Origin: Sulfurospirillum tamanense
GTDB lineage: Bacteria; Campylobacterota; Campylobacteria; Campylobacterales; Campylobacteraceae
Assembly (NCBI RefSeq): GCF_016937535.1
Contig: NZ_JAFHKK010000022.1
Location: forward strand, 1-40,429
Direction: 5' to 3'
Length of the DNA stretch: 40,429 nucleotides
Below the pieces are notes generated by a model. It did not search any database and was not told where the DNA came from. It worked only from the letters and a program-made list of their open reading frames with translations. A program made the translations under genes and the position numbers. Below, one piece after another: positions 1 through 40,429 of this stretch (within the stretch, counting starts at the first letter, position 1; the number at the start of each line of letters is the position of its first letter).

Positions 1-33
1 GACAAAGACCTCAACAACCACGCGGGGAGCCTC

Positions 34-276
34 ATGAACACTACCAAGGAGTACATAGACACATGTGCGCCAATCGATCCCAATCCTTTTGTGGTGGGTA
101 AAATGTACTGCGGGTGGGACCGCAAAAATCAAGCGGCTAGAGCTATTATCGTCGCGTTTGATGTGCAGCCAAGTGAGCTTGTGACCTATGATGCAGCTAG
201 GGTAAAAGAGGAACTTATGGCCCAAGAGCTTTGGCGCACAGATGGCATCGAGACGCACGAGCCTGAGTGTAAATAA
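34..276 (+). CDS. Hypothetical protein, possibly cut by the window edge
   Basis: An 80-residue reading frame rich in acidic residues, with two cysteines near the ends and no membrane segment or motif that I recognise. The frame stays open back to base 1, so this could be the C-terminus of a longer protein. However, a GGGGAG stretch at about 23-28 precedes the ATG at 34 and could be its ribosome binding site. A small hairpin follows the stop codon and separates it from the CARF operon, so it is probably not part of that operon. Function unknown. Confidence 0.5.
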   Translation: MNTTKEYIDTCAPIDPNPFVVGKMYCGWDRKNQAARAIIVAFDVQPSELVTYDAARVKEELMAQELWRTDGIETHEPECK

Positions 277-282
277 TCTTAT

Positions 283-315
283 GCCAGAGTGATTTTGCTC
301 TGGCGTATTTTGTTT
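283..315 (+). terminator. Weak rho-independent terminator after the first gene
   Basis: The arms GCCAGAG (283-289) and CTCTGGC (298-304) pair around an 8-nt loop. They are followed by the T-rich tract GTATTTTGTTT. The hairpin lies just after the stop codon at 276 and before the promoter of the next operon. Confidence 0.55.
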
Positions 316-332
316 GACATTTAATTTTTTTC

Positions 333-369
333 GTTTAACATAATGACACTATTTGTCATTATGTTAAAC
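333..369. promoter_or_regulatory. Perfect 16-bp inverted repeat, probable operator of the CARF/Csx20 operon
   Basis: GTTTAACATAATGACA (333-348) is followed by the spacer CTATT and then by its exact reverse complement (354-369). The repeat ends directly at a TATACT -10 box (370-375) and so covers the -35 region of the operon promoter. A long perfect dyad at this place is what a dimeric repressor would bind. The operon's own HTH-WYL protein is the obvious candidate, since the WYL repressors BrxR and CapW act on palindromes upstream of defence operons. The core GACA-N5-TGTC resembles the element at the 17-18 kb promoters. Confidence 0.75.
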
Positions 370-375
370 TATACT
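370..375 (+). promoter_or_regulatory. -10 box of the CARF/Csx20 operon
   Basis: TATACT lies 24 bases upstream of the ATG at 400, with an AAAAAGGA ribosome binding site at about 386-393. A TTGACA further upstream (314-319) could be the -35 of an alternative start site whose -10 would lie inside the inverted repeat. The TATACT placement fits the usual Campylobacterota pattern of a strong -10 with a weak -35. Confidence 0.6.
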
Positions 376-399
376 GTCAAAAAATAAAAAGGAATCACA

Positions 400-1158
400 A
401 TGTCTGGGTTGTTTCAGTTTTTGACATGGGTAGAGGTTGTGGGCGCTCGCAATGACATGGAATCAAATGCCAGAGAGAGCCAATTGCGTGCCCAAGCGCA
501 AGAGCGGCAAAGATTTGAAGAGAAAGTCAAAGAGCAGTTCCGTAAGCTTTACGAAACCCAAAGCATCTATAGTATTGACCCAGAAGTATTTGATAAAATA
601 GCTGCAGATGCCAATAGTATGTATCAAATGAGCAAACGAAGAACTCCCCCAGAATATGCTATTTTCAAGCCCATGATGGGGTTGGGGGTGTTTTGGGTGC
701 TAGGGTACAATATAGATGCCTTTAAAGAACTTTTAGAGCGCCCTTCTTTTGCCTTAAAGATTTTTTCTCTTGGCGGGTTTGTTTTTTTGATGTTTATTGG
801 CATTGGACTTGTGTTGGGGTTTTTTGATAGCAAAGAAGCAAGAAAGCGTTTTTTTGCTAATAAGGAAGAACTTGTTTTTTCTTTGAAAGCTTTGCATAAG
901 GAGTATGGGATGCTCTCCTTGTATGGCATGCGGCTTAAAGGAGAGATTGATAGGCATGTCAAAAGTCTTTATTTGCTCTTATCGCAAGAAGACCCTGTGC
1001 GTGCGCAAAATGCCTTAAAGCTTATATATGAGTACTGCAAGATGCCTAAAGACACTCCCGTGCGCATGGACTATAATTTTTCTCTTTTAGGTTGGGTGGA
1101 TGAAAAAATCGAGCAAAAATATCGAGAGCTTGGGCCTTATATAAATGACAATAAATGA
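400..1158 (+). CDS. Unknown membrane protein, first gene of the CARF/Csx20 operon
   Basis: A 252-residue protein that I cannot assign to a family. Residues about 20-50 are highly charged and Q/E/R-rich, suggesting a helical or coiled-coil region. A moderately hydrophobic stretch at 87-103 and a strong one at 119-142 look like a helical hairpin in the membrane. The C-terminal 110 residues are mixed helical and probably cytoplasmic. It is the promoter-proximal gene of a four-gene operon with a Csx20-like protein, a WYL regulator and a membrane CARF protein, so it is a candidate membrane partner or second effector; that role is inference from position only. There is no signal peptide and no catalytic motif that I can see. 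The ATG at 400 is preceded by AAAAAGGA. Confidence 0.8.
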   Translation: MSGLFQFLTWVEVVGARNDMESNARESQLRAQAQERQRFEEKVKEQFRKLYETQSIYSIDPEVFDKIAADANSMYQMSKRRTPPEYAIFKPMMGLGVFWVLGYNIDAFKELLERPSFALKIFSLGGFVFLMFIGIGLVLGFFDSKEARKRFFANKEELVFSLKALHKEYGMLSLYGMRLKGEIDRHVKSLYLLLSQEDPVRAQNALKLIYEYCKMPKDTPVRMDYNFSLLGWVDEKIEQKYRELGPYINDNK

Positions 1159-1194
1159 CATTCGTGTGCTATACTTATTGAAAAAGGAGTGCTA

Positions 1195-1578
1195 GTGCGA
1201 CAATTTTTTATCTTACTCAATCACCTTTTATTGCCAGAGCAAGAAAGAGAAGCCAAGGAGAAGTGGGGCGCTACGTCCTTTGTGAATCTTTCTGACCAGA
1301 TGTGGAAAAGCATACCCTCGGGTGCTGAGTCTGTTTTGTCTTATGTGGAAAAGTATCAACAGGCCCTTGAGGAGCAGGGAAAAAAGGGCGACCTTCTGCT
1401 TGTTCAAGGTGATTTTGGAGCAACCTATGCTCTTGTGCGATTTGCCCTAAAGCGAGGAATAGTGCCGTTGTACGCAACTACCGCGCGCCACTCTAGGGAG
1501 GTGATAGAGAATGGGCAGGTGAAGATTGAACGCATTTTCTCCCATGGACGTTTTAGAAAATACGAGGAGACAACATGA
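1195..1578 (+). CDS. csx20: Csx20-like CRISPR-accessory protein (probable ring nuclease type)
   Basis: A protein of 127 residues when started at the GTG at 1195. An upstream in-frame GTG at 1189 overlaps the AAAGGAG ribosome binding site (1183-1189) and is therefore unlikely. The layout matches the Csx20 family found beside type III CRISPR loci. It has an N-terminal LLNHLLLPEQ segment, a central LVQGDFGATY motif (about 69-78), then YATTARHSRE (about 93-102), and an ending of the form FSHGRFRKY. Csx20 has been grouped with Csx15 and Csx16 as a Rossmann-like protein that degrades cyclic oligoadenylate. I base the assignment on remembered family motifs, not on a search. The stop overlaps the start of the WYL gene (ATGA), implying translational coupling. 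A partner that destroys a nucleotide signal fits the CARF protein encoded two genes later. Confidence 0.75.
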   Translation: MRQFFILLNHLLLPEQEREAKEKWGATSFVNLSDQMWKSIPSGAESVLSYVEKYQQALEEQGKKGDLLLVQGDFGATYALVRFALKRGIVPLYATTARHSREVIENGQVKIERIFSHGRFRKYEETT

Positions 1579-2585
1579 GTAGTCCTGCGAGTACAAAAGT
1601 CGGCCATCTGTTTAGACTTTTTAAGAAACTTTACGACGGAGAGGAGCTTTACCCGCAAAAAGATGGTCTTGCCAAAGAACTAGATGTGGATGTGCGGACA
1701 TTGCGGCGATATCTCAATGAAATACACACGCTTTATGGTGAGGTTATTTTGGTTGAGAAAAAACGGATGTTGCGAGAGGGTAGACTAGTGGGTGTGTATC
1801 GACGCATCAAAGAAAAAGAAGATTTGCCAAAGGTTGTGAAGTTTTTGATGGAGGAGTCAAATGAGTTAAGCTGGATTTTGCCTCTTATTTTAGAAAACGA
1901 CCCATCTCTACTGCGTGAAGAGAAAAAAGCAGTGAGAGAAAAAGTTGAAAAGATGGTGGCTCAGGATAAGGAGTTGTTTTTGTTTCGCTCTAACCCCTTT
2001 GAAAATGTCGGTGACCCTGTGCTAAATAATTGTTTTACTAAATTAAAAACGGCAGTAAAAGAGCGGGAATATCGCAAAATCATTTACATGTATAGCCAAG
2101 AAGAGGTGCTAGAAAATGCCAAATGCCTAAAACTTATATTCTCTGAAAACAATTGGTATGTAGCGGTTGAGACAGAGCAAGAGGAGCTACGCATGTTGCG
2201 CGTTGCGTTTATCAAAGAGGTGCAGTATGCGCAAAAACGCAACGCATACCCCTTGCATATTTTGCACAAATATCATGGATTTTTTGAAACGATTCAAAAC
2301 CCCTTTACCTTGCATGGAGTAGCTCGAAAAACAGCTATCTTGAAGGCTACTCCAGGGATTGCAAGGTATTTTAAAGAGGGCATGAAGCAATTTTTTGTCT
2401 CTCAGCAATTCATCCAAGAGCATGGAGATGGGAGTGTGGAGTTTAGGGTGGACTACACGCAAGATATGGAGATATTGCCATTTATCAGGAGGTGGTTACC
2501 TGATATTGTGGTGTTAGAACCATCTGGGCTTAAAAAAGCATTGGTTGAAAACTTACAAGCCGCCCTTAGGGCGCATAAAGAGTAA
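1575..2585 (+). CDS. HTH-WYL-domain transcriptional regulator of the CARF operon
   Basis: A 336-residue protein with an N-terminal winged-helix HTH (about 10-60, with the helix DVDVRTLRRYLNEI), a linker, and a WYL sensor domain containing the hallmark NWYVAVE at 193-199. The C-terminal WCX-like extension ends in EILPFIRRWLPDIVVLEPSG. This is the layout of the BrxR/CapW/PafBC group, DNA-binding proteins that often repress or switch on defence operons and may sense nucleic acid or nucleotide ligands. It overlaps the csx20 stop by 4 bases and is followed 9 bases later by the CARF gene. The perfect inverted repeat at 333-369 is its likely operator. The regulator encoded at 14617-15570 is a relative with the same domain order. 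Confidence 0.88.
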   Translation: MSSPASTKVGHLFRLFKKLYDGEELYPQKDGLAKELDVDVRTLRRYLNEIHTLYGEVILVEKKRMLREGRLVGVYRRIKEKEDLPKVVKFLMEESNELSWILPLILENDPSLLREEKKAVREKVEKMVAQDKELFLFRSNPFENVGDPVLNNCFTKLKTAVKEREYRKIIYMYSQEEVLENAKCLKLIFSENNWYVAVETEQEELRMLRVAFIKEVQYAQKRNAYPLHILHKYHGFFETIQNPFTLHGVARKTAILKATPGIARYFKEGMKQFFVSQQFIQEHGDGSVEFRVDYTQDMEILPFIRRWLPDIVVLEPSGLKKALVENLQAALRAHKE

Positions 2586-2594
2586 AGGAGGAGA

Positions 2595-3353
2595 ATGAAA
2601 GCAAGATTTGTGCGGGATGCTCACGGTATTGTGGGCGCGCTTTTTGGTACAAAACAACTTAGTTTTAAGAATTTTTTATTCGTGTTGGCGGTGGTTTTTT
2701 TTATCGCTTGGTTGCCTGATGGAATTATTAATCTTTTCGTGCAACAAAAAACGTGGGTCGGCATGATGCAAATAGGCGTTAGCCTTGGGATTGGATTATG
2801 GATACGTGAGGTAATTAATGAGGCGGCCAGAAAAGCAAGAAGCCCTTTGGGGGTAGATACGCAAGAAGCCAAAGGGGCAAAAGGACTGGTGCTGTTTTTG
2901 AGCGATAAAAAAGGAGAAGAAGGCCTGAGGAACTCTGTTTTTGAGGTCGTTTCAAATAGGAAAATGCCCTTATGTGCACTATGGGCGCACAGGGAGAGTC
3001 TTGAAAGAGTGTTGGTCGTTGCTTCAGAAAAGAGTATTAAGGAGAGGGATGATTTCTTGAAAGAAGTGAGGCACTATATGCCAAAACTTGTGGAAAAGAT
3101 TGTATTTTTAGAGGAGCACGGGGGCGACTTTAGCGATGCGGAAATGATTTACGCTTTGCTTGAAAAGACTTTTTTGAAGATAGAAAAAGAGATGAAGATT
3201 CGCCCCAGGGATGTTGTTATTGATGTGACAGGAGGTTCAAAAATCGTTTCTATCGCAGGGGCTATTTTTGCATTGCCGATGGATAGACAGATGCAATATG
3301 TCGATGGCGATGGCAAGGCTAAGGTATATGACATGTGCTACAAGGAGGGGTGA
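2595..3353 (+). CDS. Membrane-anchored CARF-domain protein (candidate cyclic-oligonucleotide effector)
   Basis: A 252-residue protein. Two hydrophobic segments (about 26-49 and 54-72) anchor it to the inner membrane. A CARF-like Rossmann domain follows from about 97 to the end: an initial strand KGLVLFLSD, a middle strand and turn around CALWAHRES, and the characteristic DVTGGSK loop (210-216) followed by a hydrophobic helix and QYVDGDG. The TGGTK-type loop is the ligand-binding signature of CARF domains that sense cyclic oligoadenylate in type III CRISPR immunity. A membrane anchor fused to CARF recalls Cam1, which depolarises the membrane; Cam1 has one membrane helix and this protein has two. 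The gene follows the WYL gene at 9 bases with the strong ribosome binding site AAAGGAGGAG. There is no nuclease or protease domain, so any effect would have to act through the membrane part or a partner. Confidence 0.78.
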   Translation: MKARFVRDAHGIVGALFGTKQLSFKNFLFVLAVVFFIAWLPDGIINLFVQQKTWVGMMQIGVSLGIGLWIREVINEAARKARSPLGVDTQEAKGAKGLVLFLSDKKGEEGLRNSVFEVVSNRKMPLCALWAHRESLERVLVVASEKSIKERDDFLKEVRHYMPKLVEKIVFLEEHGGDFSDAEMIYALLEKTFLKIEKEMKIRPRDVVIDVTGGSKIVSIAGAIFALPMDRQMQYVDGDGKAKVYDMCYKEG

Positions 3354-3368
3354 TGTCTAAAAATAGAA

Positions 3369-3569
3369 CTACTCCCTATACAAAAACCCAAACGGTTTGC
3401 GGAATAAGGAGGGTTTGTAGCCGGTGATGGCGCCCCATGTTACTAGAATTCCCAGTGTGAGCCACAAGGGTGCGCCAAATAAGCTAAGGACTACATAGAG
3501 CAAAAAAGCCACGCCTATGATGATGGCAAAATCTAAGAAAAAATGCATCGGATTACTCTTTTTTTCCAT
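3369..3569 (-). CDS. Small two-helix membrane protein
   Basis: A 66-residue protein with a short charged N-terminus and two hydrophobic segments (about 10-30 and 33-50) separated by an APLW turn. The C-terminus is basic and aromatic. No family recognised. It converges on the CARF operon with only 15 bases between the stop codons and marks the return to ordinary chromosomal genes. Confidence 0.6.
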   Translation of the reverse strand: MEKKSNPMHFFLDFAIIIGVAFLLYVVLSLFGAPLWLTLGILVTWGAITGYKPSLFRKPFGFLYRE

Positions 3570-3626
3570 GGCCCGCTCCTGTGTTTTGGGTGATTATAGA
3601 TGATTTTTTATTACATGTAAAGCCCG

Positions 3627-4169
3627 CTAGAGGTCGCATCCCATCAGGAGATACGGATGTTCCAAAAGGCTACGTTCTTCATAGACACTAAACCCAAGTG
3701 CGCTGTAAAATGCTGCAAGTGCGAGCTGTTTGGCATCGGCCACGAGCCAAAATTTGTCGTGCCCGCGCGCTCTTCCTAGCACTTTACCCTCTTCGATGAG
3801 TCCCTTGGCGATGCCGCGCCCGCGAAAAGCCTCGGCGGTGGCAATGGCGTCAAGGTACCAGCCATTGGGCGGACACTCTTGTTCAAAAGGCACCTCTCGC
3901 CCCAAAAAATGCAAAATGGGCACGTCCAATGCGCACGCCTCCGCTCCAGCGTAAAGGACCATCGCCCCTGCCACTTCGCCCCCTTCTTCATACACCCAGA
4001 TGTTTTCAGTGCTCAGCCGACATGCGCTCATCCCCATGTAGCGCGCAAGCACCGCTAGGGTTTTCTCATAAGAGCTCTCTCCTGCCAACCCATGGGCAAT
4101 CTCTCCCATGGCCAAATACAAAAGGGGTGCCAACGCTTTTGTGTCTTCGTGGCGCGCTTGTCGTATCAT
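3627..4169 (-). CDS. GNAT-family N-acetyltransferase
   Basis: A 180-residue single-domain acetyltransferase. The acetyl-CoA pyrophosphate-binding motif is clear at about 115-124 (FRGRGIAKGL), preceded by the strand WYLDAIATAEAF. A conserved C-terminal LAAFYSALGFSVYEE completes the fold. The substrate (small molecule or protein amine) cannot be told from the sequence. It is transcribed leftward, and a copy of the TTACATGTAA palindrome lies on each side (3611 and 4208). It is divergent from the YigZ-type gene and not obviously in an operon. Confidence 0.85.
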   Translation of the reverse strand: MIRQARHEDTKALAPLLYLAMGEIAHGLAGESSYEKTLAVLARYMGMSACRLSTENIWVYEEGGEVAGAMVLYAGAEACALDVPILHFLGREVPFEQECPPNGWYLDAIATAEAFRGRGIAKGLIEEGKVLGRARGHDKFWLVADAKQLALAAFYSALGFSVYEERSLLEHPYLLMGCDL

Positions 4170-4241
4170 TTTGCCTCCATTTTTGGGCGATTATAGGCGA
4201 TTTTTCCTTACATGTAAAGGCATTTTTGCTACACTTTTGCC

Positions 4242-4829
4242 ATGCAAACCCTGACCGAAGTCGCCAATGCGACCCTTGAGATTAAAAAATCCACCTTTCA
4301 CGCGTACCTTGTACCTTTTGCAGACTTTGAAATGTGGCGTGAAAAGCTCAAATCCGACCACCCAAAAGCCCGCCACATCGTCTGGGCGTACCGTGCGTTA
4401 AACGCCTACGGTCAGATTGTTGAAAACCAAACGGACGATGGTGAGCCCAAAGGCACCTCTGGCCCTCCTGCGCTTAATGCCTTGCGCGGCGCCCAACTCA
4501 TCGACGCGGCCGTGCTTGTGGTGCGCTATTTTGGAGGCATTAAACTAGGCCCTGGAGGCTTGGTGCGCGCTTATGCAGGAGCAACCAACGCGGCCATCGA
4601 CGTTGCGGCACTTGTCCCTTTTGCGCCCAAGCGCGACGTGCGTTTTTACGTGCCTTATGCTTTAGTGCAACGGGTGGAGTATTGGGTAGAAAAAGAAGGG
4701 TGTGGCACAAAAGAGCGGGTGTTTGACGCTACAGGGGCGACGTGGACGCTAGCACTCACAAAAGCGCAAGAAGAAGCTTTTGTGAGCTTTACCTGCGCTT
4801 TTGAGCAAGAAGGATTGGTATGGTTATGA
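4242..4829 (+). CDS. yigZ: YigZ/IMPACT family protein
   Basis: A 195-residue member of the UPF0029/IMPACT family. The N-terminal domain carries the signature HIVWAYRA, then DDGEPKGTSGPP, and VVRYFGGIKLGPGGLVRAY at about 97-115. The bacterial members have a ribosomal-protein-S5-like fold and are linked to translation stress and nucleic-acid binding, without an established reaction. The length matches the family. The stop codon overlaps the stop of the convergent YceI gene by 6 bases. Confidence 0.88.
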   Translation: MQTLTEVANATLEIKKSTFHAYLVPFADFEMWREKLKSDHPKARHIVWAYRALNAYGQIVENQTDDGEPKGTSGPPALNALRGAQLIDAAVLVVRYFGGIKLGPGGLVRAYAGATNAAIDVAALVPFAPKRDVRFYVPYALVQRVEYWVEKEGCGTKERVFDATGATWTLALTKAQEEAFVSFTCAFEQEGLVWL

Positions 4830-5408
4830 GGCGACCATTTGTACTTCGACGGTAATTTTCACCTCATCCCCTACGACAACACCACCCGCTTCTAGGGCAC
4901 GATTCCATGTGAGTCCAAAGTCTTTGCGGTCTACTTTACCCTCAAGGGTGAAGCCGACACGCTCTTTGCCCTGCATGTCTGCAATAATGCCGTTGATGGT
5001 GGTCTTGAGTTCCACGGATCGCGTAATGCCGCGGATGGTCAAGTCGCCTTTCATTACGCCAACGTCACCGTTGGCAACGTAGCTTTTCATGACAAAGGTG
5101 AGGGTAGGGTGGTTAGCCGCGTCAAAAAAATCAGGGCTACGCAAGTGGTCATCCCGCTTTTGATTGGCAGTATTGACACTTGTTGTGTCGACGGTGGCTT
5201 TGAGTTCAGAAAAGGTCTTTGTGGCAGGGTCAAAGGCGAATGTCGCTTTGTAGCTATCAAAGTTACCTTTAACACTAGAAATCATCAAATGTTTAACAGA
5301 AAACTCAACGCTTGAGTGGGCGCCATCAAGAACGTAGTCTTTAGCCGAAGCACCAGTAAGAAAAAGAGCCAAGAAGAGCAAGGAAACGATAAATTTTTTC
5401 ATAATCAA
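4824..5408 (-). CDS. yceI: YceI-family periplasmic lipid-binding protein
   Basis: A 194-residue exported protein. The signal peptide is at 1-22 (MIMKKFIVSLLFLALFLTGASA). The mature part starts KDYVLDGAHSSVEFSVKHL, the standard beginning of the YceI lipocalin-like barrel, and includes NFDSYKATFAFDP and GVMKGDLTIRGITR. YceI proteins bind isoprenoid chains such as polyprenyl compounds in the periplasm. Monocistronic, with its own promoter (TATAAT on the minus strand at 5431-5436). Confidence 0.92.
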   Translation of the reverse strand: MIMKKFIVSLLFLALFLTGASAKDYVLDGAHSSVEFSVKHLMISSVKGNFDSYKATFAFDPATKTFSELKATVDTTSVNTANQKRDDHLRSPDFFDAANHPTLTFVMKSYVANGDVGVMKGDLTIRGITRSVELKTTINGIIADMQGKERVGFTLEGKVDRKDFGLTWNRALEAGGVVVGDEVKITVEVQMVAS

Positions 5409-5430
5409 TCCTTTTTAATAAAATTTATCA

Positions 5431-5436
5431 ATTATA
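5431..5436 (-). promoter_or_regulatory. -10 box of yceI
   Basis: TATAAT on the minus strand, 22 bases upstream of the start codon at 5408, with AAAAAGGAT as the ribosome binding site. The region is AT-rich and otherwise empty. Confidence 0.55.
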
Positions 5437-5485
5437 ATCCTGCTCAACTTAATGCGTATTATGACAAACTGCGTAGTTTAATCAG

Positions 5486-5947
5486 TTAAGCTAGCCCAAA
5501 TTTAAGCATCACTCCAAAGAGCATACTACTGCAAAGCCCTGCAATTACACCAGCAATCACATCGTCCCCCATGACACCCAAGCCACCTTTGACGTGTTTG
5601 TCAATGCGCCCGATGACAGAGGGTTTCCAAATGTCAAAAACTCGAAACAGCACGATGCTAAATACCCACTGGGCTAAGGTTCCTGAGCTAATGCTTAGCG
5701 CTATCCACACGCCAACAACTTCATCAATAACAATGGATTTATCGTCATGCGGCCCACCTGCTGCTTCGTAAGCATCGATTTGTTTGATGCCAATGATAGC
5801 CAAAAGCAAAGCACCTAAAAATAGCGTTTCAAGGCTGAGGTATTGGACGATGGGCACAGCAACAGCCGCGCCCGCCAAGGTGCCAACTGTGCCAGGGGCT
5901 TTAGGAAAGCGCCCCGAGTAGAAAAATGTTAAAAAAAGCTCACGCAT
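5486..5947 (-). CDS. pgpA: Phosphatidylglycerophosphatase A
   Basis: A 153-residue inner-membrane protein that removes the phosphate from phosphatidylglycerophosphate to make phosphatidylglycerol. The family signature is complete: FPKAPGTVGTLAGA at the N-terminus, the DDKSIVIDEVVGVW metal/catalytic stretch in the middle, and GVMGDDVIAG near the C-terminus, with hydrophobic segments between them. Last gene of the leftward ispDF / orphan regulator / sat-like / pgpA operon, 8 bases after the sat-like stop. The same order occurs in Campylobacter jejuni (Cj1607-Cj1610). Confidence 0.93.
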   Translation of the reverse strand: MRELFLTFFYSGRFPKAPGTVGTLAGAAVAVPIVQYLSLETLFLGALLLAIIGIKQIDAYEAAGGPHDDKSIVIDEVVGVWIALSISSGTLAQWVFSIVLFRVFDIWKPSVIGRIDKHVKGGLGVMGDDVIAGVIAGLCSSMLFGVMLKFGLA

Positions 5948-5955
5948 AACAGTCC

Positions 5956-7149
5956 TTAAACAAGTGAAGTGGTTTGGTAAAGTTTCATCAGTTCTAAGTA
6001 GAAGTCTTTTTCATCGTGGCTTTCCAATAGCCCGGCGTTAGGGAAAATGTCGTCGTAAATGCGCTGAATATTTTCAAAACGGTTAGGAAAAAGCTCACTA
6101 AGCAAGATAGCAGAGATGTCTTTACGCATGAGTACCGCAGGGGGTAAAATCCCCGCAGTAAGGAGGGCTTTAAGGGATTCGGAGTGGTATTTGATGTGGT
6201 GGTGTTGGCCGTGTGGGCAGGTTTTGGTGCTCACGAGTGTCTTGCAGATGTTGCAGTAGACAAATTCTGAGAGAATCACCACTTCAAGGGGCAAGTCTTT
6301 TTTGTAGCGGTCCAAACTAGAGTGGGGTTGGTTTTTGTCAAAATACATCCCAATTCCGCTGTGGTTTTGTCCGATGACAAGCTTGGTGCACCCAAAGTTA
6401 TACGCCGCGATACTCTCAAGTACAGGGTTGTTGTGCCCTGCAAAAATGTAGGTGTTTTCAAAGGGAACGATGAGTACACGGTTTTTAGGCAGGTAATTGT
6501 CTACAAAATACTGCAAGCTTTTCAAGCGCAGTTCAAAAGAAAAAGGGTCGATTTTGTTGGGTTTAAGAAGAAAAATGACTAATAAATCAGCCTTTTCAAG
6601 TGCCATACGCAGCAAGCGCTCGTGGGCGCGATGAAAAGGGCGCGCTGTCATCATGAGTGCAGTGATTTTTTTAGCACCCAGCTCCTCTTTGGCTTGTCTG
6701 ATGCGCTCTTTAGACTCTTTGACTTCATCAAAATCGAGGGTAAATTCCCCGCTAATGGCAAGCTTTCCCAGGCGCTTAAGAAGCACTTGTGTTTCATGGT
6801 CACTCGGGTCATAGGTGCCAAAGATGTTGGTGATGCGCTTAACTTTGTCAATTTCAAAGTAGTCTTCTACGACAACCTCACCTTTTTTTTCTCGCCCGAC
6901 AATGAGGTCTAGTATTTCGCCTGTCTTGCAACTAGTGATGACCTCTTGGTTACGCCGTCCGTTGGGTGCCATAATAAACGAAAAAGGCATAGGAGAACCC
7001 TTGTAATACCCTGTTTCGTTGGTGCTTACGGCTTCTTCTTTGTTCATAAGCTTGGTGACTTTTCCCAAAATGCCCTCTTTGGCAAGGGCGAGTGTGGCCA
7101 GTGCCTCTTTGTCGATAAACAGCTGTTTATTTTTTCTTGGCGATACCAT
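5956..7149 (-). CDS. ATP-sulfurylase-like nucleotidyltransferase (sulfate adenylyltransferase family)
   Basis: A 397-residue protein with the Sat/ATP-sulfurylase layout: a PUA-like N-terminal domain with MPFSFIMAPNGRRNQEV, then a HUP-type nucleotidyltransferase domain. The motif that reads QxRNPxHRAHE in true ATP sulfurylases is MTARPFHRAHERL here, so the HxxH is kept but the Gln and Asn are lost. VIGQNHSGIGMYFD corresponds to the second nucleotide-binding loop. A Cys/His cluster (CNICK, then CPHGQHHH) probably binds zinc. It corresponds to Cj1609 of C. jejuni. No APS kinase, APS reductase or other sulfate genes are nearby, so I would not assert that sulfate is its substrate. It overlaps the regulator gene by 23 bases. 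Confidence 0.8.
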   Translation of the reverse strand: MVSPRKNKQLFIDKEALATLALAKEGILGKVTKLMNKEEAVSTNETGYYKGSPMPFSFIMAPNGRRNQEVITSCKTGEILDLIVGREKKGEVVVEDYFEIDKVKRITNIFGTYDPSDHETQVLLKRLGKLAISGEFTLDFDEVKESKERIRQAKEELGAKKITALMMTARPFHRAHERLLRMALEKADLLVIFLLKPNKIDPFSFELRLKSLQYFVDNYLPKNRVLIVPFENTYIFAGHNNPVLESIAAYNFGCTKLVIGQNHSGIGMYFDKNQPHSSLDRYKKDLPLEVVILSEFVYCNICKTLVSTKTCPHGQHHHIKYHSESLKALLTAGILPPAVLMRKDISAILLSELFPNRFENIQRIYDDIFPNAGLLESHDEKDFYLELMKLYQTTSLV

Positions 7150-8014
7150 ACTTTTTCCTCTTTTCCCATAAGCTTTTGCGGCTAATGCCTAGTTTTTTAG
7201 AAAGTTCTGTGTCAGGAAACTTAGCCTGAAAAGTTGTTATAACATATTTAACATAATCATCGATGCACAAAATATCGCCATGGTCGAAAATCTTGAGCTC
7301 TGATTGGAGCACAATGGTCTCTGTAAGGTCTTCTTCATTGGTGTCAGTGGAGGAGAGAATGGCACGTCTGTTTTCAACGAGGTTGAAAATCTTGCTTTTT
7401 TCACTTTTTTTGATGGCTTGGAGGTTGATGAGGTAGAGTAGCTGTCCGCGTGGAGCTTTGATGATGCGCTCAATAGCACCAGGCTGAGAGAGCGAAATAA
7501 AAGCAAAAGGTTCTTTGATAGCTTTGGCAAATTCAAACACCAAGGCGTCGGCGTCTTTTTGATAATCTGTTTTAATGAGCACAGGAAAAGCGGTGCGTCG
7601 GTCAATTTTTTTGGTATGTAGATTTTCAAAAAGATGCTCTAGATAAGACTTGTACGTCGCATTTTCTTGAGTGAGCGCATCAAATTCTCTGAGGTGCTGG
7701 AGTTTGCGGATGAGCTCCTCGATCATGAAAGGCTTTTGGATGTAATCCTTTGCCCCTGCCTTAATGGGGTTGGAGACCGTGTCGTTACTGATGTAAGAAA
7801 TCATTAGGATAATGATGGAGGATTTATGCTTTTCGATAACAGGGTAAAAATTCTGCCCCGAAATGTTGGTGGAGAGGAGGATTGCGTCGTAGTGTTCGTC
7901 TCGTAGCGCCTCTTTGATGGTGGCAGCATTGTCACATGTATAGCCAAGGTCATTCAGCCGTGAGGCAATGCTTTGAGCCAGATAGATTTCATTTTCAACG
8001 ATTAAGATCTTCAT
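7127..8014 (-). CDS. HP1021/Cj1608-type atypical orphan response regulator
   Basis: A 295-residue protein starting at MKILIVENE; a longer TTG frame upstream is unlikely because this ATG overlaps the ispDF stop as ATGA. The N-terminal receiver-like domain (1-120) is degenerate. The acidic pair is EN, and the phospho-acceptor Asp of the usual LLD is Ser (AILLSTNISG), while the KPF lysine is kept. The C-terminus has a Fis-type helix-turn-helix (LSKKLGISRKSLWEKRKKYGI region). Length, position beside ispDF and the missing Asp match HP1021 of Helicobacter pylori, a phosphorylation-independent master regulator that binds oriC and responds to redox state. It probably acts as a DNA-binding regulator without a partner kinase. 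Confidence 0.88.
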   Translation of the reverse strand: MKILIVENEIYLAQSIASRLNDLGYTCDNAATIKEALRDEHYDAILLSTNISGQNFYPVIEKHKSSIIILMISYISNDTVSNPIKAGAKDYIQKPFMIEELIRKLQHLREFDALTQENATYKSYLEHLFENLHTKKIDRRTAFPVLIKTDYQKDADALVFEFAKAIKEPFAFISLSQPGAIERIIKAPRGQLLYLINLQAIKKSEKSKIFNLVENRRAILSSTDTNEEDLTETIVLQSELKIFDHGDILCIDDYVKYVITTFQAKFPDTELSKKLGISRKSLWEKRKKYGIAKKK

Positions 8015-9132
8015 GCGCGTGTCCAATCATAAAATTTTAATGTAGCGCTTGCCTGCACAGCAACCCCTTCGTTGCGCCCCACGAATCCGAGGTGTTCCGT
8101 GGTGGTAGCTTTAACATTAATTTGCGAAGGTGAAAGCCCTACTAAAGATGCAATACGTCGGCGCATTGCATCTTTGAAGGCACCAAGTTTTGGGGTTTGG
8201 GCGATGATGGTGATGTCGCAATGCACCATCTCAAAACCCACGCTTTTGACAAATTCCACCACTTTGCCCAGCAAAACACCCGAATCTGCCCCTTTGTACG
8301 CGGGGTCCGTGTCGGGAAAAAACTCCCCAATGTCCCCTGCGCACGCCGCGCCTAAAATCGCGTCTGTGAGGGCGTGTAGGGCCACGTCGCCATCAGAGTG
8401 GGCTTTGAAGCCTTGGGTTTGGGAGACTTCTACGCCCCCAAGCATCATCGGCCCAACGTCACTAAAAGCATGTACGTCAAACCCGTTGCCCGTGAACATA
8501 AAAGGGGAGGGCGCATCAAGACAAGAGAGTTTGGCCAAATCGCCTGCAAAGGTGAGCTTGTGGGCGCGCTCATCGCCCTCAACATACCACGCTGTGCCGC
8601 CATTTGCCTTAATGGCACTGCTATCGTCGGTAAAGCAAACATCTGTCTTTAGGGCATTTTTGAGGGCTTGGGTGTGGGAGAGTTGGGGGGTTTGGATAAG
8701 CCTAACTTCCTCACGATTAATGGGGTCATCTTGAAAAAAAGCGGTATCAGTCACCTTGCAAGCAGGCACAATCACATCAGCACATCCTGCACTTCCAAGC
8801 AGACGCGCGATGACTTCTTGGGGAACGCAAGCCCTTGCGATGTCGCTAACCATGACGTGAGGCGTGTTTACATGTAAAAGCGCGGCTTTGAGAGATTCTT
8901 GGCGGGTGTCGCCTCCTTCGCAAAAGGTAAAATCCCCAAAGTGGCGCATATAGGCAAGCTCTGCTTTGGGTGCAACAATGATAACCTTGGCAAAGGGATG
9001 CATTGCTACAAGGCGTTTGGTAGCCACAAGCCACAACGGGTCGCAACCGACACGTAACCACTGTTTTTTTACTGGAAGGCCAAAGCGCATAGAGCTTCCC
9101 GCTCCGAGCATTACTAACGACAAATCAGGCAC
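8011..9132 (-). CDS. ispDF: Bifunctional IspD/IspF isoprenoid enzyme
   Basis: Fusion of 4-diphosphocytidyl-2-C-methyl-D-erythritol synthase (IspD, about residues 1-210) and 2-C-methyl-D-erythritol 2,4-cyclodiphosphate synthase (IspF, about 213-373), two steps of the MEP pathway. The IspD part has the CTP loop LGAGSSMRFG..KKQW. The IspF part has the metal site GFDVHAF, the AHSDGDVALHALTDA helix and TTTEHLGFVGR. I start it at the GTG at 9132, which follows AAAAAAGGA at 6 bases and gives the expected N-terminus. The reading frame is open 29 codons further upstream, but that region holds the promoter. First gene of the leftward operon. Confidence 0.93.
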   Translation of the reverse strand: MPDLSLVMLGAGSSMRFGLPVKKQWLRVGCDPLWLVATKRLVAMHPFAKVIIVAPKAELAYMRHFGDFTFCEGGDTRQESLKAALLHVNTPHVMVSDIARACVPQEVIARLLGSAGCADVIVPACKVTDTAFFQDDPINREEVRLIQTPQLSHTQALKNALKTDVCFTDDSSAIKANGGTAWYVEGDERAHKLTFAGDLAKLSCLDAPSPFMFTGNGFDVHAFSDVGPMMLGGVEVSQTQGFKAHSDGDVALHALTDAILGAACAGDIGEFFPDTDPAYKGADSGVLLGKVVEFVKSVGFEMVHCDITIIAQTPKLGAFKDAMRRRIASLVGLSPSQINVKATTTEHLGFVGRNEGVAVQASATLKFYDWTRA

Positions 9133-9167
9133 ATTTTGTCCTTTTTTCACTGTTAGAGTGTTACGAA

Positions 9168-9173
9168 AGTATA
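9168..9173 (-). promoter_or_regulatory. -10 box of the ispDF operon
   Basis: Minus-strand TATACT preceded by TG (extended -10), 36 bases upstream of the GTG at 9132. The kinase gene ends upstream at 9200, so this is the only gap from which the ispDF operon can start separately. Confidence 0.5.
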
Positions 9174-9199
9174 CATTGTAGAAACTTGTTTTTCTCTTT

Positions 9200-10630
9200 T
9201 TAATTTTTGTTAGTGGCAAGGGGAAGTGTTACCACGACAACCAATCCGCTCGTAGCATGGTTGTGTGCTGTGATGGTTCCAGTGTGTGCAAGAATGATTT
9301 GTTTGGCAATGGACAGCCCAAGACCATAGCCTTGAACGTTGCGCGACCTTGCCTCATCGCACCGGTAAAACCTATCAAAAAGGTGTGCTATTTTATCTTC
9401 AGAAACACCAGGGCCGTTGTCACTTACAACAAGCTTAGCATGGGTTGGTGTGCGCGTGAGGCTTAGGGTGATAGTGGTGTCTTTGGGGCTGTATTTGATG
9501 GCGTTTTCGATAAGGTTAAAAAACACTTGTTGTAGCAGTAACTCGTCGCATAAAACAGGTGTATTTTCAAGGTCGTTTACATGTAAGTCAATCTGTTTTT
9601 TGGAAGCAACAGGCCACAGCTCTTCAATGCACTTTAGGACAATATCATCAGCTTGATTGCGGGTGAAGTGCTTGGCAAGGGATTTCTTCTCCATGTAGGC
9701 GAGCATTAAAAGATTTTTGACGATGGATTGAAGGGTATTGACGCCTTCAAGGGCAGAAGAGAGGGTGTTTTGATACTCTTGCGCCGTGCGGTTTTTTTTT
9801 AAAGCTATTTCTAGTTCGCCTTTTATGGATGTCAACGGGGTTTTGAGTTCATGGGAAACATCAGAAGAAAAACGTTTGATTTGACTTAGCGAATGGGTGA
9901 GCTTTAAATCCACTTCTTCGTTAAAGATTTGCAACGCTTTTACCGAACATGCGGTTATGATGATGGCACAAAATGCCCTGAAAAACTGCACAGGAAAGCC
10001 AAATGTCTCTAAAAACCACGCAGCATTGAAGGTGTTTCCAGGAAAGTAATTTGTGGGATAAACGGCAATAATGGCTATAAAAGCGTAAAAAATAAAAGCG
10101 ACCCCTGGGATTTTAAAATAGAGTTTGAGCTTTTCTGCGTAAGGGGTCTTTTTGAGGGATTCTCCGTAAAAATAAAGCCCAATGCCCAAAAAAAGAGAAC
10201 CAAAAAATCCATAGGTATAGCGCACGGCGGAAATAATCCCATCGTACGAAGGGTCGAGCATGACGAGAATGAAAAAATTAGTGATGCTGATGGGATAAAT
10301 AATGCGACTATCGTAAAGATAGAAGAGAAAATGAAGAGGGTGCTGTTTATGTTTAAAGCTTTCGCGGATGATAAAACGGGAAAATTCAAATAAAAAGAAA
10401 TAGGAAATGACAAGAAAAAAGGATTTAAAAGCGATGAGCACATCGTGCAGTTGAGGCTTGACATAACTGTAGAGAAACACCCACTCGACTAAAGCGTGGG
10501 AGATGCCAAATGCTCCCAAGAGCCAGATTTTTTTAGCAAAAAAGATTTGGCTTTGTTTGGTCTTGACAAAAAAAGCAAGAATGCCAAGCACAAAAAAAGC
10601 AAGACCGTAAATAAAGAGGATTATTTCCAT
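9200..10630 (-). CDS. Sensor histidine kinase with multi-pass membrane sensor
   Basis: A 476-residue kinase. The first 230 residues hold about six to seven hydrophobic segments with short loops, a membrane-embedded sensor rather than a large periplasmic domain. Then come the HisKA helix with DVSHELKTPLTSIKGE (phospho-acceptor His260) and an HATPase_c domain with NLIENAIKYSP (N box), DNGPGVSEDKI (G1), LFDRFYR (F box) and GYGLGLSIAKQI (G2). It follows its response regulator by 9 bases. Divergent from the haem-binding exported protein and the membrane cytochrome, which are its likely targets. A respiratory or redox signal is inferred only from those neighbours. Confidence 0.92.
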   Translation of the reverse strand: MEIILFIYGLAFFVLGILAFFVKTKQSQIFFAKKIWLLGAFGISHALVEWVFLYSYVKPQLHDVLIAFKSFFLVISYFFLFEFSRFIIRESFKHKQHPLHFLFYLYDSRIIYPISITNFFILVMLDPSYDGIISAVRYTYGFFGSLFLGIGLYFYGESLKKTPYAEKLKLYFKIPGVAFIFYAFIAIIAVYPTNYFPGNTFNAAWFLETFGFPVQFFRAFCAIIITACSVKALQIFNEEVDLKLTHSLSQIKRFSSDVSHELKTPLTSIKGELEIALKKNRTAQEYQNTLSSALEGVNTLQSIVKNLLMLAYMEKKSLAKHFTRNQADDIVLKCIEELWPVASKKQIDLHVNDLENTPVLCDELLLQQVFFNLIENAIKYSPKDTTITLSLTRTPTHAKLVVSDNGPGVSEDKIAHLFDRFYRCDEARSRNVQGYGLGLSIAKQIILAHTGTITAHNHATSGLVVVVTLPLATNKN

Positions 10631-10639
10631 GAAATGCGC

Positions 10640-11311
10640 CTAAGTATCATCGATTTTGTACCCTGAGCCTCGCACGGTTTTGATGAGTTTTTTCTCCCCC
10701 TCGGTGTCTATTTTTTGGCGCAAATGGTGAATGAAAACGTTGATGACGTTGCTAGAGGTAGATTCACTGATGCCCCAGATTTTTTCTTGCAGTTGGGTGT
10801 GGGTTAAAACACTTCCCTTGTTGAGTAGTAGTAGCATGAGCATATCAAACTCTTTGCTGGTGAGGTTAATGAGGCGATTTGAACGAGACACATGGCGTTT
10901 GGGAACTGTAATCTTTAGGGTATCTAATGTGATAGTTTCGTCAAAATGGTAAGAAGTGCGACGCAAAAGGGCGTTGAGTCTGGCAACAAGTTCTGCAAAC
11001 TCAAAGGGTTTGCACAAGTAGTCATCCGCGCCACAATTTAGTCCGTGGACTTTCTCTTCAAGGGTGTTTTTAGCTGTGAGCATGAGCACCGGTGTGGTGA
11101 TTTTTTTAGCACGTAAACGCATGCAGAGTTGGTCTCCTTGAATGCCAGGAAGCATCCAATCAACAACGAGTGCGTCGTAGGGAAATTCACTTGCTAGGTA
11201 AAATCCGCTAGAGCCATCTTGTGCCGTGTCCACCAAAAACCCTTCCTCTTCGAGGCCTTTTTTGACGAAAGAGAGGATTTTGATGTCATCTTCGATGAGT
11301 AAAAGTTTCAT
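10640..11311 (-). CDS. OmpR/PhoB-family response regulator
   Basis: A 223-residue regulator. The receiver domain has the acidic pair in LLIEDD, the phospho-acceptor Asp in VVDWMLPGIQG (about residue 52) and the conserved Lys in LCKPFEF. A winged-helix Trans_reg_C domain follows, ending in IKTVRGSGYKI. All catalytic residues are present, so this is a normal phosphorylated regulator, unlike the orphan at 7127-8014. Co-transcribed with the kinase downstream. Three TTAA boxes at 10-11 bp spacing in the divergent promoter region are plausible binding sites. Confidence 0.93.
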   Translation of the reverse strand: MKLLLIEDDIKILSFVKKGLEEEGFLVDTAQDGSSGFYLASEFPYDALVVDWMLPGIQGDQLCMRLRAKKITTPVLMLTAKNTLEEKVHGLNCGADDYLCKPFEFAELVARLNALLRRTSYHFDETITLDTLKITVPKRHVSRSNRLINLTSKEFDMLMLLLLNKGSVLTHTQLQEKIWGISESTSSNVINVFIHHLRQKIDTEGEKKLIKTVRGSGYKIDDT

Positions 11312-11346
11312 GGAAGTGATTCTACTTCAATGCCCTTATGGAAAGA

Positions 11347-11371
11347 TTAAGAAAAATTAACAAAACGTTAA
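11347..11371. promoter_or_regulatory. Phased TTAA direct repeats, possible response-regulator site
   Basis: TTAA occurs at 11347-11350, 11357-11360 and 11368-11371, one helical turn apart, in the form TTAAG-N5-TTAAC-N6-TTAAT. The run lies between the divergent regulator gene (start 11311) and the haem-protein gene (start 11428), upstream of a TACAAT -10 box. OmpR-family dimers bind such phased direct repeats. Confidence 0.5.
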
Positions 11372-11393
11372 TGCTGACGAAATATCCCTCCAT

Positions 11394-11399
11394 TACAAT
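11394..11399 (+). promoter_or_regulatory. -10 box of the haem-protein/cytochrome operon
   Basis: TACAAT lies 28 bases before the ATG at 11428, followed by an AAGGAG ribosome binding site. It lies just downstream of the TTAA repeats. No good -35 is visible, which would fit an activated promoter. Confidence 0.5.
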
Positions 11400-11427
11400 G
11401 CAGTTACATTTTACTTAAGGAGTTTTC

Positions 11428-12471
11428 ATGAAAAAGATTTCATGCGTGTTGGCAAGTGCTTTGCTTGCGGGTTCTGCGCTGTATGGGGGCACTGGGCTGA
11501 CGTTGGAGAGCGCTAAGGTGAAAGGCGTTGCTTCGCTAGACGCAGGTGACGCAGCTTGGGCAAGCGCTAAACCTATTCAGATTGTTGTAGACCAGCTTCC
11601 CTATCAGAGCGAAAAATACACAGGTATTAAAAACACCACCGTAAAGATGCAGTCCGTGTATGATAGTGAGTATGTCTACTTTAAAATCGAGTATGCTGAC
11701 CCTACAAAAAGCCTTGAGCGTTATCCTTGGGAAAAACAACCCGATGGCACATGGAAGCAACTCAAAAACCCAGACCAGTTTGGAAAAGAAAATACCTATT
11801 ATGAAGACAGAGTCGCCATGTATTGGGACATCAGCGCACGTGGGTTTGAGCGAAGAGGATGTGCTGTTGCTTGCCACATGGCAGAAAATGGCAAAATCAA
11901 CGGCGTGGATGCTGGCAAAACAGCAGGACGAAAATTTACACGCGCGGAAGGACAACTCATCGATATGTGGCATTCAAAGGGCGTGCGAACGGATTCTGTC
12001 GGGCAAGTGGATGACCAGTTTGTGAACCATGTTGCAGACCCATCTGTCAATCGAAATTGGGGAAGAAACGGTGATGAGCGAACAGGCGGAGGCTATAAGG
12101 ATAACATCAACAAAGAAAAAACTGCTCCTATGTATATTAGCTCCAAGGCACAGCCAGATTTATTTTGGATTCATGATGCAGACAAAGCTCCTTTTGTAGA
12201 CACTTTTAAAGCAGGCGACAGAATCCCTGCGATGGTCGTCAGCCCGTTTGAGGGGTCTCGTGGGGATATTAGCATCAACTCAACATGGGAAAATGGCGTT
12301 TGGACATACGTGATGAAACGCGCCCTTGTAACCAAGCATCCAAAATCCGCAGAACAAGATGTGCAGTTTAGCGACCTTGGCAAAGCCTATCCTTTTGCCG
12401 TGGCTGTGTTTGACAATTCTCAAATCAACCACGTGTACCATGAGGGCTCCATTTCTTTAACCTTTAAGTAG
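11428..12471 (+). CDS. Exported haem-binding protein, ethylbenzene-dehydrogenase-gamma-like
   Basis: A 347-residue protein with a signal peptide (1-20, ending SALYG) and the beta-rich EB_dh type haem-binding domain seen in the gamma subunit of type II DMSO-reductase-family enzymes and in stand-alone cytochromes. Recognisable stretches are VKMQSVYDSEYVYFKIEYAD, YEDRVAMYWDIS and FAVAVFDNSQINH. Residues 145-150 read CAVACH, a CX3CH motif instead of the normal CXXCH, which could bind haem c with unusual spacing or be a metal or disulfide site. No molybdoenzyme genes are adjacent, so it probably acts as a free periplasmic electron carrier or sensor with the following membrane cytochrome. Divergent from the two-component system. 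Confidence 0.75.
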   Translation: MKKISCVLASALLAGSALYGGTGLTLESAKVKGVASLDAGDAAWASAKPIQIVVDQLPYQSEKYTGIKNTTVKMQSVYDSEYVYFKIEYADPTKSLERYPWEKQPDGTWKQLKNPDQFGKENTYYEDRVAMYWDISARGFERRGCAVACHMAENGKINGVDAGKTAGRKFTRAEGQLIDMWHSKGVRTDSVGQVDDQFVNHVADPSVNRNWGRNGDERTGGGYKDNINKEKTAPMYISSKAQPDLFWIHDADKAPFVDTFKAGDRIPAMVVSPFEGSRGDISINSTWENGVWTYVMKRALVTKHPKSAEQDVQFSDLGKAYPFAVAVFDNSQINHVYHEGSISLTFK

Positions 12472-12481
12472 AGGCACAAAG

Positions 12482-12504
12482 TGCCCTTGGAAGCCCCAAG
12501 GGCA
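12482..12504 (+). terminator. Hairpin between the haem-protein and cytochrome genes
   Basis: TGCCCTTGG (12482-12490) and CCAAGGGCA (12496-12504) form a perfect 9-bp stem with a 5-nt loop. There is no T-run after it, so it is more likely an intercistronic mRNA-stabilising or attenuating hairpin than a full terminator. Confidence 0.45.
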
Positions 12505-12531
12505 TGGCAAAAAGTATAAAAAGGAAAATAT

Positions 12532-13251
12532 GTGAACATTCAACACCTTAATATTCAAGCAAAAATGGCCATCACCTTGTTTTTGGGCTTTGTGATTGTG
12601 GCAACGGTCTCTTCGGTGATTTTATTGGGACTTGCTCTCACGGGGGAAAAATCGGGCCTGAAAATCCCCACGGTGGGGCAGATTAGTAAAAAATATGGCA
12701 CTTCCATGCTAGTAGGTTCCATGCACGGAAGTATGAAAGAGTTTGTGAGCGCACTAGAAGACATTGAGGTGGTGGAGCAATGGGTGAGCGAGGGGGCAAA
12801 ACAAGAGCATCCTTTGTATAAAGACGTTGAAACCATCATCCGCTACGACTGTCGCAATTGCCACTCGCGCACTTCGACTATGACCCGCGCGATTCGTTCC
12901 ATGCCTTTTGAGACGTACGAAGACATCGTTTTGTACACAGAGGCGGGGTATTCGTGGAAGCAAATGTCTAAGCAAGCGCATATTCACATGTATGGTATCG
13001 CGTCGTTTTTGATTTTTGTGACCCTGTTGTTTGCGTATACGACGTACAAAGAGTGGGTGCGTTCGGCGTTGATTGTGTTGTCATTTTCGGCCGGATTTAT
13101 TGATATTTTCTCGTGGTGGTTCATCAAAGAAATTCCCGCACTTGCTTATGCTATTTATGGTTTTGGCAGTGTGATGGTGGGGTCGATTCTCCTTATGTCT
13201 GCGTTGATTTTGTTAGACATGTGGAAACTTCCACGACCACTTAAAGAATAG
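12532..13251 (+). CDS. Membrane-bound monohaem c-type cytochrome, four-helix
   Basis: A 239-residue protein with one N-terminal membrane helix (12-36), a periplasmic domain of about 115 residues holding a CRNCH haem c motif at 107-111, and three further helices (about 152-171, 177-196, 203-229). Several His and Met residues around the first and second helices could be axial ligands. I do not recognise a named family. The layout suggests a quinone-linked or electron-transfer membrane cytochrome working with the exported haem protein encoded upstream. It starts with GTG at 12532 after AAAAAGGAA. Confidence 0.75.
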   Translation: MNIQHLNIQAKMAITLFLGFVIVATVSSVILLGLALTGEKSGLKIPTVGQISKKYGTSMLVGSMHGSMKEFVSALEDIEVVEQWVSEGAKQEHPLYKDVETIIRYDCRNCHSRTSTMTRAIRSMPFETYEDIVLYTEAGYSWKQMSKQAHIHMYGIASFLIFVTLLFAYTTYKEWVRSALIVLSFSAGFIDIFSWWFIKEIPALAYAIYGFGSVMVGSILLMSALILLDMWKLPRPLKE

Positions 13252-13259
13252 ATTTTTTA

Positions 13260-13296
13260 ATGTTACATGTAAGGCAATAGTCCTTACATGTAACAT
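13260..13296. repeat. Inverted pair of TTACATGTAA palindromes after the cytochrome gene
   Basis: ATGTTACATGTAAGG (13260-13274) and its exact reverse complement (13282-13296) are separated by 7 bases. The 15-bp stem lies 8 bases after the stop codon and would form a strong RNA hairpin in either direction, but no T-run follows on the plus strand. It may be a terminator of last resort, an mRNA end protector, or simply a paired copy of the iterated palindrome. Confidence 0.7.
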
Positions 13297-13354
13297 CTGC
13301 AATATAAGACTAAAAAACTCCTATATCTTAAGCCTCCTTTTAACATCAAAGTGC

Positions 13355-13360
13355 TATATT
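13355..13360 (+). promoter_or_regulatory. -10 box of mrp
   Basis: TATATT lies 56 bases upstream of the TTG start of mrp, in an AT-rich gap after the inverted palindrome pair. No clear -35. Confidence 0.35.
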
Positions 13361-13416
13361 CCAAAAATCAATTACGACGCTATCTGAGAAGGTAAGCACT
13401 GTTTTAGGAGAAAGCA

Positions 13417-14535
13417 TTGACAAAAGAATTAGTTTTAGAAGCCCTTAAAGGGGTCAAATACCCAGGATTTGAAAAAGACATCGTCGCCTTTGGCTTTGTC
13501 AAAGACGTAGAAGTGAGCGGTGAAAATGTGCTACTTAATGTAGAGATTGTCTCAGCAAGCCCTGAGGTGGCCGAAGAACTTCGCGGTGCTATTACTGCCT
13601 GTTTGACCAAAGCGGGTGCGGCGCGCGTGGACGTGACCATCAAACAGCCTAAGCCCCCAGCCCAAAAAAGCAACTCCCAGTCAGGTAAAAACATCGCCCC
13701 ACACGTGAGAAACTTTGTTATGGTCAGCTCCGGCAAAGGCGGTGTGGGCAAGTCTACCACCACGGTGAACCTTGCTCTTGCTATGGCGGCCCAAGGTAAA
13801 AAGGTCGGCTTGTTGGATGCGGACATTTACGGGCCAAACATTCCTCGGATGCTTGGCGTTGTAGGCACGCATCCTGAGATTGTCGGGCAAAAAGTCAAGC
13901 CCATCCAAACCCACGGCATCGAGATGATGAGCATGGGGTCGCTCATGGAAGAGGGGCAATCGCTCATCTGGCGTGGCGCCATGGTCATGAAAGCCATCGA
14001 ACAACTCCTTGGCGACATTTTGTGGAGTGACTTGGATGTGCTCTTCATCGACATGCCTCCAGGAACGGGTGACGCGCAATTAACACTCGCGCAAAGCGTG
14101 CCTGTCACCGTGGGTGTGTGTGTCACGACGCCACAACAAGTAGCCCTTGATGACACCGTGCGAAGCCTCGACATGTTCCAAAAACTCCACATTCCTATCG
14201 CGGGGATTGTGGAAAACATGAGCGGTTTTATCTGTCCAGAAAGTGGCAAAGAGTACGACATCTTTGGCAAAGGAACTACTCAGCCTTTAGCGACAGAATT
14301 TAACACCGTCGTGCTAGCAGAAGTACCCATCGAACCCGCCGTGCGTGAAGGCGGAGACGCGGGCAAGCCTGTCACGTTCTACGCCCCAAGCTCTGAAACC
14401 GCCAAACGCTACCACGAAGCGGCGCGCAAATTGTGGGCGACTATCGAAAAAGTAAACGAAGAGGGTGGCGCTTCCAACGAAGCCATCCAACCCACCACGC
14501 CTGCTGGCGTGAGTGCGTGTTCTGCTAAACATTAG
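13417..14535 (+). CDS. mrp: Mrp/ApbC/NBP35-type iron-sulfur cluster carrier ATPase
   Basis: A 372-residue cytoplasmic P-loop protein that carries and transfers Fe-S clusters. An N-terminal FeS_assembly_P (MIP18-like) domain occupies about 1-75. The ParA-type ATPase follows, with the deviant Walker A SSGKGGVGKSTTTVNLA (about 105), the switch LLDADIYGPNIPRMLG and the Walker B VLFIDMPPGTGDAQLT. The cluster-binding CXXC is replaced: FICPESGKEYDIFG has one Cys followed by Ser. The start is TTG at 13417 after TAGGAG. It is the usual neighbour of ispDF in Campylobacter (Cj1606), here separated from it by the two-component and cytochrome genes. Confidence 0.93.
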   Translation: MTKELVLEALKGVKYPGFEKDIVAFGFVKDVEVSGENVLLNVEIVSASPEVAEELRGAITACLTKAGAARVDVTIKQPKPPAQKSNSQSGKNIAPHVRNFVMVSSGKGGVGKSTTTVNLALAMAAQGKKVGLLDADIYGPNIPRMLGVVGTHPEIVGQKVKPIQTHGIEMMSMGSLMEEGQSLIWRGAMVMKAIEQLLGDILWSDLDVLFIDMPPGTGDAQLTLAQSVPVTVGVCVTTPQQVALDDTVRSLDMFQKLHIPIAGIVENMSGFICPESGKEYDIFGKGTTQPLATEFNTVVLAEVPIEPAVREGGDAGKPVTFYAPSSETAKRYHEAARKLWATIEKVNEEGGASNEAIQPTTPAGVSACSAKH

Positions 14536-14557
14536 GCGCTAGGCTAGCGCACATTTA

Positions 14558-14594
14558 GCGTTACATGTAAAGCCTTTACATGTAACGCTTTTTT
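14558..14594 (+). terminator. Terminator after mrp built from two TTACATGTAA palindromes
   Basis: GCGTTACATGTAAAG (14558-14572) and its exact reverse complement (14574-14588) are separated by one base and followed by six T residues. The effective loop opens a few pairs. It lies 22 bases after the mrp stop and before the convergent end of the WYL gene. Confidence 0.75.
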
Positions 14595-14616
14595 ATTTTC
14601 CTCTTAACTCTTTCTT

Positions 14617-15570
14617 TTATTCCAGTAAAAAAACATCATCTTTGAGTGCACGGTTATTTAGGTAGTTTCGAAGCCTTGTTGCAATAGCTTCGCGAAGGCT
14701 TGCGGGGTGGTGTACTTGGATGTGGGGCAAAAACGCCATGATGGTCGGGAGTATTTCCATTTCGTGGGTGATGCGAAAGGAAAGGAGTAAGCTTCCGTCT
14801 TCTCGTGCTTCTAGGGTGCGTTGGGACTTGGAGAGGGGTTTGCGTAGAAAATATTTAGCGACCACTGCGTCTACATGTAAGACCACTTCAAAAGCCTCTT
14901 TGTTTGCACTAAACCAAATATTAATCGCGTTGTCGAGTTTTTCATCGAGCGCTTTGTCGTGTGTAAAGGTCTTTTCTTGAACTTGGAGGTTGCGCATGCT
15001 TTTGAGGTGGTATTTTTTAAACACATTGGTGCGACTTTCTAGGCCGACTACGTACCAGTACCCATCAAAGTTAACAATCTTCAAAGGCTTGATTTCTGTC
15101 TGGAAATCCTTGCTTTCTTTGTGGTAGGCAAACCTCACGATGCGGTTTTTTACAATGGCCGCTTCAAGGGTGTAAATCTGCTCCATCCAGTCGCTGATGT
15201 CTTCGATGTTGAGCCTTGCGTAGATGGGGCTTAGGTCTTGGTTTTTGATTTTTGAGAGTAAGTGCTTGGCGCGAAGCGAAAAGCCTGAACCTAGGTTTTC
15301 GCTCATCTTTTCGAGCATATCAAGGACGAGTTGGTCTTGGAGGTTGGTGGTTTTGGTGAGGCAAAATCCCTCTTGCATTTGCCAGCCACGCCCTGATTTT
15401 TGGATGGGAAAGCGAATGAGCCGTTCGTTGAAATCGCGTTGAATGGTGCGCGTACTGGTGTTAAACTCTTCTGCAAGTTCGTTTACATGTAAGGTTTCCC
15501 CCTCGTACAAGCGTCGCAAGATTTCCAAAAGGCGCGTGAGGGTTTTATCGTAGTCGTGTTTATAAGACAT
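14617..15570 (-). CDS. HTH-WYL-domain regulator of the nuclease/LRR block
   Basis: A 317-residue protein. The winged helix-turn-helix at about 12-55 contains LAEEFNTSTRTIQRDFNERL. The WYL domain has YWYVVGLES at 171-179. The WCX-like C-terminus has EILPTIMAFLPHIQVHHPASLREA, closely resembling the end of the regulator at 1575-2585. The start overlaps the stop of the upstream nuclease gene by one base (TAATG), so the two are co-transcribed. The nuclease promoter and two other promoters in the block share a 17-20 bp element containing the dyad GACA-N6-TGTC, which this protein probably binds. That it controls all six genes is inference from the shared element. Confidence 0.87.
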   Translation of the reverse strand: MSYKHDYDKTLTRLLEILRRLYEGETLHVNELAEEFNTSTRTIQRDFNERLIRFPIQKSGRGWQMQEGFCLTKTTNLQDQLVLDMLEKMSENLGSGFSLRAKHLLSKIKNQDLSPIYARLNIEDISDWMEQIYTLEAAIVKNRIVRFAYHKESKDFQTEIKPLKIVNFDGYWYVVGLESRTNVFKKYHLKSMRNLQVQEKTFTHDKALDEKLDNAINIWFSANKEAFEVVLHVDAVVAKYFLRKPLSKSQRTLEAREDGSLLLSFRITHEMEILPTIMAFLPHIQVHHPASLREAIATRLRNYLNNRALKDDVFLLE

Positions 15571-17066
15571 TAGGCTTCCTTTGGCGGGGCTAGTTCTTTG
15601 AGTTTTTCCAATACTTTCACCATGGCCAATGTGTCTAGTTTGCAGTACGCAAGCAAAGCATTTCTGTAAGCCTCTTTGGTAAGTTCGTCGATTGTCGAAA
15701 GTGCGCCAAAGGCTTGCATGGCTTCCCCGCCATGGTGGACTAGGTTTAATTCTTTATAAGCATTTTCCATTTCAGGCACGAGGGCGGGGAGGACGGATTT
15801 GATAGAGTAGCTTCCTTGCATTTTGGGGTGGTAGTAGTGCTTGTTTTGAAAGGGGCTCATGAGGTCTTTGATGTTATCGTGCAAGGCCATGAGTTTTGGA
15901 GCAAGGGATGGGAAGCTTTGGGCAAGGGCTTTGATGACCCCTTTTTCAAAGCCCATGTTGTACGCCAAAATATCCGCGTCTAAGGGAATGTCTTGCGCCA
16001 ACTGGGTCGCTAACGCCTCCCTTGGGTCTTCGCCCTCACAGGCTAAAAATTCTTTGTGTTCCACCTTGCCATCGCCATAATCAACATGGATGGAGTACTG
16101 AAACGGGATTTGCATAAAAGGCCTGATGCCCCTCCACTGCGGAATTGCCTGCTGAAAGGTTTCAAAGTCTAAATGGTAAATGGGATAGCGTAGTGTTTGC
16201 AAAAACGCTTTGATAGCATCTGTGTCGATGATGGGTTTTTGGGAAAGATGGGCTTGGATTTGGATTTGTTGGGCCAACGAATAAGGAGCGAGATTGCTTA
16301 TATCTTCCAGCTTCACAATACCGCTTTTGTAAAGGGCGAGTTTTTTATCTAGGCGCAATCTTGAGATATTAAAAACACTATAAGGGGGAATTTGTCGCTG
16401 TTTATACCAACAATACCCAAATCCATCACACGCATATGGTTCGGTGCAGTGTTTGCCAATATCAACGGGTGGTTCGTTTTCTTTGTCCTCTAAATGCTCA
16501 CGAAACCTCTCTACATGTAAAGGGATATCGCTTTGTTTTTCTAGCACGGCATGGGTCACGTCGGTGATGGTGAAAAGGCTAGCAATATCAAGGGTGTCTG
16601 CGCGTTCGTATTGGTTGTTGATGTGGATGATGTTCACGCGCCTCACATCATAACCAAGGCCATTTAAAACGTAGTACTGGACGGAGGCGTCGTCTAGGTA
16701 CACGTCTTTGACTTGCGTGGAGCTTTTGACTTCGTTGATGATAACCGTGTTGTCTTCGATACACAAAATATCGACCATGACCAAAATGCCCTCATACTTA
16801 AACGTCGCCTCGTAAATATGTTTTTGCCCTGCGTTGATGTAGTCTTGAGTGAGGATGATTTTATCTTCAAAGGTGGTGCCTTCATAGGGAATGGTGACAC
16901 CATTAGGAAAAAGTGCACAGGCTAACTCTCCAACCGCATTACCTGTGTCAAAAATAGCTTGCACAGCCGCATCTGGAGGCGTGAGCACAGAGGGCGCGTG
17001 CTTTTTAAGCCAAAGGGATTTGACACACTGCAAACCGCGCGTGTAGAGGGACTTGGACAGATGCAT
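15570..17066 (-). CDS. DUF2779 protein: Cas4-like nuclease fused to a DEDD-type exonuclease
   Basis: A 498-residue protein. The N-terminal half is a Cas4-like PD-(D/E)XK nuclease: Asp99 (MVDILCIED), NEVKSS with Glu112 and Lys114, and Gln130 in SVQYYVLNG. Cys14, Cys207, Cys213 and Cys219 sit where Cas4 and AddB hold a 4Fe-4S cluster. The C-terminal half is an RNase H-like 3'-5' exonuclease domain with the DxE pair Asp300/Glu302 in YHLDFETF, a middle motif ILAYNMGFEKGV, and a final Asp478 in YCKLDTLAM. This matches the DUF2779 family, which has no settled function. Promoter-distal partner: the WYL regulator. The AAAGGAG ribosome binding site precedes the ATG at 17066. Probably acts on DNA or RNA ends in defence or repair. 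Confidence 0.85.
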   Translation of the reverse strand: MHLSKSLYTRGLQCVKSLWLKKHAPSVLTPPDAAVQAIFDTGNAVGELACALFPNGVTIPYEGTTFEDKIILTQDYINAGQKHIYEATFKYEGILVMVDILCIEDNTVIINEVKSSTQVKDVYLDDASVQYYVLNGLGYDVRRVNIIHINNQYERADTLDIASLFTITDVTHAVLEKQSDIPLHVERFREHLEDKENEPPVDIGKHCTEPYACDGFGYCWYKQRQIPPYSVFNISRLRLDKKLALYKSGIVKLEDISNLAPYSLAQQIQIQAHLSQKPIIDTDAIKAFLQTLRYPIYHLDFETFQQAIPQWRGIRPFMQIPFQYSIHVDYGDGKVEHKEFLACEGEDPREALATQLAQDIPLDADILAYNMGFEKGVIKALAQSFPSLAPKLMALHDNIKDLMSPFQNKHYYHPKMQGSYSIKSVLPALVPEMENAYKELNLVHHGGEAMQAFGALSTIDELTKEAYRNALLAYCKLDTLAMVKVLEKLKELAPPKEA

Positions 17067-17114
17067 GAGGCTCCTTTGGGGGCGATTATACTGAAATAGT
17101 TGGGTGAAAAAGGC

Positions 17115-17149
17115 AGTATAGCCAGAGAAAACGACAGCTTTGTGTCTGG
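17115..17149 (-). promoter_or_regulatory. Leftward promoter of the nuclease/WYL operon with shared element (copy 1)
   Basis: Read on the minus strand: CCAGACACAAAGCTGTC (17149-17133), 12 bases, then TATACT (17120-17115). Transcription would start about 42 bases before the ATG at 17066. The element differs by one base from the copies at 17178-17194 and 18279-18295. With copy 2 it forms a 17-bp inverted repeat around a 28-base centre. Confidence 0.75.
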
Positions 17150-17174
17150 ATGGGAAGAATTGAGCATATTTACA

Positions 17175-17212
17175 AAACCAGACATAAAGCTGTCCTTATG
17201 TCCTTGTAAACT
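17175..17212 (+). promoter_or_regulatory. Rightward promoter of the first unknown pair with shared element (copy 2)
   Basis: AAACCAGACATAAAGCTGTC (17175-17194), 12 bases, then TAAACT (17207-17212), then GCAAAAC. The start codon at 17240 follows 27 bases later, after AAAGGAG. The 20-base element is identical to that at 18276-18295. Confidence 0.75.
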
Positions 17213-17239
17213 AGCAAAACCATATCCAAAGGAGCTGGT

Positions 17240-17857
17240 ATGCTAGAAGACATCAGGGAGATTACACGTTTTGTGTTTGATATATTTGAACCAGAAAACA
17301 AAGCATTAAGTAACCCAAAAATTTGCCACAATGTTTACCGAAAACTGACTCTGCTTACAGGCAAGGCCAATTTTATCGCAGAGTATCATCTAAACATAGA
17401 TTTAGCTCACGAGATTTCAACAAACTCTTCTCTTTCGGGAGCAATGTTTGACTGGAAACACCTATTTAATGGTGAACTGGAAGCATTGAATGTTCTCATC
17501 AAAGACTATCTCCAAGAACTAACACTCCTTTCTTTGAAAGACCCCTCTTGTAGCAACCATTCCCTTGTAGGTAAAAAATACAACATGATGTATTTTTATT
17601 TTTTCGTTAAAGAGCGGTACAATGTAGGGTATATAGACCCTTGTGACTTCATGCTCACCTCACTTATATTAAACCCCAAAATTCACGATAACCAAAATTT
17701 TGACATGGCAAATCCAAGTATGCTAAACCTTGCAGATGGCAAATCAAGGGTTGCTTTACAAAATCACCTTAGAAACATAAAAAAGCTTTTGGATATAGAG
17801 CTAGAAAGACTCAAACGCTATATGGTGAAAAATTACACACTAGAGATGGTGTTGTAA
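17240..17857 (+). CDS. Hypothetical protein A of the nuclease/LRR block
   Basis: A 205-residue soluble, mostly helical protein with no motif that I recognise. It is moderately rich in Asn, Leu and Phe and lacks a signal peptide or membrane segment. The middle has KYNMMYFYFFVKERYNVGY and the end is a basic amphipathic helix. It is divergent from the nuclease/WYL operon and starts behind a promoter carrying the same regulatory element. The next gene follows after 25 bases, so the two form an operon. The coding sequence looks more AT-rich than the flanking core genes and contains no TTACATGTAA, consistent with acquired DNA. Confidence 0.75.
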   Translation: MLEDIREITRFVFDIFEPENKALSNPKICHNVYRKLTLLTGKANFIAEYHLNIDLAHEISTNSSLSGAMFDWKHLFNGELEALNVLIKDYLQELTLLSLKDPSCSNHSLVGKKYNMMYFYFFVKERYNVGYIDPCDFMLTSLILNPKIHDNQNFDMANPSMLNLADGKSRVALQNHLRNIKKLLDIELERLKRYMVKNYTLEMVL

Positions 17858-17882
17858 AAATCAAAAAACAAGGAAAAGGCCG

Positions 17883-18356
17883 ATGAAAATTAAAACCATG
17901 CCCTATAAAGTGGCTTTGACAAAAATCAGGAAAAAGTCAACACTTCACAAGAAAGACATTCGTGTTGACAAGGCTGATATTGCCACGGTGCTGAAAAATG
18001 CGCGCATCCTCTTTGTTTTTAAAATCCACAATGCAAGCATAAAAAAACAAAAAAAGATGCTACAAAACATCGGTAAACTGCCACACGCTCAAGGCATTAT
18101 TGTGAAATTTAAAATCCACCAAAACTGGCCCATGGACAATATTTTAGAAACTATGAATTGTCTCCATGGGCTACTTGATGAAACTATGCCTATTTGTTTT
18201 TGCACCTATACGACCCATGCAATGAAACCAAACAAAGCAACACTCTCAATCTTTGTAGGCAGTAGCACAAGAACCAAACCAGACATAAAGCTGTCGAAAA
18301 TCTTTCCTACACTGTCGCAAACATGTCAGGAGGAAAAGCTCAATGCAACGCGATGA
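17883..18356 (+). CDS. Hypothetical protein B of the nuclease/LRR block
   Basis: A 157-residue basic protein without membrane segments. The central alternation of strands and helices (ARILFVFKIHNAS, then a helix, AQGIIVKFKIHQ, a helix, PICFCTYTTHAM, then ATLSIFVG) loosely resembles the C-terminal domain of FtsZ/tubulin-like proteins. That is a weak visual impression and I would not name it so. The ATG at 17883 follows AAGGAAAAGG. Its 3' end contains the second rightward promoter (18276-18313) and overlaps the LRR gene by 14 bases. Confidence 0.7.
   Translation: MKIKTMPYKVALTKIRKKSTLHKKDIRVDKADIATVLKNARILFVFKIHNASIKKQKKMLQNIGKLPHAQGIIVKFKIHQNWPMDNILETMNCLHGLLDETMPICFCTYTTHAMKPNKATLSIFVGSSTRTKPDIKLSKIFPTLSQTCQEEKLNATR
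18276..18313 (+). promoter_or_regulatory. Internal promoter of the LRR/PD-(D/E)XK pair with shared element (copy 3)
   Basis: AAACCAGACATAAAGCTGTC (18276-18295), 12 bases, then TACACT (18308-18313), then GTCGCAAAC. It lies inside the 3' end of the preceding gene, 29 bases before the ATG at 18343. The 20-base match to 17175-17194, the identical spacing to the -10 and the similar downstream bases make coincidence very unlikely. Confidence 0.75.
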
Positions 18357-18912
18357 CGAGATACAGGCACTGTGCGCATGGGCAGACGCAAACCAACTCC
18401 CTTACAAGTGCCTTCCAAGAGACATGGAAGTGCTTTACTCCCTAACCATTTTGAAGCTTTTTAGGAAAAACTTGACGGAATTGCCCACATCTCTTGGTTG
18501 TCTGACAAATCTAAAGAAATTCAATGTTTTCAGCAACCGTCTTACTTGCATTCCTGTCCAACTCATGAATTGCAAAAATTTAGAACTCTTGAATTTGAAA
18601 AAGAATATGATAAGCTCGATACCGCCAGAAATCGGTCAACTGACAAAGCTTAGATACCTAGACCTTAATGTAAACGCACTAAGCGCTTTGCCAAAAGAGA
18701 TAGGCGAGCTTACCAGTTTGGAAAGTCTATTTCTCTTTGGAAATGATTTGCGTGCTTTGCCCAAAGAAATCATCAAGCTCAAAAACCTTTCTACTTTAGA
18801 ACTTGATGGCAATCCAAGGCTCGTGCTCTCGTCCGCTCAACAAGAATGGATAGAAGAGCTAAAAACAAATGGGTGCGATGTGTTTGGCCCATCAGAAGGA
18901 GATGTACAGTGA
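18343..18912 (+). CDS. Leucine-rich-repeat protein
   Basis: A 189-residue protein. After a 30-residue start there are about five leucine-rich repeats of 22-24 residues (units such as LTNLKKFNVFSNRLTCIPVQL, LTKLRYLDLNVNALSALPKEI, LTSLESLFLFGNDLRALPKEI), capped by LSTLELDGNPRLVL. LRR folds bind proteins. With the PD-(D/E)XK protein that overlaps it by GTGA, it could be the recognition or inhibitory partner of a nuclease; this is inference. No signal peptide, so cytoplasmic. The AGGAGG ribosome binding site is at about 18327-18332. Confidence 0.85.
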   Translation: MQRDDEIQALCAWADANQLPYKCLPRDMEVLYSLTILKLFRKNLTELPTSLGCLTNLKKFNVFSNRLTCIPVQLMNCKNLELLNLKKNMISSIPPEIGQLTKLRYLDLNVNALSALPKEIGELTSLESLFLFGNDLRALPKEIIKLKNLSTLELDGNPRLVLSSAQQEWIEELKTNGCDVFGPSEGDVQ

Positions 18913-20084
18913 GTGAAGAAAACAAGGTGCAAGTTCTCAAAGACTTTGTCTTTAACGACGAAGTTCAGGAGCTTTTAGCACAAATATCTGAGTGTGTGAT
19001 GGACTTTAATGTCTTGGAAATCACAGGCATGGGAACGCAAGAAATCAAACACTCCAAGCTTTTAGCGTGGATGTTTGGGGACAATGAGCACGGCTTAGAC
19101 TACGCTATCTTGGAAGGGTTCCTTAAAAGAGTGGTTGATGCAAACGATGAAGGCGAAACCCTAGAATCTCTAAAGCATTACCTCTATTTGCCTGAAAACA
19201 AGCGCAATATTACCGTGCTTTGTGAACAAGATAATATTGACCTGCTGGTTGTGGATGAAGCAAACAAGGTTGTTGTTGTCATTGAAAATAAAGTATACGC
19301 CAAGGAGAGAACGCAGGGTGAAGATGGAGGACAATTAAACAAATACACTGACATTGTGAGGCGAAAGTACAGTGGTTATGCGTGTTATTTTGTCTATCTT
19401 ACGCTTGATTCATCTTTGCCATCCAATGGCAATGAGCAGTGGATGTGCGCAAGTCACGACATGGTTGGGCAAACAGTTGAACACCTTCTTGGAACTCAGA
19501 GTATCAACTTAAAAGCTGAACTTGTGTTGTCGAGCTATGTGGATTTACTAAAAAGGAGAAAAATTATGGAAGATAAGGCACTAGAAGAGTTGTGTAAAAA
19601 AGTATGGGCCAAAAACACAGAAGCGCTTGACATTCTAATGGAGTACCGAACGACAAACCTTGACAAGCTGTATGAGATGGTTGAAAAAGAGTTCAAATTT
19701 TATCATGAAGAATATCATGCTATTGAAACTGTCGCAACCGACAAGATTTACCAGCATGTTCATGGAAAAAAATGGAGTACAGAAAATTGGGCTGTTGATG
19801 CTCATCTAGAAAAACACCCCAAATCTCTTTGGTTTGGCTATTACCATCCTAGCGATTCAAGAGCTACCAACGAAAAGCTTGCCAGTCTTTACAAAGCACT
19901 ACTAAATGAAAATATTTTAAACAAGAAAAGAGCCAAGGCTACAGAAATTTTAAAGATTAACGAAGAAGATGTAATCAACATGGATGAGGAAGAACTTCAA
20001 AAAGAGATAAATAAAGTTATTGCATTAATACGAGGAAAAATCAAAGAGTTTGAAAAAACTGTGGACGAAATCTTGGGCGCTTGA
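18909..20084 (+). CDS. PD-(D/E)XK nuclease-family protein (PDDEXK_4-like)
   Basis: A 391-residue protein starting at GTG 18909, which overlaps the LRR stop (GTGA) and follows AGAAGGAG by 7 bases; a longer frame from 18846 would run inside the LRR gene. The N-terminal half is a restriction-endonuclease-like core: a conserved IKHSKLLAWMFGDNEHGL, the acidic residues Glu106 and Asp111 (CEQDNIDLLVVDE), the ENK motif VVVVIENKVYAKE (Glu126, Lys128) and GQLNKY (Gln142, Tyr146). All catalytic positions are present. The C-terminal 200 residues are helical and charged and may bind nucleic acid or partners. These proteins are common in defence islands; the target is unknown. A small GGGCG/CGCCC hairpin spans its stop codon. 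Confidence 0.83.
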   Translation: MSEENKVQVLKDFVFNDEVQELLAQISECVMDFNVLEITGMGTQEIKHSKLLAWMFGDNEHGLDYAILEGFLKRVVDANDEGETLESLKHYLYLPENKRNITVLCEQDNIDLLVVDEANKVVVVIENKVYAKERTQGEDGGQLNKYTDIVRRKYSGYACYFVYLTLDSSLPSNGNEQWMCASHDMVGQTVEHLLGTQSINLKAELVLSSYVDLLKRRKIMEDKALEELCKKVWAKNTEALDILMEYRTTNLDKLYEMVEKEFKFYHEEYHAIETVATDKIYQHVHGKKWSTENWAVDAHLEKHPKSLWFGYYHPSDSRATNEKLASLYKALLNENILNKKRAKATEILKINEEDVINMDEEELQKEINKVIALIRGKIKEFEKTVDEILGA

Positions 20085-20128
20085 AAACGCCCTAATATAA
20101 AAATCATCACCAGAAGGGGAACCAAGCC

Positions 20129-20506
20129 ATGAAAAATAGCTTCACGATTCTTATCTTGATGGCTAACATAGCAGTTGCCAACACGGCCACAACCTTTACA
20201 TGTAACGTCACACATCATGGCATGGTGATACCGCTCACGGAGCGTCAGGTACTCAGCATGGGAGAGTCAGCTAAGGCAAGCATGCAGGTAGGAAAGATTA
20301 GGGCGAAAGTGGTGATTGATGGGGTTGAAATTGAACTAAAGTATTTTGACACGGATCATTTTGGATTTGACCTTTATATGACACATGAGGGAGCCGACAT
20401 GCTGGGCTTTGACACTACTAATGAAGGAGGGGAAGATGTGCCAAATGCCTTTATTGAAAGTGCAACCCCTGCGGGAAGCGTCAAGCTTTGGTATAAGTGC
20501 AGATAG
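20129..20506 (+). CDS. Hypothetical exported protein
   Basis: A 125-residue protein with a signal peptide (about 1-20, MKNSFTILILMANIAVANTA). The mature domain is beta-rich and has two cysteines, Cys25 and Cys124, that could form a disulfide. No family recognised. It follows the PD-(D/E)XK gene by 44 bases but has its own ribosome binding site (AGAAGGGGAA) and contains a TTACATGTAA copy, so I place it outside the accessory block. Confidence 0.65.
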   Translation: MKNSFTILILMANIAVANTATTFTCNVTHHGMVIPLTERQVLSMGESAKASMQVGKIRAKVVIDGVEIELKYFDTDHFGFDLYMTHEGADMLGFDTTNEGGEDVPNAFIESATPAGSVKLWYKCR

Positions 20507-20558
20507 GGATTAAGCCGCAAACATGGACATTTGTTGGTAGACTAGGCTAGGACACATA

Positions 20559-21044
20559 ATGAACAAAACTTTTTTCACTCCCGAAAACCTAGAAGCGATG
20601 CGCGCACTCAATGCGCGCATCGCACTCTTTCAACACAAAATCCTCAAAGAAGCCATGGCGCTTGATACTCAGCTTCAAAAGCGCGTAGCAGATGAGAAAG
20701 ACTGGCTGGTTGATTATGAAATGGAGGCGCATATTGCGTTTTATCTCAAAGCGTCTGACTCCGCCTATGACGAAGAGAGTGACAATCTGCTTGTCGTTCA
20801 CAACGAATACCTCAAAGGCATCGCCGATGAGGATGTAGAAAGCGCGTGGCGGTGGAGTGGCAACCACAATGAGTTTTCTGCCTGGAAGCACCCCATGCGT
20901 GGAGAGCATCACTGTTGGTGGTTTCATCACCTGTACGACCACACGCACCTAGGGTGGGAGGATTTGTTGCGTATCGGGCGTATTTGGGGTGATTTACATG
21001 TGTATTATCAGTATGAAAACAAAGACACTAAAGCGACCATTTAA
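20559..21044 (+). CDS. Hypothetical cytoplasmic protein
   Basis: A 161-residue acidic protein, helical at the N-terminus. The C-terminal half is rich in Trp and His (WRWSGNHNEF, HHCWWFHHLYDHTHLGWEDLL) and could bind a metal. No signal peptide, no membrane segment and no family that I recognise. It lies alone between the exported protein and dapD. Confidence 0.65.
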   Translation: MNKTFFTPENLEAMRALNARIALFQHKILKEAMALDTQLQKRVADEKDWLVDYEMEAHIAFYLKASDSAYDEESDNLLVVHNEYLKGIADEDVESAWRWSGNHNEFSAWKHPMRGEHHCWWFHHLYDHTHLGWEDLLRIGRIWGDLHVYYQYENKDTKATI

Positions 21045-21122
21045 GAGAAACAAAGATTACATTTTATGGTTATGCTCACTATCCAACCCTTCCTTTTAAT
21101 CCTCCTAACATCAACTTTTAGG

Positions 21123-21128
21123 TACAAT
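21123..21128 (+). promoter_or_regulatory. -10 box of dapD
   Basis: TACAAT lies 35 bases before the ATG at 21164, followed by AAAGGA as the ribosome binding site. Confidence 0.4.
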
Positions 21129-21163
21129 CACCCCATTTTAGAACAACATATAAAGGACATACT

Positions 21164-22375
21164 ATGGCCATTAAAGGGATTGAAACAAAAGAGGCGTTCG
21201 CCAAATTGGTGGAAAAAACAAAGGCCAAGTCTGGCTATAAAGACCCTATCGGTTTTGGAGTTGCCAGAGTCGATCGCGGACAACTTACCCCTTCAAAAAT
21301 CCTTCAAGCAAGCTTTCCTGTGGTCAACTGGAATGAAAACTTTGGCAGTGCGGCTGTATTTGTCGCTGCACTTGACGAAGCGGGTATTGAGGTAGATTTT
21401 TCAGGTAGTGAGTTCGTGTGCGACGTAAAAAAGAAGTTTGTTAAAAATGCCATGGCGGCGTTTGAGCCATTTTTAGAAGAAGCCATGGGAGATGCGCATA
21501 AAAACGTACAAGTCATTCAGCACCTTGATTTCATTGCTCAAAACGAGGGTCTTGAAAAAGATTTCCGCTTGGTTTTCTTGTTTGAAGATGCGGCACCAAA
21601 AAGCGTAGAAGCGGTCTACCTCAAGCTCTATGCGCTCTCAACAGGTAAAGCGCCTTTGCGTTCTTTGAACCTAAGTGGCGCGTTTGGGGTACTTGAAAAC
21701 GTCGCATGGTCCATGAATGTGCCCATCGAGCTTGCATGGTTGCGTGAAAATGAGATTGAAATGAAGCTCGATGGCACCTTCCCTGTGATTGAAGGAGTGG
21801 ACAAATTCCCGCGCTTTTTACAACATGTCATTCCTGCAGACAACACGCGGATTTTAGACGCGAGCAAAGTTCGCATGGGCGCGCAACTGGCCGCAGGTAC
21901 CACGGTGATGCCAGGAGCAAGCTATATTAACTTCAACGCAGGAACCACAGGCCCCGTGATGGTTGAGGGGCGCATTAGCTCTTCGGCGATTGTGGGTGCG
22001 GGAAGCGACGTGGGCGGCGGTGCTAGCATTTTGGGTGTTTTGAGCGGCACCAACGGTAATCCCGTTAGTATTGGCAAAAACACCTTGCTTGGCGCCAACT
22101 CTGTTACGGGTATTCCGCTGGGAGATGGGTGTATCGTGGATGCAGGTATCGCGATTTTAGAGGGTACAAAAGTGAGCATTTCATCAGCCCAAATGGAAAA
22201 AATCAAAGAAGTAAACCCCGAATTTGAGTATGTTTTGGGTGAAGAAACATATGTGTTTAAGGGATTAGATTTGGCAGGTTTTCACGGCCTTCACTTTCGT
22301 CAAGACAGCATCACAGGCGCTTTGAAGGTGTTTCGTTCTCAGCGCGAAGTTGTGCTAAACAGCGAACTTCACTAG
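21164..22375 (+). CDS. dapD: Tetrahydrodipicolinate N-succinyltransferase, long form
   Basis: A 403-residue enzyme of the succinylase branch of lysine/diaminopimelate synthesis. It transfers succinyl from succinyl-CoA to tetrahydrodipicolinate. The N-terminal 230 residues are the extra domain of the long Campylobacterota/actinobacterial type. The C-terminus is a left-handed beta-helix with hexapeptide repeats (for example VRMGAQLAAGTTVMPGASYINFNAGTTG and GRISSSAIVGAGSDVGGGASILGVLSG). The start at 21164 follows AAAGGA. It ends in a hairpin terminator. Monocistronic. Confidence 0.92.
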   Translation: MAIKGIETKEAFAKLVEKTKAKSGYKDPIGFGVARVDRGQLTPSKILQASFPVVNWNENFGSAAVFVAALDEAGIEVDFSGSEFVCDVKKKFVKNAMAAFEPFLEEAMGDAHKNVQVIQHLDFIAQNEGLEKDFRLVFLFEDAAPKSVEAVYLKLYALSTGKAPLRSLNLSGAFGVLENVAWSMNVPIELAWLRENEIEMKLDGTFPVIEGVDKFPRFLQHVIPADNTRILDASKVRMGAQLAAGTTVMPGASYINFNAGTTGPVMVEGRISSSAIVGAGSDVGGGASILGVLSGTNGNPVSIGKNTLLGANSVTGIPLGDGCIVDAGIAILEGTKVSISSAQMEKIKEVNPEFEYVLGEETYVFKGLDLAGFHGLHFRQDSITGALKVFRSQREVVLNSELH

Positions 22376-22382
22376 CTTTACA

Positions 22383-22417
22383 TGTAAGCGGTTTGACGCC
22401 GCTTACATTCGTTTTTT
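22383..22417 (+). terminator. Terminator of dapD
   Basis: TGTAAGCGG (22383-22391) pairs with CCGCTTACA (22399-22407) around a 7-base loop and is followed by TTCGTTTTTT. The 5' arm uses part of a TTACATGTAA copy (22378-22387). It overlaps the 3' end of the convergent small gene. Confidence 0.7.
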
Positions 22418-22621
22418 CATGAGGTTTTGATTGTACTTTACGGCCCAAAGGTTAGAGACTTTGTGGTAAGTTTGGTTAGCAACTTCCGTCTCTTTTAAAA
22501 GCCAGTTGCCGCAGGCTTCACATTTTGCGTTCATGGCCCTAAGTTCGTCAAAGTTCATTTTTTCTACTTCACTTGCACGTTGCTTGCATTGAGCGATGCT
22601 ACATTTAAGAGTTTCAGCCAC
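22403..22621 (-). CDS. Small cysteine-containing hypothetical protein
   Basis: A 72-residue basic protein with four cysteines: two at the N-terminus (LKCSIAQCK) and a CEACGNW pair in the middle. This spacing could bind zinc or reduce a disulfide. No family recognised. Ends convergently on dapD inside its terminator. Confidence 0.5.
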   Translation of the reverse strand: MAETLKCSIAQCKQRASEVEKMNFDELRAMNAKCEACGNWLLKETEVANQTYHKVSNLWAVKYNQNLMKKRM

Positions 22622-22689
22622 AAGAAACCTTTGTATTTAAGATTTTCCATTATAGCGCATTATTCATCAAAAAAGTGACGTTTTAATGT

Positions 22690-23880
22690 TCAAGAAGCCT
22701 TTGTGGAAGCTAGTTTGACGCAGTTTCTTCCTGCTTTTTTTGCTTGGTACAAAAGGGTGTCCGCCTTTTTGACAATAGCGGGGATGTCTTTTCCCCAAGA
22801 ATGGTCACAAGCACCGATGCTAATGGTTAGCGAAACAGTGGTGCCGGATTTGGCGGGAGATTTTTTGGGCGCGCGGTCATTACCACGAATCTGAAACCCC
22901 TGATTGGCAATAGCTTCACGCACTTCTTCCAGATAAAGCTTACACTCCTTGACTTGCTTTCCTGCAAAGACAAGAGCAAACTCCTCTCCTCCATACCGAA
23001 AAGCTTTGCCGCCCCCCTTGACCCCTTTAAGTGTCGTGGCAACCTTTCGCAATACGTCATCACCCACATCGTGTCCATAGGTGTCATTAAAATTTTTAAA
23101 ATGGTCAATGTCGGTCATAGCAATGGTAAAAGGAGGCGAAAGCCGTTCAAAATACTCTTCCATAGCCCGGCGCGAAGGAATGCCTGTGAGAGTGTCAATA
23201 AAAGCCATGCGGTACGCATCATTGCTGAGTGCTACCAAAAAAATAAGGCTCGCTCCACCCAAATACAGCGCAGGAAGCGACGAGGCACCAAGGGCGGGAA
23301 GCCCACCCACCACCAAGGCCCACGCAAGGGATTTTTCAGCTTGTTTGGATTCGAGCAAGCCATACAGTAGTAAAAAAACAACCCCAACCCCATAAAGCAC
23401 CAAAGCAATCTGTGACAAAGGCTCAAAGGGTAAGGGGGTCTTGAAAATGGGTGTAGCAATGGTGATACCAAGGGTGTTGCTACGTGCTAGAAAGTATCCA
23501 ACAAGGCATAAGGCTAAAGTGACGCCATAGCGCGGGAGGGAAGGTTTGCCAAAGACACCCTTTTCGCTCATGAGCCCAAGAAGCAAAAACGCCACAGGCA
23601 ATAAAAGAAAAAAAGTTTGAATGGCTGCTTCTTTGGTAAGCCCCAAGGGTTCATAGAACAAGATTGCCCCTTGTCCACAAAACAGCAAAAACGACAAAAG
23701 CATAGGTTTTGCCCGTCCAAAGTGAAGGCTAAAAAAGAGGCTAAGTAGAGGCAATAGCATGGCCAGTACACTAAGTTGCCCCTCTAAAAGTCCATCAAAC
23801 CAAAGAAAAAAAGGCTGGCCAAAAAAGAGCAAGAGGCATAATGAGAGTGCAAAAAGTGGCAAGGTCAACAAGGAAGGCAT
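22690..23880 (-). CDS. Membrane diguanylate cyclase (GGDEF)
   Basis: A 396-residue protein. About seven to eight hydrophobic segments (1-220) form a membrane sensor. The GGDEF domain follows (about 230-390), with DALTGIPSRRAMEE-like entry (DTLTGIPSRRAME), DIDHFKNFNDTYGHDVGDDVL and the active-site loop FRYGGEEFALV. All residues for making cyclic di-GMP from GTP are present. The inhibitory RxxD site normally five residues ahead of the loop is absent, so product inhibition there is unlikely. Monocistronic; the ligand sensed by the membrane part is unknown. Confidence 0.92.
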   Translation of the reverse strand: MPSLLTLPLFALSLCLLLFFGQPFFLWFDGLLEGQLSVLAMLLPLLSLFFSLHFGRAKPMLLSFLLFCGQGAILFYEPLGLTKEAAIQTFFLLLPVAFLLLGLMSEKGVFGKPSLPRYGVTLALCLVGYFLARSNTLGITIATPIFKTPLPFEPLSQIALVLYGVGVVFLLLYGLLESKQAEKSLAWALVVGGLPALGASSLPALYLGGASLIFLVALSNDAYRMAFIDTLTGIPSRRAMEEYFERLSPPFTIAMTDIDHFKNFNDTYGHDVGDDVLRKVATTLKGVKGGGKAFRYGGEEFALVFAGKQVKECKLYLEEVREAIANQGFQIRGNDRAPKKSPAKSGTTVSLTISIGACDHSWGKDIPAIVKKADTLLYQAKKAGRNCVKLASTKAS

Positions 23881-24056
23881 GGGGTCCTTTTGATTTTTGG
23901 CAAATTATAGCAAGAGAAGACGAAAGATTATGTTAAAATGCGCAAAAATTTAAACTGCTTGGTGCCTTCTTTTTTTCATAAAGATTTTTCATCTGTGGTA
24001 TTTTCAAGACAAATAACACAAGACGTATACGGAGCAGTTGAGCAAAGGAAACAAAT

Positions 24057-25652
24057 ATGGTTAATGTACGCAATATCACCATGCGCTTTGGCGCACAGCT
24101 TTTGTTTGAGGACATTTCGCTCACCCTTGATGGGGGTAAACGTTACGGGCTCATTGGTGCCAATGGCGCAGGCAAAAGTACGTTTATGAAAATCTTGGCC
24201 CACCAACTTGAACCCTCTAGCGGGCATGTGAGCGTGGACAGTGGCTTGCGCGTGGGCGTGCTAAGCCAAAACCAATACGCGTACGAAGAGTTTTCCCTCA
24301 AAGATGCCGTGCTTTATGGCAACAAACGTCTCTTTGACGCACAAAAAGAGAAAGAAAAACTTTACGAAACGGGTGATTTTGAAGATGAAAAGGTCAACGA
24401 CCGCTTAGCAGAGCTTGAGATTGTCTGCGCCGAAGAGGACCCGACCTATGAGAGCGATGTGCAAATTGAAAAAATCTTGGAATCCTTGGGCTTTCCTGCT
24501 TCTATTCACGAAGAGAAAATGAGCACCCTCACTGGCGCAGATAAATTCAAAATCCTCCTCGCCCAAGTGCTTTTCCCTCGCCCTGATGTATTGTTTTTGG
24601 ACGAGCCTACCAATAACCTTGACCTAGAAGCCATCTCGTGGCTTGAAGAACAACTTAAGCGCCACGAGGGAACTTTGGTGGTCATCTCGCACGACCGCCA
24701 CTTTTTAAATGCCGTGTGTACGCATATCTTAGACGTAGATTTTCGTAAAATCCGTGAGTTTTCAGGCACCTATGATGATTGGTACATCGCTTCGACATTG
24801 ATTCAAAAACAGCAAGAAGCAGACCGCAGTAAAAAACTCAAAGAAAAAGAAGAGCTTGAAAACTTTATCCGCCGCTTCTCTGCTAACGCCTCCAAGGCAA
24901 AACAGGCCACAAGCCGCCAGAAACAACTAGAAAAGCTTGATGTTTCTGACCTCAAAGTTTCCACCAGACGCGATCCGAGCATCTTGTTCAAGCGCAACCG
25001 CGACATCGGCAACGAAATCCTAGAAGTGCGCAAGGTTGGCAAGGTTTACGGAGACCATAAAGTGTTTGAAAACCTAGAATTCAAAGTAGAAAAAGGCGAT
25101 AAAATCGCCCTTATTGGGCCAAATGGCGCGGGAAAAACTACGTTGTGTCAGATTATTATGGACCAGATTAAGCCCGATGGCGGAGAGATTTTTTGGGGTG
25201 CGACGATGGAGCCGACCTATTTTCCACAAAATACCACCGAGCTTATCACAGGGGATTTGCCTCTGTTTGAGTGGTTGCAGCAGTTTGATAAAAAACAAGA
25301 CCTCGATGAAATCCGCAAATGCCTTGGGCGGATGCTGTTTTCTGGCGAAGAGCAAAAAAAAGGCGTTTCAAACCTCAGTGGTGGAGAAAAACACCGCATC
25401 ATGCTTTCTAAAATCATGCTTCAAAAAGGGAATTTTGTGCTGTTGGATGAGCCCAACAACCACCTTGACCTTGAGGCCATCATCGCTCTGGGTGAAGCCC
25501 TTTACCGCTTCGATGGAAACGTGCTGTGCGTGACCCATGACCGCGAACTCATCGACGCCTTTGCTAACCGCATTTTACGCATCGACGAGCACGGTGTGTT
25601 GGAGGATTTTAGAGGGGATTATGAGAGTTATCGGGAGTTTCACGGTCAGTAG
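24057..25652 (+). CDS. ybiT: ABC-F family ATPase, YbiT type
   Basis: A 531-residue soluble protein with two ABC ATPase domains. The first has GANGAGKST (Walker A), a degenerate signature (STLTGADKFKILLAQ) and LFLDEPTNNLDLEA. The second has GPNGAGKTT, SNLSGGEKHRIMLSK and VLLDEPNNHLDLEA. They are joined by a charged interdomain linker at about 250-300. No membrane domain: ABC-F proteins act on the ribosome E site. Length and motifs match E. coli YbiT (about 530 residues) rather than EttA or Uup. The 3' end overlaps the convergent MFS gene by 44 bases. Confidence 0.9.
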   Translation: MVNVRNITMRFGAQLLFEDISLTLDGGKRYGLIGANGAGKSTFMKILAHQLEPSSGHVSVDSGLRVGVLSQNQYAYEEFSLKDAVLYGNKRLFDAQKEKEKLYETGDFEDEKVNDRLAELEIVCAEEDPTYESDVQIEKILESLGFPASIHEEKMSTLTGADKFKILLAQVLFPRPDVLFLDEPTNNLDLEAISWLEEQLKRHEGTLVVISHDRHFLNAVCTHILDVDFRKIREFSGTYDDWYIASTLIQKQQEADRSKKLKEKEELENFIRRFSANASKAKQATSRQKQLEKLDVSDLKVSTRRDPSILFKRNRDIGNEILEVRKVGKVYGDHKVFENLEFKVEKGDKIALIGPNGAGKTTLCQIIMDQIKPDGGEIFWGATMEPTYFPQNTTELITGDLPLFEWLQQFDKKQDLDEIRKCLGRMLFSGEEQKKGVSNLSGGEKHRIMLSKIMLQKGNFVLLDEPNNHLDLEAIIALGEALYRFDGNVLCVTHDRELIDAFANRILRIDEHGVLEDFRGDYESYREFHGQ

Positions 25653-26928
25653 ACTCTTCATTGCCAAGGGAGTTCCAAGACTCCTCGGCGATGTGTTCTT
25701 TTTGTTCTTGTACCCACTCTTCGTCTTGTCTGGGGTCAAACTCAGGCAAGATGTCCCCTGAAGCAGAAGGCACAGGAACGTAGATACTGCGCTCTTCAAA
25801 GGGAACTTTGTCTCGCAAGAGAGTGTAGCCGCATAAGGCAAGAGAGACGCCACTAAAGAGTAAAAACATGCCCCCATTTCCCAAAAAATTCATACTCGCA
25901 CCAATGAGCACAGGTGCCAAAAAAGAACCAATGCCATAGGTCATTAGTAGGGTGCGGCTGATTTCTACGGCACTTACTTCCACGTCGGTGGTGTCATTGG
26001 CGCGGGCAAGGCTTAGGGGGTAAATGGCAAAAATGGAAATACCCAATAAAAACGCCCCCAAGAAAAGCAACTGTCCATCAAATATCCACAATAAAAGCGA
26101 AGCCACTAGGCTCATGAATCCTACGCCCAAAATGGCTATTTTTCGTCCAAGGCGGTCAGAAATCCAGCCAATGGGCCACTGAGATAGCAAAGCACCCAAC
26201 AGCGCAATACTCATAAACATCGAAATAGAGGCATTGGAAAGGCCCATGTTTTTGGCATAAACTGGCGCCATAGTGAAAAAACCACCCACTAAAATTCCTC
26301 CAGCAAAACTTGCCACGAGTGCGAGTTTTGCTATGCCATAAAGTTGCGGCACGCTCATGCGATCGACTTTGTGAAGATGTGGCTCTTGAATTTTTGTCAT
26401 GGCAATAGGGATGAGCGAAAGAACAATAAACATAGAAGCCAACACAAAAAGCAATAAACCTGTCGCATCCTCCACTTGAAGCATAAGTTGCCCGCTTGAG
26501 GTGGCGAGGTAAAAAACAACCGTGTAGATAGAAAGCACTTTGCTGCGATCCCCGCTACCTGTTTTTTCGTTGATCCAGCTTTCAATGATGAGCAACATGC
26601 TGTAGAAAGAGTAGCCCGCAAGTGCACGAAAAAGTGCCCAAATCAGTGGGTTTTGGGTGAGAATGTGGCCCAAAGAAGCAAAGGTAAGAAGTGCGGCAAA
26701 TACCCCGAAGCTACGAATATGCCCTACACTTGAAATGACTTTGAGCGCACTTAGCGAAGAGAGAATGGCGCCAAAGAAAAAGCTCGCATTCACAAGCCCT
26801 GTGACAAAATCAGAGTTGCCAAACTCTTGGAGTCGAATCCCCACAAGACTCATGAGCAACCCGTACCCAACGCACATCAGCGCAATGGCAAAAAACAGTG
26901 AAGAGATAGGAAAAACGATAGAGCGCAT
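25609..26928 (-). CDS. MFS transporter, YcaD-like
   Basis: A 439-residue inner-membrane transporter with 12 predicted helices and a 60-residue acidic cytoplasmic tail. Between helices 2-3 and 8-9 are MFS-type loops (for example GWISDRLGRKIAILGVG). The N-terminal half, with RALAGYSFYSMLLIIESWINE, resembles YcaD-type and related sugar/drug-exporter MFS proteins. Substrate unknown. Its stop lies inside the ybiT coding region (44-base overlap on opposite strands). Confidence 0.87.
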   Translation of the reverse strand: MRSIVFPISSLFFAIALMCVGYGLLMSLVGIRLQEFGNSDFVTGLVNASFFFGAILSSLSALKVISSVGHIRSFGVFAALLTFASLGHILTQNPLIWALFRALAGYSFYSMLLIIESWINEKTGSGDRSKVLSIYTVVFYLATSSGQLMLQVEDATGLLLFVLASMFIVLSLIPIAMTKIQEPHLHKVDRMSVPQLYGIAKLALVASFAGGILVGGFFTMAPVYAKNMGLSNASISMFMSIALLGALLSQWPIGWISDRLGRKIAILGVGFMSLVASLLLWIFDGQLLFLGAFLLGISIFAIYPLSLARANDTTDVEVSAVEISRTLLMTYGIGSFLAPVLIGASMNFLGNGGMFLLFSGVSLALCGYTLLRDKVPFEERSIYVPVPSASGDILPEFDPRQDEEWVQEQKEHIAEESWNSLGNEESTDRETPDNSHNPL

Positions 26929-26982
26929 AAAGTGCCTTTTGGATGAATTGTGGGGATTGTAATAGGAATTTTAGAAAAAATC

Positions 26983-27002
26983 AACCTTTACATGTAAAGG
27001 TT
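26983..27002. repeat. 20-bp perfect palindrome centred on a TTACATGTAA copy
   Basis: AACCTTTACATGTAAAGGTT reads the same on both strands. It lies between the MFS start (26928) and the HIT gene, and its right half contains the HIT stop codon. As RNA it would be a stem with a tiny loop, so DNA-level recognition is more natural. Confidence 0.7.
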
Positions 27003-27365
27003 GTTTAGCGCTTTTTTTAAAGTTACCACAAACCCCTCAATGGGAGGCAATTCCAAGACGCCTTCGCGCTGTTTGACGCCCCACATGGGTTCGGGAAAAT
27101 AGGCATCTTCCTTAAAGCGTGCCATGACGTGAATGTGCAGATGGGGAAGGTAGTTGCCAAAAATGGCGATGTTGATTTTCTCAGGAGCATAATACGCTCG
27201 CAACACACGCTCGCAGGTTTCCATACATGTAAACAAGGCGGCCTTGGTTTGGGGGTCGCAATCGGTGAGTTCTTTGTAGGGATGCGCGCTAAAGATTTTA
27301 ACCCACGGAATCTCGCTTTCGTGGAGTTCAACATAGTAGTGCTCGGCAGAAAAAAGTAGCGACAT
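26988..27365 (-). CDS. HIT-family nucleotide hydrolase/transferase
   Basis: A 125-residue protein. The start is placed at ATG 27365, behind AAGGACA; the frame extends 28 codons upstream but without family similarity. The histidine triad is present as LPHLHIHVMARF near residue 75-86, with IAIFGNYLPH before it. HIT proteins cleave phosphate bonds in AMP-linked molecules such as AppppA or AMP-lysine. The gene ends in Tyr-Met-stop supplied by the TTACATGTAA palindrome. Confidence 0.82.
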   Translation of the reverse strand: MSLLFSAEHYYVELHESEIPWVKIFSAHPYKELTDCDPQTKAALFTCMETCERVLRAYYAPEKINIAIFGNYLPHLHIHVMARFKEDAYFPEPMWGVKQREGVLELPPIEGFVVTLKKALNNLYM

Positions 27366-27453
27366 GGATGTCCTTGAAAATAAATGCAATACTAACCAAA
27401 TTCGCCTTTCAGGCGCTAATGTGTAGAATACTTTTTCATAAAGGAGCACAGTG

Positions 27454-28632
27454 ATGAGACGGTTTTGGGTGGTAGTGGTAGCAGTGGTCTTGGCAGGATG
27501 TTCGCGTGGGGATTATGTCAACATCGCCCAAGTGGCTCTTTCTAAAGACCCAAGCACCGCAGTGAAATCCTTGGCGCGCACCAAAAGCGTGCATTATGCC
27601 GCCAATCCCGAGCAACTTGTTCGAGATGTTAAAAATCTTGACTTAAATGTGCGCGATTTGTTCGTGGCCCTTTTTGGGCAAGTGGCCAAAGAGTGGGGCG
27701 AGGGCAATGTGGAAGAAAGTTCGCAAACCAAAACCGTCAAGTACCTCCAAGAGTTCCAAAGCCGGGTGCTAGTAGACTTTGACAAGGGCGAGGTGACGGT
27801 AGAAACAGTCACAAAAGAGGACCCCAAAGCCCACTTGCGCGAAGCCATTGTAATGGCGCTATTGATGCCCGAAGACCCCCGTCAAGTAGATTTGTTTGAC
27901 ACAAGAGCCATCGAAGTGGGGGCAACACCCTACTTGTATAACGAAGTGCTGGATGACCAAAGCAAACCCATCCGTTGGGAGTGGCGCGCCAAACGCTATG
28001 CCGATATTTTGCTCTCTCGTGAGCTTAAAACCCGCACCATTACCCGCAATAACGCCCGCTTACATGTAAACTATGTGACCATTCCGATGGTGAAAAACCA
28101 CACTTCGGTGCGGGTAAGTAAATTTGCTCCTTTGGTTAAAACTTACGCGAGTCGCTACAACTTAAGTCCTGCCTTGGTGTATGCCATCATCCGCACAGAG
28201 AGTAACTTTAACCAGTATGCCATTAGCCGAAGCGGGGCGGTGGGGCTCATGCAAATCATGTCTCAAACCGCAGGTCGCGATGCCTACAAACACCTCACGG
28301 GTAAAGAGTGGGCGCCCACGCGAGAGTACTTGTACGATGCGAAAAACAACATTGAAATGGGCACGACTTATCTGCACATTTTGCGCACCCGCTACCTCAC
28401 AGGCATTGACCATCCTTTGTCCCATGAATACACTGTGATTAGTGCGTACAATGGCGGAGCAGGAACGGTACTTAGGGCTTTTCACACTGATAGAGACCGC
28501 GCTAAGGCGCGCATCAATGCCACCGCGCCCTCAGGCGTATATAGAGTCTTGCGCGAAGAGGTGGCTTTTGAAGAGACCCGCGAATACTTGCGTAAAGTAT
28601 TGGAATATAAAAAAGAATTTGTAGGATTGTAA
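27454..28632 (+). CDS. mltC: Membrane-bound lytic murein transglycosylase, MltC-like lipoprotein
   Basis: About 392 residues. A lipoprotein signal peptide ends in the lipobox LAGC. The N-terminal half is the DUF3393-type domain of MltC. The SLT catalytic domain follows, with the catalytic Glu in YAIIRTESNFNQYAISRSGAVGLMQIM and the conserved ISAYNGGAGTVLRAF. It cuts peptidoglycan glycan strands with formation of 1,6-anhydromuramic acid, acting from the outer membrane's inner face. I prefer ATG 27454 (7 bases after AAGGAG) to the GTG just before it. Followed after one base by the PfpI-like gene. Confidence 0.88.
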   Translation: MRRFWVVVVAVVLAGCSRGDYVNIAQVALSKDPSTAVKSLARTKSVHYAANPEQLVRDVKNLDLNVRDLFVALFGQVAKEWGEGNVEESSQTKTVKYLQEFQSRVLVDFDKGEVTVETVTKEDPKAHLREAIVMALLMPEDPRQVDLFDTRAIEVGATPYLYNEVLDDQSKPIRWEWRAKRYADILLSRELKTRTITRNNARLHVNYVTIPMVKNHTSVRVSKFAPLVKTYASRYNLSPALVYAIIRTESNFNQYAISRSGAVGLMQIMSQTAGRDAYKHLTGKEWAPTREYLYDAKNNIEMGTTYLHILRTRYLTGIDHPLSHEYTVISAYNGGAGTVLRAFHTDRDRAKARINATAPSGVYRVLREEVAFEETREYLRKVLEYKKEFVGL

Positions 28633-28633
28633 G

Positions 28634-29197
28634 ATGCGTATTGCGTTTGTAGCCTTTGACAGAATGAATATGTTGGATTTTTTTGGTGCTTATGACGCGC
28701 TCATGCGTCTTAAAACCTTGGGGTTTGTAGAAACCCTTACATGTAACACGTGTGCGCTCAAAGATGAGGTGCGCGACATCCACGGCCTCACGCTGAAGGC
28801 CGACACGGTGCAAAGTTCGCTGGATGGGTACGATGTGGTTGTTGTGCCTGGGGGCATCGGGACGCGCACATTGATGCGCGATGAGATTTTCTTGGCGTGG
28901 ATAAAAAGTGCGCGGTTTGCGCCTCTTAAGGCAGGGGTGTGTACAGGGGCATTGCTTTTGGGTGCGGCAGGATTTTTAAAAGACAAACGCGCCACCACGC
29001 ACAGCAACGCTTTTGATGTGTTGACGCCCTATTGCAAAGAAGTGGTTGAAAACGAACGCGTAGTGGATGCGGGCGAGGTGATTACCTCTAGGGGGGTGAG
29101 TGCGTCTATCGACCTAGGACTTCACCTGTGCGAACGGCTCGCAGGAGCTGGCGAAGCCGTGGCAAAGGGGATGGAATACCCCTTTACTCGACCGTAA
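28634..29197 (+). CDS. DJ-1/PfpI-family protein
   Basis: A 187-residue class I glutamine-amidotransferase-like fold. The nucleophile elbow is AGVCTGALLLGAAGFL (Cys at about 100), with the acidic residue in FDRMNMLDFFGAYDAL and VVPGGIGTRTLM before it. Members act as deglycases, isonitrile hydratases or AraC-linked sensors; the exact role cannot be told. It starts one base after the mltC stop, so it is co-transcribed. The 3' end overlaps the convergent glmS by 14 bases. Confidence 0.85.
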   Translation: MRIAFVAFDRMNMLDFFGAYDALMRLKTLGFVETLTCNTCALKDEVRDIHGLTLKADTVQSSLDGYDVVVVPGGIGTRTLMRDEIFLAWIKSARFAPLKAGVCTGALLLGAAGFLKDKRATTHSNAFDVLTPYCKEVVENERVVDAGEVITSRGVSASIDLGLHLCERLAGAGEAVAKGMEYPFTRP

Positions 29198-30995
29198 CAC
29201 TTTTGGCGAGGTTGCGCGGCATGTCCACGTCGTTGCCAAGGCGCACCGCAACTTCAAGAGCCAAAAGCTGTGTGATGAGCATCATCTCGAAAAACTCACT
29301 CATAGGGTGGGCGTGGTCGCCCGTTTGAATAAAATCATCCGCCAAATCAAAAGGCTTAGGACTGATGGCTAAAATGGTCGCATCGCGGGCACTTAACTCT
29401 TCTACGTTACTTTTGGTTTTTTCATACAACAAGGTTTGAGGCATCAAGGCAATGGTAAAAAGACCGCTATCCGCCAGTGCGATGGGGCCGTGCTTCATCT
29501 CTCCCGCAGGATACCCCTCGGCGTGCATGTAGCTAATCTCTTTGAGTTTGAGCGCTCCTTCAAGGGCTAAAGGATAGAAAATATCCCGCCCGATAAAAAA
29601 GAACCCGTGTCCGTGCAAGTAGCGCTTGGAAAGGCGATGGATTTTTTCATGCAAGCCATCCTTTACATGTAAAGCATTGGGGGTGCGCAAGAGGGTGTGA
29701 ATCTCAGAAGCAAGGGTTTGCTGGTCGATAGTTCCTTTAAGCGCCCCTATATGTAAAGCCACCATCCACAGCGTTGCTACTTGTGTAGCAAAGGCTTTGG
29801 TGCTGGCCACGCCTTTTTCAATCCCTGCGCGCGTTAACAGCGTCGCATCGGCTAGGCGAACGATGGAAGAGTTGTCTACGTTGCAAATAGCAAGGGTTTT
29901 AAGCCCTGCGGCTTTGGCGATTTTGAGCGCCTCTAGGGTGTCGGCGGTTTCACCGCTTTGGCTAATGACCACAAAGAGCGTGTCGGGTGTGAGCAGAGGT
30001 TCTTTGTAGCGAAATTCACTGGCGATTTCCACATTGGCGCGCACCTTGGCAAGGCGTTCAAAAAGGTAACTTGCCACCAGTCCAGAGTGGTAACTGGTGC
30101 CGCACGCGCAGATTTTGATGGTGTTGATACCCTCTAAAAGTTCAGGAGAGAGCTCATCTAGCACGATGGAATCTGCAGAAATTCTCCCCATAAGGGTTTC
30201 GCTGATGACTCTGGCTTGCTCGTAAATCTCTTTTTCCATAAAGAAGCGATACCCCTCTTTTTGGGCATAGGCCTTGTCTTGTGGCAAGGAGACAAACTGC
30301 AAAGGGCGAGCTTGGCGGTTTTTAAAAAGGGTGATTTCTTTGGGAGAGAGAGCGCCATACTCGCCATCTTCAAGATATACCGCTTCGGTGGCCAAGCCAA
30401 TAAGAGGCGCGTCAGAAGAGCCAAAGAAAAGCTCCCCTTTAGGGTTTTTGGCAAGGATGAGAGGCACGGCATTTTTAGCATAAAAAATCGTCTCAGGCGC
30501 TAACGTGGTGATGAGTAAAATAGCATAAGCCCCATGCAACGCCTCGACGGTGGCTTCAAAGGCACTAAAGAGGTCAGCGTGCTTGGTGATGTTGGATTCA
30601 AACAGGTGGACGATGACTTCTGTGTCGGTTTGGCTTAGGAAATGAATCCCCTCTTTTTGCAACGCGTCTTTGATTTCGCGGTAATTTTCAATGATACCGT
30701 TGTGTACCACAAAGGCGTGTTGGCCCCAGTGGGGGTGGGCATTGATTTCGGTGGGTTTGCCGTGGGTGGCCCAGCGGGTATGCCCGATGCCAATCCCAAA
30801 GCCTTCTGAGGTGACGCAATCAGTTTTTAGAGCGAGGTTTTCAAGCTTGCCTGTGGCTTTGTAAGCAGAGATTTTACCTTGGGTTAAAAGGGCGATGCCC
30901 GCAGAGTCATAACCTCGGTATTCGAGCTCTTTAAGACCGTCTAGTAAGAGTGATTTTTTTTCGCGAGTTCCAATGTAGCCAACGATACCGCACAT
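29184..30995 (-). CDS. glmS: Glutamine-fructose-6-phosphate aminotransferase
   Basis: A 603-residue enzyme that makes glucosamine-6-phosphate for peptidoglycan and lipopolysaccharide. The N-terminal glutaminase starts MCGIVGYIG with catalytic Cys2 and has HTRWATHGKPTEINAHPH. Two SIS isomerase domains follow (CGTSYHSGLVASYLFE, VVISQSGETADTLEAL, then GRDIFYPLALEGALKLKEISYMHAEGYPAGEMKHGP). It ends PRNLAKSVTVE as expected. Downstream of glnD by 3 bases, so it is the second gene of a nitrogen-linked operon. No glmS ribozyme is expected or seen. Confidence 0.96.
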   Translation of the reverse strand: MCGIVGYIGTREKKSLLLDGLKELEYRGYDSAGIALLTQGKISAYKATGKLENLALKTDCVTSEGFGIGIGHTRWATHGKPTEINAHPHWGQHAFVVHNGIIENYREIKDALQKEGIHFLSQTDTEVIVHLFESNITKHADLFSAFEATVEALHGAYAILLITTLAPETIFYAKNAVPLILAKNPKGELFFGSSDAPLIGLATEAVYLEDGEYGALSPKEITLFKNRQARPLQFVSLPQDKAYAQKEGYRFFMEKEIYEQARVISETLMGRISADSIVLDELSPELLEGINTIKICACGTSYHSGLVASYLFERLAKVRANVEIASEFRYKEPLLTPDTLFVVISQSGETADTLEALKIAKAAGLKTLAICNVDNSSIVRLADATLLTRAGIEKGVASTKAFATQVATLWMVALHIGALKGTIDQQTLASEIHTLLRTPNALHVKDGLHEKIHRLSKRYLHGHGFFFIGRDIFYPLALEGALKLKEISYMHAEGYPAGEMKHGPIALADSGLFTIALMPQTLLYEKTKSNVEELSARDATILAISPKPFDLADDFIQTGDHAHPMSEFFEMMLITQLLALEVAVRLGNDVDMPRNLAKSVTVE

Positions 30996-30998
30996 AAA

Positions 30999-33527
30999 TT
31001 ATCCTTCCTTTTTTGCACAAAGCAATGCGAGTATTTTTTCTTTATTGTCGCACAACTTGCCCTGTTTTTCAATTAAAAAGAGGTTGCGCGCGCGATGTTT
31101 GATGGTTTGAATTTTGGCACTTGAGATGTCTAGTCCAAACTCATCAAAGATGGAGATGATGTAAGCCATGAGTCCTTGTTGGTCCTTGGCTTTGAGGGAG
31201 AGTTGGGCATAGGTGTTGGAGTGGTCGCAGTCAAACGTGAGCTCATTTTTAAGAATAATAGGACGTTTAAGGGTTGCTTTTTTACTCATGTCAAAAGATT
31301 CATCAATGAGTTTGAAAATATATTCTGTGTCTTGAGCGGTTTCGTTAAACTCCATTTTAAAGTATTTTTTTCCATCAAAAAGTTTAAAAATCTCCATATG
31401 TGCAAGGTCAAGGTAGGCGACTTTACTTAAAAAATACCCCAAATTAAAAGGCCGCGAGCGCACCAAAGAGAGGCTAAGATGCTGGTGGTTTGAGATGTGC
31501 GCATCGTAATCTTTGGTCTCAAGTGCCCAAGAAGAGATAGAGACAATCTCTTGGGATTTGTGTTTGAGAAAGAAAAAAGTAGAAGGAATGCCAAGGATTT
31601 TGCGCTGTGTTGCTTTGGGTAAAGCAATAAAAGCAGGTGTTTTGGTAAGAATTTTCTCTCTTTTTCGGCGTCTTGAAGCCTCATCAATAAGTGTATCTTT
31701 TGAAAAAGCCTCCAGCGCTAAGTCAAACAGTTCACGCAAAAGCCTTGCTGTAAAAGTGGAGTAGGCCGTAGGACTCACCCCGTTGATGTCACAATAGGTT
31801 AAAATATAAAGAAGGCGTAATGCTTTTGGGTCGCCCAAAGTGGAAACAAAAGAGAGGATTACTTTTTCGCTGTAAATATCTTCGCGGTTGGCAACGTTGG
31901 ACATGTGTGTGTGGTAGCGAATGAGTAAAACACCCATGGTAATACTCTCTTCTTTAAAGCCAAGTTTTTGTGCGTAAGGCCTAAATAATTTCGCGCCAAT
32001 CTCGCTGTGGTCTCCTTTTCGTCCCTTGCCAAGGTCGTGGAATAAAACCACAAGACGCAATAAGGCCTTTCCATCTCCGCATAAATCATCAAATAACGCC
32101 TGAATAAAAGGGTCTTGAATGCGCTCTAGATGCCATAAGCATTTTAAAGAATGAATGTCTACAGGGTAGATGTGATAGCCATCAAACTGAGGAAGATTGA
32201 TGGCATGGCGCATGGGCCTGATGAGGTGTTGAAGCAGGCTAGCTTTGTAGAGGGCATAAAGAAACTGGTTGAGGTGTTGGCGGTAGAAAAGACGCTTAAA
32301 TAACCCATAGAGCACCGAAGGATTGTGAGGCTTTGACGGTGTTTGACGTAGGTAGTGGATGAAGCCAATATCAAACTGCAAAGGTACATCTTCAAGCGCC
32401 AGAAAAGTTTCTAAAACAGTTTTAAGAGAATCGGGTTTTTTATGAAAAGAAGCATACAATGTCCCCTCTGCCATGTAAAGCCCTTTTTTAAACCGTGCTT
32501 GTCGCAAGGGTGTAAAAGAGGAAGCATCGCAAAACAAAGGAGCGCTTAGGCGCTTGATGTAGATTTGGGTTGTGATTTTTAATGTCCACAGGCTTTCTAG
32601 GGTTTTTTTAGCAAGGCTCATTTGGGCGTTTTGGAGCCGTTTGTCCACAAACCCAAGTTTTTGGGCGACGTTGGGAATAAGTTCAAGGTTGAGGGTGTCT
32701 TGTTTTTTGCCCGCACACAAATGCAAGGCAGAGCGTAACCGAAACAAAAACTCTTGGGCCATGCGCAAATCCCTAAACTCCTCTTCGCTTAAAAACCGTG
32801 GCACTAAATCTTTGAGCTTGGTGACCCCATGTAAACACTGGGCAATCCAAAAGAGCGTGTTGGCATCCCGAAGACCTCCTACGCCTTGTTTGATGTTGGG
32901 TTCCATGGTGAGGGGGTATTGCTCGCCTCTGGCGCGGTACGCGGTGATTTTTTCTTCGATGTAGGCGCGCATTTCATGACGGCGAATGCGAAAAAGTTCT
33001 CGCTCGGTTTCCATCCACAAAAATTTTGACCCACATAAAAAACGTGATTCAAGCATGGCGGTTTTGATAGTTAAATCTTCCTTGCTAGCCTCTAGTAGCT
33101 CTTCTGCTTTGTGGGTGCGGTGTCCTAGTTTCATGCCTGCATCCCATGCAAGGTAGAGCATGGCGGTGATGATGGGTTCGATGTTGTAGCCCTTGACCTC
33201 CTTGTAGACAATCATCAAATCAATATCCGAATAGACACACAACTCTTCACGACCGTAGCTTCCCATGGCCACAAGAGTAATGGGAATGGTGTTGTGCAGG
33301 GGCATGTAATTGCCAAAAAATTGGCGCAAGGTGACTTTGTAGATAACCTTCATGAAAGCATCAATGGACTTGGTGTGTTTGACTAAAAAATCCTTGCCCT
33401 GAGTTTGTTCAAAAAGAGCGTCCAAGGAGCCAAGATAGGTCTTGATATGGTGCTTGATGAGTTTAGAGATTTCAAAATCACTCGCACCTTGGTCAATGAG
33501 TGTTTCGATGTGGTGTTCGAGTTCCAT
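30999..33527 (-). CDS. glnD: Bifunctional [protein-PII] uridylyltransferase/uridylyl-removing enzyme
   Basis: An 842-residue nitrogen sensor. The nucleotidyltransferase domain has GSYGREELCVYSDIDLMIVYK (about 90-110). The GlnD-type helical region includes EPNIKQGVGGLRDANTLFW. An HD domain (VVLFHDLGKGRKGDHSE) provides the uridylyl-removing activity. C-terminal ACT domain(s) sense glutamine (YAQLSLKAKDQQGLMAYIISIFDEFGLDI). It modifies the PII protein; no glnB is in the window. Promoter-proximal to glmS. Length is close to the family norm of about 850-900. Confidence 0.93.
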   Translation of the reverse strand: MELEHHIETLIDQGASDFEISKLIKHHIKTYLGSLDALFEQTQGKDFLVKHTKSIDAFMKVIYKVTLRQFFGNYMPLHNTIPITLVAMGSYGREELCVYSDIDLMIVYKEVKGYNIEPIITAMLYLAWDAGMKLGHRTHKAEELLEASKEDLTIKTAMLESRFLCGSKFLWMETERELFRIRRHEMRAYIEEKITAYRARGEQYPLTMEPNIKQGVGGLRDANTLFWIAQCLHGVTKLKDLVPRFLSEEEFRDLRMAQEFLFRLRSALHLCAGKKQDTLNLELIPNVAQKLGFVDKRLQNAQMSLAKKTLESLWTLKITTQIYIKRLSAPLFCDASSFTPLRQARFKKGLYMAEGTLYASFHKKPDSLKTVLETFLALEDVPLQFDIGFIHYLRQTPSKPHNPSVLYGLFKRLFYRQHLNQFLYALYKASLLQHLIRPMRHAINLPQFDGYHIYPVDIHSLKCLWHLERIQDPFIQALFDDLCGDGKALLRLVVLFHDLGKGRKGDHSEIGAKLFRPYAQKLGFKEESITMGVLLIRYHTHMSNVANREDIYSEKVILSFVSTLGDPKALRLLYILTYCDINGVSPTAYSTFTARLLRELFDLALEAFSKDTLIDEASRRRKREKILTKTPAFIALPKATQRKILGIPSTFFFLKHKSQEIVSISSWALETKDYDAHISNHQHLSLSLVRSRPFNLGYFLSKVAYLDLAHMEIFKLFDGKKYFKMEFNETAQDTEYIFKLIDESFDMSKKATLKRPIILKNELTFDCDHSNTYAQLSLKAKDQQGLMAYIISIFDEFGLDISSAKIQTIKHRARNLFLIEKQGKLCDNKEKILALLCAKKEG

Positions 33528-33557
33528 AGCACATTCCTTGGGTCAAATCATCTTAGA

Positions 33558-33563
33558 ATGATA
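33558..33563 (-). promoter_or_regulatory. -10 box of glnD-glmS
   Basis: Minus-strand TATCAT, preceded by TTG, 30 bases upstream of the glnD start at 33527, in the divergent gap with trpB. Confidence 0.4.
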
Positions 33564-33594
33564 CAATAATCACCTACCTTTAAGGGTGCTAGTT

Positions 33595-33600
33595 TATAAT
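33595..33600 (+). promoter_or_regulatory. -10 box of trpB
   Basis: TATAAT, 28 bases before the ATG at 33629, followed by the ribosome binding site AAAGGA at 33618-33623. Confidence 0.55.
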
Positions 33601-33628
33601 CACTCCACTACAATTTCAAAGGATGGGC

Positions 33629-34840
33629 ATGAGAGAAAAGGCATATACGCAACGATTTCCTGATAGTAAAGGGTATTTTGGCAAATTTGGCGGGGCATTT
33701 TTGCCGCCTCAACTTATTGAACAATTTGAAAAAATAGAACAAGCGTACTTAACCATCGGCAATTCCCATGATTTTATCATGAAACTTCGTGACATTCGCA
33801 AGCATTTTCAAGGACGCCCCACGCCGGTGTATTATGCTAAGCGTTTAACAGAGCACGTGGGTGGCGCGCGCATTTACCTCAAGCGTGAAGACTTAAACCA
33901 CACAGGTGCCCACAAGCTCAACCACTGTATGGGCGAGGCACTTTTAGCGTCGTATCTGGGTAAGAAAAAGCTCATCGCCGAAACGGGTGCAGGACAGCAT
34001 GGTGTGGCGCTAGCGACTGCGGCGGCCTATTTTGGGCTAGAGTGCGAGATTCATATGGGCGAAGTGGACATCGCCAAAGAGCACCCCAATGTCATTCGCA
34101 TGCGCACCCTTGGCGCTAAAGTTGTGCCCGTTTCTTTTGGGCAACGCACCCTTAAAGAAGCGGTGGATTCGGCCTTTGAAGCGTACTTAAAGGACCCCGA
34201 AAACAGCATCTATGCTATCGGTTCAGTAGTAGGGCCACACCCCTTTCCACGTATGGTGCGGGATTTTCAAAGCGTGGTAGGCATTGAGGCTAGGGAGCAG
34301 TTTCAAGAAATGACGGGCAACTTGCCAGACAACCTCGTTGCGTGCGTGGGCGGGGGCAGTAACGCCATGGGCCTTTTTAGCGCGTTTATCGATGACCCGT
34401 GTGAGATTTACGCGGTGGAACCCATGGGAAGAGGCGCGAAGCTGGGCGAACATGCGGCAAGCTTGACCTACGGCAGCGAAGGCGTGTTGCACGGGTTTAA
34501 TTCCATCATGCTTAAAGACGATGCGGGTGAGCCTGCGGCGGTGTATTCGATTGCCAGTGGGTTGGATTATCCTTCGGTGGGGCCAGAACATGCCTACCTA
34601 AGCTCCATCGGGCGCACCAAGATTGCCACGGCTAATGATGAAGAGACCATTCGTGCTTTTTACATGCTTTCACGGTTTGAGGGCATCATTCCCGCCCTTG
34701 AGAGTGCCCATGCGGTGGCTTTTGCCATGAGGCTAGCCAAAGAAAAACCCTTTGAGTCTATCTTGGTAAACTTGAGTGGGCGTGGCGATAAAGACATCGA
34801 TTTTGTCACCGAAAACTACCCGCCAGAAGCTTACATGTAA
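33629..34840 (+). CDS. trpB: Tryptophan synthase beta chain, stand-alone copy
   Basis: About 403 residues. It makes tryptophan from indole and serine with pyridoxal phosphate. Family motifs are [39 protein letters not shown] (PLP Lys), [32 protein letters not shown] and [15 protein letters not shown]. The sequence is of the TrpB1 type. No trpA or other trp gene is adjacent, so it may be an indole-salvage copy or the sole dispersed copy. The ATG at 33629 is chosen because AAAGGA precedes it by 5 bases and abuts the alternative at 33623. It ends in Tyr-Met-stop within TTACATGTAA and is followed by a strong terminator. Confidence 0.93.
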
Positions 34841-34847
34841 AGGTATG

Positions 34848-34880
34848 CAGGGTTAAGTGTTTTTGCTTAACCCTGTTTTT
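34848..34880 (+). terminator. Terminator of trpB
   Basis: CAGGGTTAAG (34848-34857) pairs with CTTAACCCTG (34866-34875) around an 8-base loop and is followed by TTTTT. The clearest rho-independent terminator in the window. Confidence 0.85.
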
Positions 34881-34938
34881 CTAAGAGCGGCATAATTTCT
34901 TTTTGGGTACACTATCCTTTTTCACCACAGGGATAACC

Positions 34939-36006
34939 ATGACACACCTTTTGGATGCGCTTGAATCAGGCCGTAGGCTAAGCCAAAGCGAGGGCGAAGC
35001 GCTGTATGATTTGGATCTTTTTACCTTAGGTCACTACGCTAACCGCGCCAGACGCGCGCGCTTTGGAAATCAGGTTTTTTTCAACATCAACCGCCACATC
35101 AACCCCACCAACATTTGCGCCGATGTGTGCAAATTTTGTGCCTTTAGCGCGAACCGCAAAAACCCCAACCCTTACACCATGACCCACGAAGAAATCCTGA
35201 GTGCCGTAGAGGGCTCGGTTGCCAATGGCGCCAAAGAAGTCCACATCGTCTCTGCGCACCATCCTGATGCAGGACTTGCATGGTACATGGATATTTTCAA
35301 AAAAATCAAACAAACATTTCCTTCTTTACATGTAAAGGCTATGACCGCCGCAGAAGTCGATTATTTGGCGCGAACCTATGGGCTTAGCTACGACGCGTTG
35401 CTGGATATTATGCTAGAAAATGGTGTGGATTCCATGCCTGGAGGTGGCGCAGAAGTCTTTGACGAAGAGGTGCGCGCGCGTATTTGTAAGGGAAAAGTCA
35501 GCTCTCAGGGATGGCTAGAAATCCATCAAAAATGGCACGAACGGGGCCGCATGTCTAACGCCACCATGCTTTTTGGACACGTAGAAACCAGGGCACACCG
35601 CATCGACCACATGGTGCGGTTGCGGGAACTTCAGGACAAAACGGGCGGTTTTAACGCATTTATCCCCCTTGTCTACCAGCGAGGCAACAACTACCTCAAT
35701 GTCACCGAATTTTTAGGTTCTCAAGAGATTTTAAAAACCATGGCCATTAGCCGTTTGATGTTGGATAATTTGCCGCACATTAAAGCCTATTGGGTCACTT
35801 CTACTATCAACCTTGCCCTTGTCGCTCAAGAATTCGGTGCGGACGATTTGGACGGCACTATCGAAAAAGAGTCTATTCAATCCGCCGCTGGAGCCGCAAG
35901 TGCCTCAGGAATGCGCCTGAAAGACTTTGTGGATCTTATCCATACCAGCGGGTTTGTGCCTGTTGAGCGCGACAGTCTTTATAATGAAATCAAACGTTAC
36001 ATGTAA
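34939..36006 (+). CDS. mqnE: Aminofutalosine synthase (radical SAM)
   Basis: A 355-residue radical-SAM enzyme of the futalosine route to menaquinone. The cluster motif is CADVCKFCAFS (CX3CX2C) in the context NPTNICADVCKF. It also has GAKEVHIVSAHHPDAGLAWY and MPGGGAEVFDEEVRARICKGK. These are typical of MqnE rather than MqnC. The start is ATG 34939 (AGGGAT upstream); the frame is open 12 codons earlier without family similarity. Campylobacterota use this pathway for their respiratory quinone. It ends in Tyr-Met-stop within TTACATGTAA and precedes the purine permease by 26 bases. Confidence 0.9.
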   Translation: MTHLLDALESGRRLSQSEGEALYDLDLFTLGHYANRARRARFGNQVFFNINRHINPTNICADVCKFCAFSANRKNPNPYTMTHEEILSAVEGSVANGAKEVHIVSAHHPDAGLAWYMDIFKKIKQTFPSLHVKAMTAAEVDYLARTYGLSYDALLDIMLENGVDSMPGGGAEVFDEEVRARICKGKVSSQGWLEIHQKWHERGRMSNATMLFGHVETRAHRIDHMVRLRELQDKTGGFNAFIPLVYQRGNNYLNVTEFLGSQEILKTMAISRLMLDNLPHIKAYWVTSTINLALVAQEFGADDLDGTIEKESIQSAAGAASASGMRLKDFVDLIHTSGFVPVERDSLYNEIKRYM

Positions 36007-36032
36007 AAATCAAAACACATCAAGGAGTCCGC

Positions 36033-37313
36033 GTGGATTTTTTTAAGTTACAAAGCCATGGCACTACCGTCAAAACGGAAGCAATGGCAGGGTTTACCAC
36101 TTTTTTGACGATGCTCTACATCGTCCCAGTCAATGCCATCATTATGAGTAATGCAGGCATGCCCATGGATGCGCTCATCACTGCAACAGCGCTCATCACT
36201 ATTTTTGCCACTATTCTTAATGGTGTTTGGGCTAATACACCCATCGCCATGAGTGTGGGCATGGGGCTCAATGCGTACTTCACTTTTGGTTTGGTGTTAG
36301 GCATGCAAATCCCGTGGCAAACGGCACTTGGGGTTGTCTTTCTCTCAGGTATTATTTTTCTCGCCCTTTCTTTGACGCGCTTTCGGGTGTGGATTATGGA
36401 GAGTGTGCCTAAAGACTTGCGCCGCGCTATTAGTGCGGGGATTGGCGCGTTCATCGCATTTATTGGCTTAAAACAGATGGGTATGGTGGTTGCAAATCCT
36501 GCGGTGATTGTAGGCCTTGGCGATTTTAAAGACCCCAATGTCCTTTTAGGTGTCTTGGGCCTCGTGCTTATTTTTGCTTTTTACGCATGGAAAGTAAAAG
36601 GTGCCTTTATCATTGCTGTGCTTGTTGCTTCCGTAGTAGCATGGGTGAGCGGACTTGCGGCGTATCCTACAGAGGTGTTTTCTATGCCCGCTTCCATCGC
36701 GCCGATTATGTTTGAACTTGATATCCTCTCAGCCCTTAGTCTCGCGCTTTTGCCTGTGATTATCACCTTTTTGATTACGGATATGTTTGATTCCCTTGGT
36801 ACCCTTGCGGGTGTGGGGTACCGCGCAGGGATTTTTAAAGAAGATGGTAAAGAGTTGCAAAAAACCCTCGAAGCAGACGCGGGTGCTACGGTGGTAGGGA
36901 CTTTGCTTGGGGTTTCTACGACGACGAGCTTTATTGAAAGTGCGAGTGGAGTAGAAGAGGGCGGTCGCACGGGCTTGACAGCGGTGTTTACGGGCCTGTT
37001 TTTTATTTTTACTCTCTTTATGCTACCGTTGTTTAAAGCTATCCCGCCCAATGCCATTTACCCCGTGCTTGTGATGGTTGGGGTGCTCATGTTTAGTGAG
37101 CTTGCCAACATCGACTTTAAAGACCTTGCCACCTCGTGCGCAACCTTTTTAATTGTCATCATGATGCCTTTGACTTTTTCTATTACCAATGGCTTGGCGT
37201 TCGGGTTTATCTCTTTTGTGCTTATTAAACTCATTCAGCGAGAGTATTCGGTGATTAATCCGGGCATCATCACGTTAGCACTCATCAGTGTGCTCGCCTT
37301 TTTATTTCATTAA
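36033..37313 (+). CDS. AzgA-type NCS2 purine permease
   Basis: A 426-residue inner-membrane transporter with about 12-14 helices. Motifs of the AzgA/GhxP subgroup are GFTTFLTMLYIVPVNAIIM, MSVGMGLNAYFTF, ITDMFDSLGTLAGVG and a conserved TTTSFIESASGVEEGGRTGLTAV. It takes up guanine, hypoxanthine or adenine with protons. The next gene, 16 bases on, is a purine-type phosphoribosyltransferase, so the two form a salvage pair. It starts with GTG at 36033 after AAGGAG. Confidence 0.9.
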   Translation: MDFFKLQSHGTTVKTEAMAGFTTFLTMLYIVPVNAIIMSNAGMPMDALITATALITIFATILNGVWANTPIAMSVGMGLNAYFTFGLVLGMQIPWQTALGVVFLSGIIFLALSLTRFRVWIMESVPKDLRRAISAGIGAFIAFIGLKQMGMVVANPAVIVGLGDFKDPNVLLGVLGLVLIFAFYAWKVKGAFIIAVLVASVVAWVSGLAAYPTEVFSMPASIAPIMFELDILSALSLALLPVIITFLITDMFDSLGTLAGVGYRAGIFKEDGKELQKTLEADAGATVVGTLLGVSTTTSFIESASGVEEGGRTGLTAVFTGLFFIFTLFMLPLFKAIPPNAIYPVLVMVGVLMFSELANIDFKDLATSCATFLIVIMMPLTFSITNGLAFGFISFVLIKLIQREYSVINPGIITLALISVLAFLFH

Positions 37314-37329
37314 GAACTAAGGAACCCTT

Positions 37330-37782
37330 GTGCAATTTTACAGTTACGAAGAATTTTGTGTCGATGTGAATGTGTTGGCAAAAGAGGTGAAAGCCTCTTT
37401 TGCGCCTGAGGCGATTGTGGCTATTGCTAGAGGTGGGATGACGTTGGGGCATTTTTTGGCTGAAGCTTTGGAGATGCGCGATTTGTACGCGATTAACTCG
37501 ATCCACTATGAAGAGACCCGAAAACTTGACACCATTGAGGTGTTCAATGTCCCCAATCTTTCCAAGGTCACGCGGGTGCTTGTGGTAGATGATATCATCG
37601 ACAGCGGTGAGACGATGATTGAGATTAAGCGGGTTTTGCTTGAAAAATACCCCCATATAGAGCTCAAAGTTGCCGCTGTTTTTTACAAGGAAAAAGCTTT
37701 GCTTCGACCTGATTTTGCAGCACGCGAAGCGACGCAGTGGATTAAGTTTTTCTGGGATTTTGAAATCGACGGCGGAGCCTAA
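37330..37782 (+). CDS. Purine-type phosphoribosyltransferase
   Basis: A 150-residue type I phosphoribosyltransferase. The PRPP loop is VLVVDDIIDSGETM, preceded by the IVAIARGGMTLGHFLAEAL segment. Short length and placement directly after an AzgA-type permease suggest a Gpt/Hpt-like enzyme converting xanthine, guanine or hypoxanthine to the nucleotide. GTG start at 37330 behind AAGGAACC. The exact base is not decidable from the sequence. Confidence 0.85.
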   Translation: MQFYSYEEFCVDVNVLAKEVKASFAPEAIVAIARGGMTLGHFLAEALEMRDLYAINSIHYEETRKLDTIEVFNVPNLSKVTRVLVVDDIIDSGETMIEIKRVLLEKYPHIELKVAAVFYKEKALLRPDFAAREATQWIKFFWDFEIDGGA

Positions 37783-37922
37783 AGATAGGGTGCTTTGCAC
37801 ATGTTGATTACTGCTTGTTTTGCCTCTTGGCGCGCTTGGCTTAAAATGGCTTGTTTTTAGACTACGCCAAGGAGTGAAAAAAGGTATAATGCAGTAAGTT
37901 TGAACCCAAAGGAACACCAAGT

Positions 37923-38492
37923 ATGGTTTTAATGATTGATAACTATGACAGCTTCACTTACAACATTGTGCAGTATTGCCTAGAGCTCGGTGCAACACTG
38001 AAAGTGATTCGCAACGATGAGCTAACGTTGCAAGAGATAGAAGCGCTAAATCCTGAAAAAATCATCATCTCTCCCGGTCCAGCCACACCCAACGAAGCAG
38101 GAGTGAGTTTGGATGTAATTAAACATTTTGCGGGAAAAGTACCCATTCTTGGGATTTGTTTGGGGCACCAGGCCATCGCACAAGCCTTTGGCGGTGAAGT
38201 GATTCGCGCCAAAAATATGATGCATGGCAAAACGTCGCGGATAAAGCAACATGCCCCTACGTGTTTGTTTGAAGGCATCCCTGAAGCTTTTATTACTACA
38301 CGCTATCACTCTTTAGTGGTTAATCAAGAGAACTTACCTGAATGCATCACGCCAACGGCATACAGTGCAGATGATGGCGAAATCATGGCGCTTGAAGTCA
38401 AAGGGATGCCAGTCTATGGCGTGCAATTTCACCCCGAGTCTATTTTGAGCGAACATGGTTATGATATTCTGAGGAATTTTTTAAAGCAATGA
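37923..38492 (+). CDS. trpG: Glutamine amidotransferase component of anthranilate/aminodeoxychorismate synthase
   Basis: A 189-residue class I glutamine amidotransferase. The start MIDNYDSFTYNIVQYCLELGA and the SPGPATPNEAG, GICLGHQAIAQAFGG (catalytic Cys), and VQFHPESILSEHG (His/Glu) motifs place it in the TrpG/PabA group. It releases ammonia from glutamine for anthranilate or aminodeoxychorismate synthesis; which one cannot be decided because neither TrpE nor PabB is adjacent. The stop overlaps the next gene (ATGA), so it is co-transcribed with a membrane glycosyltransferase-like gene. Confidence 0.9.
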   Translation: MVLMIDNYDSFTYNIVQYCLELGATLKVIRNDELTLQEIEALNPEKIIISPGPATPNEAGVSLDVIKHFAGKVPILGICLGHQAIAQAFGGEVIRAKNMMHGKTSRIKQHAPTCLFEGIPEAFITTRYHSLVVNQENLPECITPTAYSADDGEIMALEVKGMPVYGVQFHPESILSEHGYDILRNFLKQ

Positions 38493-39700
38493 GTGAAACA
38501 CGGGCTCTCGGGCTCCTTTTTGGAATACATACTCTGTTTTTACTTTATGGTATTAGTCAACTCTCTATTAGTTACCACGAAGCAGTGGTTTTTTTTCAGA
38601 CTGAGGGAGTGTTGCACCATCTTGTGCGCTTTTCTTCTGCACTTTTTGGGCAAAACGACTGGGCATTGCGGCTCCCTTTTGTGTTTATTCATCTTCTCTC
38701 CACTCTTTTGCTCTACAAGATAGCCAAGCCACTTTTAAAGCGAAAAATCGACCGACTTTTTAGCGTGCTTATTTACCTTATGCTCCCTGGCATTAGTGCG
38801 GCAGCATTGTTGGTCAATGAGGCATCTTTGACTATTTTGCTCACCCTTTTGTTTGTCTGGCTTCACCAAAACAACTACCGCATAGTTTCACTGGTTGTGC
38901 TTTGCTTGTCTTTGGCGGTCGATAACTCTTTTGCTATTTTTTATCTTGCACTCTTTTTCTATGGGATAGCAGTAAAAGACCGTTCGCTGTTTGTGATTGC
39001 TTTGATTTTATTTGGACTTTCTATGTCTTTTTACGGTTTTGATACAGGCGGAAAACCTAAAGGATACTTTTTAGACACCTTTGGGGTTTATGCAGCGGCG
39101 TTTTCACCGCTCTTTTTTTTGTATTACATGTATGCAATTTACCGTATTGCCATTAAAGAGAAAAAAGAGATACTCTGGTACATTACTTTTGTAGCCTTTG
39201 CGTTTTCATTTTTGCTCTCCTTGCGTCAGCAGTTGATGTTGGAAGATTTTATTCCCTTTGCTGTGATTGCCGTGCCTTTAGTGGTGCGCGTTTTTTTCAA
39301 TAGCTTCAGAGTGCGCCTACCAAGACACCGGTGCTGGCATGCCTCCTTGGCAATGGTTGTCATGTTTGCGCTGAGTATCAACTTTGTTATGACTATTTTT
39401 AATAAGCCACTCTATCACCTTGTGAAAGAATCAGATAAACATTTTGTTTACAATTACCACGTTGCTAAAGAATTGGCACAATGGCTCCATGACGAAAGTA
39501 TTGATGCTGTTGATGCCAATGATGCAAAACTTCAACTCAGGCTTCAGTTTTATGGTGTTCAAAGCAGCAAAACACTGCTGCTACAAGAAGTCGCCAATAG
39601 TGAAAAAACAAATCAAAATGATTTTTTGCTCAGTTATGCTGGAAAAAAAATAGCGCATTATCGCATTTTCCCTAAAAATCCCGACAGGGCTATCCCGTGA
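38489..39700 (+). CDS. Multi-pass membrane protein, GT-C glycosyltransferase-like
   Basis: A 403-residue protein with about 9-10 membrane helices and a periplasmic C-terminal part of about 80 residues. The first loop after helix 1 (SISYHEAVVFFQTEGVLHHL) and the following FGQNDWALRLPFVFIHLLSTLLLYKIA resemble the ArnT/PMT-type GT-C family that moves sugars from polyprenyl carriers. The acidic DxD/E pair expected in the first loop is reduced to HEA, so the catalytic status is uncertain. It overlaps trpG by 4 bases and the next pseudopilin gene by 4 bases. Confidence 0.75.
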   Translation: MSETRALGLLFGIHTLFLLYGISQLSISYHEAVVFFQTEGVLHHLVRFSSALFGQNDWALRLPFVFIHLLSTLLLYKIAKPLLKRKIDRLFSVLIYLMLPGISAAALLVNEASLTILLTLLFVWLHQNNYRIVSLVVLCLSLAVDNSFAIFYLALFFYGIAVKDRSLFVIALILFGLSMSFYGFDTGGKPKGYFLDTFGVYAAAFSPLFFLYYMYAIYRIAIKEKKEILWYITFVAFAFSFLLSLRQQLMLEDFIPFAVIAVPLVVRVFFNSFRVRLPRHRCWHASLAMVVMFALSINFVMTIFNKPLYHLVKESDKHFVYNYHVAKELAQWLHDESIDAVDANDAKLQLRLQFYGVQSSKTLLLQEVANSEKTNQNDFLLSYAGKKIAHYRIFPKNPDRAIP

Positions 39701-40425
39701 AAAAGCTACCAAGAACCCCTGCCTTTACCATGCTAGAGTTAGTGTTTGTGATTGTTGTGATCGGCATCATCTCCGTTGTCGCTCTTCCGCGGATGAGCGA
39801 CAACAACCTTCGCACAGCTGCTGATCAAGTGGTGAGTCACATCCGCTATACGCAGCATTTAGCCATGCAAGACGATAAGTTTGACCCTGGTGATCTGGAG
39901 TGGTTTAAAGGGAGTTGGACAATCCGATTTTATGAAAACCTTTCCTTCACCAATACAGCTTGTCCTAAGGATAGAGATAAAGACGAGAAGGAATTTGAGG
40001 GCGTATGGGCATACGTTATTTTTTCTGACAAACCCAGTTATACGAGAAATCCAAATTTGACCGAAATGGCAAGAAATCCAGAAAATCCAAGCCAATTTTT
40101 GTCTGGTGGGTATAATAACACCCTGTGTGTTGATAACAGTGATAATGGTGTGAATGCTCAGTCTATGCCTCAACTCAGACTTCGCGAAGAGTATGGTATT
40201 ACAAGTATAATCTTTAGTGGAGGCTGTCGATCCAATATTCAATATATTAGTTTTGACTCCTTGGGAAGACCCTCGAATTCCTTTGCTAACACACTTCCTT
40301 ATGAGCTTGCTTCGCCAGGTTGGCATAAGCTTTTGACCCAACAATGCCGAATAATCCTTAGTAATGAAACAGACTCCATTACCATTGCCATTGAGCCAGA
40401 AACAGGTTTTGTTCATATTCTTTGA
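39697..40425 (+). CDS. Type II/IV pseudopilin-like protein
   Basis: A 242-residue protein with a prepilin leader: a short basic start, then the PilD cleavage/methylation site and hydrophobic helix AFTMLELVFVIVVIGIISVVALP (Ala replaces the usual Gly before Phe; Glu at +5 is present). The large C-terminal domain has four cysteines and is probably disulfide-bonded. GspH/FimT-like in size and layout. GTG start overlapping the previous stop. The gene ends 4 bases before the end of the window, so further pilus or secretion genes could follow. Confidence 0.87.
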   Translation: MKKLPRTPAFTMLELVFVIVVIGIISVVALPRMSDNNLRTAADQVVSHIRYTQHLAMQDDKFDPGDLEWFKGSWTIRFYENLSFTNTACPKDRDKDEKEFEGVWAYVIFSDKPSYTRNPNLTEMARNPENPSQFLSGGYNNTLCVDNSDNGVNAQSMPQLRLREEYGITSIIFSGGCRSNIQYISFDSLGRPSNSFANTLPYELASPGWHKLLTQQCRIILSNETDSITIAIEPETGFVHIL

Positions 40426-40429
40426 TTTC

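Follow-up and report, generated by a model that had tools for sequence, protein, structure and literature searches.

EbdC, the gamma subunit of ethylbenzene dehydrogenase, and NxrC, from the nitrite oxidoreductase of Kuenenia, are described as soluble single-haem electron carriers (PMC8840923, PMC8387239). In the CbsAB system of Sulfolobales a cytochrome-c1-like carrier occurs together with an uncharacterised hydrophobic protein and without a molybdoenzyme (PMC5461723). A regulatory counterpart is PceS/PceP of Sulfurospirillum, in which an OmpR-family regulator is teamed with a membrane kinase that has both a 7-TM domain and an added periplasmic domain. The operator is CTATW-N17-CTATW; CTATA repeats separated by 6-nt gaps (an 11-bp period) overlap the -35 position, and the regulon is a multi-operon organohalide one (PMC7755780). 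Finally, an atypical CX3CH in inner-membrane cytochromes (ImcH and some CymA homologues) has been treated as a putative haem motif (PMC6295460).

Four genes between ispDF and mrp

The locus considered here lies in DNA of Sulfurospirillum tamanense (GTDB lineage Bacteria; Campylobacterota; Campylobacteria; Campylobacterales; Campylobacteraceae), assembly GCF_016937535.1, contig NZ_JAFHKK010000022.1, positions 1-40,429 of the forward strand; this whole stretch of 40,429 nt is referred to as the window. A histidine kinase and an OmpR-type response regulator, both on the minus strand, are divergent from an EB_dh haem protein and a cytochrome c with four transmembrane helices (4-TM), both on the plus strand.

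9200..10630, minus strand: sensor histidine kinase, 476 aa; HisKA and HATPase_c (Pfam)
10640..11311, minus strand: OmpR/PhoB-type response regulator, 223 aa; Response_reg and Trans_reg_C (Pfam)
11346..11372, plus strand: putative operator, triple TTAA direct repeat with spacing of 10 and 11 bp (TTAA at 11347, 11357 and 11368)
11394..11399, plus strand: -10-like hexamer TACAAT, 21 nt past the operator
11428..12471, plus strand: predicted haem protein of the EB_dh fold (347 aa) whose start resembles a signal peptide; PF09459, E 1.4e-40
11860..11877, plus strand: CX3CH codons (C145-A-V-A-C149-H150); all members of the cassette family keep C145, C149 and H150
12474..12508, plus strand: hairpin in the gap between the EB_dh and 4-TM genes; the sister genome has one as well, its stem differing in part
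12532..13251, plus strand: monohaem cytochrome c of 239 aa, starting at GTG; four TM helices modelled, one CXXCH
12850..12864, plus strand: CXXCH haem c motif codons (C107-R-N-C110-H111), one per protein

The original prediction of a kinase/regulator pair divergent from two haem genes was correct, with all four genes at their predicted places, and the pair has the composition of a two-component system, a HisKA and HATPase kinase adjoining a receiver and winged-helix regulator. One flanking gene encodes a bifunctional IspDF (NF006899, score above cut-off) and the other an Mrp/ApbC-type protein, for which the ApbC model NF008669 falls just under its cut-off (315 versus 348 bits). The accompanying claim that the locus splits the mrp-ispDF neighbourhood of Campylobacter is loosely right: the cassette does lie between ispDF and mrp, but relatives have thiC there (two of the three family members inspected; in the third, mrp was outside the 13 kb fetched). 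The cassette occupies the place of thiC rather than parting an adjacent mrp-ispDF pair, and it is not peculiar to the ispDF/mrp site. There was no Rfam match in 8500-14000.

The EB_dh protein is putatively exported, judging by a signal-peptide-like start read by eye. Its model gives VIA Z scores of 18.8 to 2ivf_C and 18.0 to 7b04_C, with the next rows at 12.7, and the modelled protein has the fold of the ethylbenzene dehydrogenase gamma subunit and NxrC. Where gamma subunits carry Gly-Met-Gly there is a CX3CH, the defining residues of which are invariant in 11 of 11 rows in each of two alignments (A2 and A5). The protein has this motif instead of the canonical CXXCH of c-type cytochromes, and haem is probably attached through it. 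As regards the Lys/Met axial haem ligation of gamma subunits, the comparison shows the same exchange of GMG for CX3CH. The shared fold raises the alternative that a type II molybdoenzyme of the DMSO reductase family, with its genes at some other place, uses the protein as a normal gamma (haem b) subunit and the 4-TM protein as its membrane link, and relatives do have molybdoenzyme operons with EB_dh gamma-like genes (L080, L084 and L085). We regard this as very unlikely: the gamma-subunit model TIGR03477 scores 23.2 bits where its cut-off is 169.85, the Gly-Met-Gly typical of gammas has given way to CX3CH, and there is a single EB_dh match in the window genome, in the sister genome and in each of the family's 12 cassette genomes. 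Furthermore, no alpha or beta molybdoenzyme genes were found by Pfam among the window's ten neighbours, and none were recognised by eye among the open reading frames in the neighbourhood of any cassette examined.

In the model of the 4-TM cytochrome, transmembrane helices span residues 8-37, 142-167, 174-197 and 203-230, and the helices alone are confident, the periplasmic domain having a pLDDT below 50. The CXXCH in the periplasmic part, as expected of a c-type cytochrome, is invariant in 12 of 12 rows; H150 and H152 in TM2 and D191, W195 and W196 in TM3 are invariant too. No Pfam, NCBIfam or PDB match reached threshold, and weak matches (E up to 0.1) among the 12 members were to Haem_bd (9/12) and CBB3 (7/12). 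A Foldseek search with the model gave no match at E <= 0.001, a result that says nothing on fold novelty. It is only as the lack of a significant Pfam, NCBIfam or PDB match that the description of a novel-looking four-helix cytochrome c is borne out.

Recurrence and distribution of the cassette

The neighbourhood comparison proposed with the original prediction found the cassette in relatives at about eight chromosomal sites, the same four genes being linked in all 16 loci examined that have the EB_dh/4-TM pair, although in one of them (L081) the kinase and regulator reading frames are broken. Among 397 sampled Campylobacterota genomes, 10, with S. tamanense among them, encode EB_dh relatives with E below 1e-100. 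These 10 also encode the 4-TM protein, as does G414, where the homologue sits beside a hydrogenase without an EB_dh gene. In another genome, G306, the EB_dh match reaches only 6e-4 and comes from a molybdoenzyme-type operon. A contig scan of all species returned 10 loci; it was limited by its two strict peptide patterns, missing the G414 homologue for example, and the distribution figures hold for Campylobacterota. Neither cassette nor operator appears in the titles and abstract starts of the literature matches (for some lists the best 30 of 3894, 20 of 126 and 10 of 54). The motif was not found in PMC9084895, and supplementary proteome tables of Sulfurospirillum may hold data on the cassette.

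A mobile-element origin was considered and rejected: the EB_dh protein gave a single plasmid match at 26% and zero phage matches, and the 4-TM protein had no match among plasmids. The plasmid match, from Bradyrhizobium and annotated "ethylbenzene dehydrogenase-related protein", lacks CX3CH and, judged by eye, has a membrane extension at its N-terminus. The cassette does not differ in GC and GC3 from the spread seen among the remaining genes of the window, so there is no clear foreign signature; the kinase gene is slightly AT-richer (GC 0.413 versus about 0.46). In gene trees of 13 rows, midpoint-drawn, the window's EB_dh copy groups with those of G370 and G220 (100/100), its 4-TM copy stands apart, and its kinase and regulator copies are unresolved. 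The four trees thus do not point to one donor or one direction of transfer.

Neighbouring genes at the common Sulfurospirillum site suggest that the cassette could serve sulfur-oxyanion (e.g., sulfite) metabolism, with a sulfur compound as both signal and substrate. In five of the seven genomes with that site, a gene of the TauE/SafE type (sulfite exporter family; identified by Pfam for the L034 copy and by eye for the others) follows the 4-TM gene after 23-27 nt, and a gene for a sulfite reductase-TusA fusion (Pfam, L034) lies no more than about 5 kb from the site. At the L053 locus, too, there is a TauE gene, some 2.2 kb away from the kinase gene. However, TauE is a broad family, in the other loci, including that of the window, the 4-TM gene is not directly followed by a TauE gene, and the neighbours at other cassette sites are unrelated; we consider a sulfur-specific role distinctly unlikely.

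The putative operator and the sensor pair

Phased TTAA boxes had been predicted in the shared promoter, and they are located exactly at 11347-11371. The triple is the only one in the window (mean of 0.01 in 100 shuffles), and shuffling of the 116-bp gap produced a TTAA triple in 2 of 20000 cases. The -10-like hexamer is 21 nt downstream of the operator in 17 of 17 promoters compared, a set that includes many close relatives and does not amount to 17 independent events. A search pattern was built from the first 11 promoters, and one base was relaxed after the promoter of a second operon in G220 was seen. At up to 1 mismatch it found 12 matches in 44 genomes of the Sulfurospirillum family: each of the 12 cassette genomes had a single match and the 32 others had none. 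The reversed-pattern control gave 1 match. Eleven of the 12 are EB_dh promoters and the remaining one is that of the second operon in G220, the EB_dh promoter of which has lost the middle half-site (3 mismatches). The operator is present with 0 mismatches at L052 and L053, and the third half-site is TTCA at L079 and L081. At up to 3 mismatches, the only match in the window's own genome was the seed, and the reversed-pattern control likewise gave 1. A promoter scanner reported no standard sigma-70 promoter at the EB_dh promoter under its rule, which is consistent with activator dependence without proving it. The phased boxes are very probably a real operator, and the footprint would fit an OmpR/PhoB-type regulator on tandem direct repeats near -35; the comparison provides good support for a candidate DNA switch of the two haem genes.

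The kinase has an H-box, SHELKTP, at residue 259 and an N-terminal multi-TM sensor domain (about residues 1-245) that corresponds to no Pfam family. A search with this domain matched the cassette kinase alone in G257, G270 and G370. Distant relatives (E 8e-17 to 8e-32) were found in 7 of the 397 sampled genomes, with no neighbourhood in common with the cassette seen, and six of the eight whole proteins examined had as their best window match the protein at 22690-23880, which resembles a GGDEF protein.

In G220, which has the EB_dh/4-TM cassette elsewhere in its genome, the operator match precedes an unrelated octahaem/NrfD operon next to a second copy of the sensor pair, and the switch therefore appears to be portable. 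Comparison of G220 with G436 places the regulator pair and operator before two electron-transfer operons that are unrelated to each other, although the chromosomal site appears to be the same. Relatives of the octahaem operon at 55-56% in G256, G367 and G221 have no sensor pair, and no operator at up to 4 mismatches, within the 14-16 kb fetched, and therefore do not reveal the signal. It could be argued that both haem proteins act as accessory sensors, of redox state or of a ligand, and report to the kinase, the cassette being a signalling device and not a respiratory branch. The haem genes are strictly linked to the kinase gene, the CBM9/DOMON-like fold suits ligand binding, and the kinase sensor domain is membrane-embedded without a Pfam domain, so a periplasmic input protein is plausible. 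Such a role is nevertheless unlikely, given that the operator precedes the haem genes in the way expected if they are its target operon, and that the second sensor pair of G220 adjoins the octahaem/NrfD operon instead, even though this genome also has the EB_dh/4-TM cassette at another place.

A proposed mechanism and its relation to known systems

We favor, as a rather probable reading, a single cassette for electron transfer that comprises all four genes and is both inducible and portable. The computed basis is the gene linkage, the EB_dh fold, the conserved motifs, the operator footprint and the co-occurrence of operator and cassette. The multi-TM domain of the kinase would detect a signal in or near the inner membrane, and the kinase would phosphorylate the OmpR-type regulator, as is expected from its family. 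The footprint suggests that the regulator would bind the triple TTAA direct repeat, the third half-site of which would abut or overlap the -35 position, and the fixed spacing to the -10-like hexamer points to activation of the EB_dh-4TM operon with class II geometry. The 4-TM cytochrome would bear a single haem c on the periplasmic domain, with conserved His, Asp and Trp residues where TM2 and TM3 reach the periplasmic side, and may exchange electrons with its partner or with the pool of quinones. The EB_dh protein, a predicted haem carrier of the gamma-subunit fold without a molybdoenzyme and with haem probably held via CX3CH, would be the periplasmic half, transferring electrons to or from a substrate or carrier. 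The original suggestion of a self-regulated electron-transfer module gains good comparative support from the linkage of the four genes at about eight sites and from the co-occurrence of the operator with the cassette.

More tentatively, a portable sensor-plus-operator unit may have been set before different respiratory modules (EB_dh/4-TM or octahaem/NrfD) that answer to one signal, the commonest form being a new two-protein respiratory complex in which a gamma fold without a molybdoenzyme, its haem covalent through CX3CH, is docked on a new quinol-reactive 4-TM haem c anchor. We regard this joint reading as possible, though doubtful. The cassette represents an uncharacterised electron carrier family of Campylobacterota, now with a testable regulatory handle, and because there is one conserved operator per genome, a reporter can find the signal directly. 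If the EB_dh and 4-TM proteins form a complex, they would connect quinone and periplasm by an additional route that does not depend on a molybdenum enzyme, and would exemplify the acquisition of a c-type attachment motif by a haem b carrier fold.

The cassette resembles PceS/PceP in having a membrane kinase, an OmpR-family regulator and repeats near -35, but PceS has an added periplasmic domain, and the operator there is CTATW-N17-CTATW where the conserved element of the cassette is a TTAA triple. ImcH and the CymA homologues are a precedent for the CX3CH of the EB_dh protein, although they are multihaem and not of the EB_dh fold. The likeness to CbsAB is that a carrier is paired with a hydrophobic protein and not with a molybdoenzyme, and PF09459 matches in the control genome of Sulfolobus acidocaldarius a protein that may be CbsA. 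CbsAB (the cbsAB/soxNL cluster), however, belongs to a bc1-like complex that also includes cytochrome b and a Rieske protein, and no such genes were recognised with the cassette, either by Pfam among the window's neighbours or by eye beside the other cassettes. EbdC (2ivf_C) and NxrC (7b04_C) share the predicted fold over most of the EB_dh protein, which has 347 residues with its signal peptide versus 214 in the EbdC chain. In contrast to both, the cassette protein has no molybdoenzyme in view nearby, carries CX3CH in place of Gly-Met-Gly, and is paired with a 4-TM cytochrome.

The cassette, its site and its distribution

We read the cassette as an inducible two-protein haem unit under its own portable two-component switch. 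The original prediction placed its four genes between ispDF and mrp, and both the coordinates and the gene calls proved correct:

8011-9219, minus strand, bifunctional ispDF, flank of the cassette
9200-10630, minus strand, sensor kinase, cassette
10640-11311, minus strand, regulator, cassette
11428-12471, plus strand, EB_dh haem protein, cassette
12532-13251, plus strand, 4-TM cytochrome, cassette
13417-14535, plus strand, mrp/apbC-type gene, flank of the cassette
5956-7149, ATP-sulfurylase-type protein

Homologues of 5486-5947 (which we take to be pgpA), 5956-7149, 7127-8026 and ispDF keep their order in three genomes of the family. The thiC gene lies between ispDF and mrp in genomes G021 and G003 (Pfam ThiC), and in G005 a thiC-like gene (by eye) adjoins ispDF, with no mrp inside the 13 kb examined; the cassette of the window therefore sits at the thiC position. 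Between ispDF and the ATP-sulfurylase-type gene, 7127-8026 encodes a receiver domain with a weak Fis-type HTH and is retained in all three family members inspected.

The sister genome encodes relatives of the EB_dh and 4-TM proteins with 94-95% identity. Such relatives occur in nine of 397 sampled genomes of the phylum, not counting that of the window, and all nine loci belong to the Sulfurospirillum family (labelled Sulfurospirillum or Sulfurospirillaceae where named, and one just Proteobacteria). Two metagenome-assembled genomes, one of an uncultured Campylobacteraceae (L052) and one of Halarcobacter (L053), encode further relatives in a common neighbourhood. A search of 44 Sulfurospirillum-family genomes gave 13 EB_dh matches, 12 in cassettes and one (G429) inside a molybdoenzyme operon; with this patchy presence in 12/44 genomes, the cassette is an accessory trait. 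The kinase/regulator pair is divergent from the EB_dh-4TM genes in 16/16 loci examined (the window, L033, L034-L042, L081-L083, L052 and L053), the kinase and regulator reading frames being broken in L081. The 16 loci represent about eight separate chromosomal sites, judged by eye from flanking ORFs.

A putative operator and its second use

Comparison of sequences strongly supports regulation of the cassette by its own two-component switch. The regulator/EB_dh gap contains three TTAA boxes spaced by 10 and 11 bp, a putative operator. Ten of the first 11 promoters compared have the triple with identical spacing, the exception being the EB_dh locus of genome G220 (L042), where the middle box is gone; so do five further EB_dh promoters (third box TTCA in L081). 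The same columns are conserved in nine representative promoters. The consensus has one match with 0 mismatches in each of the 12 family genomes possessing a cassette and none in the 32 without it, and the reversed pattern, used as a control, has one match across the family. Eleven of the 12 matches are EB_dh promoters and one, in G220, is upstream of a different operon. When up to 3 mismatches were allowed in the genome of the window, the seed was the sole match; the reversed pattern likewise matched once. A hexamer NA[TC]ANT, searched for 14-29 nt downstream of the operator, begins 21 nt past it in 17/17 promoters (16 EB_dh, one octahaem), although the promoters compared are kin, so that neither operator nor hexamer counts are independent. 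If a 17-nt spacer is assumed, the -35 element would share bases with the end of the third half-site, the usual position for class II activation by OmpR-family regulators.

G220 encodes a second regulator/kinase pair, with 60% and 43% identity, respectively, to that of the window, divergent from genes for a cytochrome c, a tetrahaem-type protein, a ferredoxin, an NrfD protein and an octahaem-type cytochrome (haem motifs counted by eye). The intervening gap contains the operator, with TTCA as third box.

L079 (G220:C17) 2519-9487, octahaem/NrfD/FeS/tetrahaem operon with second regulator/kinase

In G436 the EB_dh-4TM genes apparently occupy the same site as this operon, judged by eye from phospholipase-, RNA-binding- and permease-type neighbours (Pfam run for the G220 phospholipase only). 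Three relatives of the octahaem operon (L152-L154) have neither sensor pair nor operator within the stretches examined. These arrangements are most simply explained if the sensor pair and the operator move together and can sit before different electron-transfer operons.

The two haem proteins

Haem motifs and fold suggest that the cassette proteins transfer electrons. The EB_dh protein matches Pfam EB_dh, and its AlphaFold2 model (pLDDT 75.5, pTM 0.79) is nearest to NxrC (7b04_C) and EbdC (2ivf_C), with CBM9 next (Foldseek, VIA). C145, C149 and H150 are invariant in 11/11 rows of each of two alignments of cassette EB_dh proteins (A2, A5). This CX3CH motif is absent from a Bradyrhizobium protein and from three molybdoenzyme-operon EB_dh proteins, in which the aligned segment is IGMG; its Met would be a haem ligand. 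Haem ligation in EbDH is described as Lys/Met (PMC8840923). Three Campylobacterota loci (L080, L084, L085) are type II DMSO-reductase-like operons with an EB_dh protein whose C-terminal region matches cytochrome c (by Pfam, run on L080 only); ahead of it lies a gene that is rhodanese-like by eye, and further up an Mrp-like ATPase.

The 4-TM protein has four TM helices and one CXXCH, with no significant Pfam or NCBIfam family; members match Haem_bd (9/12) and CBB3 (7/12) weakly. Its invariant H150 and H152 (TM2) and D191, W195 and W196 (TM3) are likely at the periplasmic ends of these helices, given the likely topology. In G414 a 31% homologue immediately precedes a NiFe hydrogenase operon, with no EB_dh within the stretch examined, a context that fits a general role as membrane electron partner. 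The same homologue also adjoins a second, shorter NiFe-hydrogenase-like large subunit.

L043 (G414) 8708-14856, lone 4-TM homologue and NiFe hydrogenase operon

A hairpin at 12474-12508, in the EB_dh/4-TM gap (-18.5 kcal/mol, z -2.6), may determine the relative amounts of the two products. Its counterpart in the sister genome is stronger (-23.8, z -5.5), and the stem differs in part. Other cassettes have a gap of 0-27 nt, apart from L042 with 157 nt.

Sensor domain and relation to known systems

The kinase sensor domain is membrane-embedded by hydropathy and matches no Pfam family in 10/10 members. One copy is present in five of six genomes checked and two in G220; distant relatives (25-29%) are portions of other, larger proteins, several probably diguanylate-cyclase-like. 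Five of the seven genomes with the common Sulfurospirillum site (L034, L037, L039, L040 and L041; Pfam run on L034 only) have a TauE/SafE-type gene 23-27 nt beyond the 4-TM gene, which weakly hints at sulfur oxyanions. At several Sulfurospirillum loci the kinase gene has a C_GCAxxG_C_C redox-protein gene as its immediate neighbour (Pfam likewise run on L034 only).

The cassette is a variation on already known kinds of system. PceP sites in Sulfurospirillum mostly overlap the -35 element as well (PMC7755780), and the cassette operator, as placed by the assumed spacer, would resemble them in lying at or over it. For ImcH and certain homologues of CymA, CX3CH is described as a putative atypical haem motif (PMC6295460), and the cassette EB_dh proteins possess it too.

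Follow-up and report, generated by a model that had tools for sequence, protein, structure and literature searches.

The block of nuclease, leucine-rich-repeat (LRR) and regulator genes found in Sulfurospirillum tamanense is, judged from its sequence, a mosaic island whose cassettes share a switch, and not one six-gene system. It lies in a stretch of 40,429 nucleotides (contig NZ_JAFHKK010000022.1), the whole of which is called the window here. Our reading, to which we assign a probability of roughly 0.7, is that the block is a mosaic island for defence and DNA damage under one DriD-like activator of the WYL type. Its genes and elements are collected in Table 1.

Table 1. Genes and promoter elements of the island, in window coordinates.
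Feature	Position	Strand	Remarks
WYL regulator: HTH, helical linker, WYL and WCX	14617..15570	-	Pfam HTH_DeoR/HTH_11, WYL, WCX; AlphaFold model nearest DriD
DUF2779 protein: Cas4-like N-terminal region and DEDD exonuclease-like C-terminal domain	15570..17066	-	PF11074, motifs
Element 1, predicted operator of DUF2779-WYL	17133..17149	-	-10 TATACT at 17115-17120
Element 2, leftward reading	17163..17194	-	TATGCT 12 bp away
Element 2, ahead of A-B	17178..17194	+	-10 TAAACT at 17207-17212
Protein A, family without known fold	17240..17857	+	Most relatives preceded by own box at about 60 nt
Protein B, FtsZ fragment: T7 loop and C-terminal domain	17883..18356	+	Without GTP-binding domain
Element 3, for LRR-PDDEXK	18279..18295	+	Inside 3′ end of B; -10 TACACT at 18308-18313
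Leucine-rich-repeat protein	18343..18912	+	Pfam LRR_8; cluster of 5
PD-(D/E)XK nuclease, PDDEXK_4	18909..20084	+	PADLOC candidate PDC-S26
Small protein, signal-peptide-like start	20129..20506	+	45% relative directly behind element in L083
161-aa protein	20559..21044	+	Retained in sister genome; 53% relative within G322 WYL island

The shared switch is a short promoter element. Three exact copies of CCAGACAYAAAGCTGTC are present in the window, each followed after exactly 12 bp by a TANACT box (TATACT, TAAACT or TACACT), precisely where the first-pass annotation had placed them. Judged from shuffled sequences, 0.19 matches would be expected by chance when as many as 3 mismatches are allowed, and three were reached in none of 100 shuffles. 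When the core is left free (GACA-N6-TGTC-N12-TANNNT), the 2.46-Mb genome contains four matches, all inside 17115-18313; the fourth is element 2 read on the opposite strand with TATGCT, possibly a second leftward promoter. A search for the 14-bp inner part of the element with up to one mismatch returned no copy elsewhere in the genome.

Co-regulation by one promoter element, as the annotation had proposed, is strongly supported by sequence comparison and extends well beyond this locus. A scan of 399 Campylobacterales genomes that allowed up to one mismatch located the element at 43 sites, distributed over 28 genomes; a reversed control gave 1. When offsets were compared, offset 12 was occupied by TANNNT at 32 of 46 sites that had not been chosen for a -10; counted by downstream gene cluster, the figure is 22 of 32. 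A start codon follows the element by 36-50 nt in 46 of 61 cases. The core-free pattern with TATAMT gave 49 sites in 200 genomes versus 3 for the reversed pattern. Downstream of the element, 35 gene clusters were counted in Campylobacterales, with simple gene calls and with many contigs being MAG fragments. The commonest gene behind it encodes a 700-aa protein that has two AAA domains and matches IetA (13 copies); others encode LRR, DUF2779, FtsZ-like, WYL, SIR2, HD, DnaB_C-like, DnaA-like and PcfJ-like proteins, and genes for GmrSD, macro-domain proteins, ADP-ribosylglycohydrolase, PDDEXK_4 and McrBC are close by in the same islands. Scans of wider collections were also made. A GTDB scan gave 63 matches, about 15 of which are expected by chance according to our own estimate, and the non-Campylobacterota matches were set aside; five matches in a viral scan, all within coding regions of unrelated phage contigs, were taken as chance.

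Cassettes have been exchanged behind this element. In a sister genome (G001, MAG Kmv14, L021/L089), the flanks are as in the window and the element is present at the orthologous locus. Homology of 92% runs through the DUF2779 gene and the divergent pair of elements, ends at window position 17195, one base past element 2, and resumes at 20568. Between the equivalents of these positions, the sister genome encodes an HD protein, McrBC, an AAA_14/DUF4143 ATPase and protein A; B, LRR and PDDEXK are missing from the site, with McrBC and the AAA_14 ATPase in their stead. The DUF2779/WYL pair is kept, and the element occurs in four copies in total. Protein A is found at another place, which indicates that it moved together with its box. 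Relatives of protein A, searched by protein only, provide a footprint of the box that is independent of the element search: in most of them, a box with a diverged core precedes the start by about 60 nt. In several genomes, a relative of protein A and a WYL gene are found on one contig. The predicted structure of protein A is a good model (pLDDT 85), but it has no significant structural match. To judge from their sequences, the two genes at 20129-20506 and 20559-21044 are probably members of the island as well, because their relatives occur in other WYL islands.

These arrangements bear on two other explanations. The annotation had taken the six genes for one dedicated defence system, as might be expected from the presence of the same element ahead of all six and from the translational coupling of LRR and PDDEXK. 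The genes are, however, found apart in relatives: the sister genome carries different cargo, other islands pair LRR with a downstream SIR2, a close PDDEXK relative in G393 stands without LRR, and A, DUF2779 and WYL occur with other partners elsewhere, so that a dedicated six-gene system is highly improbable. Alternatively, the element could be a site of cassette exchange, i.e., a recombination junction whose promoter look is secondary. The breakpoint of sister homology fits this idea, as does the fact that elements lie in, or closely follow, the 3′ end of the gene before them (B, McrC, and those in L165, L167, L174 and L176). Recombination, however, needs neither a conserved -10 at fixed spacing nor a regular distance to the start codon, no recombinase was recognised consistently beside the element, and protein A retains its box with diverged cores. 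We give the exchange site just as little credence as the dedicated system, and a mosaic of cassettes carrying a promoter box is preferred.

The box is linked to the WYL gene. Among genomes with the element, 15 of 28 encode a WYL homologue at 45% identity or more, versus 1 of 32 genomes without the element (p=1e-5), and its gene is usually on the same contig as the element. In the surroundings of 66 loci, most of which carry a WYL gene, TANNNT follows GACA-N5/6-TGTC at offset 12 in 68 cases, compared with 2-19 at other offsets. The same box is found with different cores beside other WYL clades: one clade has CAWCC, and YAAAGN is concentrated in one clade. Indeed, the core changes with the WYL clade, YAAAGN showing 9 changes versus 18.3 in shuffled data and CAWCC 2 versus 3.9, with none of 500 shuffles as low, in a sample where part of the YAAAGN loci and of the WYL proteins was chosen for carrying the element and where the many WYL loci without an exact box bear the label 'none'. 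Islands of G090 and G322, which belong to another family of the order, encode a 35%-identical WYL protein together with A, and in G090 also DUF2779 and McrBC; most of their boxes have an AAATA-type core (NAAATA-type dominant). The most constant partner of WYL is the DUF2779 protein, whose gene adjoins that of WYL in many genomes. A dependence of DUF2779 on the exact core of the element was considered and rejected, as several DUF2779 loci have a box with a different core.

The domain order of the window WYL protein is HTH, three-helix linker (helices 77-140, between HTH and WYL), WYL and WCX. The best structural match of its AlphaFold model is DriD (E=2e-15), followed by PafBC (1e-11) and CapW/BrxR (about 1e-8); its C-terminal part aligns with DriD at Z 16.6 and rmsd 3.7 (187 aligned), and its basic motif in the WYL domain is KKYHLKSM, against RSWRLDRM in DriD. 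DriD of Caulobacter crescentus is a homodimeric WYL activator that is switched on by ssDNA; its site, printed as GACA-N5-TGTC for the test site, overlaps -35 at a single distance to -10, and the division inhibitor DidA is a known target (PMC12340889, PMC4211646). The three printed DriD promoters read CTG(T/G)C, 12 bp and then -10, provided that position 11, an invariant G, corresponds to G-14, a register that we infer from the conserved G-14 described in the paper. Because box, spacing and predicted fold match those of DriD, a DriD-like activator is favoured. Both systems have an HTH-WYL-WCX regulator and a GACA...TGTC pseudo-palindrome over -35, with 12 bp to -10 in the inferred register, and the inclusion of a division inhibitor and nucleases among DriD targets resembles the content of the island. 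In contrast, the spacer of the box is 6 bp in the window and 5 in the DriD site, the DriD regulon consists of dispersed chromosomal repair and division genes while the window has exchangeable defence cassettes in one island, and an order-wide family of regulator/box pairs, as in Campylobacterales, is unlike the DriD regulon.

CapW of CBASS and BrxR of BREX, two known WYL regulators of defence islands, are repressors; operators of CapW overlap -10, and that of BrxR lies downstream of its predicted -10 (PMC9122588, PMC9122601). They share with the window a WYL regulator within a defence island and a palindromic operator, but the window palindrome lies upstream of -10 at a fixed distance, its end 12 bp away in all three copies, and the box is common to many unrelated cassettes, unlike those of CapW and BrxR. 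WYL activators of the genotoxic-stress response are also known: PafBC of mycobacteria contacts a -26 motif (PMC11804915), and SiwR contacts a palindrome between -35 and -10 (PMC10693628). PafBC is a heterodimer, and neither PafBC nor SiwR is known to run defence cassettes. The motif of PafBC is TTGTCRGTG-N8-TANNNT, and it is not used as evidence here.

Could the WYL protein instead bind the box to repress, in the manner of CapW and BrxR, and release the cassettes on infection? A palindrome over -35 could hinder polymerase no less than assist it, and the box is found before the operon of the regulator itself and directly before WYL genes in L163, L164 and L069, as in autorepression; the precedent of CapW and BrxR points the same way. 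Repression, however, does not require a palindrome upstream of -10 at one distance over many promoters, and the WYL model is nearer to the activators DriD and PafBC, so we consider a repressor unlikely, though deserving some weight. Since the operators of CapW and BrxR are at or downstream of -10 and the model is closest to DriD, activation is favoured over repression. It is also conceivable that some other regulator encoded in the genome acts on the box, the neighbouring WYL gene being only a passenger. Element-like sites with no close WYL homologue were indeed found, e.g., in G147 and G325, and the window WYL protein falls in a supported set with WYL proteins whose islands have other cores, i.e., clade and core do not strictly coincide for it. 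Set against this are the concentration of close WYL homologues in element genomes, mostly on the same contig, and the change of core with WYL clade, which make a separate regulator very unlikely.

In the DriD-like activator model, the WYL protein would form a homodimer that responds, through its WYL domain, to a nucleic-acid signal; the likeliest such signal is ssDNA arising from damage or from the replication of phage. The protein would occupy GACA-YAAAGC-TGTC at -35, 12 bp before -10, and recruit RNA polymerase, thereby activating the DUF2779-WYL operon, to which its own gene belongs, as well as all neighbouring cassettes that bear the box. The induced DUF2779 and PDDEXK proteins would then attack DNA, the LRR protein may sense or guide, and the FtsZ fragment B would cap FtsZ filaments and stop division. 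Cassettes, each with a box of its own, are swapped from island to island, as the sequence comparison shows. A wider version, which we put forward only tentatively, is a plug-in defence regulon: matched pairs of WYL activator and box, differing only in the core, would exist throughout the order, and unrelated cassettes inserted with their own box would be fired jointly by ssDNA, with broken forms of the cell's own FtsZ, DnaA or DnaB halting division and replication in infection.

Protein B, which the annotation had left as an unknown, is derived from FtsZ. It matches a 370-400-aa protein that occurs, mostly once per genome, in 242 of 379 genomes. The protein matched in the window genome is FtsZ (E=3e-11), whose gene adjoins an ftsA-like gene by reading, and the alignment covers the T7 loop and the C-terminal domain; a GTP-binding domain with the tubulin signature is absent from B. 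Degenerate FtsZ copies are recurrent behind the element. The GTP-binding signature is missing or altered in the FtsZ-like proteins that the cassettes of L164, L165/L084 and L167 encode, and those of L164 and L167 are also without the T7 loop motif. Their mutual identity is about 26-36%, except for one near-identical pair. These pieces are notable because the DriD target DidA is a division inhibitor, an analogy that suggests induced division arrest, and B and the other FtsZ-like cargo may act by poisoning FtsZ. The predicted role is like that of SulA (SOS-type) and DidA, namely, division arrest during damage, but B represents part of FtsZ itself and is no relative of SulA or DidA. In the open-access literature, nothing close was found on FtsZ fragments, nor on LRR-SIR2 in defence.

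How defence islands are switched on is poorly known, and the reviewed WYL regulators of defence, CapW and BrxR, repress single systems. A box common to about 35 unrelated gene families is a sequence handle that predicts members of the response, including protein A, which has no known domain. It also links defence to the sensing of DNA damage, suggests division arrest by pieces of FtsZ, and suggests that bacteria may connect new defence genes to a DNA-damage alarm that is already in place. The matched pairs of regulator and box are testable by simple binding and reporter assays. The open-access literature, with subscription papers outside the search, gave no description of the box or of a WYL regulon in Campylobacterota.

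Identities given earlier to the WYL-WCX, DUF2779, LRR and PDDEXK_4 genes are borne out by Pfam. The DUF2779 protein scores 155.8 bits with PF11074 (cut-off 23.3), and its N-terminal half has a weak match to the Cas4 profile (E=0.007). It carries the motifs VMVDIL/EVKSST, DFETF and YCKLDT and cysteines at 14, 207, 213 and 219; nuclease-like (D/ExK) motifs combined with four cysteines are as in Cas4-type nucleases. Relatives of the LRR protein in other genomes are encoded immediately behind the element. The PDDEXK protein matches the PADLOC PDC-S26 model with 198 bits (E=7e-59), but the gene is here coupled to LRR and placed under a WYL box. Its start codon is most likely a GTG located at 18909, where it overlaps the stop codon of LRR, rather than one at 18846.

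Among the Campylobacterales loci compared, the element (a GACA-YAAAGC-TGTC box, in the window 12 bp before a -10-like TANACT) most often has as its cargo a 700-aa protein (L026:336-2441 and 12 others) that contains two AAA domains and is IetA/TRIP13-like in PADLOC. The element also repeatedly precedes degenerate FtsZ copies lacking the G-box and/or T7 loop, in four of these loci and in the window; possibly, these are division poisons that are induced. Other cargo, likewise located behind the element in each case (L159:2026-2757, L158:8687-9340, and L164:11636-12325), is similar in Pfam to parts of further essential proteins: the DnaA ATPase domain, the DnaB C-terminal domain, and the IF-2 N-terminal region.

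In two loci an LRR protein is followed by SIR2, an order parallel to LRR-PDDEXK of the window, and this suggests that effectors may be exchangeable beside a single LRR family. The closest PDDEXK relative (L185 ~8000-10200; G393:C1:1173021-1175151) adjoins a stop-codon-bearing WYL remnant and a metallophosphoesterase gene, and the locus is a decayed island. Metallophosphoesterases starting with MKILHTTDLHFNK or similar recur inside or close to WYL/element islands.

Coordinates of recurrent genes
Feature	Coordinates	Position
LRR protein, then SIR2	L165:15375-16726	immediately behind element
LRR protein, then SIR2	L072:775-2108	immediately behind element
Degenerate FtsZ	L164:13128-14021	behind element
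Degenerate FtsZ	L165:7171-7932	behind element
Degenerate FtsZ	L084:4648-5409	behind element
Degenerate FtsZ	L167:7066-8079	behind element
Degenerate FtsZ	window 17883-18356	behind element
Metallophosphoesterase	L067:6097-6339	in/near island
Metallophosphoesterase	L177:10117-10638	in/near island
Metallophosphoesterase	L023:5077-5652	in/near island
Metallophosphoesterase	L185:8231-8827	in/near island
Metallophosphoesterase	L254:5100-5726	in/near island

Read leftward, element 2, which lies between the DUF2779-WYL pair and genes A-B, also has a TATGCT at 12 bp (window 17163-17194, minus strand) in both sister genomes, and may form a second promoter for DUF2779.
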